A stretch of DNA of 64,000 nt from NCBI GenBank assembly GCA_001784175.1, contig MFPR01000020.1, forward strand, positions 1 through 64,000, read 5' to 3'. The translations under genes and the position numbers were made by a program. The notes below the pieces were generated by a model. It worked only from the letters and a program-made list of their open reading frames with translations, was not told the DNA's origin and did no database searches. Positions 1 through 64,000 of this stretch are shown here, one piece after another. Origin of the DNA: Candidatus Lindowbacteria bacterium RIFCSPLOWO2_12_FULL_62_27 (lineage in GTDB: Bacteria; Lindowbacteria; 2-12-FULL-62-27). Position 1 is the first letter of the stretch; each line of letters opens with the position of its first letter.

Positions 1-3
1 TCG

Positions 4-1164
4 ATGGCGCTGGCCACCCGTTTGGCGATCGGGTTCGATCCGGAGACCCGAAAACAGACCCTGCAGGACATCCGCCGCCGGGCCGAATCCGTTTCTCCGG
101 CCGGTGGCCGGGCCGTCCGGCACTTTGTAATCCTGCCGGCCGCCCTGGCCGCGTTCACATTCATGGCCTACTGCCAGTTTCGCGTGTTCCAGGGCAACCG
201 GTCGCTCAAAAAAGCCTCGCCCGACGGGGGCCGATCCATTTCGTCCATTCCCCTCGGAAAGACGGTCCTGCAATCGAATCCTTACAACCCCGCGGCGGCC
301 TACGCACTGGCCTGCGCCTACCTCGAAAAAAACGAGCCGGGGAATGCGCTGGAGGCCTTTCGAGCGGTCATGCAACTGGCGCCGAATTACGCCTATACGC
401 ACCGGCTCATTGCTGCGAACTTAATGCGCCTGTATCTCACGACGAATCAGTTGAAGTATCTCTACGCGGCGTATCTTGAATTCGAGGGATTCACCGTCAT
501 GAACAACGACCATGAGCCGCACATGATGATCATTGAGGGGTATCGCATGTACATGAAGAATGGAGCGCGCGCGCACCATCATAACCAGTTCATCTTCTGG
601 TTGGCTCAGGAAGACTTGTTCTTCAACCTCCTGCGCTACTGGAACGGCTGGGCATGGGGATTCGGCCTGTATCCTGAAGATCTCCACGTGCAGACGTTAT
701 ACGACACTTACCTTCGAGACGGCGAAGCGGCCATGCACGATCACTGGAAGCTCCGGGTCGAGTTTGTACGGCTCAGCGGCCGGCCGTGGCAGGAGGTGCA
801 GTATGCGATCAAAATGGCATCGGCGTTGGCGCCCCGGAGGGCGCATGTCCTCCAGTATGTCCTGGGGGGCATCGTGAGGCTGAAGGATCCGGAGACCGAT
901 CTCCTCTATTTAATCAACATCCTCGAAGGCCTGCGCCCCGAACATCTGCCCGCCGACCTCTGCCACATCATGCGGGAACAACTGATCGGGGCCGCCGCCG
1001 GCCGGATCGATTCGCCCCTCCTCTATTACGCGCTGGGCGTCCTGTCCCACCGCGCGGGCGACCGGGACCATGCCGCCGGCTTTTTCGCCACGGCGCGCAA
1101 TCGTGCCGCCGGCGACGATTCCCATGTCCGGATCCTCCGGCGGATCAGCCGGTACGGATATTGA
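4..1164 (+). CDS. TPR-repeat membrane-anchored protein, possibly 5'-truncated
   Basis: The predicted protein has a short basic N-terminus, one hydrophobic segment at about residues 40-58, then a long soluble part. Residues about 85-135 read as tetratricopeptide repeats (NPAAAYALACAYLEKN, then ALEAFRAVMQLAPN), and a second TPR-like unit lies near the C-terminus (LLYYALGVLSHRAGDRDHAA). Between them is a stretch rich in His, Trp and aromatic residues (about 185-225). The frame is open back to base 1, so the true start may lie outside the window and the hydrophobic segment could be the last helix of a larger membrane protein. TPRs mediate protein-protein contacts; no enzyme motif is visible. A separate promoter follows it, so it is probably not co-transcribed with gyrB. 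Confidence 0.7.
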   Translation: MALATRLAIGFDPETRKQTLQDIRRRAESVSPAGGRAVRHFVILPAALAAFTFMAYCQFRVFQGNRSLKKASPDGGRSISSIPLGKTVLQSNPYNPAAAYALACAYLEKNEPGNALEAFRAVMQLAPNYAYTHRLIAANLMRLYLTTNQLKYLYAAYLEFEGFTVMNNDHEPHMMIIEGYRMYMKNGARAHHHNQFIFWLAQEDLFFNLLRYWNGWAWGFGLYPEDLHVQTLYDTYLRDGEAAMHDHWKLRVEFVRLSGRPWQEVQYAIKMASALAPRRAHVLQYVLGGIVRLKDPETDLLYLINILEGLRPEHLPADLCHIMREQLIGAAAGRIDSPLLYYALGVLSHRAGDRDHAAGFFATARNRAAGDDSHVRILRRISRYGY

Positions 1165-1177
1165 GTTCATCTTTCCT

Positions 1178-3313
<2,136 letters not shown>

Positions 3314-3324
3314 GTCCCGTTAGA

Positions 3325-5796
3325 ATGCCCGCCGAAATTCAGCAGCGCGTCGAGGAGGCGTATCTAGAGGATCAGCTCAAGGTTTCCTACATCAACTATG
3401 CGATGAGCGTCATCGTCGGGCGCGCCCTGCCCGACGTCCGGGACGGCTTCAAGCCCGTCCACCGCCGGATCCTCTACGCCATGTACCACGATCTCAGCCT
3501 GCACCACAACAAGCGGTACTCGAAATGCGCCGGTGTGGTGGGCGAAGTTCTCAAGCGCTATCATCCGCATGGAGACTCGGCGGTGTACGACACGCTGGTC
3601 CGGCTGGCCCAGGAGTGGGTCATGCGGTATCCGCTGGTCGACGGTCAGGGAAATTTCGGGTCCATCGACGGAGATCCGCCGGCCGCCTACCGCTACACCG
3701 AGTGCCGGCTGGAGCAGATCGCGGACTATTATCTCAACGACATCGACAAGGAGACGGTCAATTTCGGCCCCAATTTCGACGACACGCTCCAGGAGCCCCT
3801 GATTCTCCCGACGCGCCTGCCCAACCTGCTCATCAACGGCTCCGCCGGCATCGCCGTCGGCATGGCCACCAACATTCCGCCGCACAACATGCGCGAGGTC
3901 ATCGACGCCGTCTGCGCCCAGATCGAGGCGCCGGACATCGACATGAAGGACCTCATGAAGCACGTCCGCGCGCCGGATTTTCCTACCGGCGGAATCATCT
4001 ACGGGTCGGAGGGCATTCAGGAAATGTATGAGACGGGCCGCGGCAAGATCACGGTCCGGGCCAAGGCTGTGATCGAGCGGCTCCGGAACGGCAAGGACGC
4101 CATCGTCATCACCGAAATGCCCTACCAGGTCGCGAAGACCCCCCTGATCGAAAAAATATCCGAACTCGTCCGGGAGGAGAAGTTGAAGGGCATTTCCGCA
4201 ATGCGGGACGAGTCCGACCGCGACGGGATCCGGCTGGTCATCGAGCTGAAAAAAGGCGAGCCGCCGCAGGTCGTGCTGAACAATCTATTCAAGCACACGC
4301 AGCTCCAGATCACTTACGGCGCGATCCTCCTGTGCCTCGTCCACAACCAGCCGCTCATCCTCAACCTCAAAAGGATCGTCCAGCATTTCATCGATTTCCG
4401 CAAGGACGTCGTCACCCGCCGGACGCAATTCGAGCTTCGCAAGGCCGAGGAGCGGGCGCACATCCTCGAAGGGCTGAAAATCGCGATCGCGCACATCAAC
4501 GAAGTCGTCAACATCATCAAGAAGTCAAAAGACACCGACGACGCGCGGAAGAAACTCACCCGGCGATTCAAGCTGACTGAAGTCCAGGCCCAGGCGATCC
4601 TCGACATGACCCTGAAACGCCTGACGGGCCTTGAGGTTGAAAAGATCGAGGACGAACTCAAGCAGCTCGAGGAGACCATCAAGGAACTCAAGTCGATCCT
4701 GGCGAGCGAAAAAAAGCTCATGGGAGTGATCACGGCTGAGCTGCAGGAACTGAAAAAGCTTTTCGGGGACGACCGCCGCACCGAGATCGTAAAAAAAGCC
4801 GAGGATTTTTCCGTCGAAGACCTGATCGCCGAGGAGGACGTCGTCGTGACGATTTCGCACGACAGCTACATCAAGCGTATCCCCGTTTCCAGTTACCGCC
4901 GCCAGCGCCGGGGCGGGCATGGCGTGACGGGCATGAAGACGAAGGACGAAGACGCCGTCGAGCATCTCTTCGTCGCGTCGACCCACAACTACATCCTGTT
5001 TTTCACGGACCAGGGAAAATGCCTCTGGCTGAAAGTTTACGACGTCCCCGAGGGCTCGCGGGCCAGCCGCGGCAAGGCGCTGACCAACTGCCTGGCGATC
5101 AGCGGCGACGAGCGAATCACGGCCTTTGTGCCGGTCAAGGAATTCACGGAAGGATCCTTTTTGTTCATGGTCACCCGCGACGGCACGATCAAACGGGTGG
5201 CGCTGCCGGAATTTTCGAATCCCCGGTCCGCCGGCATCCGGGCCATCACGCTGGACGAGAAGGACGCGCTGATCGGCGTCAAGATGACGTCAGGAAATTC
5301 CGAAATCATTCTTTCCACCCGAAACGGGACCGCCATCCGGTTCCATGAAAATGACGTCCGGGTCATGGGCCGGTCCGCCGGCGGTGTCCGCGGCATCCGG
5401 CTGGGCAAGGGAGACGCCGTGGTGTCCGCGTCCCTGGCCAACAAGGGCGCCGACCTTCTGACGGTGACCGAGAAGGGCTATGGAAAGCGCACGCCGCTGG
5501 AGGAATATCGGGTGCAATCCCGCGGCGGCAAGGGCATCATCAACATGAAGGCGACGGATCGGAACGGCAAAGTGATCGACGTACTCGAAGTGAGTGACAA
5601 AGACGAACTGTTGCTCATCACCAAAAAGGGCGTAGTCATGCGAATCCGCGTCAAGGAAGTCCGGGAGTGCGGCCGGAACACGCAGGGCGTCCGGCTCATC
5701 AATCTCGCCGCCGGCGATGCCCTGTCCGACGTCGCGCGGGTGGTTCAGGAGGAAGCGGGGGAATCCGAGGAAAGTCCGGAACCGGACAAGGCCTGA
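3325..5796 (+). CDS. gyrA: DNA gyrase subunit A
   Basis: DNA-cleaving subunit of gyrase, partner of the GyrB just upstream. The catalytic tyrosine is Y124 in YRYTECRL, preceded by the winged-helix segment [14 protein letters not shown]. The Ser and Asp of this segment, whose substitution gives quinolone resistance in other species, are the wild-type residues. A long coiled-coil region (about 430-490) follows, then six beta-pinwheel blades. The GyrA box that allows DNA wrapping and separates gyrase from topoisomerase IV reads QRRGGHG at about residue 528, with His where Lys or Arg is usual. Length (823) is normal. The gene ends 6 bases from the stop of the convergent transposase-derived gene, leaving no room for an intrinsic terminator. 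Confidence 0.97.
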
Positions 5797-5802
5797 CCCC
5801 TC

Positions 5803-6876
5803 TCAAGTCGCCGAGAGATCCAGCTCCAGTTGGCTTTCGTCCGTCAGATAATTCCGGTCCGGCCGGACCCAGAAAAAGGGTTTGATCAGGGGAAGGCGTT
5901 TGAATCCCTGCATGTCGTTCAGGATCGTCTGCAAATAATCCCGCATGGATTTTGTCAATTCAGGCCGGCTTGGAAACGCCCCGTCCACGGCGGAGCCGGA
6001 CCCGCGGGCCGTTTTGTCGAACCAATCCTGCAGGAAGGACCGCGCCTGCAAATCGCGCGGAAGAATATTCTGATGAAATCGCGGATGCCGCTTGAGCCAC
6101 CGGAAGGCATGCGGATAGATGGCAGGGCTGCGACGCGGAAGGATGAGATGAATATTGAGTTCTGGCCGCGTATGGCCATCAACCCATTTGAGGAAATCCA
6201 AGAGTTCCGGCGTCTGAACCTTGACGCGCTTTCGGGCCCGATGGGCGGCGCGGAGGACTTTTGAAATAATCAGCGGATCGTCCGGCCCGGGTTCCGGCGG
6301 CGGTCCTTGGATCGCCGGCTGGACGGCAAGCGCCGAGGCCGGCTCCGAGGGCGCCGCCAGCAGCGCCACGGCGAAGACATCGTTGGACTCGATGTAGAGC
6401 CCGGCCAGATCGGTGTATTTCCGGTAAAACTCCGGATCATGCCGGAACTTGAACTCGGCGTCCGCCGGCTTGAGCCCGTGCCGTTTCCAGATGCGCTGAA
6501 TGGTGCTCCGGCTGACCCCCGTGAGTTTGGCCATGTTCCGGATGGACCAGCGTTTGGCGTTGGCCGGAAACTGTTTTTCTGTCGCCTCGATGATTTTCCG
6601 TATCTCGTCCTCGCCGTGCCTCGGTTTCTTGATTTTTTTGTCGTCTGAAATCTCCGCCAACCCGCCGCTCAGAAAACGGTTTCGCCAGTACAGCACTGTC
6701 GAGGCCGACACGCCCAGCCGGGACGCGACATTGGCCGTCGAATGGCCGGAGGCCGACAGGAGGATAATCCAAGCACGAATGATGAAACGCAGCGGAACCC
6801 CGGGCCGATCGACCCAGGATTCCAGCGCCTTGCGGTCCTTCGCCGTCAAGGCGATGGTTCCCTTCCCCACTCTCAT
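5803..6876 (-). CDS. IS630-family transposase homologue with all catalytic acids lost (domesticated?)
   Basis: Two helix-turn-helix units lie at about residues 33-80 (STANVASRLGVSASTVLYW) and 110-137 (IRNMAKLTGVSRSTIQRIW), as in IS630/Tc1-type transposases. The rest follows the IS630 core: KFRHDPEFYRKYTDLAGLYI, then NIHLILPRRSP, then RHPRFHQNILPRD, then FLQDWFDKTARG, and PFFWV near the end. At the three DDE positions the protein has A175 (family VDEKSQ), P247 (family LDNYATH) and Q283 (family NQVERWF). The reading frame is nevertheless full length (357 residues) and has no stop or frameshift. No terminal inverted repeats were recognised. It is convergent with gyrA and divergent from the glycerophosphodiesterase gene. 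I infer an exapted DNA-binding protein; an old decaying copy is the alternative, but the intact frame speaks against it. Confidence 0.85.
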   Translation of the reverse strand: MRVGKGTIALTAKDRKALESWVDRPGVPLRFIIRAWIILLSASGHSTANVASRLGVSASTVLYWRNRFLSGGLAEISDDKKIKKPRHGEDEIRKIIEATEKQFPANAKRWSIRNMAKLTGVSRSTIQRIWKRHGLKPADAEFKFRHDPEFYRKYTDLAGLYIESNDVFAVALLAAPSEPASALAVQPAIQGPPPEPGPDDPLIISKVLRAAHRARKRVKVQTPELLDFLKWVDGHTRPELNIHLILPRRSPAIYPHAFRWLKRHPRFHQNILPRDLQARSFLQDWFDKTARGSGSAVDGAFPSRPELTKSMRDYLQTILNDMQGFKRLPLIKPFFWVRPDRNYLTDESQLELDLSAT

Positions 6877-6927
6877 GTGAATTTCAATATCTTATGGTTT
6901 AATAAAAAAAAAGAGGAATTTTGGGGT

Positions 6928-7767
6928 ATGGAAAATCTGGCCGATCAATTGAAGCCGGGCGTCTTTTTGAGCACCGGTCACCGAGGAGCGGCGAGTCTGG
7001 CTCCCGAGAACACGATGGCATCCATCCGGAAAGCGCTCGACCTCGGCGTGGACCTCGTCGAACTTGACGTCCGCGCGACCGCGGACGGGCGGATCGTCGC
7101 CCTTCACGATGAAACCGTCGACCGGACCACGGATGGAAGAGGCGACATCAGCCGCATGCCGTATGAGGCCGTCCTGGAACTGGATGCGGGGTACCGGTTC
7201 GCATCGCCGGCGTTTCCGTTCCGCGGCCGGGGCGTCCGGATCCCGCTGCTGGAAGAAATTTTCGAGGCGTTTCCGGCGGCGCGGTTCACCGTCGAAATAA
7301 AATCCCCGACCCATCCCGGGTTCCTCGAAACGCTCGCGGCGATGGTCCTCCGGCAGGCGAAAGATCGTGTGATTCTGGCCTCCGATCCCATGCGGCCTCT
7401 CGAACAGATCCGGCGACGGCTCCCGGGCGTGCCGACCAATTTATCGAGGCCGGAAGTCCGCCAGTTTTATTGCATGGAAAAAATTTTCCTGAGCCGGCTG
7501 TTTCGATCCACAGGCATCGTCTTCCAGGTTCCCGTCTATTCAGGCGGAGACAATCGCCGGGGCCTCCACGTGGTCACGCGCAGATTTGTGCGTGCCGCGC
7601 ACAATACGGGCCGGCCGGTCCAGGTCTGGACGGTCAACGACCCTGACGAAATGCGGCGGCTCCTGGCGCTCGATGTGGACGGACTTGTAACCGACCGGCC
7701 GGACCTGCTCAACGAGGTGCTGCGGGAAAGTCCGCCCCGGCGCGTTGACAGGGTTGTATGGTTTTAA
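6928..7767 (+). CDS. glycerophosphodiester phosphodiesterase
   Basis: Hydrolyses glycerophosphodiesters released from phospholipids to glycerol-3-phosphate and an alcohol. The GDPD signature is complete: HRG at H18 (GHRGAASLAPENT), the metal ligands E45 and D47 in ELDVRATADG, and H60 in ALHDET. Later blocks ARFTVEIKSP and VQVWTVNDPDEMRRLL complete the TIM barrel. The ATG at 6928 follows AGAGG by about 11 bases; an upstream in-frame extension would run into the divergent gene. No signal peptide, so cytoplasmic. Length 279 residues, close to UgpQ-type enzymes. The AT-rich 51-base gap to the divergent transposase-like gene must hold both promoters, but I could not define boxes there. Confidence 0.93.
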   Translation: MENLADQLKPGVFLSTGHRGAASLAPENTMASIRKALDLGVDLVELDVRATADGRIVALHDETVDRTTDGRGDISRMPYEAVLELDAGYRFASPAFPFRGRGVRIPLLEEIFEAFPAARFTVEIKSPTHPGFLETLAAMVLRQAKDRVILASDPMRPLEQIRRRLPGVPTNLSRPEVRQFYCMEKIFLSRLFRSTGIVFQVPVYSGGDNRRGLHVVTRRFVRAAHNTGRPVQVWTVNDPDEMRRLLALDVDGLVTDRPDLLNEVLRESPPRRVDRVVWF

Positions 7768-7798
7768 TAGAGTCCGCAATAGAAGGAGGCTGGGACGG

Positions 7799-8041
7799 GT
7801 GGCGGACAAAGGCAAAAAACACGAAGGCAACGCAGGCGGCAAATTTTATGTGGATACCGAATGCATCGACTGTGATCTGTGCCGGGAAACGGCGCCGGCG
7901 AACTTCAAGCGAAACGATGACGGGGGATATTCATTCGTATTCAAGCAGCCCGAGACGTCCGAGCAAATCGATCAGTGCCGGGAGGCCATGGAGGGCTGCC
8001 CCGTGGAGGCGATCGGGCAGGACGGAGAAGAGCAGGCCTGA
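7799..8041 (+). CDS. single-cluster 4Fe-4S ferredoxin
   Basis: Small electron carrier of 80 residues. Cysteines C22, C25 and C28 (ECIDCDLCRETAP) and C67 in GCPVEAI match the monocluster ferredoxin pattern CxxCxxC...CP; C60 is an extra cysteine. The acidic C-terminus fits a redox partner. Start chosen as GTG 7799 because AGAAGGAGG lies 8 bases upstream; a longer in-frame form starting at 7745 would overlap the preceding gene and adds a basic tail unusual for the family. Nine bases separate it from the molybdopterin synthase fusion gene, suggesting co-transcription, though the redox partner is not identified. Confidence 0.9.
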   Translation: MADKGKKHEGNAGGKFYVDTECIDCDLCRETAPANFKRNDDGGYSFVFKQPETSEQIDQCREAMEGCPVEAIGQDGEEQA

Positions 8042-8050
8042 TCGGATTTC

Positions 8051-8797
8051 ATGAAAATCAAAGTCTTGTTGTTCGCCGCCGCGCGCGATATCGCCGGCCA
8101 AACCGAAATCTGTATGGACCTGCCCATTGGATCCACCCTGACGGACGTGCAAACGCGGCTGAAAACAGAGTACCCCGCCCTCTCGCAACTTCTTGCGGTG
8201 TGCCGTTATGCCGTGAACGCCGACTATCAGCCATCAGACGTGAGACTGCCGGACGGGGCCGAGGTCGGCGTGATTCCGCCGGTGTCGGGCGGGTCGGCGC
8301 CGAGCGAGGCACCGCTGTACGCGCGTATTGTGCGACGTTCCATCGCCGTGCAGGAACTGGCCGACAAGATCGGCGGGCCTGGCTGCGGCGCCCTCCTCAC
8401 GTTCGCCGGAGCGGTGCGCGCCGACGACGACGAGCAGGGGCGCGCCCAAGTGACCCACATCACCTATGAGGGATACGAATCGATGGCGGAGCAAGTTCTC
8501 CGGCAGATCGCCGAATCCGTCGCGCGGGCGCATCAAGTGCGCGTGGCGATCGAGCATCGCCTCGGGCGGCTGGAAGTGGGGGAGGTATCGGTCGGCGTTG
8601 CCGTCGCATGTCCGCACCGTTCTCAGGGATTTTCGGCGCTGAGGGACGCGATCGAGAAAATCAAGAAAGACCTTCCGATCTGGAAAAAAGAGGAGTTCTC
8701 CGACGGCACGTCACTGTGGGTCCATGGCCAGGTCGAATCGCACCCCCAGCCCGAGCGCCCGCCCCTTGATTCCGGGGCCGAAACTGCCGATACATAG
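8051..8797 (+). CDS. fused molybdopterin synthase, MoaD-MoaE
   Basis: Molybdopterin synthase adds the dithiolene sulphurs to precursor Z in molybdenum cofactor synthesis. Residues 1-81 are a complete MoaD ubiquitin-like domain (start MKIKVLLFAAARDIAGQ) ending in the sulphur-carrier tail PPVSGG. Residues 90-230 are MoaE (GALLTFAGAVRADD, YEGYESMAEQVLRQI, the HRLGRLEVGEVSV block, and the active-site segment PIWKKEEFSDG). MoaD works only with a free C-terminal Gly-Gly, so the chain should be cut after G81, directly before S82. The same Gly-Ser junction is cut in the mycobacterial MoaX fusion as I recall it. No other moa gene is in the window. Both active sites look intact. Confidence 0.93.
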   Translation: MKIKVLLFAAARDIAGQTEICMDLPIGSTLTDVQTRLKTEYPALSQLLAVCRYAVNADYQPSDVRLPDGAEVGVIPPVSGGSAPSEAPLYARIVRRSIAVQELADKIGGPGCGALLTFAGAVRADDDEQGRAQVTHITYEGYESMAEQVLRQIAESVARAHQVRVAIEHRLGRLEVGEVSVGVAVACPHRSQGFSALRDAIEKIKKDLPIWKKEEFSDGTSLWVHGQVESHPQPERPPLDSGAETADT

Positions 8798-8802
8798 GGC
8801 AG

Positions 8803-9801
8803 ATGGAAATCGTATGCAATGGCCAGTCGATCAAGGAACCGGAGCTTGAGCAGACACGCTCATTTTCGCAGCTCATGACGGAACTGCACCGCCTCCTGAG
8901 CCTTCGCGAGGAGATCATCACGGACGTGCACGCAGACGGGCGGGAGATCGCGTCGTGGGACACGGTCGATCTGGATGTAACGCGGATCGCCCGGCTGGAC
9001 ATTGCGACGCTGCCGATGAGGGACTATGCGATCTCCAGTCTGGGAGACTTGGGCGAGTACGCCAGCAGCGTTTTGTCCGTCCTCCGAAACATGGAAACGA
9101 TCTGCCGCAAGGACGGATTCGATCCTGTCCGGCGGCGGCTTGAAGAGGGCCTGGACTACATCCTGACCATCATCGAAACGTCCGGCAGCGTCCTGAAACT
9201 GAATCTGGCGCAGGCCCGGTATGACGTCCGGAGCGGCGAGCAGATGTTGAAGGAAATGCGTTCGCTCAGGACGCAGATCGCCGCCGCGCATGACCTCCAG
9301 TCCGCCCGGCATCTCATCGAAGACCTGGACTTCGCGCTGACTGACTGGCTGAAATTTCTCGAGCTGCTCCTCACGCGATACCGGGACCGGGAAGCCGAGG
9401 TCGGAACGGTGGACGCCATCCAGGTGCAGGCGAAGGCCCGCCTGGAGGGGCTGGACCGGCTCCAGGCGGACCTCCTCTCGATCGTGGATGACCTGTATGC
9501 CGGCCGGATCGCGCGGTCGCTGGAACATTTCCAGGACCGTATTTCGGCGCTGCAGGAATCGCTGGTGTTCTTACAGCGGCTGAAGGAATTCGGGAAAATC
9601 CAGTACGACCAGCTCTCGGTCAACGGCGAGAAACTGAGCGGCAAGATTTCCCAGATGGCCCGGATTCTCAGGGAACTTTCGGAAACCATCCAGGTCGGCG
9701 ACACGGTCCTCATGCGCGACCTGCTAGAATACGAGATTCAACCGTTTATCCAGTTTCTCAGACAGATCTACACGCAGATTTGTTCCTCCGAAGACTCCTG
9801 A
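8803..9801 (+). CDS. conserved-looking helical protein of unknown function
   Basis: I do not recognise this 332-residue protein. It has no signal peptide, no transmembrane segment and no cysteine-rich motif. The first 75 residues are mixed alpha/beta (MEIVCNGQSI, then DVHADGREIASWDTVDLDV). The remainder is almost entirely predicted helix with heptad-like spacing (for example LKEMRSLRTQIAAAHDLQ and DRISALQESLVFLQRLKEF), suggesting a helical bundle or coiled coil. It starts 5 bases after the MoaD-MoaE gene and its end overlaps the likely TTG start of argS by 22 bases, so it belongs to the same operon. The repeated helical bundle with acidic and basic patches suggests a scaffold rather than an enzyme, but this is a guess. 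Confidence 0.7.
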   Translation: MEIVCNGQSIKEPELEQTRSFSQLMTELHRLLSLREEIITDVHADGREIASWDTVDLDVTRIARLDIATLPMRDYAISSLGDLGEYASSVLSVLRNMETICRKDGFDPVRRRLEEGLDYILTIIETSGSVLKLNLAQARYDVRSGEQMLKEMRSLRTQIAAAHDLQSARHLIEDLDFALTDWLKFLELLLTRYRDREAEVGTVDAIQVQAKARLEGLDRLQADLLSIVDDLYAGRIARSLEHFQDRISALQESLVFLQRLKEFGKIQYDQLSVNGEKLSGKISQMARILRELSETIQVGDTVLMRDLLEYEIQPFIQFLRQIYTQICSSEDS

Positions 9802-11417
9802 AATTCGAGCTGGCCCGGATTGTTCGGGACCAGTTCGGCCCGGACCAGCCCGAAGTTGAAATCACGCTGCCGCGGGACCCCGCGCATGGAGACTACGCTA
9901 CCAACTTTCCGCTGAAGGCCTCGAAGGCGCAACGGACGGCGCCGATCGCCCTCGCCGAAACAATCGCCGGGCGGCTCCAGACACACGCCTGGTTTTCGCA
10001 GGTCAGCGCCGCCAAACCGGGATTCGTCAATCTCTTTCTGTCGCAGGCATATCTTGCGGAAGGGATCGAAACCCTGGCCCGCGACGAGCCGTTCTTCTCC
10101 CATTATCAGGTCACGCCCGCCCTGAACGTCAACGTCGAGTTCGTCTCCGCCAATCCCACCGGGCCCCTCACGGTCGGCCACGGCCGCAACGCTTGCCTCG
10201 GCGACAGCCTCGCGAGACTTCTCAGAGCCGTCGGACACCGCATGACCGCCGAGTACTATTTCAACAACGCCGGCCGGCAGATGAAACTGCTCGCCAATTC
10301 GCTCCGCGCCCGGTACCTGGAGTTGATCGGCCGGCCTGTGGAGTTTCCGGAGGAAGGATATGTCGGCCAATACATCGTGGACATCGCCCGAACGATCCGT
10401 GAGCGGGAGGCGGACCGGAAGGCGGACGCCGGCCAATCGTTTTTCCAAGCGGAGGCCGAGCAGAGCATTTTCTCGATCATTCGCGGGACGCTGGACCGGC
10501 TGGACGTAACCTTTGACGTCTATTTCAACGAGGACAGCCTGTACAAAACCGGCGCGGTCCAGGCCGTGCTGAGTGAGCTGAAAACCCGCGGATGGACCTT
10601 CGAAACGGACGGCGCCGTTGCGTTTCGCGGAGAGCCGCACGGCCTGTCCAAGGATCCGGTGCTGGTGAAAAAGACCGGTGAGCCGACCTACCGCCTGCCC
10701 GATGTCGCCTATCACATCGACAAGCTGGGCCGGCGGTACGACCTCATCATCGACGTCCTCGGCGCGGACCACATCGATGAGCACCGCGAGGTCCTCGCGA
10801 TCCTCAAGGCCCTGGGGCATCCCACCGGACCCATTCGCGGCATCATCTACCAGTTCGTCACGCTCGTCCGGGAGGGCAAACCGGTCAAGATGTCGACGCG
10901 CCGGGCCGAGTACGTGACCCTGGACGAGCTTTTGGACGAAGTCGGCCCGGACGTGGCGCGGTTCTTTTTTCTATCGCGGAAGGCCGACACCCATCTGGAA
11001 TTCGATCTGGAGCTGGCCAAAAAAGAGTCGCAGGAAAATCCCGTGTACTACGTCCAGTACGCCCACGCGCGGCTGGCCGGCATTTTCCGCACCGCCACCG
11101 AAAACGGCTTGACGGCGGCCGATATTCAGCAGGCCCGTGTGGACCTCCGGCCGCCGGAAGCGGTCGTGCTCGCGAAAAAAATCCTGTCGTTCGGGGACGT
11201 ACTGGAAGGCAGCCTGAATGATCTCGAGGTGACGGCCCTTCTCTGGTATCTGAGGGACCTGGCGGAAACATTTCACAAATATTACACGGAAGTTCGTGTG
11301 GTCGACCCCGGAGACCGCCCCGGAAGCCTCGGCCGGCTCAAGCTCTGCGGCGTCGTCAAAAAAATCCTTTACAGCACCCTCACCACGCTCGGAATCGGCG
11401 CGCCCGACCGGATGTAA
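9780..11417 (+). CDS. argS: arginyl-tRNA synthetase
   Basis: Class I aminoacyl-tRNA synthetase that charges tRNA-Arg. The N-terminal tRNA-binding domain is followed by SANPTGPLTVGHGRNACLGD, in which HGRN replaces the generic HIGH signature as usual in ArgRS. The KMSKS loop is VKMSTRRAEYVTLDELLDEVG. The ArgRS-specific segment YVQYAHARLAGIF and the DALR anticodon-binding domain with the C-terminal R-M (PDRM) complete the enzyme. Length 545 residues is normal. The start is a TTG inside the previous gene; no better start lies nearby without cutting into the conserved N-terminus. It runs convergently into the alcohol dehydrogenase gene, with 13 bases between stops. Confidence 0.96.
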   Translation: MFLRRLLKFELARIVRDQFGPDQPEVEITLPRDPAHGDYATNFPLKASKAQRTAPIALAETIAGRLQTHAWFSQVSAAKPGFVNLFLSQAYLAEGIETLARDEPFFSHYQVTPALNVNVEFVSANPTGPLTVGHGRNACLGDSLARLLRAVGHRMTAEYYFNNAGRQMKLLANSLRARYLELIGRPVEFPEEGYVGQYIVDIARTIREREADRKADAGQSFFQAEAEQSIFSIIRGTLDRLDVTFDVYFNEDSLYKTGAVQAVLSELKTRGWTFETDGAVAFRGEPHGLSKDPVLVKKTGEPTYRLPDVAYHIDKLGRRYDLIIDVLGADHIDEHREVLAILKALGHPTGPIRGIIYQFVTLVREGKPVKMSTRRAEYVTLDELLDEVGPDVARFFFLSRKADTHLEFDLELAKKESQENPVYYVQYAHARLAGIFRTATENGLTAADIQQARVDLRPPEAVVLAKKILSFGDVLEGSLNDLEVTALLWYLRDLAETFHKYYTEVRVVDPGDRPGSLGRLKLCGVVKKILYSTLTTLGIGAPDRM

Positions 11418-11430
11418 GGCGGCGACGCCG

Positions 11431-12462
11431 TCAGCGTTCCATATTAATAACGCAGCGGAGCGCCGTGCCCTTCACCATGAGATCGATCGCGTCGTTGATC
11501 TCATCCAGCGAAAACTCGTGCGAGATCATCCCATCAAGGGAAAACCGGCCCGAGCGCTGGAGCCGGATCAGCCGGGGGATTTCGTAGGAGGGATTGGAAC
11601 TGCCGCCGTAGGACGGCACGAGCTTTTTGCCGAAATGCAGCGGCGTCGTATCGAGCGCCATCCGGTCACCGGCCTTCGTCACGCCGACCAGCACCGTTCG
11701 GCCGGTCGCGCTGGTCAGATCGTAGGCGAGTTCCTTGATGGGATTGGCGCCGATCGTCTCCACGACCACGTCGGCGCCGGTGGGAAAGAGGCTTTCGAGA
11801 CGCTTGCGCGCGTCCTCCTTCGAGGCGTCGATCACGTGGGTCGCGCCGTACTCCAGAGCTTTTTTCAGCTTCACTTCCTGCAGGTCGACGGCGACGATCG
11901 GATGGGCCGACACGAGAGACGCGGCGAGGATCACCGAAAGACCCACGCCGCCCGACCCGTAGACCACGATCGACTCGCCCGTCTTCATGCGCGCCTCGTT
12001 CTGGACGATTCCGAAACCCGTTGTCAGCGCGCACCCGTACAGGACCGCCGACTTCAGGTTGAGGTCGGCCGGGACCGGCGTCACGCGGTTTTCGGAAACG
12101 ATGGCCATTTCGTTGAAGGTCGTGACCCACCCGGCGTTCAGCCGGTTTCCCTTCCACTGATACCGCGGCGTGTCCGACTGGATCCCCTCTCCTTTGCGCC
12201 AGTGCAGCACGACGCGGTCACCCGCTTTGACGGCCTTCACACCCGGCCCGCAGGCTTGCACGACGCCACCGCCTTCGTGACCCAACAGGTGCGGCAAAAA
12301 CTTGTCGGGTCCCTTGAGCCCGCGCATCTCGTTGACCTGCGATCCACAGATTCCCGTATAATGAATCTTGACCAGAACCTGCCCGTGGAGGAGGTCGGCC
12401 GGCATCTGAACTTCGTCCACCACCAGCGGCTTTCTTTGCTCGACCATGATCGCCGCCTTCAT
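11431..12462 (-). CDS. zinc-dependent alcohol dehydrogenase (MDR family)
   Basis: Medium-chain dehydrogenase/reductase of 343 residues that should oxidise an alcohol or reduce an aldehyde or ketone with NAD(P). Catalytic zinc ligands are visible: Cys in TGICGSQ, His-Glu in LGHEGGGVV and Cys in YGCALTTGFG. The nucleotide-binding Rossmann motif is GSGGVGLSVI, followed by an acidic residue in AVDLQE that suggests NAD preference. The four-cysteine structural-zinc loop of classical ADHs is missing; its place is taken by LHWRKGEGIQSDTPRYQWKG. The start ATG overlaps the stop of the methyltransferase gene (ATGA). It is the last gene of a six-gene operon (16214 down to 11431), so it probably acts late in that pathway. 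Substrate unknown. Confidence 0.9.
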   Translation of the reverse strand: MKAAIMVEQRKPLVVDEVQMPADLLHGQVLVKIHYTGICGSQVNEMRGLKGPDKFLPHLLGHEGGGVVQACGPGVKAVKAGDRVVLHWRKGEGIQSDTPRYQWKGNRLNAGWVTTFNEMAIVSENRVTPVPADLNLKSAVLYGCALTTGFGIVQNEARMKTGESIVVYGSGGVGLSVILAASLVSAHPIVAVDLQEVKLKKALEYGATHVIDASKEDARKRLESLFPTGADVVVETIGANPIKELAYDLTSATGRTVLVGVTKAGDRMALDTTPLHFGKKLVPSYGGSSNPSYEIPRLIRLQRSGRFSLDGMISHEFSLDEINDAIDLMVKGTALRCVINMER

Positions 12463-13145
12463 TTCGGCGTTTCCTCCACCAGATTCAACACGTCGGATGT
12501 CATGAAGAAATAATCTCCGGTATAGCCCGCCTCCTTCAACACTTCCTGCCACTCGTCCACATGAAGGATCGTGGCGCCGAGGACCGACCACATCTTGAAC
12601 AGTTTGAATCCTTGCTCGTCCCGGTAGGATCCCAGCGTGATGAAACTTTTTCCTTTTCCCACCCGCCCAATTTCCCTGAGGCAGGAGAGGGCGTCGGCGA
12701 GCGTCATCGTATAGACGACGCCGACCGCGATGACGAGATCGAATTCGTGGTCCTGGAACGGCAGTTTCTCAAACCGGCCCTGCGTGATCAGCGGCCGGAC
12801 CGACGGCATCGAATTTTCGATCGCGTAGGGGGACACTTCGTACCCCCGGAGTTTCATGCCGGGAAACCGTTCCTTGAAATCGTGCAACAGAAACCCTTTC
12901 TCGCAGCCGATCTGGAGGACGGCCGAATTTTCGTTGAGGCCGTACTCCCGCGTCATCGTATCGACGACCGCTTTCCACCGGCCGTCGTACCGGTATCCGC
13001 CGTAGCCGTTGTTCCGGTCGCCGTCGTAATACTCCCGGTCGCGGTACGAGGCCGCGATCCGGTTGCGGATGCCGCGAAGGTGCGGGCCCACATACCGGGG
13101 CTTGCCGGGCTGCGGATAAGCGCCGAGCGCGTTGAATTCTCTCAT
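12459..13145 (-). CDS. class I SAM-dependent methyltransferase
   Basis: A 228-residue protein with a methyltransferase core. Motif I is VLQIGCEKGFLLHDF, a variant of the usual GCGxG loop with Glu-Lys in the middle. The acidic residue after beta 2 is in GYEVSPYAIENS, and post-motif I DHEFDLVIAVGVVYTM precedes the helical part. An N-terminal block with many Gly and Tyr (DGDRNNGYGGYRYDGRW) seems family-specific; from memory, proteins with this block occur in surface-polysaccharide gene clusters. ATGA overlaps link it to the SDR upstream and the alcohol dehydrogenase downstream. The start ATG at 13145 was chosen for that overlap; upstream residues in frame are low-complexity read-through. The methyl acceptor is unknown. 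Confidence 0.85.
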   Translation of the reverse strand: MREFNALGAYPQPGKPRYVGPHLRGIRNRIAASYRDREYYDGDRNNGYGGYRYDGRWKAVVDTMTREYGLNENSAVLQIGCEKGFLLHDFKERFPGMKLRGYEVSPYAIENSMPSVRPLITQGRFEKLPFQDHEFDLVIAVGVVYTMTLADALSCLREIGRVGKGKSFITLGSYRDEQGFKLFKMWSVLGATILHVDEWQEVLKEAGYTGDYFFMTSDVLNLVEETPK

Positions 13146-13915
13146 GGCGTCACATACCCCTTCCCCTCGCCGGCGTCGATCGGAACCAGGCATCCGCCCA
13201 TCATGGAGGCGGCGTCGGAACAGAGAAGCATGACGAGCGGGATCAGTTCCTCGGCCTTTCCCAAAAATCCCCGCGGCAGCCGCTCCGCGACAAACCGGCT
13301 GACCACCTCCGGGCTCTTCGACTCCAGGCGCATCCACGAATTACCGGGCGCATAAAACCCGCCCGGCAAAATTCCGGTCACCACAATCCCGCTCGGCGCC
13401 AGCTCCCGGCCCAGGGACCGCACATAGGCGGCGAGCGCCGACTTGACGGTGTTGTATCCCACCGACGCGGTCGCTTCGCTGGAGGCGATGGAGCCTACGT
13501 GGACCAGGTTACCGGATTTTTTCTCGACCATGCCCGGCGCCACCCGGCGGTTGATTTCCGTCGCGACGAGGACGTTCAGCGTAAACAGTTTTAAAAAATC
13601 AGAGGAAGACAGAAGCGGTTCCCGCAGCCCCAGACCGCCGCCCGCCACGTGCAGCACCACGTCGATGCCGCCCAAAAACGATTTCGCCTGATCGACCGCC
13701 GCCCCAAGCCGGTCGAAATCGGTCAAATCGACGGGCAAGCACGCGTGCCGCTCGGGGCGCGCGCACGAATCCCGCACCTTTGCGAGATCCGCTTCCGTCC
13801 TCGCCATGAGCGCCAGCGAGGCGCCGGCGCCTGCCAGGGCGCGTGCGCACACGGAGCCGAGCCCCCGGGACGCGCCGGTCACGAGGATGCGCTTGTCCTG
13901 CACGCCGGTCGACAT
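13142..13915 (-). CDS. short-chain dehydrogenase/reductase
   Basis: Classical SDR of 257 residues. The cofactor loop TGASRGLG spans residues 13-20. The active site is Ser142 in HVGSIASSEA with Tyr154 and Lys158 (YNTVK). The segment LHVAGGGLG replaces the usual NNAG, with Gly for the structural Asn. The C-terminal block DAASMMGGCLVPIDAGEG is as in 3-oxoacyl-ACP-reductase-like SDRs that make a final beta strand. Such enzymes interconvert an alcohol and a ketone on sugars, acyl chains or polyketides. It overlaps the methyltransferase start by 4 bases and lies 2 bases after the DJ-1 gene. Together with the MDR enzyme it gives the operon two distinct dehydrogenases. Confidence 0.9.
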   Translation of the reverse strand: MSTGVQDKRILVTGASRGLGSVCARALAGAGASLALMARTEADLAKVRDSCARPERHACLPVDLTDFDRLGAAVDQAKSFLGGIDVVLHVAGGGLGLREPLLSSSDFLKLFTLNVLVATEINRRVAPGMVEKKSGNLVHVGSIASSEATASVGYNTVKSALAAYVRSLGRELAPSGIVVTGILPGGFYAPGNSWMRLESKSPEVVSRFVAERLPRGFLGKAEELIPLVMLLCSDAASMMGGCLVPIDAGEGKGYVTP

Positions 13916-13917
13916 GC

Positions 13918-14433
13918 CTATCCGCGCGCCTTCAGGACCTGCAGGGTTGCTTTCATGAAATCGCCGTTGTTGCGGTAGTGCGGCGCCGTCACGAGATTGC
14001 CGTCGACGACCACGTTCTGATCCAAGTAGGTGGCGCCGGCGTTGCGAATATCGTCGGCGATTGACTGATACCCCGTCGCCCGCCGGCCTTTGAGAATGCC
14101 CGCCGAAACGCAAATCCAAGGCCCGTGACAGATGGCCGCCACGACTTTGCCGCTGTCGTACATCTCCTTCACGAATTGGAGGACTTCCTTCCGGAGCCTC
14201 AACCGGTCCGGCGCCTCAAAGCCGCCGGGCAAAATCACGAGATCGTAGTCGGCCGCCTTGAGGTCCCGAGTATCGACCGTGGGCCGGGCGGGCACGCCAT
14301 ACTTGCCGAACACAGCCGCCTTGTCGGGCGTCGCCACCTCCACCGCGATGCCCTCTTCGAGCAGGCGGTAATAGGGGTAGGTGAATTCCTCGTCCTGAAA
14401 ATTCTGCGCGGTAATGATCACGGCTTTTTTCAT
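13918..14433 (-). CDS. DJ-1/PfpI family protein
   Basis: A 171-residue flavodoxin-like protein of the DJ-1/PfpI superfamily. The nucleophile elbow is AICHGPW with C102 and H103, and the conserved Glu is E15 in NFQDEEF. The oxyanion segment LVILPGGFEAPD is intact. Members of the family are reported as amidases, chaperones, glyoxalases or hydratases, so the active site is clear but the reaction is not. Within the operon it sits 13 bases after the HAD gene and 2 bases before the SDR gene, so it is likely to act on a pathway intermediate or to remove a reactive carbonyl by-product. No signal peptide. Confidence 0.9.
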   Translation of the reverse strand: MKKAVIITAQNFQDEEFTYPYYRLLEEGIAVEVATPDKAAVFGKYGVPARPTVDTRDLKAADYDLVILPGGFEAPDRLRLRKEVLQFVKEMYDSGKVVAAICHGPWICVSAGILKGRRATGYQSIADDIRNAGATYLDQNVVVDGNLVTAPHYRNNGDFMKATLQVLKARG

Positions 14434-14446
14434 CGGAAAATGACTA

Positions 14447-15106
14447 TCACAAGGCCGGCGGCGGCGTCAAATCCGTGAAATCGTCAAACCACGGAACGCC
14501 TCCGATGATTCGCCAATCGACCATGCCGGAATTGCGCCCGACGAAATCGATGCCGACCGCGCGCGCGGCGGTGAGGTCGTTGAGCGTGTCGCCAATAAAC
14601 ACGCATTCACGGGCCTGCCACTTCTGTGTCCCCAGGAGCCGCTGCAGATTTTCCTCCTTGCGCGCCGGCGAGCCGAGGATTTCGGCGAAATAACCGCGGA
14701 GGCCTCTGGCTTGGCACACCGATCGCAGTTCCTCCTGGTCCGACCCCGAGACGATAGCGAATCGGCCCGGGCGGTGGAACCGCGCCAAAAACTCGATTGA
14801 TCCTTTCACCGCTTCAGCTTCGATGACGCGGCGCTTCACCAGATCCGAATAACGCGCAGACCACTCCACCACCTTTTCTTCCGACACCGGCTCGCCTATG
14901 AGTTCCTTGAAAAAATACCGGATCTTTTCATACCGCGACATTCCCCCATTCGCCTCCGCGTATCGCACCATCGCATCGACTTTGGATTCCGGGAACCCCT
15001 GAAACAGCAATCGGAACCCGTCGACACGAATCGGGTTCGTGTCGGCGAGGACGCCGTCGAAATCGAAAATCAGGCGCGGATACCGCAGGATGTCAGGCGG
15101 CGGCAT
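14447..15106 (-). CDS. HAD-superfamily phosphatase
   Basis: Haloacid-dehalogenase-fold hydrolase of 219 residues, subfamily IA. Motif I is IFDFDGVLADTN with nucleophile D15 and acid/base D17. Motif II is AIVSGSDQEEL, motif III is the Lys in PARKEEN, and motif IV is CVFIGDTLNDLTAARAVGI. The helical cap lies between residues about 25 and 85. Such enzymes dephosphorylate sugar phosphates, phosphoglycolate and similar small metabolites. The start ATG at 15106 lies inside the end of the enolase-superfamily gene (14 base overlap), so translation is probably coupled. The substrate is not visible from sequence, but a phosphatase in this operon implies a phosphorylated intermediate. Confidence 0.9.
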   Translation of the reverse strand: MPPPDILRYPRLIFDFDGVLADTNPIRVDGFRLLFQGFPESKVDAMVRYAEANGGMSRYEKIRYFFKELIGEPVSEEKVVEWSARYSDLVKRRVIEAEAVKGSIEFLARFHRPGRFAIVSGSDQEELRSVCQARGLRGYFAEILGSPARKEENLQRLLGTQKWQARECVFIGDTLNDLTAARAVGIDFVGRNSGMVDWRIIGGVPWFDDFTDLTPPPAL

Positions 15107-16214
15107 GCGCGAACTTGCGGAGAACGTCGGCCGGCAGATGAACGCCAAGTCCCGGCCGGGTCGGCACGCGGACAAATCCGCGCTCCATCTTCAAGGGCTC
15201 TTCCAAAAGCTCGTGATAAACGGCGTTTTCGGAACAGTCGAACTCGAGCCACGAGGTGTTCGGCGTGGCGGCCATGAGGTGGAGCGTGGCGGCGAGGAGG
15301 ATACCGGAAGAGAAATTGTGCGGCGACACGCGGACGCCATACTCTTCCGCGAGGCCGCAAATCTTTTTCGTTTCGAGAATCCCACCCGCGCGCCCGATGT
15401 CCGGCATGGCCACGTCCACGGCGCGCAAATCGAAAAGCTGTTTGAATCCGTGGACGCAGAATTCGTTTTCGCCGGCCGCAAGCGCCATGCGCGTCCCGCG
15501 CCGCACCTCGACCAGGGCCTCCGCGGGGTCGGGCCGCACGGGTTCTTCCAGCCAGTAAATATCGAACGGCTCCCAGAGCTGCGCGGCGCGAATGGCATCC
15601 TGAGCAGAGTAGCCAGCGTTGAGATCGATCATGAGTTTCACGCCGACCCCGACCGCCTCCCGGAGGCTCCGCACCCGTATCGTCTCCTCCTCTGGCGGCC
15701 GGCATCCGATGTGCGCCTTGACGGCGCCGAATCCCCTGCGAACGATCTGTTCCGCGCGATCCGCCATCCTCGCCGGGTCCTCTTCCCAGTAGACGTCACT
15801 CGCGTACGCCTCGATCCGGTCCCGGGCCGGGGCCGAATCTTCGGCGGCAAGAAGCCGATGAACCGGCGCGCCGAGGGCCTTGCCTTTGATGTCCCAGCAG
15901 GCCATCTCGATGGCGCTGAACGCGCAGATCGCCGATCCCTTTCGTTCAAAGTAAACGTACGGCTCCATCAGCCTCTGCCGGATTCCCTCGATGTCGGTGG
16001 GATCCAAACCGACCGCGCGGGCCGCAAGATCGGCCTCGAGAATCGCCCGAATCACCGCGGCCTGGCCAACGCCCTCTCCCAAGCCGATCAGTCCCTCATC
16101 CGTGTGAACCTGCACGATCGCGTGCCGCCGAACATCAAATCCCCCGCGGGAAATCCGCATGGAGGAGGTCAGCCGGTTCTCGAGCAGGAATGTCCGGACT
16201 TCCGTGATTTTCAC
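15093..16214 (-). CDS. enolase-superfamily enzyme, mandelate-racemase subgroup
   Basis: A 373-residue enzyme that should abstract the proton next to a carboxylate of a sugar acid or hydroxy acid and then dehydrate or racemise it. Metal ligands are D197 (LMIDLNAGY), E223 (WLEEP) and E249 (AAGENEF). The lysine motif on strand 2 is K166-x-H168 (VKAHIG), not the KxK of mandelate racemase. The opposite-face dyad D272 (MPDIGRAGG) and H299 (VSPHNFSSG) is that of the mandelate racemase subgroup. The capping domain is residues 1-110. First gene of the six-gene operon; divergent from the cupin-ThDP gene with 73 bases between starts. Acid sugar dehydratase is the most likely activity; the exact substrate cannot be read. 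Confidence 0.9.
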   Translation of the reverse strand: MKITEVRTFLLENRLTSSMRISRGGFDVRRHAIVQVHTDEGLIGLGEGVGQAAVIRAILEADLAARAVGLDPTDIEGIRQRLMEPYVYFERKGSAICAFSAIEMACWDIKGKALGAPVHRLLAAEDSAPARDRIEAYASDVYWEEDPARMADRAEQIVRRGFGAVKAHIGCRPPEEETIRVRSLREAVGVGVKLMIDLNAGYSAQDAIRAAQLWEPFDIYWLEEPVRPDPAEALVEVRRGTRMALAAGENEFCVHGFKQLFDLRAVDVAMPDIGRAGGILETKKICGLAEEYGVRVSPHNFSSGILLAATLHLMAATPNTSWLEFDCSENAVYHELLEEPLKMERGFVRVPTRPGLGVHLPADVLRKFAHAAA

Positions 16215-16287
16215 GCCGGCAGTTTACCACGCCCGACGCCACTCCGGTACTCTTGATTCGCCCCGCTTGTTTTGGTCAAATGGTTTC

Positions 16288-18864
16288 ATGCAGGAAAAGA
16301 TCAAAAAAATAACGGTCAGTTTGGCGGATAGGACCGAGGTGCAGAAGGTCCCGGTGGATCCTTCCACGCAGACAGACAACTCCTTTGACTATTCGAAGGT
16401 CGTGGTGAAGAAGCCGTGGGGGTACGAGTACCTGATGTACCAGAACGCACACATGGCCGTATGGATACTCTACATCAAAAAGGGGAACCGGACCTCCATG
16501 CACTGCCACCCGAAGAAGAAGACGTCGCTGGTGGTGCTGTCCGGCGAAGCCATCTGTTCCACGCTGGGCGAGAGAATGAAGCGGACGACCAGCGAGGGGC
16601 TCCTGATGGACAAAGGCGTGTTTCACAGCACGGAGTCGGTGTCCGACAGCGGCACGTTCGTCATGGAGATCGAGACCCCGAACCACAAGCGGGACCTGGT
16701 CCGGCTCGAGGACAAATACGGCCGGGTCGGCAAGGGCTACGAATCGGTCAGCGAGATGTCATTCAATCTCGACAATTACAACTACATCACGTTCATCGAA
16801 TCGAAGATCTATTACAACGTCCGGAAAAAATTCGGCACCTGCAGCCTGTCTCTGGCGAAATTCAGGACCTACGAGGAGTTCAAAAACAATTTCGAGCTCA
16901 AGGGCTGGGACGCCGTGAGCATCGTCAAGGGCAAGATCCTGGACGGCCGCGGCGCCGTCATCCTCGACGTCGGCGACACCGTGGATCTCGAAACCATCAA
17001 GTCCTTCCAGAACATTCAGATCGACGGCGAGATCGAAGTCATCGTGATCAAGCGGCGGGACACCATGGTGAAACTGTCGGATTATGTCGTAACGTTTATT
17101 GAAAAGGAAAAAGTGCGGGACGTGTTTCTCGTTCCCGGCCGGCCCAACGCCCACATCATCGACTCGATCGGGCGCAACACCAACATGCGGTACGTGTGTT
17201 TCAAGTCCGAGGAGGCCGCGACCATGGCGGCGGAAGGGGCATCCAAGCTGTCGAACCGCCCGGCCGTCGTGGTTCTTTCATCGGGAGCGTCCGGCACGAA
17301 CGCCCTGACCGGCGTGGCCGACGCCTGGGTCGACTCCACCCCGCTTCTTGTGATTTCCGGCCAGACGCGGACGGATGAGATCACCAGCGGCGCCGTCCGG
17401 CAGCTCGGCATCCAGGAGCTGGACATCGTGCAGATTGTCCGGCCCATCACCAAGTACGCCGTGCGAATCGAGGACGCGAACAGCATCCGCTACCATCTCG
17501 AGAAGGCGGTCCATCTGGCCAGAACCGGCCGGCCCGGGCCCGTGTGGATTGATCTGCCGTCGGACCTGCAGGGAATGGATATCGACGAGGATGAGCTGAA
17601 GCCGTTTCAACCGCCGGGCTCACCCGGCAGCGGCGGGGACGGGGAAACGGATGAGAAAATCGAAGAGGCGATCCGGCTGGTGCGCGAAGCCGAACGGCCG
17701 GTGCTGCTGGCCGGCAACGGCATTCGCCTTGCCGGCGCCCAGCAGAGCTTTCTTGAACTCGTGGACCGGCTGGCCCTCCCGGTGCTGACCTCCCGGCGCG
17801 GCGCGGACCTCATGCCCGACGATCATCCGCTGTTTTTCGGCCGGCCGGGCACGTACGGCCAGCGGAGCGCGAATTTCGTCATCCAGAACGCCGACGTCAT
17901 CCTGAGCATCGGCTCGAGACTGTCCCTCCCGCAAATCGGCCGGAACCCCAAGGCGTTTGCGCGGGCGGCCAGATTGATCGTGGTCGACATCGACAAACAC
18001 GAGCTGGGGAAACCGACCATCCGGCCGTATCAGGCCATCTGCTGTTCGGCCGGCGAGATGATCCGAAGGATGCAGGAAAAACTCAGCGAGGGCCAGCGGC
18101 GGGACATTTCCGCCTGGATTCAGAGATGCCGCGAGTGGCGTTCGAAATACACCGAGCCCCGCCCGAACGGACATCCGCCGGAGGACCGGCTCGACGCCTA
18201 CGCGTTTATCCGGATCCTGTCGCAATCGCTGAAACCCGGCGAGATCGTCTGCGTGGACGGCAAGGCGCCCCTGACGTTCGTCATGCACAGTTTCCGTTTC
18301 AAGGAGGGCCAGCGGCTTATTTCGGCCTCCGGCCTCGAAAACACCAGCTTTGCGCTGCCGGCGGCGATGGGCTCCTGCATCAACTCCAACGGCCGGGAGA
18401 TTGTCTGTCTCTGCGAATACCGCGGATTTCAGAAGAACGCGCAGGAACTGGAAACCGTCAACAAATACCGGCTTCCCATCAAGATTTTCATTCTCGACAC
18501 CGGCGGCTATTACATCAAGGACACCCAGCAGGACTATTTCGGCGGCCGATACGTGGCGTCGGAAAGCGAGGAAGGGATCACCGCGCCGGACATCCGCCAG
18601 ATCGGCGCCGCCTACAATCTTCCCGCCTTCCAGCTCAGCACGCGCCGCGACCTCGAGTCGAATCTTCCGGAGATCGTCCAAAAGCCGGGGCCGTTCATCT
18701 GCGACGTGCGGATCGACAAGAGCCAGAAGTTCGAGCCGAAAATCGTCTATACCGTGAAGCCGGACGGAAAATGGATCGCCAAACCGCTTGAAGACATGTA
18801 TCCTTTTCTGGATCGCGAGGAATTAAAGGCCAACATGATTGTCGATTTGCTCGAAGAGGAATAG
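16288..18864 (+). CDS. cupin fused to a ThDP-enzyme-like module lacking the cofactor motif
   Basis: 858 residues. Residues 1-259 are a cupin related to sugar-phosphate isomerase/pyrophosphorylase cupins: KPWGYEYLMYQ, metal-binding HCHPKKKT, and FHSTESVSDSGTF. From residue 260 (Met, base 17065) it is a full acetolactate-synthase-like chain, colinear with the next gene from that gene's own start codon. The Pyr domain keeps the catalytic Glu (E308 in SEEAA) but not the flanking His. In the PP domain the Mg-ThDP motif GDG...NN is replaced: E710-Y711-R712 stand where the paralogue has GEG, and D737-T738 where it has NN. The central Rossmann domain (GRPGTYGQRSANFVIQ) is preserved. I infer a pseudoenzyme or regulatory partner of the next protein, tethered to a cupin. 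ATG at 16288 lacks a strong ribosome site. No frameshift is visible at the junction. Confidence 0.85.
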   Translation: MQEKIKKITVSLADRTEVQKVPVDPSTQTDNSFDYSKVVVKKPWGYEYLMYQNAHMAVWILYIKKGNRTSMHCHPKKKTSLVVLSGEAICSTLGERMKRTTSEGLLMDKGVFHSTESVSDSGTFVMEIETPNHKRDLVRLEDKYGRVGKGYESVSEMSFNLDNYNYITFIESKIYYNVRKKFGTCSLSLAKFRTYEEFKNNFELKGWDAVSIVKGKILDGRGAVILDVGDTVDLETIKSFQNIQIDGEIEVIVIKRRDTMVKLSDYVVTFIEKEKVRDVFLVPGRPNAHIIDSIGRNTNMRYVCFKSEEAATMAAEGASKLSNRPAVVVLSSGASGTNALTGVADAWVDSTPLLVISGQTRTDEITSGAVRQLGIQELDIVQIVRPITKYAVRIEDANSIRYHLEKAVHLARTGRPGPVWIDLPSDLQGMDIDEDELKPFQPPGSPGSGGDGETDEKIEEAIRLVREAERPVLLAGNGIRLAGAQQSFLELVDRLALPVLTSRRGADLMPDDHPLFFGRPGTYGQRSANFVIQNADVILSIGSRLSLPQIGRNPKAFARAARLIVVDIDKHELGKPTIRPYQAICCSAGEMIRRMQEKLSEGQRRDISAWIQRCREWRSKYTEPRPNGHPPEDRLDAYAFIRILSQSLKPGEIVCVDGKAPLTFVMHSFRFKEGQRLISASGLENTSFALPAAMGSCINSNGREIVCLCEYRGFQKNAQELETVNKYRLPIKIFILDTGGYYIKDTQQDYFGGRYVASESEEGITAPDIRQIGAAYNLPAFQLSTRRDLESNLPEIVQKPGPFICDVRIDKSQKFEPKIVYTVKPDGKWIAKPLEDMYPFLDREELKANMIVDLLEEE

Positions 18865-18876
18865 AGGAGGCTGCGA

Positions 18877-20676
18877 ATGATCCGGGTGGCGGATTACATC
18901 ATCTCGTTTCTGGAGGGCGCCGGTGTCCGGGATTTTTTCACCGTGTCCGGCGGCGGATCCATCTTTCTGGACGACGCGCTGGCCGCCAATCCGAACATCC
19001 GCTACTACTGCTGTCACCACGAGCAGGCGGTGGCGATGGCCACCGAGGGCTACGCGCGGGCGCGCGGGGACCTCGGGGTCTCCGTCGTCACCACGGGACC
19101 CGGCAGCACCAACGCCATCACCGGCGTCGCCGGTTCGTGGATGGATTCGGTCCCGCACATGGTCCTGTCCGGCCAGGTGTTCTTGAACCAGACCATCCGG
19201 AAGACCGGCGCGCGGCAGATCGGGGTCCAGGAGATCAACATCATCGACATTGTCCGCCCGCTCACCAAACTCGCGGTCATGGTCGAATCGGCGGACAAGA
19301 TCAAATACTTTCTGCAAAAGGCCGTGTACGTCGCGAAAGCCGGCCGGCCCGGGCCCGTGTGGCTCGACATTCCGGCCGACGTCCAGAACGCGCGGGTCCA
19401 CCCGGACGATCTGGTGTCCTTCGACCCGTCGGAACTCAAGCCGGCCGAATTCGACGCTCATTTAAAAGAGAAGGTCCGCGAGGCCGTCAACTTCTTGCGC
19501 GCGGCGAAACGGCCCCTCGTGCATGTGGGCCAGGGCGTGAGGATCGCCGGCGCCGCACAGGAATTTCGCCGGCTGATCGAGACCCACCGGCTGCCCTTCG
19601 TGTCGGCGCGGAACGTCAACGACATGATCGAGACCGACCACGATTTGTATGTGGGCCGGCCCGGCACATTCGCCCAGCGGGGCGCAAACTTTGCCGTTCA
19701 AAATTGCGACGTGTATCTCGCCGTCGGCACGCGGCTGTCCCTCCCGCAGACAGGCTATCGTTCGAAGGACTACGCGCGTCACGCGCGGCGGATCATGGTG
19801 GACATCGACCGGGCGGAACTGGAAAAGGACACGCTCGACATCCATTTGAAAATCCACGCCGACGCCGGCCGATTCCTCAGAGAACTCATCGACCAGCTCC
19901 AATCCGTCCAACTGAACACCACCTCGTGGGTCGAACAGTGCCGGCACTGGAAAAAGAAGTATCCGGTCGTGTTGCCTGAATACAAGGACCAGAAAGGCTC
20001 GGTCAATTCCTATTACTTCACCGACGTCCTGTCGGACCTCCTGGGGCCCGGGGACCTGATCGTGACGGACATGGGCATCGCCTTTCAGGGAACGCACCAA
20101 GCCTTTCGCGTGAAGAAGGGCCAGAGACTCTTCACCAATTGCGGCTACGCCGCGATGGGCTGGGGCTTGCCGGCCGCGGTGGGCGCTTGCATCGGCATCG
20201 GCAAAAAGCGGACGATCTGCATCGCCGGCGAAGGCGGTCTGCAGATGAACCTGCAAGAACTTGCCACCGTCATGCACAATAAACTTCCCATCAAATTATT
20301 CGTCCTCAACAACGGCGGGTATCTCACCATCAAACAGACGCAGGAATACGGATTCGGCGGCCGGCTCATGGGCTGCAACCAGGACAGCGGACTGAGCTTC
20401 CCGGACATGAAGTCGATCAGCGCCGCCTACGGGTTCGACTTTCTGAGGGTGAGTGACCAGAAAAATCTGAAATCGGCGGTCGAAAAGGCGATTTCGGGTC
20501 CCGGCCCGTTTGTCTGCGAAATCATGATGGACCCCAACCAGGCGCAAATCCCGAAATTCCTGGCCCGGAAAAATCCCGACGGATCAACCCTTCCCACGCC
20601 GCTCGAAGATCTCTATCCCTACCTGGACGAGGCGGAATTCAAGGAGAACATGGTAGCGCAACGGCCCAACGAATAG
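18877..20676 (+). CDS. ThDP-dependent acetolactate-synthase-like enzyme
   Basis: 599-residue member of the acetohydroxyacid synthase/pyruvate oxidase family, which transfers a two-carbon acyl unit from a 2-oxoacid through thiamine diphosphate. The catalytic Glu is E49 in CHHEQAVAMATEGYARA. The Mg-ThDP motif is G451-E452-G453 with N478-N479 (AGEGGLQMN to FVLNNGGY), a GEG variant of GDG. The middle domain (YVGRPGTFAQRGANFAVQ) would hold FAD if the enzyme uses it. No regulatory small subunit is nearby, and the neighbours are not branched-chain amino-acid genes. It follows the cupin fusion by 12 bases with a strong AGGAGG site, and both chains are paralogues, so a heteromeric complex is likely. 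YerE-like acylation of a keto sugar is a possible role (inference). Confidence 0.88.
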   Translation: MIRVADYIISFLEGAGVRDFFTVSGGGSIFLDDALAANPNIRYYCCHHEQAVAMATEGYARARGDLGVSVVTTGPGSTNAITGVAGSWMDSVPHMVLSGQVFLNQTIRKTGARQIGVQEINIIDIVRPLTKLAVMVESADKIKYFLQKAVYVAKAGRPGPVWLDIPADVQNARVHPDDLVSFDPSELKPAEFDAHLKEKVREAVNFLRAAKRPLVHVGQGVRIAGAAQEFRRLIETHRLPFVSARNVNDMIETDHDLYVGRPGTFAQRGANFAVQNCDVYLAVGTRLSLPQTGYRSKDYARHARRIMVDIDRAELEKDTLDIHLKIHADAGRFLRELIDQLQSVQLNTTSWVEQCRHWKKKYPVVLPEYKDQKGSVNSYYFTDVLSDLLGPGDLIVTDMGIAFQGTHQAFRVKKGQRLFTNCGYAAMGWGLPAAVGACIGIGKKRTICIAGEGGLQMNLQELATVMHNKLPIKLFVLNNGGYLTIKQTQEYGFGGRLMGCNQDSGLSFPDMKSISAAYGFDFLRVSDQKNLKSAVEKAISGPGPFVCEIMMDPNQAQIPKFLARKNPDGSTLPTPLEDLYPYLDEAEFKENMVAQRPNE

Positions 20677-20700
20677 TAGATTGCTTCGTTTCGCCATAGA

Positions 20701-20773
20701 GTCCTCGTCGTCTAGGGGCCCAGGACACCGCCCTTTCACGGCGGTAACACGGGTTCAAATCCCGTCGAGGACG
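20701..20773 (+). tRNA. tRNA-Glu (anticodon TTC)
   Basis: A 73-base cloverleaf. The acceptor stem GTCCTCG pairs with CGAGGAC, the anticodon stem CCGCC pairs with GGCGG around loop CTTTCAC (anticodon TTC), and the T arm is ACGGG-TTCAAAT-CCCGT. G73 is the discriminator and CCA is not encoded. It begins 24 bases after the ThDP enzyme gene. Its 3' half overlaps the end of the antisense recF gene. Confidence 0.95.
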
Positions 20774-21852
20774 CTGTTCTTCAGATCGATCCGCTGACGG
20801 ACCGCCGCGAGCAAATCCATCGGCGGCGGAAGACACGTCGTCACGAGGGCCTGGCCGGCGTACGGAGTCAGAAAGGCCGTCACCGCCGCGCGGCGTTCCT
20901 CGTCCAGCTCGGAAAACAAATCATCAAACAGCAGGATGGGAAGCGACACACGGGAGAGACGTGCGGCCTCGATGCACTTGAGGGCCAGCGAGAGAATTCG
21001 GATCTCACCCTGGGAAAGCGTTTCCTGCGCCGGCAGATTCACATCCATCATGAGCACGTCGTCGCGGTGCGGTCCCACCGTCGTGTGGCCCGCCGCCCGG
21101 TCCTGCGCCCGATGGGAGATCAGCGCGCCGAGCAAGTCCTCCGCGGCCGTCTCCTGGATGCGGAGCCGGGTCCGCCCGGCCAGATGGGCGGCGCCGAGAG
21201 AGGCAAGCCTATCGGGCAGCGCGGCTTGGACTTCCTCGATCAATTTCCTGCGCCCAGACATGATTTCACCGCCGTCGCCGGCAAGCGTTTCGTCATACGC
21301 CAGTAGGGCGTGTTCGTCGAGTACCGATGAACCCGCTGCGCGCAGGAACGCGTTTCGATCCTCGAGCGCGCGTGTGTAGCGCCGGAGCCTGGAAAGGTAC
21401 TCCGGATTTTCCTGGGCCAGAATCCTGTCCATCCATTTCCTCCGCCGGGCCGGCTCGCCTGTGACCATCCGCATTTCCTCGGCCGAAAACAGGACGACCG
21501 GCGGCCGGCCGATCAGATCGCTTCTTCGAACAGGCCGGCCGTCCTCGTGAAACACGAGGGCCGACCCTGCCAAAAACGCAACGGACCGGACTTTGGGTTC
21601 GCCGGCGGCTCGCTCGACCTCAACGCGGAAATAAGGCGATCCACCGGTTCGGCACAGGAGAGACAACACTCGAATATCCCGCGCCGGCCGGCCGAGACAC
21701 AGGAGATACACCGACTCCAGGAGTGTGGACTTGCCGGAACCGTTGGGCCCCGAAATCAGCGTGAGGCCGGACTCGGCCAGCGTTACTTCGGCCTTTGCGA
21801 ATCTCCTGAAATTTTCGAGCGTGAGGCGGACAAAACTGTTGGCGGGTGTCAA
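20755..21852 (-). CDS. recF: DNA replication and repair protein RecF
   Basis: SMC-like ABC ATPase that helps load RecA at gaps. Walker A is SGPNGSGKST (about residue 37), the ABC signature is LSQGEIRILSLALK, and Walker B is PILLFDDLFSELD. RecF landmarks FSAEEMRMVTGEPARRRKWMD and TTVGPHRDDV are present. Length 365 residues is normal. The start is taken as the TTG that overlaps the dnaN stop (TTGA); no ATG or GTG is available before the conserved N-terminus VRLTLENFRRF. The last six codons and stop lie inside the antisense tRNA-Glu. The dnaA-dnaN-recF order is the ancestral origin-proximal arrangement. Confidence 0.95.
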   Translation of the reverse strand: MTPANSFVRLTLENFRRFAKAEVTLAESGLTLISGPNGSGKSTLLESVYLLCLGRPARDIRVLSLLCRTGGSPYFRVEVERAAGEPKVRSVAFLAGSALVFHEDGRPVRRSDLIGRPPVVLFSAEEMRMVTGEPARRRKWMDRILAQENPEYLSRLRRYTRALEDRNAFLRAAGSSVLDEHALLAYDETLAGDGGEIMSGRRKLIEEVQAALPDRLASLGAAHLAGRTRLRIQETAAEDLLGALISHRAQDRAAGHTTVGPHRDDVLMMDVNLPAQETLSQGEIRILSLALKCIEAARLSRVSLPILLFDDLFSELDEERRAAVTAFLTPYAGQALVTTCLPPPMDLLAAVRQRIDLKNSVLDGI

Positions 21853-22967
21853 GCGATGCGCATGGGCATGATGACGTGGAGATGCGAGTTGTCGTCCGGC
21901 GTGCGGAACACGCACGGATTTTTGGGCGTGATAACCCTGACCTGTACCTCCGGAGTCTCGATCTGGGAGATGGCATCCAGGCAGTAATTGACGTTGAAAG
22001 CCAGCTCCATGGGGCTGCCGGAGTATTTCAAGCCGAGGGTCGCGTCGCCGCTGCCGCGGTCCTGGGAGGCCGCGGATATTTTCAGGGAGTTCGGCTCCAG
22101 CTTGAAGAGCACCCGGGGATTCTGGACGTCGGTGAAAACCGACACCAGCCGGAGGGCTTGCGTCAGTTCCGTCACGTCGACCAGGAAATTGGTTTCGAAT
22201 TCCTTCGGGATCACCTGCGCATAATTCGGAAATTTTTCCGCAATGAGCTGGGTCTGCAGCGTCAACCCGTCCATGGAAAACAGGGCCACGCGCTCGGTGA
22301 ACGTCAGAGACACGGACGAGTCGTCGTCCGGGAGGCACCGGATCAGTTCCTGGCAGCTCCGGATCGGCACAAGAAACTCGCGCTTCTGGAATTTGCCGTC
22401 GACGCCGATCCGCACAAACGCCAGGCGGTGACTGTCGGTCGAAACCAGTTTGAGGTCCGCGCCCTCGAGATCAAAGAGAACCCCCGTCAAATACCGCCGG
22501 CTGTCCTCCACCGCCGCGGCCACCACGGTGCGTTTGAGACCTCCCAGAAGCTCTTTGGCGGACACGGAGAGCTTGACCTCGCCCTCGAGTTTCGCGGCTT
22601 TGGGGAAATCATCCTTCGACAGCACCGGAATACTGCCGGAAAATTTCTGTTTTCCCACCGCCGTCACATGGATCTGTCCCTTTTGAATGTCGCCGGACAG
22701 CACGAGCGACGCCTCGGGATCGGCGAGACGACTGACGAGATCGCCGAGCGTTTTGGCAGGAATGGCCACATCGGCCTTGTCGGCCACCGCGGAATTCAAA
22801 GCGACCGTGATGCGAAGATCCAGGTTGGTCCCGGTCAGGCGGCTCTTGCCGTCCCGGGCCTCCAAGAGAAGGTTCGTGAGAATCGGCAGAGGTGTCTGTT
22901 CGTCGACCGCACCACGAACTTTTTGCAGGGCATGCGCAAGGGACTCTTTGGTAAACTGGGCTTTCAT
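21849..22967 (-). CDS. dnaN: DNA polymerase III beta sliding clamp
   Basis: Ring-shaped processivity clamp, 372 residues in three repeated domains of about 120. It begins MKAQFTKESLAHALQKV and has the typical TPLPILTNLLLEA and GTNLDLRI blocks. The C-terminus HVIMPMRIA matches the conserved clamp ending that forms the partner-binding pocket (PMR). The ATG at 22967 is preceded by AAAAGGAGATAACC, a strong ribosome site. Its stop overlaps the recF start. The 210-base gap to dnaA upstream contains a long AT-rich palindrome, which may govern its separate expression. Confidence 0.97.
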   Translation of the reverse strand: MKAQFTKESLAHALQKVRGAVDEQTPLPILTNLLLEARDGKSRLTGTNLDLRITVALNSAVADKADVAIPAKTLGDLVSRLADPEASLVLSGDIQKGQIHVTAVGKQKFSGSIPVLSKDDFPKAAKLEGEVKLSVSAKELLGGLKRTVVAAAVEDSRRYLTGVLFDLEGADLKLVSTDSHRLAFVRIGVDGKFQKREFLVPIRSCQELIRCLPDDDSSVSLTFTERVALFSMDGLTLQTQLIAEKFPNYAQVIPKEFETNFLVDVTELTQALRLVSVFTDVQNPRVLFKLEPNSLKISAASQDRGSGDATLGLKYSGSPMELAFNVNYCLDAISQIETPEVQVRVITPKNPCVFRTPDDNSHLHVIMPMRIA

Positions 22968-23177
22968 CGGTTATCTCCTTTTATATATATAATAATAGTG
23001 TTTTTAATAATTATAAACACTATTATTATTATGTCCCGTGGATATGTGGGAAACCGTAAAACCTTCTGAACGCCAGCGCAAAGCCGAAATCAGTTCCTGT
23101 GGGCCGTTGCGCACAGAATCCTCAATTCACACGACGTGTGCAAAACGGGCCACCGTGCGTCGACACCCTCTGCACCA
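22968..23177. other. dnaA-dnaN intergenic region, AT-rich
   Basis: The dnaN-proximal 60 bases are almost pure A+T and hold the palindrome at 22989-23029. The dnaA-proximal part contains only weak matches to the DnaA box (for example around 23039-23053 on the minus strand, two mismatches each). No open reading frame of note. In bipartite origins the unwinding element lies in this gap, so it may be part of oriC; it may equally be the dnaN promoter region. Confidence 0.6.
22989..23029. repeat. 41-base AT-rich palindrome upstream of dnaN
   Basis: Bases 22989-23003 and 23015-23029 are perfect reverse complements (15 bases, core AGTGTTT/AAACACT). Inside, TAAT-A-ATTA (23005-23013) continues the dyad after one T-T mismatch, so 40 of 41 bases form an almost complete dyad centred on 23009. 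It is far too AT-rich for a standard terminator and has no adjoining T-run beyond its own composition. It lies 22 bases before the dnaN start. Confidence 0.85.
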
Positions 23178-24524
23178 TCAGTGCACACCCAGTTCTTTCA
23201 TGAGATTGTCCAGCGTTCTCATCGTCTGCGGATTCTGGGCCGCTTCCGCTTCGATCTTCTCCACCGCGTGGATCACCGTGGTGTGGTCGCGGTCACCGAA
23301 GGCGTCTCCGATCGACTGGAGTGAGTAGTCGGTGAGCTTGCGGATCAGATACATGGCCATCATGCGGGGATAGGCGATGTTGTGCGTGCGGCGCTTGGAT
23401 TTCAGCTCGTCCACCGAGACCTTGAAATATCCCGAGATGCAGCCGGTGATGCCGTCCGGCGTGAGGATGTTTCTGCGCCGGACCACAATGTCCCGCAGCA
23501 TTTCGCGGGCGAGATCCAGCGTCATCTCCTGTTTCATGATCCTGCTGCGCGCGGCCACGCGCGTGAGAGACCCTTCGAGTTCCCGGATATTGGTGCGGAC
23601 ATTTTCCGCGATGAATTCGAGGACATCCTTTCGAACCGGCAGATTCTCCCGCTGGGCCTTGTCCATGAGAATGGCGACGCGCGTTTCATAATCGGGCGGC
23701 TGAATGTCGGCCGTGAGGCCCCACTCAAACCGGCTCCGTAGCCGCTCCTCGATGTCGAGAATGTCCTTCGGCGGCCGGTCGGAGGAGAGGACGATGTGTT
23801 TGCGCGCGCTGTGAAGTTCATTAAAGGTATGGAAAATTTCTTCCTGGATGGCGTCCTTGCCTGAGATGAAATGGACATCGTCCAGTAGAAGGATGTCCAT
23901 GTTCCGGTACTTGTATCGAAAGGCCGTGGTGCTCCTGCCGCGGACCGCCGCGACGTATTCGTTCGTGAATTGCTCCGACGTGATGTAGCACACCACGGCC
24001 TGGGGCGACCGGCGCTTGATGAAATGCCCGATGGCGTGCATCAGGTGCGTCTTGCCCAGACCCACGCCGCCATAGAGGAAAAGCGGATTGTAAATTTCGC
24101 CGGGCGATTCGGAAACCGCGAGGGCGGCGGCGTGCGCGAAATTGTTGCTCTTGCCGACGACAAACCGGTCGAAGGTGTATTTGTGATTGAGGTTGCTGCC
24201 GGTGAAACTGAACTCGAGGTTGGCCGGCGTTTCCTCCTGCGGTCCGGTTTCCTCCTCCGCCACAGGTCCTGCGGACATGGACCGGTTCACGCGGATGTCG
24301 ACTTTCACGGCGGCCCCGGCCAGTTCGCTCAGCGTATCGGAAATTTTCGGAATGAATTCCGCCAGCCGTTTCCGGTAGATCGCGCTGGGAACCTCCAGCA
24401 CGTAGTGGGAATCAGAATCGGATTTGAACTCTGTGTTCTTGACCCAGATGTCAAACAGATGCTCCGGGATGTGAGTGCGCAGTACGCCCAAAAGCTTATC
24501 CTGCTCAATTAGATGCGTCGGCAT
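23178..24524 (-). CDS. dnaA: chromosomal replication initiator DnaA
   Basis: AAA+ initiator that binds DnaA boxes and melts oriC. Domain I (1-85) begins with [20 protein letters not shown]. Domain III has Walker [16 protein letters not shown], Walker [14 protein letters not shown] and sensor segments ([21 protein letters not shown]). Domain IV carries the DNA-binding signature [16 protein letters not shown]. Length 448 residues is normal. The ATG at 24524 has AGAGGGG about 8 bases upstream. Upstream lies the candidate origin with two perfect DnaA boxes, so the gene is likely autoregulated by DnaA. Confidence 0.98.
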
Positions 24525-24557
24525 TATTTCCCCTCTTTCCTTGCAGATAAACCCCGT

Positions 24558-24566
24558 TTATCCACA
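24558..24566 (+). promoter_or_regulatory. DnaA box
   Basis: TTATCCACA, identical to the strong consensus, 34 bases upstream of the dnaA start codon. Confidence 0.85.
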
Positions 24567-24613
24567 CTTTCAACGATAATTTCCACAATCTATCCCAACC
24601 CTTTTTCCAGCGG

Positions 24614-24622
24614 TTATCCACA
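24614..24622 (+). promoter_or_regulatory. DnaA box
   Basis: Second perfect TTATCCACA in the same orientation, inside the candidate origin. Confidence 0.85.
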
Positions 24623-24769
24623 GTTTATACACCCAATGATGCACATATTCTACACACTGAAACATAAGCACTTATGATATTGGGTTCTTATACCAGCGCG
24701 AGGTTTTCCACGCAAGTGTTTTTTTGAAATTCTCGGCATTTTCTCAACAACAAATTAGATTTCACTTGT

Positions 24770-25969
24770 TTATGTCGCGCCCAGCGCTTCCATCGGCTCC
24801 GTCAGAAGCGTGAGGACCGCCGTGTGATTCAGAATGGCCGAACGAACTTTTCGTCCGTCCCAGTGAATCGGGCCGATTTCGGCGAACCCGAAAAGGCCGG
24901 CGACGGGAAGTTCCGGGAAGAACTCGCGATAGGCGTCGAGATCGACATGAGGCCGGCCGTAAAGGGACAGTCCGCGCGCGCAGCAGTTGAAGATCACCGT
25001 CGCTCGTGGCGCCCGGCCGCTGAGGCCGCCGCTCAATCGTTCCAGCATCTGCCGGAACGTGCGCCTCGACCCTCTGGCGCTCCGGACGCCGAAACAGATG
25101 AATTGTCCTGCGCGGACCGGTTCCGCGACGGAGACATGCTGGGTGGCCAGCTCGACAGCGAGAATGCTTCGCACGATATATCGGCCTGCGATGTAATCCT
25201 TGAGGGAATCCGCGAGCGCGCAGAAGATGTCGATGCGGTCCTGCTGTGGGTGGGCTTTCCGCTGTTCCTGGACGAACGCCGCGAGGACGTCGGCGGCCGG
25301 TTCGTGGTCGATCTGCGCGATCCGGTTGTCCGATGCGCTCGTGATCGGCCGCGGCTCGGATTCTGGAAGGACGGCGTGGGCGACCCCGATGGAAGCCTCG
25401 ACGCAGCCGGCGAGGTGCAGTGCGGCGCAACCGTGGTGGGAGGATTCGCCGTCGGCCGCGATCGTGGCCACCTGGCTTTCGGCGGACCACCCGGCGGCGG
25501 CGCCGACGACGGGTGTTTCGGGAAAGGCGTGGGCCATGCGGGAAAGAAACCCGGGATGCAGGCTTCGCGGGTCCGCCGTCAGGAACAGGACGCCGCGTTC
25601 CCGATAGAGACTCGGCAGTTCCCCCCGCAGGTGCTGGACGGCGTCGGACCGCAGATCGGGCGCCATGGCGGCCCCCGCGGTGACGCGGTCGGAGGACATC
25701 AGGAGGATCGACAGGCCCGGCTCGCTTTCGACCTCGCCCCGCGGACCGATGATGCCGGCGCCGGTCGCGCCGAAGAGCGCCCGGATATGAATCTTGCTTC
25801 GAAGAAAATCCAGGATTTCCTGAAAGGATTTCGAATGATGGCTTGTGCCGAAGACCCACGCGGCGGTCGCCGCCGGTTCAGGCAAGGGCTGGACCGCCTC
25901 GCCGAGGGCCTCGGCCGCCGCCGCCTTCGAATCCGGGTTCAAACTCATGCCTGCGCCGGTGTGGATCAT
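24770..25969 (-). CDS. FIST-domain sensory protein
   Basis: A stand-alone FIST protein of 399 residues. The FIST-N part has FGATGAGIIGPRGEVE and the FIST-C part ends with the diagnostic run VIFNCCARGLSLYGRP, AYREFFPELPVAGLFGFAEIGP and LNHTAVLTLLTEP. FIST domains are proposed small-ligand (possibly amino acid) sensors usually attached to histidine kinases, cyclases or methyl-accepting proteins. Here no output domain is present, and the next genes upstream are Ser/Thr kinases on the same strand, 54 bases away. A TATAAT sequence (minus strand, 25976-25981) lies only 6 bases before the ATG used here, so either the message is nearly leaderless or translation begins at the next Met (25948). Confidence 0.9.
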   Translation of the reverse strand: MIHTGAGMSLNPDSKAAAAEALGEAVQPLPEPAATAAWVFGTSHHSKSFQEILDFLRSKIHIRALFGATGAGIIGPRGEVESEPGLSILLMSSDRVTAGAAMAPDLRSDAVQHLRGELPSLYRERGVLFLTADPRSLHPGFLSRMAHAFPETPVVGAAAGWSAESQVATIAADGESSHHGCAALHLAGCVEASIGVAHAVLPESEPRPITSASDNRIAQIDHEPAADVLAAFVQEQRKAHPQQDRIDIFCALADSLKDYIAGRYIVRSILAVELATQHVSVAEPVRAGQFICFGVRSARGSRRTFRQMLERLSGGLSGRAPRATVIFNCCARGLSLYGRPHVDLDAYREFFPELPVAGLFGFAEIGPIHWDGRKVRSAILNHTAVLTLLTEPMEALGAT

Positions 25970-26023
25970 GCGAGGATTATAGCAGAAATAAAGACGGCGC
26001 CGGCGGTAGATGAGGCGTTGCTG

Positions 26024-27598
26024 TCACTTTGGGACATTTCCCTTGAGCGCCATCAAAATGGATGTGCGCAGGCGCCCGAATTCGTCGTCCGACATGACCG
26101 GCGCCGCGCCGTCAAGGGAGATTTCCTCCTGCATATGGATCCAGTTGCGCCCTCTCATCTTCGGCACGTGAATGAGGGCGGGCAGGCGATAGACGCGCAG
26201 GACGGAGGCATACATCGGATTGCGGTACTTGCGGGACTCGCTTAACGCAAAGTCCACCGTGTAGGGCATGAAGGGTCCGATTCGGACGATTTCTTCCGGA
26301 CCCACTTCGACGTTTTCAACGGAGAGCGCCACATATCGAATCGGCACCCGATCGCCGGTCCACGCCGGAACGCGCGGCGCCACCTCCGGCTTGAGCGCAT
26401 CGTCGGCCAAACCGTCCCGGTGCGGCACCAGCAGGAACGCCTTCCCGGTCTTGATGCCGCCGGCGACGGCACGCAGACTGAGCGCGGTTCGGCCCCCGCC
26501 GAACGACTCGACCATGCGGTGATCGAAGAGATGGCCGACGGAGGTTTTGTCGGGAAGAGTTTCGTCTTTCACCGTGCCATCCGGCGACGGTGCGGACGCA
26601 TCGTCGGATTCGACCTCGGTCCCGGTTCCACGCCCTACGAACCAGGCTCCGCCTGCGGCGAGGGCGAACAGAATCCCGGCGGCGATGAGGACGGCCTTAT
26701 TGGATTTGACGCCGGCCGGCGCGTTGGACGAAACATCCGAGCGAAGGATGTCCACCGGCGCGCCGGCCGCGCCCGACAAGTCCTCGATCACGTGAACGGC
26801 CGACCGGTATCGCTTGCACAAATCCCGCTGGAGACATTTTTGCAGGATGCTGTCAGACAGCGCCGAGAGTTTCGCGTTCAGGTTTCGCGCGGGCGGCGGC
26901 GCGTACGATGGATTCAGAATCCGGGCGATCACCACGGTCGCGGACTCGCCGTCGAAGGGCCGCCGGCCCGTCGCGATCTGGTAGCCGATCACGCCCAGGG
27001 ACCAGAGGTCCGCCGGCTCGCGCACGTCTTTCGACGACTGGATCTGTTCCGGCGCCGAATAGTGCGGCGTGCCGAGAACTTCGCCCGTCACCGTGAAGTG
27101 CGATTCGCTGACCATGGCCGAAAGACCGAAATCCGTGATCCGGATGCCGCCGTTTGGCATCACCACCACGTTGCCCTCCGTCAGATCCCTGTGCAGAATC
27201 CCCTGCTGATGAGCCGCCAGGAGCGCCCGGCAGATTTCGCCGAACATCGCGCGCCAGGTTTCGTCGTCCGGAAGTTCCGTGCGTTCGGCGAGCCAGGCCC
27301 GAAGGTTCTTGCCCTCCAGCCATTCCATCGCAAGATAATAGCGTCCGGCGTCGATGCCGAATTCGTAAACCTTGGGAATCGCTTCGTGCGACAGCGTCAT
27401 GCCGATCCGCGCCTCGCGCTTGAACCGCTCCACAAACGCCTCCTGCTTGCCGAAGGCCGCCGGCAGAAGTTTCACCGCCACCGGCTTGCCGTCCTCCGGG
27501 TCCTCCGCCCGGTACACCGAGCCCATCCCCCCCGCCGCCACCAGCGAGACGATCCGGTACCGGCCGATCCGGTCCGGGGTTGATGGGTGGGCCGTCAT
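26024..27598 (-). CDS. transmembrane Ser/Thr protein kinase (third kinase of operon)
   Basis: 524 residues. The cytoplasmic kinase domain (11-275) has the Gly loop AAGGMGSVYRAE, VAVK lysine K43, catalytic loop HRDLTEGN (D138, N143), DFG at D156 and the activation segment ending GTPHYSAPEQ. The lysine usual after HRD-L is Thr. One transmembrane helix (301-321) leads to an extracytoplasmic domain of about 200 residues (for example HLFDHRMVESFGGGRTAL, RIGPFMPYTVDFAL) with no family I recognise. The start ATG overlaps the stop of the preceding zinc-ribbon gene (ATGA), which fixes it. PknB-like enzymes phosphorylate target proteins on Ser/Thr in response to outside ligands; here the sensor domain differs from PASTA. 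Last gene of a four-gene operon; the FIST gene follows. Confidence 0.92.
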   Translation of the reverse strand: MTAHPSTPDRIGRYRIVSLVAAGGMGSVYRAEDPEDGKPVAVKLLPAAFGKQEAFVERFKREARIGMTLSHEAIPKVYEFGIDAGRYYLAMEWLEGKNLRAWLAERTELPDDETWRAMFGEICRALLAAHQQGILHRDLTEGNVVVMPNGGIRITDFGLSAMVSESHFTVTGEVLGTPHYSAPEQIQSSKDVREPADLWSLGVIGYQIATGRRPFDGESATVVIARILNPSYAPPPARNLNAKLSALSDSILQKCLQRDLCKRYRSAVHVIEDLSGAAGAPVDILRSDVSSNAPAGVKSNKAVLIAAGILFALAAGGAWFVGRGTGTEVESDDASAPSPDGTVKDETLPDKTSVGHLFDHRMVESFGGGRTALSLRAVAGGIKTGKAFLLVPHRDGLADDALKPEVAPRVPAWTGDRVPIRYVALSVENVEVGPEEIVRIGPFMPYTVDFALSESRKYRNPMYASVLRVYRLPALIHVPKMRGRNWIHMQEEISLDGAAPVMSDDEFGRLRTSILMALKGNVPK

Positions 27599-28350
27599 TT
27601 CAGCAGATGAAATGCGTTTTTGTAGGGCGTAAGATCGAGATCCCATTCTCCGCTCCGCAGGATTGGGCGATTCCCGGCCGACACGATGTTGACAGAGCGG
27701 GTGGCTCTCCCCCCCAGAGATGTAAACGTCTCAATGCGATCCGGCGAGAGAATATCTCCCGGAATCACGAAAATGTCCCGAGACTCTTCATCATCGACGA
27801 CCACAAAATAGGGTCCCAAGTCCGCAATCGCGCGGGCGACGATCGGACTTAAACTGATACGATGGCGGATCCCCAATGACCGAATCGTCGTGCGATACAG
27901 GTAACAGTTTCTGTCACGGACCTTATATGTCCTCGCCGATCCGGGTATTCCAGAGAGAATCCGGTCCATCTTGACATTGAACTTCGCCCCAAAGAGCAGA
28001 TCATCCTCCGACATTTCTCTCATCTTATATGCCGGGGTTTCCTGCCCGGCGTCGGAGACGCCGGCACTTGGGGCCGCGGAGCGGCTGACCCGTCCGGCGG
28101 CGATTCCGGATGCGAGGGGAATGACGAGAAGAACCCAGACGGCCGCGGGCAACCGGCGCCGCGCCACCGACATGCGCGCCAGGGCCGGGCGCCATTCCAC
28201 ATTTTTTAAATCTCCCGTGCGCCACGCGCCGCAAGACGGACAGGCTCGCCCGGATTCGGCCGCCATGTGTCCGCAGGCGGGGCAGGCAACGGCCACCCCG
28301 CTCTCGTCCGTCCGTGGACTTTGCGGGATTCCCTCCGTCCGTCCGGTCAT
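27595..28350 (-). CDS. zinc-ribbon membrane protein with the shared kinase C-terminal domain
   Basis: 251 residues with no kinase domain. An N-terminal zinc ribbon (C23, C26, C37, C40; VACPACGHMA, ACPSCGAW) is followed by one transmembrane helix (67-87) and an extracytoplasmic domain (115-251). That domain is colinear with the end of the neighbouring kinase: FGAKFNVKMDRI, RTYKVRDRNCYLYR, FVVVDDEESRDIFVIPGDIL and the ending DLTPYKNAFHLLK. It looks like a duplicate of that kinase whose catalytic domain was replaced by a zinc ribbon. Residues about 93-102 are encoded by a 29-base palindromic repeat found elsewhere in the window. ATGA overlaps join it to the kinases on both sides. Function unknown; a decoy or co-receptor for the same ligand is plausible. 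Confidence 0.85.
   Translation of the reverse strand: MTGRTEGIPQSPRTDESGVAVACPACGHMAAESGRACPSCGAWRTGDLKNVEWRPALARMSVARRRLPAAVWVLLVIPLASGIAAGRVSRSAAPSAGVSDAGQETPAYKMREMSEDDLLFGAKFNVKMDRILSGIPGSARTYKVRDRNCYLYRTTIRSLGIRHRISLSPIVARAIADLGPYFVVVDDEESRDIFVIPGDILSPDRIETFTSLGGRATRSVNIVSAGNRPILRSGEWDLDLTPYKNAFHLLK
28046..28074 (+). repeat. 29-base dispersed palindromic element, copy 1
   Basis: Begins with the hairpin CCGGCGTC-GGA-GACGCCGG and continues ACTTGGGGC (split here: total 28 to 29 bases including the joining bases). It is identical to bases 63231-63259 in the same orientation. This copy lies inside the zinc-ribbon membrane protein gene and keeps its reading frame. Confidence 0.85.
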
Positions 28351-30032
28351 TTCAGGAGATGGAACGCATTTTTGTAGGGCGTAAGGTCGAGTTCCCATTC
28401 GCCGCTTTGCAAGAGCGCACTCTTTCCACCAGAACGGACTGTCGCATACCTGGTAGAACTTGTAGTATTCGCCCGGACAAATTTTTCCATTGTTTCCGTC
28501 GACAAAATGTTCCCGGGGATCACAAAAACTTCATCGAGGTCATCCGTTTCGACAACCAGGAACCAAGGACCCAACTTGTCCATGAGCCGTGGGAGGGCTG
28601 GATTTAAATAGACCTTCATTCGCCTCACACGTTCTGCAGATGCGGCATACAGGTAATATTTGCCGCCCTGGACCTCATATGTTCTCGCGTGCGTACCTGT
28701 TCTTCCTCCCACGCGAATTCTCTCGATCTTGAGATTCAGCTTCGCCGCCCACGGCAACGCGTCGTCCGCCGCCTGCTTTGTTGATATGGCCGGCGCGTCC
28801 ACTTCATCCCGTTGGTCATCCTCATCTGCAAGCTGGGACTCCGGCGCGTATGCCCTTTGCCCGCCCCCCGTGACGGAGACCCACCCGATGGGCGCGCCGG
28901 CGGCGAAGGCGGCGAGGGAGGCGATGAGCGCGATGGCGACCCGGCGAAGGCTCACGAAACCGCCGCCGGGGTCCGGCGCGGGGCGGGAGGACGAAAGAGC
29001 GTAGGTGCGGCCGCCGATCTCGGCTTCGATCACTCCCCGGCGGCCGATCTTGCCGGACCGTACGACCTGGCCGACCGCCCCTCGCGGAGGCGGGTGTCCG
29101 CCCGCCGCATGATGATGGCAGGCGATCTGCGCGTGATAAAAGACTTCGCCCGGAATGTAGGCGCGGTCTGACCGGTAGGCGAACGCCTGCGGAATCGGGT
29201 CGTCAGAGTCCAGGTCTCGCAAGAGATCCGCACATGATCCGTATCGGCCGGCCGGCTCGCGGCAGAGGCACCGCATGACGATCAGATCCAGTTTCTGGGA
29301 TACGCCGTCTTTGACCTCCGACGGAAATTTGATGTGGTAGCTGGGATTGAGCAGCGTCGCGGTAATGGATGCGATGTTCCGTGCCTCATAGGGCGTCCGG
29401 CCGGCCAGGATTTCGTAGGCGATGACGCCGATCGACCAGAGGTCCGACCGGGCGTCGATGGCGGCGCGGGACTCGAACTGCTCGGGGGCCATGTAGGCGG
29501 GCGTGCCGAAGTGTTGGCCGGTCATGGTGAGGGTCGCCTCGTCGACGAGTTTGGAGATGCCGAAATCGACGAGCTTGATGCCGGTTGCGCCGTTGACGAT
29601 GACGTTTTTCGGTGAAATATCCCGGTGGATGATTCCAACGCCGTGCGCGTACGACAGAATTCCCGCAAGATCCCGGATAACCCTCACCGCCAGGTCAGGC
29701 CCGCCGGAGGGAGGGTGAGCCAGGACCCATTCGAGTGACCGGCCCTCGAGAAATTCCATGACGACGTATCGGCGGCCGTCCACCTCTCCGTCGTCGATGT
29801 GCCGGGGGATGCCGGGATGATTCAGTTTTCGCAGCGACGCGCATTCCCGCTTGAACCGCTCCCGGAACCTCTCGTTCTTCGACAGATGCTGCGGCAGAAC
29901 TTTGAGCGCCACGGGCGGGCCGCCCTGCGGGGATTCGGCCAGATATACGTTGCCCATGCCCCCGTGGCCGACCTCCCGGATGATCCTGAAAGGCCCGAAA
30001 AATTCGACGCTTGGCGCGGGAGGCGGCGTCAT
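28347..30032 (-). CDS. transmembrane Ser/Thr protein kinase with shared C-terminal domain
   Basis: 561 residues. Kinase domain 12-275: Gly loop VGHGGMGNVYLAE, K44 in VALK, HRDISPKN (D138, N143), DFG at D156, and APEQF in the activation segment. A linker with a His-rich patch (about 300-313) leads to one transmembrane helix (365-387). The extracytoplasmic domain (423-561) ends DLTPYKNAFHLLK and is colinear with that of the next gene. The kinase domain is strongly similar to the HhH kinase upstream, down to long identical DNA stretches (compare 29517-29580 with 32314-32380), so the two arose by tandem duplication. Start and stop both overlap neighbours (ATGA). It probably senses an envelope signal; substrate proteins unknown. 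Confidence 0.93.
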   Translation of the reverse strand: MTPPPAPSVEFFGPFRIIREVGHGGMGNVYLAESPQGGPPVALKVLPQHLSKNERFRERFKRECASLRKLNHPGIPRHIDDGEVDGRRYVVMEFLEGRSLEWVLAHPPSGGPDLAVRVIRDLAGILSYAHGVGIIHRDISPKNVIVNGATGIKLVDFGISKLVDEATLTMTGQHFGTPAYMAPEQFESRAAIDARSDLWSIGVIAYEILAGRTPYEARNIASITATLLNPSYHIKFPSEVKDGVSQKLDLIVMRCLCREPAGRYGSCADLLRDLDSDDPIPQAFAYRSDRAYIPGEVFYHAQIACHHHAAGGHPPPRGAVGQVVRSGKIGRRGVIEAEIGGRTYALSSSRPAPDPGGGFVSLRRVAIALIASLAAFAAGAPIGWVSVTGGGQRAYAPESQLADEDDQRDEVDAPAISTKQAADDALPWAAKLNLKIERIRVGGRTGTHARTYEVQGGKYYLYAASAERVRRMKVYLNPALPRLMDKLGPWFLVVETDDLDEVFVIPGNILSTETMEKFVRANTTSSTRYATVRSGGKSALLQSGEWELDLTPYKNAFHLLK

Positions 30033-32854
30033 CGGACGGTCAGGAAATCCTTCAGGATCTTCATGCGCATTTCGACGCCGGCGCCGGCATCCAGAAACGG
30101 GCGAAGTTCGTCGACCGATCGAAATTTGCGGGACTTGCGTGCCTTCAGAATACCGGATATCTCTCCGCGTCCGATATAGGGAATTCCCTTGAACCGGGCC
30201 TCCGGCAGAGTGTGGACGTCCTGCGGCTCGCCCCACAGGCTCAGGAATTCCAAGTCAACCGTCACGGTCCGATCGCCCGGTTTGACGTAGAGCGCCTTCC
30301 GATATCGGGCAAGGCGTTCCCCCGCCGGTTCTGATTTGGGATTGTACTGCAATGGCTCAATCACCCCGCGAATAAACTCCTCCACATCCCCAAACGCCCC
30401 CCGGCGGTGGCGGTGCATCATGATCAGGAGCGGATCCCGCCACGTTCGGAGCAGGCCTGTCAAATCCGAGAGTGAGGCATGATTCAGATCCAGCCGTTCC
30501 GCAACCGACGTGACGACGATGAAATCTTTCAACAGATTCAGCCGGATTTTGGGATCCCAGGATGCGTCCAGCAGCGGCAGAAGGTCTTGAAATGATCGGA
30601 ACGCCCGCCTCTCACGGACGCGCCAGACAGCCGTTTTTTCGTGCCCTTTCAAAAGAGGCAGGTTGTGGATCTGATCAAAGGACGCGGTGTTCAGATTGAC
30701 GGGTTCATTCCACATCCGCAGAAACTCCGGATCAACGGTCACCGTCGCGTCTCCCGGGGCAACCATAAGGATGTCCCGGTATCGTTTGACCTGTTCTTGA
30801 ACCGTTTCCCTATGGGGCTTGTAGCCGACCGGCAAAAGAATGCCGTTGATATATTCATCGACGCTCCGGAACGCTCCGTGACGGTGGCGGTGCATCATGA
30901 TGAGCATCGCGTCCCGGTCGCGGCCTTTGCCGAAGGCGCCAATCAGCTCTTCGAGCGAGGCGTGATTCAAGTCGACCCGGGCGCGCCTGGAAAGTCGGGA
31001 GGAAGCCAGTTGTTCGGCATAAAATTTGTCGACGGCCTGCTTGTAGGTGCGGTCGAGCGTTTCGTTGCCGAGAGTTATAAAATCCAGCCACACCACTTCC
31101 TTGCGCCTCTCATATCCCGCCGAGGGTCCGCTTGCGGCTTTCAGCACGTCGTCCAGGCTGCGAAGCGTTCCTCCATGGGCGCGGTACTGCACGATATCTC
31201 CGGCAGTGCTTGATCCAATAAAGGGCACGGTCGCGAGTTCTTCCGACGATGCGCGGTTGATGTCGATCCGCCGGTATCGTTTGAGAAATTCGTCGTCGGC
31301 CGGCGCGGCCGCATGGGACTCAACTTTCAACTGGTGACGGTAGTTCTGGATGGCATAGTATCTCATCCCGGCGAGGATCGCCCCCGCGTCATCCATATTC
31401 TTGAAAGCCCCATGATTGTGACGGTAGGCCAGCAGAGACATGGCGCAGTTGTCGCTCAGGCCTTTGATCCTGACCAGGTCTGAAAATTTCGCCGTGTTGA
31501 GGTCGACGACGAGGTCGGCGTCTTTTATGTGTTGAGTTGTCGGGGTCGACGATTTTTGAATCGCCCCGATGCGGGAAGGCGCCGGCGTGACATGAGGTGA
31601 CCGGCTCCAGAAGATCGCCCCCGCGATCAACGCGACGGGGAGGGCCGACCATGCGACGGCTTTGAGCAGGCGCCGCCGTCGCGCGTGCCGGCCGGACTGC
31701 GATCGGGAGCGCGTCACGCGGCAGAGGGATTCGGCTCCGGCCGCGATCAGGCCGCATGCCGGACAGGCCTGGCCGCCGGCCAGTCCGTGCCCGCATTCGG
31801 CGCATGGGGTGTTGTTGTCCGTTTCGGTCTCCGCTGGCGCCGCGGTCAGGCGGCGGCTGTGGCTGGCGCCGTGGTGGATCAGTCCCACGAACCTCCGCCT
31901 TCCCAGCTTTCCCGCCTCATCCACGACCGCCCAACGACGGGCATGGGGCAGGTAAACCAGGTCGTCCAGTTGATAGATCCGCCGAGGATCGTACGTTTCA
32001 TCCGGCGCCGGCCGGCTGAGGGCCTCGATGACGGCGGTTGCGGAGGGGAATCGGTATCGGGGATTTTTTTGGAGCAAACGATCGACGACGGCCGCCAAGG
32101 CCGGGGGAATGTCCGGATTCAGGTCGAGTACGGCGGGCGGCGACAGGTTGGGATTCCCTAATTTCTGAATGACGACGATATTATCCCCTTCGAATGGGGT
32201 CCGGCCGGTCAGCGCATGAAAGGCCACCGCGCCCATCGACCAGAGGTCCGACAGCTCCGGATGGACGCCGGCGGTCCCAAACTGTTCCGGGGCCATGAAG
32301 GAGGGCGTGCCGAAGTGCTGGCCGGTCATGGTGAGCGTGGCTTCGTCGACGAGTTTGGAGATGCCGAAATCGACGAGCCTGATTTGGGATGCGTCGTCCA
32401 CAATGACGTTCCTCGGGGAAATGTCGCGGTGGATGACGCCCATGCCGTGCGCATAAGAAAGAATCCCCGCAAGCTCCCGGATGAGTCGCGCGGCCAGGTC
32501 AGGCCCGCCGGAGGGGTGCGCCAGAACCCATTCGAGGGACCGGCCCTCGAAAAATTCCATGACGACGTATCTGCGGCCGTCCACCTCTCCGTCGTCGATG
32601 TGCCGTGGGATTCCGGGATGGTTCAGCTTCCGAAGCGACGCGCACTCCCGGTTAAAGCGCTCCCGGAATTGATCGTTCTTCGACAGATGCTGCGGCATGA
32701 CCTTGACCGCCACGGGCGCCCCGCCCATCGGGGATTCAGCCAGATAGACATTCCCCATGCCCCCGTGACCGATCTCCCGGATGATCCTGAAATCTCCGAA
32801 AAATTCGGCGCCTTCCAGCATGGAAGGCCAGTGAAACAGATCAGCCGGGGGCAT
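30029..32854 (-). CDS. transmembrane Ser/Thr kinase with six ComEA-like helix-hairpin-helix units
   Basis: 941 residues. Kinase domain 20-285 (IGHGGMGNVYLAE, K51, HRDISPRN with D144, DFG 162-164, FMAPEQF). A zinc ribbon follows (C351, C354, C364, C367: CAECGHG, CPACG), then one transmembrane helix (about 397-416). The outside part holds six helix-hairpin-helix units at about 449-511, 528-588, 626-692, 718-780, 786-852 and 878-941, each with the ComEA/T2SK pattern of LN-A-S then PxIG and R..GxFRSxDEL (LATVPFIGSSTAGDIVQYR; FKGIPYIGRGEISGILKAR). Units 3-4 and 5-6 form two copies of a 155-residue repeat. First gene of the operon. ComEA units bind DNA, so a DNA-sensing kinase is possible (inference). 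The start could also be the Met at 32821. Confidence 0.92.
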   Translation of the reverse strand: MPPADLFHWPSMLEGAEFFGDFRIIREIGHGGMGNVYLAESPMGGAPVAVKVMPQHLSKNDQFRERFNRECASLRKLNHPGIPRHIDDGEVDGRRYVVMEFFEGRSLEWVLAHPSGGPDLAARLIRELAGILSYAHGMGVIHRDISPRNVIVDDASQIRLVDFGISKLVDEATLTMTGQHFGTPSFMAPEQFGTAGVHPELSDLWSMGAVAFHALTGRTPFEGDNIVVIQKLGNPNLSPPAVLDLNPDIPPALAAVVDRLLQKNPRYRFPSATAVIEALSRPAPDETYDPRRIYQLDDLVYLPHARRWAVVDEAGKLGRRRFVGLIHHGASHSRRLTAAPAETETDNNTPCAECGHGLAGGQACPACGLIAAGAESLCRVTRSRSQSGRHARRRRLLKAVAWSALPVALIAGAIFWSRSPHVTPAPSRIGAIQKSSTPTTQHIKDADLVVDLNTAKFSDLVRIKGLSDNCAMSLLAYRHNHGAFKNMDDAGAILAGMRYYAIQNYRHQLKVESHAAAPADDEFLKRYRRIDINRASSEELATVPFIGSSTAGDIVQYRAHGGTLRSLDDVLKAASGPSAGYERRKEVVWLDFITLGNETLDRTYKQAVDKFYAEQLASSRLSRRARVDLNHASLEELIGAFGKGRDRDAMLIMMHRHRHGAFRSVDEYINGILLPVGYKPHRETVQEQVKRYRDILMVAPGDATVTVDPEFLRMWNEPVNLNTASFDQIHNLPLLKGHEKTAVWRVRERRAFRSFQDLLPLLDASWDPKIRLNLLKDFIVVTSVAERLDLNHASLSDLTGLLRTWRDPLLIMMHRHRRGAFGDVEEFIRGVIEPLQYNPKSEPAGERLARYRKALYVKPGDRTVTVDLEFLSLWGEPQDVHTLPEARFKGIPYIGRGEISGILKARKSRKFRSVDELRPFLDAGAGVEMRMKILKDFLTVR

Positions 32855-32909
32855 TCAAGCGCCGTACGCACGGCTTCCTCAAACCGGCGGCATTAGTTAA
32901 CGTGACTTC

Positions 32910-33689
32910 ATGCTGCACCGCCTGGTTGTGTGGATCGTTGCCTGTGGATTCTGTCTCCTTTCATCCGCCGCCGCGTCGGATGTCCGGCAAAGCCTGGAAC
33001 GGATCCGGCGGGCGCAGTCGACGGCGGAGGTGGGGGAGATCGTGAAGATCGCGAGGGAAATTGCCGATGAGATATTCATGGCGCCCGCGCCGACCCCCCG
33101 GCTGACCGCGACCGTGGTGGGATTGTTCCGGAAAGCCGAGGCGCTGAATGGCGGCGCGCTGTCGGCGGAGGACGCGGGCCGGGTCGGGCGTTTGTATCTG
33201 ATGCTGTCGGAGTCCTACGCCGACGTGGCGAAACGATATCTGGACCGGTCGGTGCGGGAGACGGGGGATCCGGAGGAGCGGGTGGCGCTGGGGAACGCCG
33301 AATTGTATTTGGGCAACCCGGGCGCGGCGCGGCGGGAGTATCTGAAGGTGAGCGAGCGTCGGCCGGAGGATCAGGTGGTGCTGGTGAATCTGGCGATGGC
33401 CGAGCGGGCCCTGGGCGACACGGCCTCCGCGTACGGGCGCCTGCGGCAGGTCCAGTCGCGCCCGAGAAACGTGGCGGTCGAGCGGATCGCGACGCTGGCG
33501 ATGGCGGACATACAACTTGCGTCGAGAGATTATTCGGGCGCGCGTCTGGAAGTGCAGAAACTATTGAGAAAGTGGCCGTCGGACCGGGAGGGGTTGATGA
33601 TGCTGAAACAGATATTCGAGAAGGAAGGCAAGGCCAGGGAGTCACGGGAAGTGGAAACGCGTCTGAAGGGACGCCCGGGAAGACCTTAG
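32910..33689 (+). CDS. exported TPR protein upstream of mreB
   Basis: 259 residues with an N-terminal signal sequence (hydrophobic run [17 protein letters not shown], likely cut before or after ASD; the Cys in the run does not form a clear lipobox). Four or so TPR units follow (for example [59 protein letters not shown]). It probably works in the periplasm as a scaffold. It begins 55 bases from the divergent kinase operon and ends 13 bases before mreB, so it is likely the first gene of the rod-shape operon and may act in cell-wall elongation. No specific family assigned. Confidence 0.8.
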
Positions 33690-33702
33690 GGAGGATTTCG
33701 GG

Positions 33703-34725
33703 ATGAAACTGCTGAACACGATACTCGGGTATGTTTCGAGCGATATGGGAATCGATCTTGGAACCGCGAACACGCTGGTGTACGTGAAGGGCCAGGGCAT
33801 TGTCCTGCGCGAGCCGAGCGTAGTGGCGATCGACACCGACACGGGGGATGTCAAGGCCGTGGGCGACGAGGCGAAGCGGATGGTCGGGCGAACGCCCGCG
33901 CACATCCAGGCGATCCGGCCGCTGAAGGACGGCGTGATCGCGAACTTTGACGTCGCGGAAAAGATGATCCGGCATTTCATCGAGAAGGTCCACAACCGGC
34001 GCAGCACCTGGGTGTCGCCCCGGATCGTGATCGGCGTTCCGTCGGGAATCACCGAAGTGGAGAAACGGGCCGTGACCGAATCGGCGCTCGCCGCGGGCGC
34101 GCGGGAGGCGCTGACGATCGAGGAGCCGCTGGCGGCGGCCATCGGCGCGAACATGCCCGTCCAGGAGCCGTCGGGCAACATGGTGGTCGACATCGGCGGC
34201 GGGACGACCGAGGTTGCCGTCATATCGCTCGGCGGGATGGTGCGGTCGGCCAGCGTGCGGGTGGCGGGCGATGAGCTGGACGACGCGGTGACGCAGCACA
34301 TCAAGAAGGTCTACAACCTGATGATCGGCGAGCGGACGGCGGAGGACATCAAGATCCAGATCGGCTCGGCGTTTCCGCTGGATGAGGAGAAGACGTTGGA
34401 GATCCGCGGCCGGGATCTCATCAGCGGCCTGCCGAAGACGATCACGATCAGTTCGGAAGAAATCCGGGAGGCGTTGTCCGAGCCGCTGACGACCATTCTG
34501 AGCGCGGTGAAGGAGACGCTGGAGCAGACGCCGCCGGAACTGGCGTCGGACATCATGGAACGCGGGATCCTCATGGCCGGCGGCGGCGCGCTTCTCAGGG
34601 GCATCGACAAGCTGTTGAGCAAGGAGACCGGCCTGCCGGTGCACGTGGCGGAGGATCCGCTGACCTGCGTGGTGCTGGGCGCGGGGAAATATCTCGAAGA
34701 AATGAAAAATTTCCATCCGCTCTGA
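33703..34725 (+). CDS. mreB: rod-shape determining actin homologue MreB
   Basis: Actin-fold ATPase that forms membrane-bound filaments and directs lateral wall synthesis. 340 residues. Phosphate 1 motif [18 protein letters not shown], phosphate 2 motif [19 protein letters not shown] and the adenosine motif [14 protein letters not shown] are intact, as is the [11 protein letters not shown] block. The N-terminal sequence [14 protein letters not shown] can act as an amphipathic membrane anchor. It precedes mreC by 11 bases and is part of the operon continuing to the PBP2 gene. Confidence 0.98.
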
Positions 34726-34736
34726 GCTGATGTGAT

Positions 34737-35633
34737 GTGGGGAGGGAGCATTCACACCGTCATCCGGACCTGACCGGTCCGGCGCCCTCCTTCCGGCCTT
34801 CCCGTTCGGAATTCGTCCTGCTTCTTGTGGCGGCGCTCCTTTACTGGTTTCAGCCCGTGTGGCCGGCGCTCCGGTTTGCGCCGGCGTTTCTCGAAGGCGG
34901 CGTCCGGGACTGGGTGGGCGAGCGTGGGGCGCGCATGGCCGACTGGAAGGGCGCGCGCCGGAAACTGGAAGCGTCCCGCCGGGAGAACGAACAACTCCGG
35001 GCGGAACTTTTGGTCAAAGACGCCGAGGTTCGGATGCTGTCCTTGCAGGTCCTTGAAAACGACGCGCTCCGGTCTCTGTTCTCGCTTTCCAAACGTCCCG
35101 ACTATCGTTACCTGTACGGCGAGGTCCGGTCCCGCAAGGTCCGGAGCACGGACGCGCGGCTCTTTGTCCGCGTGGCCGGCATGGACCCGGCGATCCGGGA
35201 GACGCTCCCGGGCGCGCCCGTGGTCGCGGCGGTTCCGCCCCAGTGGATCGCGGTGGGGCAGGTGGTTCAGGCGAAGGAGAGTCTGGTCGAAGTGATGCTC
35301 TTGTCTGATCCGCGTTCTCGAATCGGCGTGACGGCGGTCGACACGCCGTCGCTCGGCAGCGCTCTGATGATCGGCGCCGGCGCCGACCGGATGGTCCTGG
35401 ATTTTGTGGCGCATCCGACGTTCGTCAAGAAACTGTATCCGGACCTGATTCTGGTGACGGGTCCGGAGAGCCGGTTCCCGCAGGGACTGGCGGCGGCGCG
35501 GCTCGCGGCCGATCAGGGCCACGCGGAATCGGGATGGACGCCGGATGCCCTGCGACCGCGGCCGGTGGTTCCGTACGAGGAGTTGCCGTTCGTGGTGATT
35601 CTGGCGCCGCTTCGCGAGGACCAGCGATGGTGA
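34737..35633 (+). CDS. mreC: rod-shape determining protein MreC
   Basis: Bitopic inner-membrane protein that links MreB with the periplasmic wall synthases. 298 residues starting at GTG 34737. A transmembrane helix at about 25-42 (FVLLLVAALLYWF) is followed by a coiled coil (KLEASRRENEQLRAELLVKDAE) and the two-barrel MreC core (YGEVRSRKVRSTDARLFVRV, GAPVVAAVPPQWIAVGQVV, VLDFVAHPTFVKKLYPDLILVTG). The last seven bases overlap the mreD start. The usual Asp-rich motif of the second barrel is only loosely conserved, as is common. Confidence 0.92.
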   Translation: MGREHSHRHPDLTGPAPSFRPSRSEFVLLLVAALLYWFQPVWPALRFAPAFLEGGVRDWVGERGARMADWKGARRKLEASRRENEQLRAELLVKDAEVRMLSLQVLENDALRSLFSLSKRPDYRYLYGEVRSRKVRSTDARLFVRVAGMDPAIRETLPGAPVVAAVPPQWIAVGQVVQAKESLVEVMLLSDPRSRIGVTAVDTPSLGSALMIGAGADRMVLDFVAHPTFVKKLYPDLILVTGPESRFPQGLAAARLAADQGHAESGWTPDALRPRPVVPYEELPFVVILAPLREDQRW

Positions 35634-36085
35634 TTCTCAAGTTTCTGATTCTGTCGCTGGCCGGCGTCTTTTTCTGCGTGGCGAGCGTGCCCACGCCGAT
35701 CGGCGCGATCCGGTTCGAGTTCCCGTTTTTTCTGGTCTACCTGAGTGCGGTCCGGGACCGGCGGCCGTGGCAGTCCGGCCTGACATTTTTTGTGCCGTCG
35801 GTCGTGTTTGATTTCATCGACCAGCAATTTGCGTCGACGTTCGCCCATCTACTCGTGTTCATGGCCCTCCGGCGGATGAATGGCCTTGTGCATTTCGACC
35901 GGGTCCCCAACGCATTGTTTCTCGGCTTCATCGCCGCCGTGGTCGACCGGGCCTTCTTTGGATTTTTTGCGGGCGTGAAGGCGGGCCTTGGGGCGGACCT
36001 CGTGTGGAACGCGATGCTGGATCCGGCCTATGCGCTGACGGTGGCGGCGCTCTACGCCTGGCTCGCGTATTTCCGGCCCAGGTGA
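35627..36085 (+). CDS. mreD: rod-shape determining membrane protein MreD
   Basis: Hydrophobic protein of 152 residues with four to five predicted transmembrane helices (MVILKFLILSLAGVFFCV and LTVAALYAWLAYF at the two ends). Sequence identity of MreD is low in general; the call rests on size, topology and position between mreC and a PBP2 gene. Its ATG overlaps the mreC stop, and its TGA overlaps the GTG start of the PBP2 gene (GTGA), which indicates translational coupling. Confidence 0.85.
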   Translation: MVILKFLILSLAGVFFCVASVPTPIGAIRFEFPFFLVYLSAVRDRRPWQSGLTFFVPSVVFDFIDQQFASTFAHLLVFMALRRMNGLVHFDRVPNALFLGFIAAVVDRAFFGFFAGVKAGLGADLVWNAMLDPAYALTVAALYAWLAYFRPR

Positions 36086-37914
36086 GTTCCTCCGTCTTTC
36101 GGCGTCCCCAGACACTCCCCACGTTTCAGGCCACCCTCCCCGCCCTGGCGGTGCTGGCGCTGGTGTGGCTCCTGTTCATGATTCGGCTGTACGAGCTTCA
36201 GGTGCGGGACCGCGGCCTCTATGAGGTCAAGTCCGAAGACAACCGGATCGTCCGCCTGACCCGGCTGGCGTCCCGGGGGGAAATCCTGGACCGGAAAGGA
36301 GAACTTCTGGTGGCGTCGCGGTTCGCGGTCGATCTTGTGGCCCCGAACCGCCATCTGAAGCCGCGCGACCTCGAAGATGTATGCCTGCGATTGTCTCCGG
36401 CGCTTGGCGTTCCGCCCAAACGCCTGCGCGCCGCCTATCACGCCGAACTTCGGAAAACATACGCCTATCAGGCGGTTCCCATCCAGCAGAACCTTACCGA
36501 AACGCAAACGGTGCGTGCGGGAGAAATTCTCTGGCGCGTGCCGGAGGCGCGCCTGCAGAAGCGCCTGACACGATGGTACGCGGAGAGGGACCTTGAGGCG
36601 CATGCGCTGGGATACGTGAACGAAGTGTCGAAGGAGGACATGGAGCGGGACGCGACCTACCCGCTGGGAAGCGTCATCGGCCGTGCGGGGATCGAGGAGA
36701 TACTGGAGCCGTATCTGCGCGGCGCGGACGGCTGGAAGTGGGCGGAAGTCGACGCGCACGGGCGGATTCGCCGGGACCTCATGGACCTGCCGCAGACCGA
36801 CCCGGTCCCCGGCGCGACGGCGCACCTGACGCTGGACCGGCGGATGGCGCGCGCGTTCGAGGAGGAGTTCGGGGACTCGAGCGGATTCGGGATTCTGATG
36901 GACGCGCAGACCGGCGCGATCCGCGCGATTTTTTCCAAGCCGGCCTTCGACCCGAACCGGCTGGTGACCACCGACATTCAATACATCCGGCATCTCCGGC
37001 TGGACGCGAATCATCCCTTCTTCAACCGCGCCGTCCAGTCGGCGTTTCCGCCGGGCTCGACGTTCAAGACCGTGAATTTTGTGGCGGCTGTAGAATCGGG
37101 CCTGGCCGATGAGGGGACGCGGTTTTATTGCTCGGGAAAATTCCGCATGGGCCGCCGGATCGCCGAGTGCTGGAAGGAAAAGGGCCACGGCCGGATGAGC
37201 CTGGTGCCCGCGCTCATCCATTCATGCAACGTCTACTTCTACAACCTGGGCTTGGTCCTCCGGGTCGACCGCATGCACGAAGCGGGCCGGATGTTTCGAT
37301 TGGGCGAAAAGACCGGATTCATTCTTTCGGGAGAGCCTTCGGGGATTTTACCGAACGCGGAATGGAAGGAGCGGCGGATGGGCGAGAAGTGGACAGGGGG
37401 CGACGACGTCAACATGAGCATCGGCCAAGGGTTTCTCTTGGTGACGCCGCTTCAGCAGGTGGTCCTGATGGCAAGCCTTTTCAACGGAGGCGCGATTGTG
37501 CGACCCTATCTGATCGAAAAGGCCGTGTCGCCGTCCGGCGACATCGTTTACGCGGAAGGGATGAACGTCCGCAGTTACATTCCTGTTTCCGACAGCACGC
37601 TGGCCCTGGTCCGGACGGCACTTCGCGGTGTGGTCGTGCAGGGCACCGGCACGCGCGCCGGCCGCGACGCGTTTGGCCGGCCGCATGGCGTGGCGGTGTA
37701 CGGCAAGACCGGCACGGTGCAGCGCGCGGGTCGGGAGGCGGTGGAGCGCGCGGGTGTGGATCCGGAGGATCACGGCTGGTTTTTGTGTTACTTTGAACTG
37801 GGCGACGAAAAGTTCACAGCGGTGGTCATGAAAGAGGCGGCGGGCCACGGCGGCGCCGTCGCCGCTCCCGTCATCGGCCGGTTTATCAGCCGGTTGCTAC
37901 AATCTCCGATATAG
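36082..37914 (+). CDS. mrdA: penicillin-binding protein 2, peptidoglycan transpeptidase
   Basis: Class B PBP that cross-links peptidoglycan during elongation. 610 residues starting at GTG 36082. One transmembrane helix (about 17-35, LAVLALVWLLFMIRLYELQV) and the pedestal (DRGLYEVKSEDNR, RGEILDRKGELL) precede the transpeptidase domain with S326-x-x-K329 (PPGSTFKTV), SCN (HSCNVYFYN) and K542-T-G (YGKTGTVQR). The insertion typical of PBP2 (KRLTRWYAERDLEAHALGYV) is present. RodA, its usual glycosyltransferase partner, is not next to it. Its last 18 bases overlap the end of the convergent lexA gene. Confidence 0.93.
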   Translation: MSSSVFRRPQTLPTFQATLPALAVLALVWLLFMIRLYELQVRDRGLYEVKSEDNRIVRLTRLASRGEILDRKGELLVASRFAVDLVAPNRHLKPRDLEDVCLRLSPALGVPPKRLRAAYHAELRKTYAYQAVPIQQNLTETQTVRAGEILWRVPEARLQKRLTRWYAERDLEAHALGYVNEVSKEDMERDATYPLGSVIGRAGIEEILEPYLRGADGWKWAEVDAHGRIRRDLMDLPQTDPVPGATAHLTLDRRMARAFEEEFGDSSGFGILMDAQTGAIRAIFSKPAFDPNRLVTTDIQYIRHLRLDANHPFFNRAVQSAFPPGSTFKTVNFVAAVESGLADEGTRFYCSGKFRMGRRIAECWKEKGHGRMSLVPALIHSCNVYFYNLGLVLRVDRMHEAGRMFRLGEKTGFILSGEPSGILPNAEWKERRMGEKWTGGDDVNMSIGQGFLLVTPLQQVVLMASLFNGGAIVRPYLIEKAVSPSGDIVYAEGMNVRSYIPVSDSTLALVRTALRGVVVQGTGTRAGRDAFGRPHGVAVYGKTGTVQRAGREAVERAGVDPEDHGWFLCYFELGDEKFTAVVMKEAAGHGGAVAAPVIGRFISRLLQSPI

Positions 37915-38499
37915 GCCGATCACTTTTCCGACAATTTCGGCCTCGTCGGCCGGGATGGGAGTATAGGCGGGGTTTTCAGGTTTGAGGACATAGCGCTCGC
38001 GCTGTTTGACGAGCCGTTTGACGGTGGCGTCCTCGCCGATTCGCGCCACCACGATGTCGTTCTCCTCGGCGGCCGGCTGCACTCGGACAATCACAATATC
38101 GTCTTCATGAATGCCGGCGTCGATCATTGAGTCACCGCGGATCTCCAGGCCGAACACCTGGCCTTTGGGCAGAAGCGCCGGATCGAGGGTGATCGAGTCA
38201 TCCGAAAGTTCAAACGCCTGGGCGAGCGGCCCGGCCGGAACCCGGCCGAGCACCGGGATCCGCCGGCCGACCGCGTGGTCCCGCAGGATGAATTGGCGCG
38301 CGCGGCGCCGAAGCGTTTGGGCCGGCTGGCCGGACAGAAACCCTTTTCGTTTGAGGCCCTCCACATGCGTCTGGGCGCTTCCGACCGACACGCCGAGATG
38401 CGCGGCGATTTCCCTGAACGTGGGCGGCACGCCGTTTTTCTCGACGTGGGATTCGATGAATCGCAGGGCCCGGTGCTGCTTGGGGGTCAGCGTTTCCAT
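37897..38499 (-). CDS. lexA: SOS repressor LexA
   Basis: Represses DNA-damage genes and cleaves itself when RecA is active. 200 residues. The winged helix-turn-helix is residues 1-65 (PPTFREIAAHLGVSVGSAQTHVEGLKRKG). The self-cleavage site is A89-G90 in RVPAGPL and the catalytic dyad is S124 (RGDSMIDAGI) and K161 (ATVKRLVK). It is the last gene of a long minus-strand series; the 34-base gap after the HU gene contains a possible operator at 38508-38523, so it may also have its own promoter. Confidence 0.96.
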   Translation of the reverse strand: METLTPKQHRALRFIESHVEKNGVPPTFREIAAHLGVSVGSAQTHVEGLKRKGFLSGQPAQTLRRRARQFILRDHAVGRRIPVLGRVPAGPLAQAFELSDDSITLDPALLPKGQVFGLEIRGDSMIDAGIHEDDIVIVRVQPAAEENDIVVARIGEDATVKRLVKQRERYVLKPENPAYTPIPADEAEIVGKVIGLYRRL

Positions 38500-38507
38500 G
38501 GGGGTAC

Positions 38508-38523
38508 TATACCTACGGGTGTA
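38508..38523. promoter_or_regulatory. possible LexA operator
   Basis: Imperfect dyad TATACC-TACG-GGTGTA (five of six bases pair in each arm) starting 9 bases upstream of the lexA start codon. It does not match the Escherichia or Bacillus LexA box, but LexA sites vary between phyla and autoregulation is usual. Position is the main evidence. Confidence 0.35.
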
Positions 38524-38533
38524 TGTTTGTCAA

Positions 38534-38815
38534 TTATTTTTTCAAATATTTATCGAACAACTTCGTGCTTGCCTTGAAGCGGACCGTGCGGCGGGCGGGG
38601 ATGCGCGCGCGGGGGCGGCCGGGGAATTGGACGTTGCGGGCGGCGTGGGCGCGGACGATGAAGCGGCCGAATCCGCTCATCATGACTTTGCCGTCCTGTT
38701 CCAGGCCTTCGCAGATTCCGTCGAGAATGGCGTTGATGGCGTCTTCGGATTCGCGTTCCGTCAGGCCCAGCGCTTTCAAGTGGCGGATCAGTCCCTGACG
38801 GCCGTGTTCGGACAT
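38534..38815 (-). CDS. HU/IHF-family DNA-binding protein
   Basis: 93-residue nucleoid protein. The helical dimer body (MSEHGRQGLIRHLKALGL, AINAILDGICEGLEQDGKV) is followed by the beta saddle MSGFGRFIVRAHAARN and the DNA-embracing arm, where the usual RNPRTG motif is PGRPRARIPARR. The end VRFKASTKLFDKYLKK matches the family C-terminus. It bends or compacts DNA. HU versus IHF cannot be told apart; the arm keeps a Pro at the intercalating position. It lies 10 bases after gpsA and 34 before lexA on the same strand. Confidence 0.93.
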   Translation of the reverse strand: MSEHGRQGLIRHLKALGLTERESEDAINAILDGICEGLEQDGKVMMSGFGRFIVRAHAARNVQFPGRPRARIPARRTVRFKASTKLFDKYLKK

Positions 38816-38825
38816 GGCGGTCCGT

Positions 38826-39833
38826 CTAGGCGCGTTCGGGGACGAAGGGCCGCGCGAGGAGGGATTCGACGGCGCGCCGGACGCTTTTTCGATTGTAGAT
38901 GATGTTGTGCACCTCGCGGATGATCGGAATCTCCACATGGGCCTTCCGGGCCAGACCGACGGCGGCTCTTGCGGTCGCGACGCCTTCGGCCACGAACCGG
39001 TGCTTGCGCGCGATGTCGGCGGGCGAATGGCCTTGGGCGAGGAGTTCGCCGAACCTGCGGTTGCGGCTGTGGCGGCTTCCACAGGTGACGACGAGGTCGC
39101 CGAGACCCGCGAGGCCCGCGAAGGTATCACGGCGCGCGCTGAGGGCGACGCCGAGCCGCGATATTTCAGCGAGGCCGCGGGTCATCATGGCGGCGAGCGT
39201 ATTGTCGCCGAATCCGAGCCCCACGCAAATGCCGGCGGCGATGGCGACACAATTTTTGAGCGCGGCGGCAAGTTCGACGCCGATCACGTCATTGTTTGTG
39301 TAAAGCCTGAATCGGCTGTCAGAAACCAGTTTCTGGACGCGGGCCGCGAGCGCCGCCGGCCCCGCCACCACCGCGGCCGTCGGGATGTTCAGGATGACTT
39401 CTTCGGCGTGCGACGGGCCCGACAGCACGGCGTACTGGCTGCGGCTGAGGGAAGGAAACATTTCGAAGAAGACGCCGGAGATTGTTTGACCCGTTTTGAT
39501 TTCGATTCCCTTGGAGAGATTCACCAGCGCCTTTCCGCGCCAAAGGGGGGATGACTGGAAAACATTGCGGATGAATTGCGTCGGCACTGCGTTAAACACC
39601 AAGTCGGCCGAGCGCACGCACGCGTCGAGGTCGTTCGAAATGACCAGGGACCGCGGCAGTCGGACACCCGGCAGGAAGAGCCGGTTCTCCCGGCGTTTCT
39701 GGATGTCCTGGGCCACGCGCGGGAAAAATTCGTAGAGCGTGACCGGTTGGCCGGTGAGGCCCGCTTCGAAGCGCCGGGCCATGCGCACGGCGAAGGTCGT
39801 TCCCCAGCTTCCGGCGCCGACGACGGTGATCAT
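38826..39833 (-). CDS. gpsA: glycerol-3-phosphate dehydrogenase [NAD(P)+]
   Basis: Makes sn-glycerol-3-phosphate from dihydroxyacetone phosphate for phospholipid synthesis. 335 residues. The Rossmann motif is VVGAGSWGTTFA, followed by SKGIEIKTGQTIS, SGPSHAEEVI and the catalytic segment with Lys in AALKNCVAIAAGICVGLGFGDN. The block GLAGLGDLVVTCGSRHSRNRRFG is characteristic. The ATG at 39833 comes 2 bases after the plsY stop, which puts substrate maker and first acyltransferase side by side. Confidence 0.96.
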   Translation of the reverse strand: MITVVGAGSWGTTFAVRMARRFEAGLTGQPVTLYEFFPRVAQDIQKRRENRLFLPGVRLPRSLVISNDLDACVRSADLVFNAVPTQFIRNVFQSSPLWRGKALVNLSKGIEIKTGQTISGVFFEMFPSLSRSQYAVLSGPSHAEEVILNIPTAAVVAGPAALAARVQKLVSDSRFRLYTNNDVIGVELAAALKNCVAIAAGICVGLGFGDNTLAAMMTRGLAEISRLGVALSARRDTFAGLAGLGDLVVTCGSRHSRNRRFGELLAQGHSPADIARKHRFVAEGVATARAAVGLARKAHVEIPIIREVHNIIYNRKSVRRAVESLLARPFVPERA

Positions 39834-39835
39834 GG

Positions 39836-40420
39836 TCAGAAGAGCGGTGGCTCTTCGCCGTGGATCAGGCGCCGGAGGTTGGACCGGTGCCGGACGAGGA
39901 CGAGGGCCATGGCGGCAACAACAATGGCGATGAGAAGCGTGTCGCGGGACACGAGCGGAACGCCGACGCCGAGGGTAATCGCCCCGAGGCACGACGCGGG
40001 CGACATGCGGTGACTGATGAGGAGCGTCACGGCAAAGACGGCGACCGCCGCGAGCGTGGGGTTCAGGGCGAGGCAGAGAAACACGCCGAGACCCGTCGCC
40101 ACGCCTTTGCCGCCGCGAAATCTCAAAAACGGCGAGAAGGTGTGTCCCAGGATGGCGGCGAGTCCCGCCAGCGCATCGGCGCCGCCGATCGATCTTGAAA
40201 TCCACACGGCGCCCGCGCCCTTGAGCACGTCGAGGATCAGAACCAGGGATCCGACCGCCGGGCCGAGGACGCGATAGGCGTTGGTCGCGCCGATGTTGCC
40301 GCTGCCCTCTGACTTCAGGTCCTTTCCGAAAACAAACCGGCCGATCCAATACCCGGGCGGCAGGCTCCCGAGGAGAAATCCGGCGACGACGCTCGAGACC
40401 GCGGCGGTGGTCAAGGTCAT
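39836..40420 (-). CDS. plsY: acyl-phosphate:glycerol-3-phosphate acyltransferase
   Basis: Integral membrane enzyme of 194 residues that makes lysophosphatidic acid from acyl-phosphate and glycerol-3-phosphate. The three conserved loops are seen: GSLPPGYWIGR, GSGNIGATNAYR and FRGGKGVATGLG, with about five hydrophobic helices. The ATG at 40420 overlaps the der stop (ATGA). It functions directly with GpsA, encoded next. Confidence 0.96.
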   Translation of the reverse strand: MTLTTAAVSSVVAGFLLGSLPPGYWIGRFVFGKDLKSEGSGNIGATNAYRVLGPAVGSLVLILDVLKGAGAVWISRSIGGADALAGLAAILGHTFSPFLRFRGGKGVATGLGVFLCLALNPTLAAVAVFAVTLLISHRMSPASCLGAITLGVGVPLVSRDTLLIAIVVAAMALVLVRHRSNLRRLIHGEEPPLF

Positions 40421-41775
40421 CGGTCGGTCACCAGATGGATGAGGATCGGGATGCCGCGCAGTCCAAACGCCTCCCGGAACCGTTTTTCGAGGTATCGGAT
40501 GGACTCGCCTCGGAAGATTTTGGGATCGTTGACGAATATTTTGAACGCCACGGGACTTTTGCCGGTCTGGACACCGTATTTGAGTTTGCCGGGCCCGCGC
40601 CTGAAGAGGCTGGTGGGCATTTCCGTGTTCCATTCCTGGAGGCGCCGGTTCAGTTCCGGTGTCCGAATGTCCCGGCGGGATGTTTCGTGAACGGCGAGGA
40701 CCGTGTCGAGGAGCGTGGACACGCCATGCCCGGTCTTCGCGGAAATACGGACGAACGGCGCCTCCCGCGCGTCGTGCGCGCGCTCGCGAAATTCGACCTC
40801 CAGATCCCGCGCCGGGCCCGACGCGCGGTCAGGCACGAGATCCCATTTGTTTGCCGCCGCCACGGCGCTGACGCCGCGCCGCCAGAGATGGGAAAGGAGC
40901 CTGAGGTCCTGCTCGGCGAGGCCTTGCGAGATGTCCATGACGAGGAGCACGACGTCGGCGGCTTCGCCGACCCGCAGCGCGATCCTGGAAATGGTGCGCT
41001 CAAGGCCGTCGGTGATCCGGTCGATCCGCCGGACGCCGGCCGTGTCGACCAGCATGATCGGCCGGTCGCGATGGGTGAACGCCGCCTCGACCGCATCCCG
41101 CGTGGTGCCCGGGCGGTCCGAAACGACGACGCGATCCGCTCCGAGGATGCGGTTCACCAGCGTCGACTTGCCGACGTTGGGCCTGCCGAGAATCGAGAGC
41201 CGGAGCGGGCCAAGAGCGTCATCCTGCGGGCCGGCCGGCGGTTCGTTTTCAGAGGGCCCGGATTTCTTCAGATGCGCTTCGACGACGGATATGAGATCGG
41301 CGATGCCGCGGCCGTGTTTGGACGAAATCGGCACGGCCTCCTCCCACGGGAGGCCCGCGAACTCCGTGTCGGCCCATTGAACGGCCGGCCGGTCGAGCTC
41401 GTCGAGTTTGTTCACCACGAGAATCGTCTTGTTCCGGTACGGCAAAATTCTCTGGGCAAACGCGTCCTCGGCGCCGGTGCGCCCCTCGCGGCCATCCACC
41501 ACCCACAGAATGATCCCGGACGATTTGAGCGCGCTTTCGACCTTCCGGTTGATCGCAGCGCTCAACTCGGGATCCTCCGCCGCCGGATAGGGCCAGCCCG
41601 CCGTGTCGATCAGGCGCACCGGCCGGTCGCCGACGTCCAGCGGCGCCTCCAGGAGATCCCGCGTCACGCCGGGCCTGTCAAACACCACGGCGGCCGCGCG
41701 GCCGACCAGTCTGTTATACAGCGTGGATTTGCCGACATTCGGCCGGCCGATGATCAGGACGATGGGTGGATTCAT
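40417..41775 (-). CDS. der: ribosome-assembly GTPase Der (EngA)
   Basis: Double GTPase needed for 50S subunit maturation. 452 residues. The first G domain has GRPNVGKSTLYNRL, DTAGWP and NKLDEL; the second has LGRPNVGKSTLVNRI, VDTAGVRR and NKWDLV. The C-terminal KH-like domain follows (FVNDPKIFRGESIRYLEKRF). The ATG at 41775 starts 16 bases after the permease stop. It sits inside the phospholipid gene run, an association that probably reflects operon growth rather than function. Confidence 0.97.
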   Translation of the reverse strand: MNPPIVLIIGRPNVGKSTLYNRLVGRAAAVVFDRPGVTRDLLEAPLDVGDRPVRLIDTAGWPYPAAEDPELSAAINRKVESALKSSGIILWVVDGREGRTGAEDAFAQRILPYRNKTILVVNKLDELDRPAVQWADTEFAGLPWEEAVPISSKHGRGIADLISVVEAHLKKSGPSENEPPAGPQDDALGPLRLSILGRPNVGKSTLVNRILGADRVVVSDRPGTTRDAVEAAFTHRDRPIMLVDTAGVRRIDRITDGLERTISRIALRVGEAADVVLLVMDISQGLAEQDLRLLSHLWRRGVSAVAAANKWDLVPDRASGPARDLEVEFRERAHDAREAPFVRISAKTGHGVSTLLDTVLAVHETSRRDIRTPELNRRLQEWNTEMPTSLFRRGPGKLKYGVQTGKSPVAFKIFVNDPKIFRGESIRYLEKRFREAFGLRGIPILIHLVTDR

Positions 41776-41790
41776 ATAGAAACAAGCGTC

Positions 41791-42846
41791 TCAAGCCTGT
41801 GCGAAGTGTCCGAGCAGCCGGCGAAACGCCGCGAGGAGGATGGCCGCGAGCGGGATGGCGAGCATGAGCCCGAAAAATCCAAACAGTTGCGAAAAGGCCA
41901 GGAGGGCGATCACGGCCAGGAGTGGGTGAATGCCGACCGACCCGCCAAGGAGTTTCGGCGTGAGGAGCACCGCATCCACGGCCTGGACGAGCGCGAAGAC
42001 GGCGGCCGTCAGCGCGAGGTGGAGGAGCGTGCCCTGGGAATAAAACGACACGCCGAGGGCCGCGATGAGTCCAAGCGTGATGCCGACGTAGGGGACGAGC
42101 GAAAGGAGGCCGATGGTGAGGCCGATGGTAAGGCCATACGGGAGGCCGATGGCGACGAGACCTGCGGCTGAAAGTCCGCCGATCGCGGCGGCGTAGAGGA
42201 GCTGGCCGCGGAAGAATGAACGAAGGATGTCATTCGATTCGGACAGAAACCGGTCCATGAGCGCCGTGCGTTCCGGCGGCCAGCCGATGTCGGAGAGAAT
42301 TTTGAGAAGGCCGGGTTTGATCAGCGGGAAATCCAGCATCAGGAAAACGAAGGCGACCACGAACAGGAGCAGCTTGGCCACCGCGTCGGCGATGTTGCCA
42401 AGGATGCCGAAACTTTTCAGGACGGCCTGCGTTGCGACGGCGATGATCTTACCGCTGAAGGCGGACAGGTGTTCCGCCACTTTTGTTTTGACGTCTTCCG
42501 GAAGTGTGGCCAGCCGGCGCTGGATGGACGCGTTGAGTTCGGTGATATTGAGTTCGATGGATTCCGCGGCCATTTTCGCCTCCCGAACCGCTTTGGGCGC
42601 GAGAAACATCAGAACCGCCGCGAGGCCGATGGCGAGGAGGGCCAGGGTCAGCGCGGCGGCGGCGGTCCGGCCGGTTTTCCGCGCGATCGCGGCGACCACA
42701 GGCTCGATCAGAAACGCCGCGATGAACGCGGCGAGGAGCGGCGTGACGACCGCCCGGGCGGCGTAGAGCACGACCAGGAGAACGCCGGCCGCGAGCGCCT
42801 GGATCAGGAGCCTGTTGGATTTTTCCGAGCGGATTCCGTCATACAC
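41791..42846 (-). CDS. AI-2E family (PerM-like) membrane permease
   Basis: 351 residues with seven to eight hydrophobic helices. The N-terminal paired helices (LLIQALAAGVLLVVLYAARAVVTPLL) precede a soluble amphipathic region (about 100-170, ELNASIQRRLATLPEDVKT) and the conserved C-terminal half (GLPYGLTIGLTIGLLSLVPYVG, LLGGSVGIHPLLAVIALLAF). Family members are called AI-2 exporters or Na+/H+ antiporters, but the function of most is unknown. The GTG at 42846 lies within the end of pgsA (8 base overlap); upstream in-frame codons lack homology. Confidence 0.9.
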   Translation of the reverse strand: MYDGIRSEKSNRLLIQALAAGVLLVVLYAARAVVTPLLAAFIAAFLIEPVVAAIARKTGRTAAAALTLALLAIGLAAVLMFLAPKAVREAKMAAESIELNITELNASIQRRLATLPEDVKTKVAEHLSAFSGKIIAVATQAVLKSFGILGNIADAVAKLLLFVVAFVFLMLDFPLIKPGLLKILSDIGWPPERTALMDRFLSESNDILRSFFRGQLLYAAAIGGLSAAGLVAIGLPYGLTIGLTIGLLSLVPYVGITLGLIAALGVSFYSQGTLLHLALTAAVFALVQAVDAVLLTPKLLGGSVGIHPLLAVIALLAFSQLFGFFGLMLAIPLAAILLAAFRRLLGHFAQA

Positions 42847-43405
42847 GGGTGAACCCTCCCATCCGTTTGTACCATTCGACAAAGCATGCGGCGCCGGACA
42901 CGACGGTGGTGACGAGTGTTGTGAGGAACGCAACGCGCAAGATCACATCCGGAACGCTCACGACGTAGTAAAGGGCGATGTCCAGCAAGAAGAGTCCCGC
43001 GGTGATGAACTGGCAGGCCGTATTGACCTTGCTGATCCACAGCGGCCGGATGCCGGCATCCCGGCCGAAATAGTGGAGCAGGGCCCAGCCCAGCACGATG
43101 AGGACGTCCCGGCTGATGACGGCCACCGTCACGTAGAGCGGAATGCCGTAGGGAACGCCCAGGAGGTAGACCATCGTCACCAGAAGTTTGTCGGCCAGAG
43201 GATCGAGAAACGCGCCGACCGCGCTTTTTTGCCGGAAGGCCCGCGCCACGAATCCGTCGACCGCGTCCAGGACGGCCGCGAGGGTGAAGAGACAGAACAC
43301 GACCCAGCGAAGAATGGGATTTTCGGCCATGTAGAGGAACGCCGCCGAAAACGCCGGCACGAGCGCAATGCGAAAAACCGTGATCAGATTGGCCGTCGTC
43401 AGCAT
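42839..43405 (-). CDS. pgsA: CDP-alcohol phosphatidyltransferase, probably phosphatidylglycerophosphate synthase
   Basis: 188-residue membrane enzyme transferring a phosphatidyl group from CDP-diacylglycerol. The full CDP-alcohol motif DG..AR...........D...D is read in DAVDGFVARAF and GAFLDPLADKLL. Six helices are predicted. The Asn-Leu-Ile-Thr start (MLTTANLITVFRIALVP) is typical of PgsA, so glycerol-3-phosphate is the likely acceptor; neighbouring gpsA and plsY agree. It overlaps the MFS gene stop by 7 bases and the permease start by 8. Confidence 0.92.
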   Translation of the reverse strand: MLTTANLITVFRIALVPAFSAAFLYMAENPILRWVVFCLFTLAAVLDAVDGFVARAFRQKSAVGAFLDPLADKLLVTMVYLLGVPYGIPLYVTVAVISRDVLIVLGWALLHYFGRDAGIRPLWISKVNTACQFITAGLFLLDIALYYVVSVPDVILRVAFLTTLVTTVVSGAACFVEWYKRMGGFTRV

Positions 43406-44661
43406 GCGGCATTTCTATCATATTCCCTCGATTCTTTCACAAAAGCGAGCAGCGCCATTCCCGCGATGAGCAGGACCAGCAGGGAAAGGATGGCCCGGCG
43501 GATTTGCCCGGTCCATTCGTGAACGATCCCAAAGATGAGCGGCCCGGTGGCGGCCGAGATTTTACCGGAGAGTCCCCAGAATCCGAAAAACTGCGCCTCC
43601 TGTCCCGCCGGCACGAGCCTGCCGAACAAGCTGCGCGAGACGGCCTGGCTGCCGCCGAGGACGATCGAGATGAGAAATCCCGCGATCCAGAATTCCGCCC
43701 GGGTGGTCATGGTCGTCGTCCAGAGAAGAATCCCGGCCCAAAGCGCCAGACTTGCCAATAGCGCCTTTCGCTGGGTCCATCGGTCGGCGAGGCGCCCGAA
43801 TGCGACGGCGCCGAAGAAGGCGACGAACTGGATCATCAGGAAACAGGCGATGCGTTCGCTTTCCGGCATGCCGAGTTCCGCGGCGGCGAAGATGCCGGCG
43901 ACGACGATCACCGTTTCAATGACGTCGTTGTACAGGAAATAGGCGGCGAGAAAAACGAAGATGTTCTTGTTGTACTTCCGGGCCGCCCGGATGCTGTCCA
44001 TCACGCGCCGCAGAGCCTCCCGGCCGGCGCGCGGCGGTCCCGCCGCATCGCGTTGTTCCTTGATCCAAAAAATAAAGGGAAGCGTGAAGACCAGCCACCA
44101 GAGGCCGACGACGAGGAACGTGGCGCGCACGGCGCTGTCGCCCTCCGGCAGGCCGAACCAGACCGGCTTCTGGATCATCGCGAGGTTCAGCGCGAGGCAC
44201 AGCCCGCCGCCCACATATCCGATCGCCCAGCCGAAGCCGGACACGGACCCGATCGTGCGGTCGGTGGAAAGATCGTTCAGGAACGAATGATAGAACGTGA
44301 GCGAGACCGTGAAGCACACGCTGGCGATCACGAAGAACGCGGATGTCAGAACCAGCGTTTGCGGCCCGGAGAAGAAAAGCGCGGCGGTCGAAACCGCGCC
44401 CGCGCCTGCGCAGCCCGCCAGCCAGCGCTTTCTGGTTTTCCGGATGTCGGCCAGCGCGCCCAAATACGGCGAGAGGATGCCGGAGAGGAGGGTGGATCCG
44501 GAAATGAGAAACGTCCAGAGCGTCAGGCCCCGGATCGGCGCGTCCCGGGCGACGACCGTGGCGAAGTAGACGTTGAAGATCACGGCCATGACGGACGTGG
44601 CGAAGGGGCTGTTGGCGAAATCGTAGAGCGCCCAGGCCCAGACTTGCCGGTTCTTTAAAAT
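43399..44661 (-). CDS. major facilitator superfamily transporter, UMF1/Atg22-like
   Basis: About 420 residues with twelve predicted helices. The opening WAWALYDFANSPFATSVM is characteristic of the UMF1/Atg22-like group, and the cytoplasmic loops LGALADIRKTRKRW and FGRLADRWTQRKA carry the MFS loop signatures. Substrate unknown; amino-acid or drug efflux is possible. No ATG, GTG or TTG lies in frame between the end of the outer-membrane gene and helix 1. The nearest candidate is an ATT at 44661 that overlaps the previous stop, so the true start may be this rare codon or a CTG further upstream. An assembly error at the junction is the alternative. Confidence 0.8.
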   Translation of the reverse strand: MLKNRQVWAWALYDFANSPFATSVMAVIFNVYFATVVARDAPIRGLTLWTFLISGSTLLSGILSPYLGALADIRKTRKRWLAGCAGAGAVSTAALFFSGPQTLVLTSAFFVIASVCFTVSLTFYHSFLNDLSTDRTIGSVSGFGWAIGYVGGGLCLALNLAMIQKPVWFGLPEGDSAVRATFLVVGLWWLVFTLPFIFWIKEQRDAAGPPRAGREALRRVMDSIRAARKYNKNIFVFLAAYFLYNDVIETVIVVAGIFAAAELGMPESERIACFLMIQFVAFFGAVAFGRLADRWTQRKALLASLALWAGILLWTTTMTTRAEFWIAGFLISIVLGGSQAVSRSLFGRLVPAGQEAQFFGFWGLSGKISAATGPLIFGIVHEWTGQIRRAILSLLVLLIAGMALLAFVKESREYDRNAAC

Positions 44662-46157
44662 CGAAGCGCGACCCCGCCCAACCCGCCTTCGCCGAAATAG
44701 GCGTCCTGTGTCCAGCGGGCGAACAGCGCGTTCTGGTTGAACCGGACGCCGGCCTCCGCGGTCACTTCGGCCCTTCGGCCGGCGTCCGTGGCATTTCGCA
44801 CGGTGGTTTTCAGGTAGGGCGCCAGCGTCCAGGTTCCCCACGGCCGGCCGGCCGCGTCGATGCGGATGCCGGCGCGCCCGTCCACGTCCCGGGATTTTTT
44901 AAAGGAGTTTTCGGCGTACCGCCCGATCGAAAAGTGTGCGGCGACGCGCCCGCGCGTTTCGTTTTCCCTGCCGGGATCCCAGCCTTGAGTTTTGAAGGCG
45001 AGCCGCACCAGGTTGTAGTTTTTTTCGGGAAGCGCCCGGTCGAGTCCATGGGTGGATCGATGATCCAGATACAGTCCCATGATCCACTCCGGCAGGTGTC
45101 GGCCGACGAAGGGCGCGTCCGGATCGATCCGGGTTTCCGCGCCGCCCTGCAGGTTGTACTCGATCTTGTTGATCCGTCCCCACGTCGCGCGCTGGAGCGT
45201 GTCCAGAACGATCACCCAGTCCTTGCCGCGCCCGTTCAGCCGCACGAGGTCGAAGTCCGCGGCCAGCTCGGATGCGATGTCCTCGCCGCGCGCGCCCATC
45301 ACCACCTCGCCGGCGGTGTTGCCGAGGAAGGATTTGAACAGCTCTCCCGCGTGTCCGCCTTCCAGATCGACTTCAATCCGGACGCCGTCGTCGCCGTGGC
45401 CGAACGGATTTTTCGAATCGTAGAATTTCGCGGCGACGGAGATGGAATTGTCGGCTTCCGGGTAAAACAGGAACCGCACGCCCGCCTCCACGTCCGCCAT
45501 GAGACCTCCCGGCGCGTCGATCGCGTCGGCGTCCGCCTCGATGAACACCTGGCCTTTCGGCAATGCCATCCTCCCCTGCCGGCCCGTGAGTTCCTCGAAA
45601 TCGTACCGCAGGGACGCGATATATCGCCCCTCGCCGCTGAATCCGTTCTCGTTGACGATCGCCCCCGCTGCGATCCGGCCGTGGAGCCGCCGGGCGGCGC
45701 CGAACCGGAGCGTTTTGAATTCGGGGTCGGCGAAGGCGGCGCCGAAGAAATTGGCGTTTCGCCGGCCCACGCGGTCGGTGTTCATGCGGCGGAAATGTTC
45801 TCCAAACAACTCGACGGTGTAGTCCCTGCGGCGATGGCGGTATCCGGCGGCGGCGGCGATCCGGGCAAAATCAGGATCGTATTCGGTGTTGCGGAGAAGC
45901 GTGGTGGTAAAGCCGACGTCAAAGAAGAGTTCCTCAGGGTTCGATTCCGATCCTCGGCGCGCTCCGATGACGCCGCGGACCCGGACCGTCCCCTGCGCGT
46001 CGTGCTGCCGTTCGCCCTTGAGCATCGCCACACCACTGCGGGCCTGAATGTCCGACATCGTCAGATGCCAGCTTCGGAACAGGGTTTGGGCGCCGGCCGG
46101 CGAGGCGGCCGGAAAAACAAACGCCGCGAGCACAAGTGCGGCCAGGGCTCTGGTCAA
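44655..46157 (-). CDS. outer-membrane beta-barrel protein
   Basis: 500 residues with a signal peptide (MTRALAALVLAAFVFPAASPAGA, cleaved before QTLFRS). The mature chain is rich in alternating aromatic beta strands (FTTTLLRNTEYDPDFA, YTVELFGEHFRRMN, NSISVAAKFYDSKN, VRFNQNALFARWTQDAYFG) and ends in RF, the C-terminal Phe used for BAM insertion. No family recognised; a 16-20 strand porin or uptake channel fits. The TTG start overlaps the stop of the inactive M16 gene (TTGA). It belongs to the run of envelope genes reading toward lexA. Confidence 0.8.
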   Translation of the reverse strand: MTRALAALVLAAFVFPAASPAGAQTLFRSWHLTMSDIQARSGVAMLKGERQHDAQGTVRVRGVIGARRGSESNPEELFFDVGFTTTLLRNTEYDPDFARIAAAAGYRHRRRDYTVELFGEHFRRMNTDRVGRRNANFFGAAFADPEFKTLRFGAARRLHGRIAAGAIVNENGFSGEGRYIASLRYDFEELTGRQGRMALPKGQVFIEADADAIDAPGGLMADVEAGVRFLFYPEADNSISVAAKFYDSKNPFGHGDDGVRIEVDLEGGHAGELFKSFLGNTAGEVVMGARGEDIASELAADFDLVRLNGRGKDWVIVLDTLQRATWGRINKIEYNLQGGAETRIDPDAPFVGRHLPEWIMGLYLDHRSTHGLDRALPEKNYNLVRLAFKTQGWDPGRENETRGRVAAHFSIGRYAENSFKKSRDVDGRAGIRIDAAGRPWGTWTLAPYLKTTVRNATDAGRRAEVTAEAGVRFNQNALFARWTQDAYFGEGGLGGVALRF

Positions 46158-47494
46158 GGCTTCTGTCTCAAATACTCACCCGCCTCCCGGATCGCGGGTT
46201 TGGGTCCGACCAGACAATACGTCAGTCCGTCGGCGGTGAGAAATTCCCGGGCGGCGGCGTGTGCCGATGCGCGGGTGACGGCATCGATTTTCCCCGGATA
46301 CTTGTCCATTTCCTCGAGGCCGAGTCCATAAAACAGAAAGACAAGCATTTTGGCCGCCCGCTGGCCGGGGGTCTCCGTTTGAAGGAAAAAATATCCTTTG
46401 TAAAATTCCTTTGCCTCGGCGACTTCGGTGTCGGTCGGTCCCTCATTCGCATATGCCTTCATCACCTCCATCGTCAATTTGAGGCTGGGAATGAGTTCTT
46501 CGTTGCGGGTCGAGAATTTGATATCGAAGAGATCGGGCGTGGCGGAGGAGGCGATCGCGCTGCGGATGCCGTAGGTCTTCCCCTCCTTCGCGCGGACGGC
46601 CGCCATGAGGCGGGAGACAAAACCGCCGGCGCCCAGAACGTAATTGGCGACCATGGTTGAATAATACTGTGCCGACAGCCGTCCCAGCCCGGGTTTTCCG
46701 ATCAAGACCGTCGTCTGGCTCAGGCCCTCCTTCTCCACTTCGATGACCTGTCCGGGCGCCCGATTCTTCGGGATATCGGCCGGCAGGGTCGGGGGCGTTC
46801 CGGGCGGGATATCCCGAAATGCGTGTTCCAACTGTTCGGCCGCGGCCGGCGCGTCGATGTCGCCGATGCAGAGCGCGATCGCGCCGGCGCCCTGGACACA
46901 CTGCTGATGGAATTTCCGGATGTCCTCGACCTGAATCGCCTGCACGCTCTTTTCCGTCTTGACCCGCCCTTGCGGCAGGTCAAGTCCGAACACGGCCGGC
47001 GGAAGGCTGATGGCCGCGAGATACGAGGGACTCGAACGCTGGGCCTTGATGCCGGCGACCGCCTGGTCTTTGAGAAGGTCGAATTCTTTTTTGTGGAGGA
47101 GGGGCGCCCGAACGACGTCCCGAAGGATGGAGATCGCCGTATCGAAATGGGCGGACAGGGCATTGCATCCGAGAATGGTGTATTCGGCGTAACTTTCCCC
47201 GACGAGTTCCATCCCGTGTTCATCCACGAGTTCCGCCAGCGCGTCGGCGTCGCGGTCTCCCGCGCCCTTCAGGGCGAGTTCGGCGGCCAGGTCGGAGACC
47301 CCGGCCAGCCCGGCCGGATCGTCGTTCTCCCCGCGCGGCAGCAGCACCCGCAGAATCACGGCCGGCTGGGCGTGGTCTTCGACCGCGAGGATTCGCATGC
47401 CGTTTGGCATCGTTTTTTGCGTCATGCTCGCGCTCACCGGCATCACGATCACGCAGCCAAGGATGAATACGGCTGTGAGGAACGCGCGGGCCAT
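46154..47494 (-). CDS. M16-family peptidase-like protein lacking the zinc motif
   Basis: 446 residues with a signal peptide (FLTAVFILGCVIVMPVSA). It has the two M16 half-domains (ILRVLLPRGENDDPAGLAGVSD, KTEKSVQAIQVEDIRKFH, GIRSAIASSATPDLFDIKFS). At the position of the zinc-binding HxxEH the sequence is SDLAAELALKG, so it cannot bind zinc there. Such non-catalytic chains pair with an active M16 partner, here encoded 8 bases upstream. R/Y pair motif of the C-terminal half (VSRLMAAVRAKEGKTYG) is present as in the substrate-gripping domain. Periplasmic processing of peptides is the likely role. Confidence 0.9.
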   Translation of the reverse strand: MARAFLTAVFILGCVIVMPVSASMTQKTMPNGMRILAVEDHAQPAVILRVLLPRGENDDPAGLAGVSDLAAELALKGAGDRDADALAELVDEHGMELVGESYAEYTILGCNALSAHFDTAISILRDVVRAPLLHKKEFDLLKDQAVAGIKAQRSSPSYLAAISLPPAVFGLDLPQGRVKTEKSVQAIQVEDIRKFHQQCVQGAGAIALCIGDIDAPAAAEQLEHAFRDIPPGTPPTLPADIPKNRAPGQVIEVEKEGLSQTTVLIGKPGLGRLSAQYYSTMVANYVLGAGGFVSRLMAAVRAKEGKTYGIRSAIASSATPDLFDIKFSTRNEELIPSLKLTMEVMKAYANEGPTDTEVAEAKEFYKGYFFLQTETPGQRAAKMLVFLFYGLGLEEMDKYPGKIDAVTRASAHAAAREFLTADGLTYCLVGPKPAIREAGEYLRQKP

Positions 47495-47501
47495 CGCACG
47501 G

Positions 47502-48950
47502 TTACGATTTGAACCATCCGGCGAGCCGGTCCCATGCTTCCACGAACCAGTCGGCGATGGATTTGAAGAAGCCGAGGACATAATACAGCCAGTTGGTTTT
47601 CTCCGGCTCCGCAATCAGGACGATTTCGCGGTCGGGGGACAGATACCGGGCCGCCGCGGCCTGGACGTCTTTTGGTTTCAGCGCGCGGTAACGGTCCAGC
47701 ACGGTTTCCCACCGCCGAAAGTCCCCCTCCAGAAGTTCTGTTTCGCCGTATCCGTGCGCCAGGTGGTCAGCGGAATAGGCTTCGAAGACCATGTCCGCCA
47801 GCGTCTGGTTGACCGCCTTCTGAAGTTCGCGCTCCGTCACGCCGTCCCGGATGACGCGGGCGATCTCGTCGCGAAGTTTCGACTCGACCTGCGAGGTGCG
47901 GCGGTTGGGCAGGAAAGCGGCGCCGACGCCATAGAGTCCGGGATCGCGCTGCAAAAGCGTGTACCCCATCGCGTGCACGGCCAGCTTGCTTTCGCGCACC
48001 AGTTTCCGGTACAGCCGGGAACTCTCGCCCCCGGACAGGATCGCCGTGAGGACCTCGAGCGCGGGGATGTCCTCATGGGCCGCGGGCGGGATATGGTAGG
48101 CGAGGGTGACGACGGGCAGTTCAAGATCAAGTTTCAGCGCGATCCGCCGGTCGGCCGGTTTTTGGAGTTTGGACATTTCGATCGGCGCCGGATTGGCGCC
48201 CCGGCCGGCCGGGCGGAGCGGCCCAAAATGGGTTTCGGCGAGGCGCCGGACATCGGCGACGGACACGTCTCCGGCCACGATCAGGACGGCGTTGTCGGGC
48301 GCGTAGTGCCTCCTGTAAAAATCGAGGCAGTCCTGCACCGTGATCTTGTCGAGGTCCTCCATGTCGCCCAGCGGCGTCCAGGCGTAGGGGTGGCCGGGAA
48401 AGAGGCGTTTGCGGAATTCCAGATAGGCCTTGCTGAACGGATTGTTGAGCGACTGGCGGAACTCCTCCTTGACCACCTCCCGTTCCGTGTTCAGCACCTG
48501 CGAGTCCAGGACCAGCGTCTGCATCCGGTCCGCCTCCAGGCGAAACGCAAGTTCCAAATGCGGCGCGGGCAGGGTCTGGTGGTAGACGGTCATGTCCTCG
48601 GCCGTGAAGGCGTTGTCGTACCCGCCGATTTTCTGAATCAGCCGGCTGTGTTCTTCCGGACCGTACTTTTCGCTCCCGCGGAACATCATGTGCTCGAAGA
48701 GATGCGCGATGCCGCGGATCCCGACGCGCTCGTTCCAGCTCCCGACCCGGTACCACACCTGCATCGTGGCGACGGGCGCGCCGGTCTTGGGCCGGACGAT
48801 GACTTTGAGGCCGTTCTTGAGCGTGAAAGATTCCGCGCGCGCGGCCGGGGCGGATGGCGCCGGCGCTGCGGCTGTGACGGGCGACGGTCCAAGGCGGGTT
48901 AGACAGATCAACAGCATTCCTCCTTTGGTCAGCGTGCGAAAATCGAGCAT
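47502..48950 (-). CDS. M16-family zinc metallopeptidase (active subunit)
   Basis: 482 residues. After an N-terminal signal-like segment (GGMLLICLTRLG) the peptidase domain holds the inverted zinc motif HLFEH in GIAHLFEHMMFRGSEKYG and the downstream Glu segment LNTEREVVKEEFRQSLNNP. The C-terminal half has AILSGGESSRLYRKLVRE. A short amphipathic tail (YYVLGFFKSIADWFVEAWDRL) may hold it to the membrane. Together with the inactive partner gene next to it, it should form a periplasmic or membrane-tethered oligopeptidase. The ATG at 48950 is 63 bases from the divergent giant gene; the longer upstream frame is antisense to that gene and is not coding. Confidence 0.93.
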   Translation of the reverse strand: MLDFRTLTKGGMLLICLTRLGPSPVTAAAPAPSAPAARAESFTLKNGLKVIVRPKTGAPVATMQVWYRVGSWNERVGIRGIAHLFEHMMFRGSEKYGPEEHSRLIQKIGGYDNAFTAEDMTVYHQTLPAPHLELAFRLEADRMQTLVLDSQVLNTEREVVKEEFRQSLNNPFSKAYLEFRKRLFPGHPYAWTPLGDMEDLDKITVQDCLDFYRRHYAPDNAVLIVAGDVSVADVRRLAETHFGPLRPAGRGANPAPIEMSKLQKPADRRIALKLDLELPVVTLAYHIPPAAHEDIPALEVLTAILSGGESSRLYRKLVRESKLAVHAMGYTLLQRDPGLYGVGAAFLPNRRTSQVESKLRDEIARVIRDGVTERELQKAVNQTLADMVFEAYSADHLAHGYGETELLEGDFRRWETVLDRYRALKPKDVQAAAARYLSPDREIVLIAEPEKTNWLYYVLGFFKSIADWFVEAWDRLAGWFKS

Positions 48951-48975
48951 GCGGCGCAGACTACGCAAAGGGTTT

Positions 48976-49004
48976 CTGACTGTCAAGGAGCGCTGTGCTA
49001 TAAT
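48976..49004 (+). promoter_or_regulatory. promoter-like sequence directly before the giant surface-protein gene
   Basis: TATAAT at 48999-49004 with CTGACT at 48976-48981, spacing 17. The -10 box ends 9 bases before the ATG, so a transcript from it would be leaderless or nearly so. Confidence 0.5.
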
Positions 49005-49013
49005 GAAAGGGTC

Positions 49014-52000
49014 ATGAACCGGTGGACGGTATGGACAGGGGCGGTTCTGGCCGGCGCCGGTCTCTCCATGGGGTGGGGCGGCCGGCCGGAACCCGCATAC
49101 AGCCAATCCTCGTACTACACGAATTTTTCGTCGACGTACCCGAGCTCGTCGCTGGCGAACAGCAGTCAGTGCAATGTCTGTCATGTCAACGCGGGCGGCG
49201 GCGGCCCTCGAAACTCGTACGGCAGCCAGTGGGAGGCGAGCGACCGCACATTCACCAGCATCAACAGCTCGGACGCGGACGGAGACGCATTCAGCAACCT
49301 GACCGAGATCAACGCCGGGACGTTTCCTGGAAACTCGTCGAGCAAGCCGAACACGACGCCGGTCGCGAACGCCGGGTCGGATCAGTACAAGAAGCCGGGA
49401 CAGGTCGTGACGCTGGACGGCACCGGCTCGTCCGACGCCGACGCCAATCCGCTGACATACAGTTGGAGCCAGACGGGCGGCACGACCGTGTCGCTGTCGA
49501 GCACGACGGCCGGCCAACCGACATTCACGCCGTCGGTGGCGGACACCTACACGTTCTCGCTGACGGTGAACGACGGCACGGTCAACAGCTCCGCCGATGC
49601 GGTCGTCATCACCGTCACGTACGTGGGCCCCCAATGGTACGTGAACGACACCTACGTGTCGTCGACCGACTCCTTCACGTATGTGGGCGGCAGCGACACG
49701 TCGTACGGTCTCGGCTCGCCCGAAAACCCGCTGCGGTCGGCCGCGAAGGCTCTGATCTTCGCCAAGTCGGGCGACACGATTTACATCGACGCCGGGCTGT
49801 ATGCCGACACCTATGTGCTCGTTTCGTCCACGGAAACCGCCGCGTTCAAGATCGACACCGACAACCTCACGATCATCGGGAAGGACTCCAACGCGACGGT
49901 GATCGATCCGCCAGGGGACAATTCGACGCCGGGTCTTTACGGCATCTATGCCGACACGCAGGCGAATCTCACCGTCAAAAATATCGGCGTCACCGGCGCC
50001 TATTATGGAATCTATTTTCAAAATGTCGACGGGTCGGCCTTGACGGCCGACAGCGCCGGCGCCAACGGATACGCCGGCATTCATCTCGCGGGCGGTTCGG
50101 ACACCAACACGATATCCGCGTGCAGAGCGGATTTGAATCAACATGGAATTGTCCTCTCGGCGAGTTCGAATATTGGCGTGATCCAGAATACGCTGTCCAA
50201 CATCGGATACCAGATTTACGTGTCAGGAGGCTCCACTTCCGACACGATCAACAAGAACAATATTTATGTCTCGTCGGCCAACCCGGACAGCGGCGTTTTC
50301 AACAGCTCCGGCGCCGCCTTTGATTTTTCGCGCAACTGGTGGGATACGACGGATGAGGCGAGGATCGACCGGATGATGTACGACACCGCGTCGGCGAAGT
50401 CGATTATTTTCCGGCCGTATCGACTGGGCGTCGTCGACCCAAGCGCCGGCGGCGACACGACGGCGCCCCTGCGGCCGGCATCGATCGGGATCGACACCGG
50501 CACGGCTGGGCAGATCAAACTGACGTGGACGATCCCGACCGTGAACGAGGAGACGAATGGCGGGTCGGTGGGCTACGCGGGCGCGCGGATCTACCGGCTG
50601 GCAAACACGCCGGACACGAACCACTGGGCCAATCCGCTCAATCTGGTCCGGATCGCGTCGTCCACGGAAACGTCCTGGGCGGACACGACGGTGACCGGGG
50701 GGAACGTTTATTATTACCGGCTGACGTCGATCGACGCCGCGGCGTTCGTCAATCAGTCGTTTTTTTCAGATACGGTCGCCGGCCTGGTGGATACGACGGC
50801 AGGGCAGGTGAGCCTTTCGGCGCCGGCGTCCGGCCACGAAACGACGCAGACCTCGATCGTGGTCCAATTCTCCGCGCTGGTCGACAGCGCCGGCATCGAC
50901 AGTTATGTGGTCGAAGTCTCGAAGACGGTGGCGTTCGGGTCTCTGTTTTTTTCCGACACGATCGACGGCGCGATCACGGCGGACACGATCACGGGGTTGT
51001 ACAACGACACGCACTACTGGCGCGTCCGGGCCATCGATCTGGCCGGCAATGCCGGCGCCTATTCGGACACGCGTGGTTTCGTGGTGGACACGGCGTCGGC
51101 GCAGGTGTCGGCGTCCGCGCCGGCGGACGCGCATGAGACGACGAACACGTCGGTGGGGGTGAGCTGGTCGGCGGTTGGCGACAGCGTGGGGATCGATTCA
51201 TACGCGCTCGAGGCCGCCAAGACAAGCGCCTTCGCGTCTCTCGTGTTCGCGGACACGATCGACGGCGCGATCACGATGGATACGGTCACGGGGTTGTACA
51301 ACGACACGTACGTCTGGCACGTCCGCGCGGTGGACGATCTTGGAAACGTCGGGGCCAATTCGTCGGCGCGCGGGTTTGTGGTGGACACGGCGGCGGCGCA
51401 GGTGTCGGCGTCCGCGCCGGCGGACGGCCATGAGACGACGAACGCGCCATTGGCGGTGATCTGGTCGGCGGCCGGCGACAGCGTCGGCGTCGATTCGTAC
51501 GCGATCGAGGCCGCCAAAACAAGCGCTTTTGTGTCCCTCGTGTTCGCCGACACGATCGACGGCGCGATCACAGCGGATACGATCACGGGAGTGTACAACG
51601 ACACCTATTATTGGCGCGTGCGCGCGATCGACGATCTCGGAAATGTCGGTACAAATTCGACGACGCGCGGTTTTGTGACGGACACGCGGGTCGATACCGT
51701 CCAACTCGCGACGCCCGCCGACGGTTCGGTGACGGCGGACACGACGCCCACGTTTTCTTGGACGCAGATCGCCGACAGCGTGGGGATCGATTCGTACGCC
51801 ATCGAAGCCTCCGCGTCCCCCGCGTTCGCGACGGTCGCGTATGCCGACACGGTGGACGGGTCGCAGTCGAGCGTGACGGTCGGCGCGACGGCGTGGATCA
51901 AGAGCGACACGTACTACTGGCGCGTCCGGGCCATCGACGATCTGGCGAACGTCGGACCGCACGAGGACAGCAATGTCCTGCGGATTGACACGCTCGTGAT

Positions 52001-55000
52001 CACCGTGTCGCTCGCGGCGCCGCCGGACGGCCACGAGACAAACGCGGCGGCGTTCTGGTTCCGGTGGGATGGCGTGAACGCGGAGACGTATGCGTGGCAG
52101 TTGTCCAAGTCGGCGGGGTTCACAGCGATTTCGGACAGTGTGACAGACACGACGACCTCCACCCTTTACCGCGCGTTCACGCAGCAGGACTCATTCTTCT
52201 GGCGGGTGATCGGGAGGAATTCGAAAGGCGAGATGGATACGACCCCAGCGCGCGGATTTGTCATGGACACCCTCGCCGCACAGGTCGCGCTGTCAGCCCC
52301 GGCGGATGGATACGAAACCTCCGCCTCAGCGCCGGCCGTTTTCTGGTCGGCCGTGACCGACAGCGTGGGGATCGACAGCTATGTGGTGGAGGCCTCCAAA
52401 AGCGCTGCGTTCACGACGACGGTGTTTGTGGATACGACGGACGGGACGAATACGACCGATACGATCACGGGACTGTACAACGACACGTATTTTTGGCGCG
52501 TCCGTGCGGTCGACGAACTCGGAAACGCAGGCGCCAGTTCTTCGGCCCGCGGGTTTTTACTGGACACCGGTGTTGCGCAGGTATCGGCGTCGGCGCCTGC
52601 GGACGCGCACGAGACGACGAACACGTCGGTGGCGGTGAGCTGGTCGGCGGTCGGCGACAGCGTTGGCATCGATTCGTACGTGGTCGAGGCCGCCAAAACA
52701 GGCGGCTTCGCGGTCCTCGTGTTCACCGACACGACCGACGGCGCGGTCGCGTCCGACACAATCACCGGCCTGTACAACGACACTCATTTTTGGCGCGTGC
52801 GCGCGATCGACGATCTGGGCAACGCCGGCGCCAACTCCACGGCGCGTGGATTTCTGGTGGACACGGCCGTCGGTCAGGTCGGCGCGCTGGCCCCGGCGGA
52901 TGGACACGAGACGACGAACACGTCCGTGCTGGTTTCCGTGTCGTCCCTCAGCGACAGCGTGGGCATCGATTCATACGTGTTTGAAGTGTCGAAAGTATCC
53001 GCATTCACGGCGATTCTGTGGACCGACACTATCGACGGAGCGTTGACCGGCGATACGCTCACGGGGCTATATAACGACACATACTTCTGGCGCGCCCGCG
53101 CGATCGACGATCTGGGCAACGTCGGCGCAAACTCCACGGCGCGTGGATTTGTCGTCGACACGGCGGTCGCTGCGGTCGTGCTCTCGTCTCCCTCCAGCGG
53201 CGTCCGAACAGCGGACACGACGCCGGCGCTCTCCTGGTCGGCGGTCTCGGACAGCACCGGCATAGATTCGTATGCAGTCGAAGTTTCGGGAAGCCCGCTG
53301 TTCGCGTCGATCTCGTACGCGGCCACCGTCGACGGATCGCAGACGAGCGCAACGACGGACGCGCTGGCCGATTCGATCTATTACTGGCGCGTCCGCGCGA
53401 TCGACGATCTTGGCAACGCGGGCGCGCATTCTGATTCCCTGTCGTTCGTGATCGATTCCGGAGTGAAAGTGACGCTCGCGAATCCCGCGGCCGGCCATGA
53501 GACCACGGCGGTGTCCGTCCGGTTCGAGTGGTCGTCCCCGGACGCGGAGACCTACACGCTGCACCTGTCCCGCTCGAGCGCGTTTTCCTCCATCAGCGAC
53601 AGCGTCACGGACACGTCGGCCACGGCGGTCGTGCGGACGCTCGCCGCAAACGACAGCTATTATTGGCGGGTGGTTGGCCGGGACCGGACGGGCAACACTG
53701 ATACGGCGTCCGCCGGATTCGTGATCGACACGACGGCGGGTCAGGTATCGCTGGTGTCTCCGGCGGACGGCCACGAGACGTCGAATACAGCTATAAGCTT
53801 TAAACTTGAAGCTTTAAGCGACAGCGTGGGGATAGATTCATACGTGATTGAGTTATCGAAGTCCTCGGCGTTCGACACGATCGTATTTGCGGACACGATG
53901 GACGGCGCGCAGACGGAAGACACGATCACCGGCCTGTACAACGATACGTACTATTGGCGCGCCCGCGCCATCGACGATCTCGGCAACCTCGGCGCCAATT
54001 CCACAAGCCGGAAATTCCGCGTTGACACCAGCGCCCCCGCCGCCGGGCCCGTGTCGAAAATGGCGCTGTCCAACAACCACCAGATCGGAGACCGGAGTAC
54101 CGCGCTGTCCAAATGCTTCTCCGTGACGCTGACGGATGACACGGGAAACGCCGTCAAGGGCGAAACGGTTACCTTTTCCGTTCTTTATCCTTCCGCCGGC
54201 GGCGCGGCTCTGGCGCGCGGGACGGTTGTCTCCGACGACAGCGGTCAGGCCTGCGACACGCTGACGCTGGGAACGGTCCGGGGCCCGTACCACGTGAAGG
54301 CCGCGTCGGCGAGCAATTCGAAGCTGGCGGCGGTATTCGTCTCCTACGTCGACGGCCTGGATATTTCGCCGTCGACGTTCAAGATGATCGCGCCGGACAA
54401 AAGCCTCTCCGCGAGCGGCGTTGCCGCTCTCATTCAAGACGATCTGCCGAAATCAACGGTGGTTGAATGGAACCAGGACGCCGGCGCGAGCGCCGGCCTG
54501 AACGACTACGTGACACCGTCTTCCGTCGTTCGCGGGCGCAGCTACTGGATATACGACGCGTCCGGCGGCGCGCTGGGATTTCAGGGCACGGCCGGATTCG
54601 ACACCGTGTCGGTTTTCTTGAAAGCCGGCTGGCACCAGATCGGGTCAGGCCAGTATTTTTACGTGAGCTGGGATTCGGATGTCCGCTTCGACAGCGGCGG
54701 GACAAAGTACACGCCGGCGCAGGCCGACTCGGCCGGCCTGATTCAGAACGCGGTCTACTGGTACACGGGCGGCGGATATGCGTGGGGTCCGGACCGCGCC
54801 ACGCCGGCGATCTCGGCCGTTCAACTCAAACCCGCGATTGGCTTTTTCATTTACGCGAAACAGTCCTGCACGATGACGGTATATCCGAACCCGGCCGTTC
54901 CGGCCGAGACATCGACGCAGATCATGTCGCAGGCGCCTGTGTACCCGCCGGGCATCTGGGCGGTTCGGCTGTCTGCCTCGGCCGGGCCGTACAGCGACGC

Positions 55001-55652
55001 GCAGAACTACGTGGGCGTGAAATCGACAGGCGACGAGTCGTTGCGGTCCTCGATTTTTGATCCGCCCCCCGCGGCCGGGCCGTCGCTAAGCCTGGGAATC
55101 ATCGACGACGCGAGTGGAGATGGCGCCCGCCGAGCGGCCAGTTTTGCGGCGCCGATCACGTCCATCAAGACGTGGACGATCGTGGTCACCACGAATCTCG
55201 ATTCGCCGGTGACGGTCACATGGGAGGGTGTATCGAGCATTCCTCCGCGCTATGACGCGTATCTCATCGGCGCTCCGGCCGGTCCGGTGAATCTGCGCGA
55301 AGCGTCATCTGTGGTTTCGCAATCCAAAATGACCCTGGCGGTTGGACTGCCCGCATCGGTGTCTCCCTATCTTGCCCCTGCGCTCGATCCGGCGCAGACG
55401 TACGCGTATCCGAACCCGGGCCCGGACGCGAACCACGTGATTTATTTCAAGCACAACATCCTGACTGCGTCCGTTCGGATCAAAATCTTCGATCTCGGCG
55501 GCCGGCTGATCCGGGAACTGACCGGAACGGGCTCGCCCATCCCGTGGGACGGGACCAATCGCGCGGGTCAGCGTATCGGGTCGGGCGTCTACGTGTATGT
55601 CATCGAATCCAGCGGCGCGCGGCTCGTCGACAAGGTGGGGATCGTGCGATGA
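49014..55652 (+). CDS. giant secreted multidomain protein with c-type heme motif, beta-helix, eleven repeats and sorting-like C-terminus
   Basis: 2212 residues. Signal peptide 1-31. A CxxCH heme motif (C53, C56, H57; SQCNVCHVNAGGGGPRNSYG) is followed by a DADGDAFSNLTEI calcium-type loop. Then a PKD/REJ-like domain (about 120-200), a right-handed beta-helix of the NosD/pectate-lyase type (about 207-480), an FN3 domain (485-590) and eleven tandem repeats of about 98 residues (595-1670). An invasin-type Ig domain follows (KCFSVTLTDDTGNAVKGETV). The last 80 residues (YAYPNPGPDANHVIYF, DLGGRLIRELTG, GSGVYVYVIE) resemble FlgD-Ig/type IX sorting domains. It probably sits on or leaves the cell surface. 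The stop overlaps the next gene (ATGA), so it heads a four-gene operon. Enzyme function cannot be stated. Confidence 0.88.
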   Translation: MNRWTVWTGAVLAGAGLSMGWGGRPEPAYSQSSYYTNFSSTYPSSSLANSSQCNVCHVNAGGGGPRNSYGSQWEASDRTFTSINSSDADGDAFSNLTEINAGTFPGNSSSKPNTTPVANAGSDQYKKPGQVVTLDGTGSSDADANPLTYSWSQTGGTTVSLSSTTAGQPTFTPSVADTYTFSLTVNDGTVNSSADAVVITVTYVGPQWYVNDTYVSSTDSFTYVGGSDTSYGLGSPENPLRSAAKALIFAKSGDTIYIDAGLYADTYVLVSSTETAAFKIDTDNLTIIGKDSNATVIDPPGDNSTPGLYGIYADTQANLTVKNIGVTGAYYGIYFQNVDGSALTADSAGANGYAGIHLAGGSDTNTISACRADLNQHGIVLSASSNIGVIQNTLSNIGYQIYVSGGSTSDTINKNNIYVSSANPDSGVFNSSGAAFDFSRNWWDTTDEARIDRMMYDTASAKSIIFRPYRLGVVDPSAGGDTTAPLRPASIGIDTGTAGQIKLTWTIPTVNEETNGGSVGYAGARIYRLANTPDTNHWANPLNLVRIASSTETSWADTTVTGGNVYYYRLTSIDAAAFVNQSFFSDTVAGLVDTTAGQVSLSAPASGHETTQTSIVVQFSALVDSAGIDSYVVEVSKTVAFGSLFFSDTIDGAITADTITGLYNDTHYWRVRAIDLAGNAGAYSDTRGFVVDTASAQVSASAPADAHETTNTSVGVSWSAVGDSVGIDSYALEAAKTSAFASLVFADTIDGAITMDTVTGLYNDTYVWHVRAVDDLGNVGANSSARGFVVDTAAAQVSASAPADGHETTNAPLAVIWSAAGDSVGVDSYAIEAAKTSAFVSLVFADTIDGAITADTITGVYNDTYYWRVRAIDDLGNVGTNSTTRGFVTDTRVDTVQLATPADGSVTADTTPTFSWTQIADSVGIDSYAIEASASPAFATVAYADTVDGSQSSVTVGATAWIKSDTYYWRVRAIDDLANVGPHEDSNVLRIDTLVITVSLAAPPDGHETNAAAFWFRWDGVNAETYAWQLSKSAGFTAISDSVTDTTTSTLYRAFTQQDSFFWRVIGRNSKGEMDTTPARGFVMDTLAAQVALSAPADGYETSASAPAVFWSAVTDSVGIDSYVVEASKSAAFTTTVFVDTTDGTNTTDTITGLYNDTYFWRVRAVDELGNAGASSSARGFLLDTGVAQVSASAPADAHETTNTSVAVSWSAVGDSVGIDSYVVEAAKTGGFAVLVFTDTTDGAVASDTITGLYNDTHFWRVRAIDDLGNAGANSTARGFLVDTAVGQVGALAPADGHETTNTSVLVSVSSLSDSVGIDSYVFEVSKVSAFTAILWTDTIDGALTGDTLTGLYNDTYFWRARAIDDLGNVGANSTARGFVVDTAVAAVVLSSPSSGVRTADTTPALSWSAVSDSTGIDSYAVEVSGSPLFASISYAATVDGSQTSATTDALADSIYYWRVRAIDDLGNAGAHSDSLSFVIDSGVKVTLANPAAGHETTAVSVRFEWSSPDAETYTLHLSRSSAFSSISDSVTDTSATAVVRTLAANDSYYWRVVGRDRTGNTDTASAGFVIDTTAGQVSLVSPADGHETSNTAISFKLEALSDSVGIDSYVIELSKSSAFDTIVFADTMDGAQTEDTITGLYNDTYYWRARAIDDLGNLGANSTSRKFRVDTSAPAAGPVSKMALSNNHQIGDRSTALSKCFSVTLTDDTGNAVKGETVTFSVLYPSAGGAALARGTVVSDDSGQACDTLTLGTVRGPYHVKAASASNSKLAAVFVSYVDGLDISPSTFKMIAPDKSLSASGVAALIQDDLPKSTVVEWNQDAGASAGLNDYVTPSSVVRGRSYWIYDASGGALGFQGTAGFDTVSVFLKAGWHQIGSGQYFYVSWDSDVRFDSGGTKYTPAQADSAGLIQNAVYWYTGGGYAWGPDRATPAISAVQLKPAIGFFIYAKQSCTMTVYPNPAVPAETSTQIMSQAPVYPPGIWAVRLSASAGPYSDAQNYVGVKSTGDESLRSSIFDPPPAAGPSLSLGIIDDASGDGARRAASFAAPITSIKTWTIVVTTNLDSPVTVTWEGVSSIPPRYDAYLIGAPAGPVNLREASSVVSQSKMTLAVGLPASVSPYLAPALDPAQTYAYPNPGPDANHVIYFKHNILTASVRIKIFDLGGRLIRELTGTGSPIPWDGTNRAGQRIGSGVYVYVIESSGARLVDKVGIVR
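50798..54030 (+). repeat. eleven tandem coding repeats of about 294 bases
   Basis: Each unit encodes a pattern like SAPADGHETTNTSV, SDSVGIDSYVVEASK, TITGLYNDTYYWRVRAID and DLGNVGANSTARGFVVDT. Units 5 and 10 form a separate subtype lacking the SVGIDSY block (they read AETYAWQLSKSAGF and AETYTLHLSRSSAF). Units 4 and 9 form another (TADTTPTFSW, SADTTPALSW-like). The order 1-3, 4, 5, 6-8, 9, 10, 11 suggests duplication of a multi-unit block. Confidence 0.9.
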
Positions 55653-57070
55653 AATCTGTGGTTGGCGTCTGCCTTTGTTTGCTCATCTTGCTTGTTTCTC
55701 CGGCCGTCGCCCAGATGTCCGCGGAGGACCTGCGGCGGGAGCGGCAGGAGACGCTGGAGGCGCTTCGCCGCACGGAGGATTTCTCCGGGAAATCTTCGTG
55801 GGTGTCCCGCGGGCTGAGCCGGGCGTCCGGCTGGCGGATGAAATTCGGCGGGGTCTATTCGCCGTCGTACACGTCGGGCGGCAACAACGATCGGGATGGG
55901 TCGATGCAGGATGCGCTCGATCACACATGGGACCAGGATGTCCGGATGTTCTTCCATCTGACCAGCCGGAGCGGGAAAACGAAGGTATACGCGCGTGTCA
56001 AGTCCACGTACGCCCGAAACGCGCGGACGGCGCCGGCGATCCGCGGCTCGGACCTCGTTGCGCCGACCTTTGACATGCTGTATCTTCAGCGCCTGTTCCA
56101 GGCCGGGGGCTGGCGGCACACCCTCACGGCGGGCCGGCAGTACGTTTCGGTTGAACGCGGGATATCGTTCGGTCTCGTGTCGGACGGCCTGCAGGTCGAG
56201 TCGAAATCGAGGGTGAACGAACTCCAGGCGTTTTTCGTCCGGCAAAATCCCGGGGACGACAACGTCGACATCCTGTCGGCCGGGGCCGGCCGGACGAAGC
56301 GGTGGTTTTATGGCGCCGAGTGGAAATTCCGGTTTTTGTCCAACCACAAGGCCGGCGTCTTCGCCGTGGGCAACGTCGACCGGAACGACGAAGCCCCGGA
56401 CGCGTCCGGCCAGCGTCATCAGCTTGATTCGTTCTACTACGGTCTTGGACTGGACGGCCGGGTCTTCGGCAACCTCAGCTACTGGGTTCTGTCGATTCAG
56501 GAGTCCGGGAGGACCTATCCGAACGGCGGGGCATCGAAGGTCAGCATTGCGGCGAGCGCGCTCGACGCGGGTGTCCGGTACTTTTTCCGCACTGCCACCG
56601 CCCCCAGCTTATATGCCGAATATGCGTCCGCCTCCGGTGACGGCGACGCGACCGGAAGCAGCAGCTCCACGCTCGGAGGAAGCGCGTCCGGAAATGACCG
56701 GCGCTTTATCGGATTTGGCGGGCTCAGCCTCGGATATGCGCTCGCGCCGCAGCTCACCAACATCGACGTCCTCAAACTCGGCATGAGCGTCAAACCGTTC
56801 GGCTGGACTGCGTCGCAGTCCTGGTCGGAGTTTTCCGTCCAGCCGACGTATTACATTTACCGGAAGGACCAGGCGTCGGGGGCGACGTCCGATCCCTACA
56901 GCACCGTCGTGTCCCGCGACTTGGGCGCCGAGTTTGACCTGACGATGGCGTGGAAAGCCGCCGTCGATATTTCGTATCAGCTCAAGTTCGGCCGGTTCAA
57001 CCCGGCGGCGGCCTATCCGAACCGCGGCACGGAAAATTACCTGCGTCTGAAGCTGACGCTGGACCTGTGA
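55649..57070 (+). CDS. outer-membrane beta-barrel, alginate-export/porin-like
   Basis: 473 residues with signal peptide (MKSVVGVCLCLLILLVSPAVA). After an Arg/Glu-rich helix (EDLRRERQETLEALRRTED) comes a beta-barrel with blocks of the AlgE/alginate-export type: LYLQRLFQAGGWRHTLTAGRQYVSVERG, then SDGLQVESKSRVNELQAFFVRQ (quoted in parts), and ending LRLKLTLDL. Such barrels export polysaccharide or take up small organics; here the neighbour is a giant secreted protein, so it could help anchor or export it. The ATG overlaps the giant gene stop and its own stop overlaps the next ATG. Confidence 0.82.
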   Translation: MKSVVGVCLCLLILLVSPAVAQMSAEDLRRERQETLEALRRTEDFSGKSSWVSRGLSRASGWRMKFGGVYSPSYTSGGNNDRDGSMQDALDHTWDQDVRMFFHLTSRSGKTKVYARVKSTYARNARTAPAIRGSDLVAPTFDMLYLQRLFQAGGWRHTLTAGRQYVSVERGISFGLVSDGLQVESKSRVNELQAFFVRQNPGDDNVDILSAGAGRTKRWFYGAEWKFRFLSNHKAGVFAVGNVDRNDEAPDASGQRHQLDSFYYGLGLDGRVFGNLSYWVLSIQESGRTYPNGGASKVSIAASALDAGVRYFFRTATAPSLYAEYASASGDGDATGSSSSTLGGSASGNDRRFIGFGGLSLGYALAPQLTNIDVLKLGMSVKPFGWTASQSWSEFSVQPTYYIYRKDQASGATSDPYSTVVSRDLGAEFDLTMAWKAAVDISYQLKFGRFNPAAAYPNRGTENYLRLKLTLDL

Positions 57071-57555
57071 TGAAACCCGCCGGTCGTTCGCTCCTTGGGA
57101 TTCTGCTCGTTGCGTTTGCCGTCTTTCCGGTGCGGCCGGCGCAGGCCGAACCCGAATCGGCGTATTACGCGGCGCTCATGCGGAAGGAGTCGGCGACGGT
57201 GGAGGACGCCGTCCGGCTCCTTGCGCGGATGCGGGGCTACGCGGGCGAATCCGACATGCGCAGCGAGATGCGCCATCTGGATGAGAGCGGCGTTCAGTTC
57301 AAGCGTGATATCGAGGGCATACGAAATTCCGCCCTGACCGCCGGCAACGCCGCCCACCTCTTGCTTCAGGCGACCGGACTCAAGGGCGGCGTCATGTCGT
57401 GGGTGTTTCCGTCCAGCCAGCGGTACGCGCTGCGGCAGGCGATCCATCTGGGCCTTCTGCCGGAGACAACGGCCGTGGAGGACAGGCTGTCCGGCAAGGA
57501 CCTGATGGGCATGGTGAGCAAGCTGGCGCAACGGGCGCGTGGACGGTTGAAATGA
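57070..57555 (+). CDS. small exported protein of unknown function
   Basis: 161 residues with a clear signal peptide (SLLGILLVAFAVFPVRPAQA). The mature part is helical (ESAYYAALMRKESATVEDAVRLLARM, KRDIEGIRNSALTAGNAAHLLL) and ends in a basic tail. I do not recognise a family. Its ATG overlaps the barrel stop (TGATG) and its TGA overlaps the FecR gene start, so expression is coupled to the surface-protein operon. A periplasmic accessory of the barrel or of the giant protein is plausible. Confidence 0.75.
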   Translation: MKPAGRSLLGILLVAFAVFPVRPAQAEPESAYYAALMRKESATVEDAVRLLARMRGYAGESDMRSEMRHLDESGVQFKRDIEGIRNSALTAGNAAHLLLQATGLKGGVMSWVFPSSQRYALRQAIHLGLLPETTAVEDRLSGKDLMGMVSKLAQRARGRLK

Positions 57556-58466
57556 GCCCTCGATTGACGGCCGCCGGTTGCGTGGTGCTGGCCGGGTTTC
57601 TGTTTGTCCATATTCCCGTGTCCTTCGCGGCGGACGTGATGGTCGGCGTATTGAAAGAGGTGCGCGGAAACGTCGAGATTCTGAAGCGCGGCGAGACCGA
57701 ATGGCGGAAGGCCCGGTCGGGCGCGGAGGTCATGCCTGGAGACAAACTTTCGACCGGGATGCAGGGCACGGCGCGGCTCGAGTATCGCAACAGCGCGATT
57801 GATATCGAGCCTCTGACGCAGTTCGTGGTCGGGCGGACGCTGGAGGACAGCGAGAAATTCTATACGGAGATGTTCCTTCAGGTGGGCAAGATCATATCGG
57901 AGGTGAATCCCAGGAGCGGGAAACAGAACAAATTCACGGTGACGACGCCGGCCGGCGTCTGCGGGATTCGCGGAAGCAAACAGGAGGTCGGCCATTTCCC
58001 GCAGACCGGGACGGAAATGCGGATGCTGGAGGGCCACGGGTTTATGGGCGCGGTCAAGCCGGAGAATCTCCCGGCGCCGGTCCAGGCGGTTCTCGGCATC
58101 GCGCCGGCGGCCGGTGGCGGGGAGGCCCCCGCGGAAAACGCGGGCCTCCTCAGCGAACAGGCGTTCGATTTCGTCTATACCGCCGGCGCCGGCCAGTCGA
58201 TCGAAGTCCGCGATATGATCGATCCGGGCGCGGTGGTGGACGCCGCTCAGGGCCTGGCGCGGGACGCCGTCGCGGATGTGACGCCGGCGGCACTGTCGGA
58301 CAAGGAGCGCGAAGCGACCCAAATCACGGCGGAACCGGTCGATGCGCCGGTCGCCGTGACAACGCGGGCTGAGCTGGCCGCGCAAGCGGACGAAGTGCGG
58401 ACGGCCACGACCACCGCCGTGACGACCTCGACGACGATCCGGTTTCCGGACCGCCCCGGTCAGTAA
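57552..58466 (+). CDS. exported FecR-domain protein
   Basis: 304 residues, signal peptide at the start (GCVVLAGFLFVHIPVSFA). Residues about 30-150 form a FecR domain (VRGNVEILKRGETEWRKAR, MPGDKLSTGMQGTARLEY, VGKIISEVNPRSGK, VTTPAGVCGIRGSK). In TonB systems FecR is an anti-sigma regulator, but here no sigma factor or TonB-dependent receptor is nearby and no inner-membrane helix follows. The C-terminal 140 residues are Ala/Thr rich and probably disordered. FecR-like beta domains also occur in exported structural proteins, which fits this operon better. Its end overlaps the convergent cytochrome-porin gene by 7 bases. Confidence 0.85.
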   Translation: MSPRLTAAGCVVLAGFLFVHIPVSFAADVMVGVLKEVRGNVEILKRGETEWRKARSGAEVMPGDKLSTGMQGTARLEYRNSAIDIEPLTQFVVGRTLEDSEKFYTEMFLQVGKIISEVNPRSGKQNKFTVTTPAGVCGIRGSKQEVGHFPQTGTEMRMLEGHGFMGAVKPENLPAPVQAVLGIAPAAGGGEAPAENAGLLSEQAFDFVYTAGAGQSIEVRDMIDPGAVVDAAQGLARDAVADVTPAALSDKEREATQITAEPVDAPVAVTTRAELAAQADEVRTATTTAVTTSTTIRFPDRPGQ

Positions 58467-59884
58467 AACAAATGCAGTTGCGTCTGGAACCGTCTTTCCT
58501 TTGATCGGGCGCCTCCCGCCGTCCTGCTGGACAGCGTATTCATCAGTGTTTCGAGCTGGACGCCCGGCAGGAGATAATTCTTGAACCCATAGGCGAATTC
58601 GTACGCCGACCCCGGCGCGGACGTGACGGAGACGTTGGACTTGGCGAAATTCACCTCGGCGTAATTTTGCCGCCACAGGCGTGTCTTGGTTTCCAGCGTA
58701 TAGACGCGTGATCGCGCGCTGCCGGCCGCGAGATGCCGCCGGACTTTGAGGAGTTCGAAATTGGCTGTGAGACGCTTGTGAGACATGCCGCCGGTCAGGG
58801 AATAGAGGTCCTTTTTCAGTTGCGTCACGGCGCTTTTCGATTTCCATCCCGAAATCATGAAATAGGCGCCGAAGGTGACGAACCGTCCGCCCAGATTATA
58901 TGCGAATCCCCGCGCCTGATCGCGCCCGTCGCCTTTCTGGGGGCCGAAAAAATGCAGGTTGAGGAACGGAACATTGGGCGCGGTTCCCACAGAAAAGGCG
59001 CGATATCCCGATCGCAGCGTGAACCCGGCCAGCGACTGCGCCAGGGAGCTTCGGTCCGGCGTGTAATGGCCGAAGAGCGGGAAATAGACGCCGTACATCG
59101 CGAACGTGTTGAACGGCATCTGATCGACGAGAACGTAGGCGGACCTCAGGACGGAGTTCGGTCCGGAATTGAACAACTCGGCGATGCGGGCCTTCGGCGG
59201 GTCCTTTTCGACAAACCGGTTTTCGACCACGAGGTTCAGATATCGCCGAAACGGTTTCACCCGAACGCCGACATCCGCAAAGGAAACGTAGCTCAATTTT
59301 TTTTCGGCGTACGGCGTTCCCTCCTTGTAATCGACGTACTGATACCGGGCTTCCCCTCCGACGTTCACCCACCGCCGTTCCTTCCGCCAGGGATCTTCGC
59401 GCGTCAGGCGCTCCATGAACTCGCGCCGGTTCGACACGACGATTTTTTCCTGGCCGTCCGAGCGGTCGTAGTCTTTTTCGTCATAATCGAGATCGTCGAT
59501 GGTGACCAGCGGATGGCCTTCGGGCGGCGCATTTGTTCCACCCCCCGCCGGCTGGTCGGCGTAAGCTTGATCCTTGAGGGGCGCCGGCGTTTTTTCGTTT
59601 CCAAGAAATTCCGAGATGAACGACCGAAGCCAGCGCTTCTCCTGCCAGAGCCCGTACATCGTGCGCATGCCGCCTCCGTTCGGATTGACGTGGCAGGCTT
59701 GGCAGGAGAGCGTGCAGCGGCGCTGAATGAGCGGGACATTTCGCCTCGATGGCGAATGGCATGCGGCGCAATTTTGCGAAACACGATTCGCAAGCCATGG
59801 CTCGGCGGAAACGGAAACGGAAGAGGAAAGAAAGGCCCAAAACAGGGCTATGGTAAAAATATTTTTACCCGAGTGCCTCTCCAT
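58460..59884 (-). CDS. diheme cytochrome c fused to an outer-membrane beta-barrel
   Basis: 474 residues. Signal peptide 1-27. Two CxxCH heme motifs, C39-C42-H43 (QNCAACHSP) and C61-C64-H65 (SCQACHVNPNGGG), fill the N-terminal 85 residues. After an acidic linker (about 100-150) comes a barrel of some 310 residues with alternating strands (EARYQYVDYKEGT, YLNLVVENRFVEKD, LTANFELLKVRRHL) ending RFQTQLHLFY, an outer-membrane C-terminus. The layout, heme domain plugged into a porin on one chain, recalls Cyc2 iron oxidases, which have a single heme. I infer electron transfer across the outer membrane. It follows the response regulator gene by 37 bases on the same strand. Confidence 0.85.
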   Translation of the reverse strand: MERHSGKNIFTIALFWAFLSSSVSVSAEPWLANRVSQNCAACHSPSRRNVPLIQRRCTLSCQACHVNPNGGGMRTMYGLWQEKRWLRSFISEFLGNEKTPAPLKDQAYADQPAGGGTNAPPEGHPLVTIDDLDYDEKDYDRSDGQEKIVVSNRREFMERLTREDPWRKERRWVNVGGEARYQYVDYKEGTPYAEKKLSYVSFADVGVRVKPFRRYLNLVVENRFVEKDPPKARIAELFNSGPNSVLRSAYVLVDQMPFNTFAMYGVYFPLFGHYTPDRSSLAQSLAGFTLRSGYRAFSVGTAPNVPFLNLHFFGPQKGDGRDQARGFAYNLGGRFVTFGAYFMISGWKSKSAVTQLKKDLYSLTGGMSHKRLTANFELLKVRRHLAAGSARSRVYTLETKTRLWRQNYAEVNFAKSNVSVTSAPGSAYEFAYGFKNYLLPGVQLETLMNTLSSRTAGGARSKERRFQTQLHLFY

Positions 59885-59921
59885 ATATATATAGCCCGTC
59901 CCAACCCCCGTCTGTATGGTC

Positions 59922-60290
59922 TTACTTGCCGATCAGGTCACGCACGATGCCGATGAGTTGTGAATTGGTGAATGGTTTGCTGAGATACTCGTCCGCGCCG
60001 CACTCGCGACCCTTCCGGATGTCCTCCGGCGTGGTCTTTGCGCTGACGAAACAGACCTTGAGTTCCTGCATGTGCGGATTGGCCTTGAGCATCCGGCAGA
60101 CCTTGTAACCGTCCATGCCGGGGAGTCTGACATCGAGGAGGATGAGATCGGGGGCCCCTTTGGAAAGCCCTTTGATCATGCTTTCACCGTCGAGGAATCC
60201 TTCCACCGAATAACCGGCGCCGGCCAGAACTTCCTTGACCAGGTCCAGCACGGGCTGTTCGTCGTCGACGATGAAGACGCGCTTGGCCAT
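59922..60290 (-). CDS. single-domain response regulator (CheY-like)
   Basis: 122 residues forming one receiver domain. Acidic pocket D9-D10 (FIVDDEQ), phosphoacceptor D53 (LILLDVRLPGMDGY), switch Ser S83 and Lys K105 (EYLSKPFTNSQL) are all present. There is no output domain, so it must act by protein contact or phosphotransfer. The ATG at 60290 is preceded by the divergent ccmE gene. It lies directly upstream of the cytochrome-porin gene on the same strand and may be co-transcribed. No histidine kinase gene is in the window. Confidence 0.95.
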   Translation of the reverse strand: MAKRVFIVDDEQPVLDLVKEVLAGAGYSVEGFLDGESMIKGLSKGAPDLILLDVRLPGMDGYKVCRMLKANPHMQELKVCFVSAKTTPEDIRKGRECGADEYLSKPFTNSQLIGIVRDLIGK

Positions 60291-60360
60291 GAGGGAATCA
60301 CTTTGACAAACTTTGAGGCGACTCGCAAGTCTTGACGACCTGAGATACCATACGGCGCGT

Positions 60361-60783
60361 ATGGACGGATCATCTTCACAATCGGCTCGAATGTGGATCT
60401 GGGTGGCGCTGTCCGGCGCCGCCGTCGTGTATCTGGTGGTGACCTCCATCCGCGGCACCGAGCTTCCGTACGTGAACGCCGCGGACCTGCCCGCGTCCGG
60501 CCCCCGCGCCGTTCGGGTGGCGGGAAAGGTGGCGGTGGGCGGGATCGAATCGGAGGGCCCCGGGGACGTGTCGATCGCGTTTTTGTTGATTGACGAGCGT
60601 GGCGACACGGTGCGGGTCGAGTATTCGGGTGTGCGCCCGGACGCCTTCCGGGAAGGCGCGCAGGCGGTGGCGGAGGGCACGTACGACGCGCCGAAGGCCG
60701 TGTTTCACGCGGAACTCTTGCAGGCGAAGTGCCCGTCGAAGTATGAGGTCAGCCCGCCGGCTGGTGTCCGGCCGGGAACCTGA
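60361..60783 (+). CDS. ccmE: cytochrome c maturation heme chaperone CcmE, Cys variant
   Basis: 140 residues. An N-terminal anchor helix (MWIWVALSGAAVVYLVV) and an OB-fold beta barrel (RAVRVAGKVAVGGI, VRVEYSGVRPDAFREG, AVAEGTYDA) are as in CcmE. The heme-binding motif is C124-P-S-K-Y128 where the classical protein has HxxxY. Cys-type CcmE with CxxxY is known from Desulfovibrio and archaea, so the gene should be functional but in the variant System I pathway. ccmF follows 12 bases later. The ATG at 60361 was preferred to an upstream frame that adds non-homologous residues. Confidence 0.92.
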   Translation: MDGSSSQSARMWIWVALSGAAVVYLVVTSIRGTELPYVNAADLPASGPRAVRVAGKVAVGGIESEGPGDVSIAFLLIDERGDTVRVEYSGVRPDAFREGAQAVAEGTYDAPKAVFHAELLQAKCPSKYEVSPPAGVRPGT

Positions 60784-60795
60784 TCGCCCCGCTCG

Positions 60796-62736
60796 ATGAA
60801 ATTCACGTATCTGGGCGAATGGGCCATGCGATTCGATCTCGTCATCGCGACGCTCGGGTTGCTGGGCGGCGTGTGGGGGCTGTGGAAGAAGGACGGGCGG
60901 TTTTTGGAATTTCAGCGCCGGAGCCTCATGCTCTCGTGCGGATTGGTTCTGGCGGCGACGGTGACACTGGTCGGCGCTTTTTTTCTCCATGATTTTTCCA
61001 TCCGTTATGTCGCCAACTATTCGTCGTTGAATCTTCCGATGGGCTACTGCCTGACGGCGCTCTGGGCGGGCCAGGAAGGCTCGCAACTGTTCTGGCTGTT
61101 TGTCCTGGCGGCCTTTTCGGCGGCCTACCTGTGGGTCCACCGGCGCGACCGGTCGGACATTCATTTTCACGCGACGGCGACGGTGCTGCTCCTGATCCAG
61201 CACTTTTTTCTCGCGATCGTCAACTTCGCCTCCGACCCTTACGTGCGGCTTGACCCTCCGCCGGCGGACGGGAACGGCTTGAACCCGCTCCTGCAGCATC
61301 CCGCGATGGCGATCCATCCGCCGATGCTGTACGTCGGGTTTGTCGGGATGGCGGTGCCGTTCGCCTGCGCGATGGGGGCGCTTCTCACGGGGCGGCTGGA
61401 CGAGGGCTGGATCAAGAAATGCCGGTCGTGGACGATCTTTGCCTGGACCGTGCTCGGCGTCGGAATTCTTCTGGGCGGGCGCTGGGCCTATGACGAGCTT
61501 GGCTGGGGCGGCTACTGGGGCTGGGACCCGGTCGAAAACTCCTCGTTCATTCCGTGGCTGACGGCGACGGCGTTTTTGCATTCGGTCATGATTCAGGAAC
61601 GGCGCGGGATGCTCAAGATCTGGAATATGTCCCTCATCACGATCACGTTTCTCCTCACGATCTTCGGCACCTACATGACCCGCAGCGGCGTTGTCGCGTC
61701 GGTCCACTCCTTCGCGCGCCAGCCGATGCTGGGCGGGATGTTCCTGGTCTTTCTGGGCTCCTGCGCGGCCTTCGCGACCGGCCTGATCGTGTGGCGGTAC
61801 GGGGCGTTGAGATCGGAGCGGAGGATCGAGTCGTTTCTATCGCGGGAGGCGGTGTTTCTGTTCAACAACGTGATTCTGCTGGGCCTGGCGTTCGCGATTC
61901 TGTTCGGGACCTGTTTTCCGACGATGTACGAAATGGTGAAAGGCACGCGGATCAGCGTGGGCCCGCAGTTTTTCAACCGCGTGACCATTCCGCTCTTTCT
62001 CATTCTTCTCGTGCTGACCGGCGTCGGCCCGGCCATCTCGTGGCGGAAGGCGACCGGATCGAACTTGGCGAGGAATTTTCTCACGCCGGCGGCCGGGGCC
62101 GCGCTGTCGGTGGGGATTCTGTGGGCCGGGGGCGTGCGGCATCCAAAGGCGGCGATGGGGATCGGCTGCATCGTGTTTGTTCTGTCGTGTCTCATTCTCG
62201 AATTCTACCGGGACACCGCCGCGCGGCGCCGGTCGACCGGCGAGGCATTTTTCCCCGCGATGGGGCGGCTGATCGGCAAGAACCGCCGGCGGTACGGCGG
62301 ATACATCGTGCATGTGGGCGTTGCGGTTACGGCGCTCGGCATCGTCGCCTCGTCGGCCTATCAGGTTGAAAAACAACTGGAGCTTCAGCCGGGCCAGTCC
62401 GCGCGCGTGGAGCGGTTTCGGCTGGAGATGGTGGACCTCACGGACGGCGTGCTGCCCAACGCGAAGACCGTCCGGCTGCGCCTGAACGTTTTCAACGAGA
62501 ACCGTCCGATGGGCGAGCTTGTGGCTGAGAAGCGCTTGTACGAGAAAACGGAACAGCCGCACACGGAGACCGGCGTGATGGCCCGATTTTTTTATGACCT
62601 CTATGTGGTCCTCGCCGGCTGGTCGGGCGACGGGACGGCGATGATCCATGTGTATGTGAATCCGCTCGTGAGCTGGGTGTGGCTGGGCGGCGGGATTTTG
62701 CTGATGGGCGCCGTCGTGTGTTTGTGGCCGAAGTGA
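60796..62736 (+). CDS. ccmF: heme lyase subunit CcmF
   Basis: Polytopic membrane protein of 646 residues that attaches heme to apocytochromes c at CxxCH sites. The heme-handling WWD domain reads WGGYWGWDPVENSSFIPWL, with conserved periplasmic His in HPAMAIHPPMLYVG and further on. About 14 helices are predicted, and a periplasmic loop precedes the last helix (LELQPGQSARVERF). Length and motifs are complete. The stop overlaps the start of ccmH (GTGA). Its presence fits the heme motifs in the surface protein and cytochrome-porin to the left. Confidence 0.97.
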   Translation: MKFTYLGEWAMRFDLVIATLGLLGGVWGLWKKDGRFLEFQRRSLMLSCGLVLAATVTLVGAFFLHDFSIRYVANYSSLNLPMGYCLTALWAGQEGSQLFWLFVLAAFSAAYLWVHRRDRSDIHFHATATVLLLIQHFFLAIVNFASDPYVRLDPPPADGNGLNPLLQHPAMAIHPPMLYVGFVGMAVPFACAMGALLTGRLDEGWIKKCRSWTIFAWTVLGVGILLGGRWAYDELGWGGYWGWDPVENSSFIPWLTATAFLHSVMIQERRGMLKIWNMSLITITFLLTIFGTYMTRSGVVASVHSFARQPMLGGMFLVFLGSCAAFATGLIVWRYGALRSERRIESFLSREAVFLFNNVILLGLAFAILFGTCFPTMYEMVKGTRISVGPQFFNRVTIPLFLILLVLTGVGPAISWRKATGSNLARNFLTPAAGAALSVGILWAGGVRHPKAAMGIGCIVFVLSCLILEFYRDTAARRRSTGEAFFPAMGRLIGKNRRRYGGYIVHVGVAVTALGIVASSAYQVEKQLELQPGQSARVERFRLEMVDLTDGVLPNAKTVRLRLNVFNENRPMGELVAEKRLYEKTEQPHTETGVMARFFYDLYVVLAGWSGDGTAMIHVYVNPLVSWVWLGGGILLMGAVVCLWPK

Positions 62737-63161
62737 GCGCGTCGCTTGTGTTATTGCATCTGGCCCTCTTTTTCCCGGCTGCGACTCCCCAGCCCTCTGA
62801 CTTGGTCTCGGAGTTCATGTGTCCGTGCCCCGACCGGTGCGGCAAGGCGCTCGAGGTGTGCGAGTGCTCGGACGCGGCCGGATACATCCAGGAACTCATG
62901 GATCTGCGGAGCCGCGGCCTGAGCCGGGAGGCGGTGCGGGAGAAGTTCGTCGAGAAGTACGGCCCCTCGGTTCTGGCGTCCCCGCCCGCGAAAGGATTCG
63001 GCCTCGTCGTGTATCTGCTCCCGCCCCTGGCGGTACTCGGCGGCGCCGTTCTGGCGGTCGGGGTCGCGCGGCGGTGGAAGCGCCGGCCTGTTGGCGCGCC
63101 CAAGGTGACGGATGCGGATTTAAAACGGGCCGAGGAGGCGATGAAGAAATGGCGATCGTAG
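62733..63161 (+). CDS. ccmH: CcmH-family thioredoxin-like cytochrome c biogenesis protein
   Basis: 142 residues: N-terminal signal or anchor, then a three-helix CcmH/NrfF head, then one C-terminal helix (VVYLLPPLAVLGGAVLAVGVARRW). The redox motif is unusual: C30-P-C32 with C36, C43 and C45 (EFMCPCPDRCGKALEVCEC) instead of LRCxxC. The following GLSREAVREKFVEKYGPSVL is the family signature. It should reduce the apocytochrome cysteines. The GTG at 62733 overlaps the ccmF stop. Cys-type CcmE and modified CcmH occur together in variant System I, which fits. Confidence 0.9.
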   Translation: MSASLVLLHLALFFPAATPQPSDLVSEFMCPCPDRCGKALEVCECSDAAGYIQELMDLRSRGLSREAVREKFVEKYGPSVLASPPAKGFGLVVYLLPPLAVLGGAVLAVGVARRWKRRPVGAPKVTDADLKRAEEAMKKWRS

Positions 63162-63424
63162 GCGCGGTCATGATGCTCCTGTCCGCCGCCGCGCTCTTGT
63201 ATGTCTTCTCGGCGTTTTTGAGCGATCCGGCCGGCGTCGGAGACGCCGGCACTTGGGGCGCCGGAGGCGCTGATCCGCCGTCACCGGCCGCCCGCGCGGC
63301 CGAAGCGATCGCCGAGATGGAAATGGATCTTGCCGCCGGAAAGATTTCCAGGGAGGATTTCGAGACGATCCGCAGTCAGGCCGTCGCGGAGTTGGCGGCG
63401 GAATTAAAGAAAGGACGCGCATGA
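63149..63424 (+). CDS. small membrane protein with CcmI/SHOCT-like C-terminus
   Basis: 91 residues. One N-terminal helix in the membrane (GAVMMLLSAAALLYVFSAFL), a Gly/Ala/Pro linker, then EMEMDLAAGKISREDFETIRSQ, which resembles the short helical hairpin at the start of CcmI and in SHOCT domains. It overlaps ccmH by 13 bases and the next gene by 4, so it is part of the ccm operon and may replace full CcmI. The linker residues GVGDAGTWG are encoded by copy 2 of the 29-base palindromic repeat. Confidence 0.8.
   Translation: MAIVGAVMMLLSAAALLYVFSAFLSDPAGVGDAGTWGAGGADPPSPAARAAEAIAEMEMDLAAGKISREDFETIRSQAVAELAAELKKGRA
63231..63259 (+). repeat. 29-base dispersed palindromic element, copy 2
   Basis: Identical to 28046-28074 over 29 bases, same orientation. 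The hairpin CCGGCGTC-GGA-GACGCCGG is followed by CACTTGGGGC (shared last base counted once). It lies inside the small CcmI-like gene, in frame, and sequence outside the 29 bases is unrelated to copy 1. Confidence 0.85.
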
Positions 63425-64000
63425 ATCGGTTGTGGGGTCATTCTGTTAGTTTGTTAGTCAGCCATTGGTTCATTGTTGCATTCTCAATGTTGAATGTATC
63501 CGCCGTCCCCGCCGCCGGCGCCGAGCCGGGCCTGGCGATCCGGCAGAATCACCTGTTCTTTGAATTCGCCGGGGAGAGCGGCCGGGTGGTGTGCGGGATA
63601 CAGGAAATCGTGGTGATCGAAAACGCCGGCTCGGCGATTCCTGAAAATCCGGCCGGAACGGTCCGGTTGTCGGTTCCGGTGGCCGCCCTCTCGGTCCGCC
63701 CGATGCCGGTGCCGCCGGTCATGCCGGGCGCCGAATCTGTCCGGCCGCTTGAGGCATCGGAGGTGGACATCCAGCCGGGCGAATTGCGGATCAAACGACA
63801 TCTTCATGCGGGCAAGAACACGTTTTCGTACGCGTATATCCTCCCGGTTTCCGGCGACGCCGTCCGGTTTGAGAAGAAGGTGATCATGCCCACCCGCCTC
63901 CTCGTTTCCTTCGCGCCTGATGTCGGCGGGCTGACGTCGAAGACGCTGACGGTCGAACGCGCCGAGGGCGGATACAAGATCATCGGTCAGAGTCTGGCTG
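63421..64000 (+). CDS. exported protein, 3'-truncated by the window edge
   Basis: The frame from ATG 63421 stays open to base 64000 (193 codons). A signal-like N-terminus (HWFIVAFSMLNVSAVPAAGA) is followed by beta-rich sequence (GLAIRQNHLFFEFAGE, VVCGIQEIVVIENAGS, TVRLSVPVAALSVRP, NTFSYAYILPVSGDAV), suggesting one or more beta sandwiches outside the cytoplasmic membrane. The ATG overlaps the previous stop (ATGA), so it continues the ccm operon. No family recognised. Its first 70 bases are markedly less GC-rich than the rest. Confidence 0.8.
   Translation, partial: MNRLWGHSVSLLVSHWFIVAFSMLNVSAVPAAGAEPGLAIRQNHLFFEFAGESGRVVCGIQEIVVIENAGSAIPENPAGTVRLSVPVAALSVRPMPVPPVMPGAESVRPLEASEVDIQPGELRIKRHLHAGKNTFSYAYILPVSGDAVRFEKKVIMPTRLLVSFAPDVGGLTSKTLTVERAEGGYKIIGQSLA

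What the first reader, a model, noticed from the sequence alone, without database searches (positions are those of the whole stretch)
30029..32854. Receptor kinase with six extracytoplasmic ComEA-like helix-hairpin-helix units
HhH units of this type bind DNA in competence protein ComEA. Here six of them, arranged as two single units plus two copies of a 155-residue pair, lie on the far side of the membrane from a Ser/Thr kinase. I know of no described kinase with this layout. It could report extracellular DNA, or the HhH fold may have been reused to bind another ligand.
Basis: partly seen in the sequence, partly recalled or inferred. Interest (0 to 1): 0.8.

Follow-up and report, generated by a model that had tools for sequence, protein, structure and literature searches.

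The report
Receptor kinases with ComEA-type ectodomains
A little-known bacterium carries at least eight membrane kinases whose outer part is built from a domain that DNA-uptake proteins use to grip DNA; in the one flagged here the domain is repeated six times but has lost most of its DNA-gripping loops, so it probably senses something else.

Summary
The gene (minus strand, 941 aa) encodes a Ser/Thr kinase with catalytic motifs intact, a zinc-ribbon-like Cys4 motif, one predicted transmembrane helix and six ComEA-type helix-hairpin-helix (HhH) domains beyond it. AlphaFold models six ComEA-like folds. The six are better read as three homologous pairs.

It is not a singleton. The genome has at least eight kinases with HhH ectodomains and two kinase-less ones. 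The long paired form was found in this genome only, in a phylum with three genomes held. A simple founder, kinase plus TM plus one nearly canonical ComEA domain, also occurs in a sister genus, about 2.4 kb from a ComEC/ComEA cluster; in the window's genome it follows a PP2C phosphatase gene. The flagged gene starts a four-gene operon with ATGA overlaps; two operon mates carry an ectodomain that models as a PD-(D/E)XK nuclease-like fold.

DNA sensing remains possible for the founder. In the flagged protein, at least eleven of twelve hairpins have lost GxG, and the lysine pair needed for DNA binding in V. cholerae ComEA is absent. Best explanation: a receptor kinase using amplified ComEA-derived domains to bind an envelope protein or other non-canonical ligand. 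Ligand and activity are untested.

The parts
30029..32854 (-). HhH receptor kinase P0001, 941 aa
   Evidence: ORF; Pkinase 2.1e-40 and HHH_3 4.7e-32; TIGR00426 over cut-off
32045..32788 (-). Ser/Thr kinase domain, residues 23-270; VAVK, HRDISPRN, DFG and APE present
   Evidence: Pfam; motif scan; coordinates
31853..31978 (-). conserved juxtamembrane segment, residues 293-334 (YxLDDxVYLP..RWAVVDE..G), shared by the paralogues with a zinc-ribbon-like motif
   Evidence: read from sequences; function unknown; coordinates
31745..31804 (-). Cys4 zinc-ribbon-like motif, residues 351-370, predicted cytoplasmic
   Evidence: CxxC...CxxC in sequence; DZR only E 0.58, below cut-off
31613..31669 (-). predicted transmembrane helix, residues 396-414, preceded by RHARRRR
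   Evidence: hydropathy and flanking charge
30983..31513 (-). HhH pair A (units 1 and 2), residues 448-624
   Evidence: unit alignment; homology to pair B 29% identity, z 11
30500..30982 (-). HhH pair B (units 3 and 4), residues 625-785
   Evidence: model
30032..30499 (-). HhH pair C (units 5 and 6), residues 786-941; duplicate of pair B (45% identity, z 33)
   Evidence: model
28347..30032 (-). operon mate P0002: kinase with the closest kinase domain to P0001 (67% over 13-284), TM, and an ectodomain that models as a PD-(D/E)XK nuclease-like fold
   Evidence: ATGA overlap with the P0001 stop
27595..28350 (-). operon mate P0003: zinc-ribbon-like motif, TM and the same ectodomain as P0002, no kinase
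   Evidence: ATGA overlap
26024..27598 (-). operon mate P0004: kinase, TM and DUF1802 ectodomain (8.3e-10)
   Evidence: ATGA overlap

Best explanation
P0001 is a single-pass receptor Ser/Thr kinase. Its ectodomain is three tandem pairs of ComEA-derived HhH domains. The likely origin is a simple kinase-TM-ComEA receptor, still present in this genome and in a sister genus near DNA-uptake genes, whose outer domain was paired, amplified and moved between kinase genes in this genus. The amplified domains kept the fold but lost most DNA-gripping hairpins, so I think the multivalent ectodomain binds an envelope protein (possibly its own kinase-less HhH or operon partners, or part of the uptake or pilus machinery) or another non-canonical ligand. 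Binding would bring kinases together and start trans-autophosphorylation. Shown by computation: domains, predicted topology, paralogue family, operon overlaps, loss of hairpins. Inferred: ancestry by domain movement, ligand class, dimerisation, kinase activity, all downstream steps.
For: Domain hits and topology; ComEA-like fold. Foldseek's lower-ranked matches include the extracytoplasmic HhH-type proteins PsbU (8j5k, 7n8o) and the T2SS pseudopilin GspK/XcpX (6utu, 9a1f), which from general knowledge work by protein contacts; these matches have E above 1. Hairpins lost in nearly all units, while GxG and the lysine pair matter for V. cholerae ComEA (PMC3879209). ComE1 of Pasteurella binds the protein fibronectin as well as DNA through the same motifs (PMC2601033). 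Family: P0005-P0011 and kinase-less P0012, P0013. The duplicated pair differs: last pair in P0001, first pair in P0007. Kinase tree puts P0001 with P0002 (100/100), not with P0005-P0007 that share its ectodomain, and P0011's HhH ectodomain sits on a DUF1802-class kinase.
Against: No ligand, activity or localisation data. The ectodomain is basic (pI 9.4), and unit 6 and its counterparts carry +4 to +5 in all four long paralogues, which could suit a polyanion; but TPR ectodomains of other kinases here also have pI 8.6-8.8. Operon mates carry a nuclease-like fold, which keeps DNA in play. pTM of the model is only 0.42, so the overall shape is unknown. The tree pattern could also be gene conversion between the neighbouring P0001 and P0002 kinase domains.
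Confidence: 0.5

Rival explanations
1. P0001 is an extracytoplasmic DNA receptor: the six HhH domains bind double-stranded DNA in the periplasm non-canonically, and DNA bridging of receptors activates the kinase.
For: ComEA homology; basic ectodomain; founder-type relative near ComEC and ComEA in G002; ComEC, standalone ComEA-like proteins and DprA in this genome; operon mates with a nuclease-like fold; HhH proteins bind DNA mostly through backbone nitrogens (PMC9747964), so side-chain loss is not fatal; B. subtilis YabT shows a bacterial Hanks kinase can be DNA-activated (PMC3708118).
Against: GxG hairpins and the lysine pair are gone in nearly all units. P0001 itself lies between dnaA/dnaN and the mreB/PBP2 genes, not by competence genes.
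Confidence: 0.3
2. The HhH array is an oligomerisation or scaffolding module that assembles receptor complexes with P0002-P0004 or the kinase-less HhH proteins, with no diffusible ligand of its own.
For: Operon with ATGA overlaps; a similar gene set in the C33 cluster; kinase-less partners with the same kinds of ectodomain P0003, P0012, P0013.
Against: ComEA's own oligomerisation domain is a separate domain, not the HhH part (PMC9747964). No interaction data.
Confidence: 0.15
3. The pairs are degenerating domains under weak constraint, a by-product of tandem duplication in a kinase-rich genome.
For: Divergent hairpins; copy number varies between paralogues.
Against: Long open frames, intact kinase motifs, and a shared linker and C-terminal end across four paralogues at 39-45% ectodomain identity.
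Confidence: 0.05

Closest known systems
PknB/PrkC/StkP PASTA receptor kinases
   Same: N-terminal Hanks kinase, one TM, repeated small ectodomains; founder P0008 follows a Stp1-type PP2C gene as such kinases often do.
   Different: No PASTA domain; ectodomain is ComEA-type HhH. PASTA in this family of genomes sits in a 324-365 aa ORF that is not one of the listed kinase hits.
ComEA (DNA receptor of natural transformation)
   Same: Same extracytoplasmic HhH domain, VNIN start and ITV end.
   Different: Fused to a kinase, repeated six times, canonical hairpins and Lys pair lost in P0001.
Pasteurellaceae ComE1
   Same: ComEA-type HhH that binds a protein as well as DNA (PMC2601033).
   Different: Small secreted protein, two HhH motifs, no kinase.
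Bacillus subtilis YabT
   Same: Transmembrane Hanks kinase regulated by DNA (PMC3708118).
   Different: Its DNA-binding region is cytosolic Lys/Arg-rich sequence; it has no ectodomain.
E. coli YegI-type HhH kinases (from memory, not verified here)
   Same: Kinase linked to HhH.
   Different: I recall the HhH as non-ComEA and not extracytoplasmic; my searches returned nothing useful.

Membership tests
Hanks-type receptor Ser/Thr kinase | Protein kinase domain with catalytic Lys, HRD Asp and DFG | tested here: met
   Pkinase 2.1e-40; VAVK, HRDISPRN, DFG, APE
Hanks-type receptor Ser/Thr kinase | Single TM separating kinase from ectodomain | tested here: met
   Hydropathy and positive-inside charge only; no dedicated topology predictor was available
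Hanks-type receptor Ser/Thr kinase | Phosphorylation activity | not testable with these tools
   needs protein
PASTA kinase (PknB/Stk1) | PASTA repeats; NF033483 over its cut-off | tested here: not met
   216.9 bits against 450, kinase part only
ComEA | ComEA HhH repeat domain (TIGR00426) | tested here: met
   64.7 bits, cut-off 53.1
ComEA | Whole-protein comE model TIGR01259 | tested here: not met
   99.5 bits, cut-off 152.35
ComEA | GxG hairpins and lysine pair used for DNA binding | tested here: not met
   compared with residues in PMC3879209
ComEA | DNA binding and role in transformation | not testable with these tools
   needs experiment
T2SS pseudopilin GspK | T2SSK domain | tested here: inconclusive
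   PF03934 26.4 bits, cut-off 24.2, overlapping better HHH_3 hits; NF037980 not listed for P0001
T2SS pseudopilin GspK | N-terminal pseudopilin helix | tested here: not met
   N terminus is the kinase domain

The most novel reading that the evidence does not exclude
A periplasmic nucleic-acid-sensing kinase network: ComEA-type receptor kinases, together with kinases and kinase-less partners bearing catalytically degenerate nuclease-fold ectodomains, report DNA arriving in the periplasm, with PP2C phosphatase and FHA/cyclase outputs, in a phylum that also carries several ComEC genes.
Probability: 0.25. Interest if true: 0.85.

Novelty: new variant of a known kind. Interest (0 to 1): 0.6.

Why it matters
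Receptor kinases with known outer parts mostly carry PASTA, propeller or similar folds. A ComEA-derived ectodomain, with its simple form beside the DNA-uptake channel gene in a sister genus, would link DNA uptake to protein phosphorylation and gives a direct test of whether incoming DNA is sensed across the membrane. The amplified forms show how a DNA-binding fold can be turned into a modular receptor.

Tried and rejected
PADLOC defence matches (PD-T4-6, mad6): generic kinase-domain matches, rejected. PHROGs: kinase only. Plasmids: the 12 best rows listed cover only the kinase part of P0008 and none of 1006 records covers 80%; the ComEA part matches only 16 records, mostly ComEA-like where annotated. 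Viral contigs: none. Four genome-contig hits of the ectodomain were weak; the two I opened are non-kinase HhH proteins, a Bacteroidales 309-aa protein and a Solirubrobacterales 572-aa protein; the other two were not opened. Basic charge of the ectodomain as DNA evidence: rejected as weak because unrelated ectodomains here are basic too. Pfam failed on a wrong frame and was redone. The organism could not be named: handles are anonymous.

Full report
Observation. The ORF lies on the minus strand, 30029-32854, 941 aa. Pfam gives Pkinase 2.1e-40 (23-270) and HHH_3 4.7e-32 with four stretches; NCBIfam gives the ComEA HhH repeat region TIGR00426 at 64.7 bits, above its cut-off of 53.1, and the whole-protein comE model below its cut-off. 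Kinase motifs VAVK, HRDISPRN, DFG and APE are present. A Cys4 motif at 351-370 looks like a zinc ribbon but DZR is only E 0.58. The best hydrophobic segment is 396-414 with an Arg-rich N side, so the HhH part is predicted outside. I had no dedicated topology predictor.

Anatomy. Six units begin near 448, 528, 625, 717, 786 and 876. Pair A (units 1-2) is homologous to pairs B and C (29% and 26% identity, z 11 and 7), and B and C are 45% identical, z 33. So the ectodomain is three pairs. AlphaFold2 on a four-row alignment gives pLDDT 79.7 and pTM 0.42, with six strand-helices-strand repeats. Foldseek's best PDB match is Geobacillus ComEA (prob 0.97, E 0.14); weaker ones include PsbU, GspK/XcpX, Tex and KIF22, all with E above 1. 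Sequence search of the PDB also finds ComEA (8dss, 1.2e-7; 8dfk, 1.5e-6) and an endonuclease/exonuclease/phosphatase protein with ComEA-like HhH domains (9yi2, 4.4e-14).

Hairpins. In V. cholerae ComEA the GIG hairpin and Lys62/63 are needed for DNA binding (PMC3879209). In P0001 only unit 3 reads G-K-G in the first hairpin, in a gapped region, and no second hairpin has GxG; the lysine pair positions read NC in unit 1 and ST in unit 2, and no unit has KK. P0008 keeps both GxG hairpins; its G002 orthologue keeps the first, with GIK in the second. ComEA-type HhH domains can bind protein: Pasteurella ComE1 binds fibronectin through the same motifs it uses for DNA (PMC2601033).

Family. The window's genome (4.39 Mb, 44 contigs, 94% complete) has 34 HHH_3 matches. 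By reading the stretches I count eight kinases with HhH ectodomains: P0001; P0005 and P0006 (two pairs each); P0007 (three pairs); P0009, P0010 and P0011 (two units); P0008 (one ComEA domain); and two kinase-less Zn-TM-HhH proteins, P0012 and P0013. P0007 has its first pair duplicated, P0001 its last. The kinase tree joins P0001 to P0002 (100/100) and P0011 to the DUF1802 kinases (100/100); the P0005, P0006 and P0007 kinases, which share P0001's ectodomain, branch apart from it. Domain exchange or gene conversion explains this; I cannot separate them.

Distribution. The phylum has three genomes held, one family. The long ectodomain (A1) matches this genome only, 1 of 3; the two others are 81% and 88% complete. 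Four genome-contig loci matched weakly and the two I opened are not kinases. A full-length search with P0008 and its orthologue over 290 genomes, scoring at most six candidates in each, listed matches through the HhH part only in G000 and G002.

Context of the simple form. In G002 the orthologue (L056:8928-10151) lies near an MBL-fold gene (11493), a two-domain ComEA-like gene (12526) and ComEC (13236-16157, PF03772 2.6e-34), with an FHA-GAF-cyclase gene at 4106-5788. In G000 P0008 follows a kinase gene and a Stp1-type PP2C gene. G000 has ComEC-domain matches in four open frames, two of them near standalone ComEA-like genes, DprA and Omp85 (so a diderm envelope is likely). I infer a capacity for DNA uptake; it is not proven.

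Operon. P0001, P0002, P0003 and P0004 overlap by ATGA at all three junctions. The ectodomain shared by P0002 and P0003 models at pLDDT 70, pTM 0.67, and Foldseek returns PD-(D/E)XK proteins first: I-Ssp6803I (prob 0.99, E 0.02), DpnI, Hjc, D212, SPARDA. No E-value passes 0.001, so this is a lead. By eye the catalytic strand reads YLY in this genome and FIK in the G002 row, so catalysis looks unlikely; I did not test this further. A related gene set (P0002-like, P0003-like, P0004-like, P0011) lies in C33.

Interpretation. The fold, predicted topology and family are well supported. That the ligand is a protein or other non-DNA molecule is my inference from hairpin loss and precedents; I put it at 0.5, against 0.3 for DNA.

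Literature. The search covers open-licence PMC papers only. It returned no kinase with ComEA-type ectodomains. The Hanks-kinase review I searched has no mention of hairpin domains or ComEA (PMC6213207).

Noticed in passing
window 28347-30032 and 27595-28350: Ectodomain shared by P0002 and kinase-less P0003 models as a PD-(D/E)XK nuclease-like fold with no evident catalytic triad.
   Followed up: partly
window 26024-27598; L031:13491-15332; L032:865-3513: Kinases with predicted extracytoplasmic DUF1802 domains (8.3e-10 to 7.4e-25); a literature search for DUF1802 returned a single soil-ecology paper.
   Followed up: partly
window 30029-32854 and paralogues: The usual catalytic-loop Lys of HRDLKxxN is Ser or Thr in most of these kinases (HRDISPRN, HRDVSPRN, HRDLTxGN), with R or K just before the Asn in many.
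   Followed up: no
L056:1-19000 (G002): ComEC, two ComEA-like proteins with two HhH domains each, three kinases and an FHA-GAF-cyclase in one 13-kb stretch.
   Followed up: partly
G000 contigs C2, C26, C28, C33: ComEC-domain matches in four separate open frames in one genome.
   Followed up: no
L058:680-2674 (G001): A PknB-class kinase whose ectodomain reads like OB folds by eye; Pfam found nothing there.
   Followed up: no
window 20755-25969: dnaA, dnaN and an SMC/RecF-like gene, and a FIST-domain gene just downstream of the kinase operon.
   Followed up: no
L042:227-3034; L043:3922-6654: Two related kinases from the same kinase clade with long ectodomains that read as TPR repeats.
   Followed up: no
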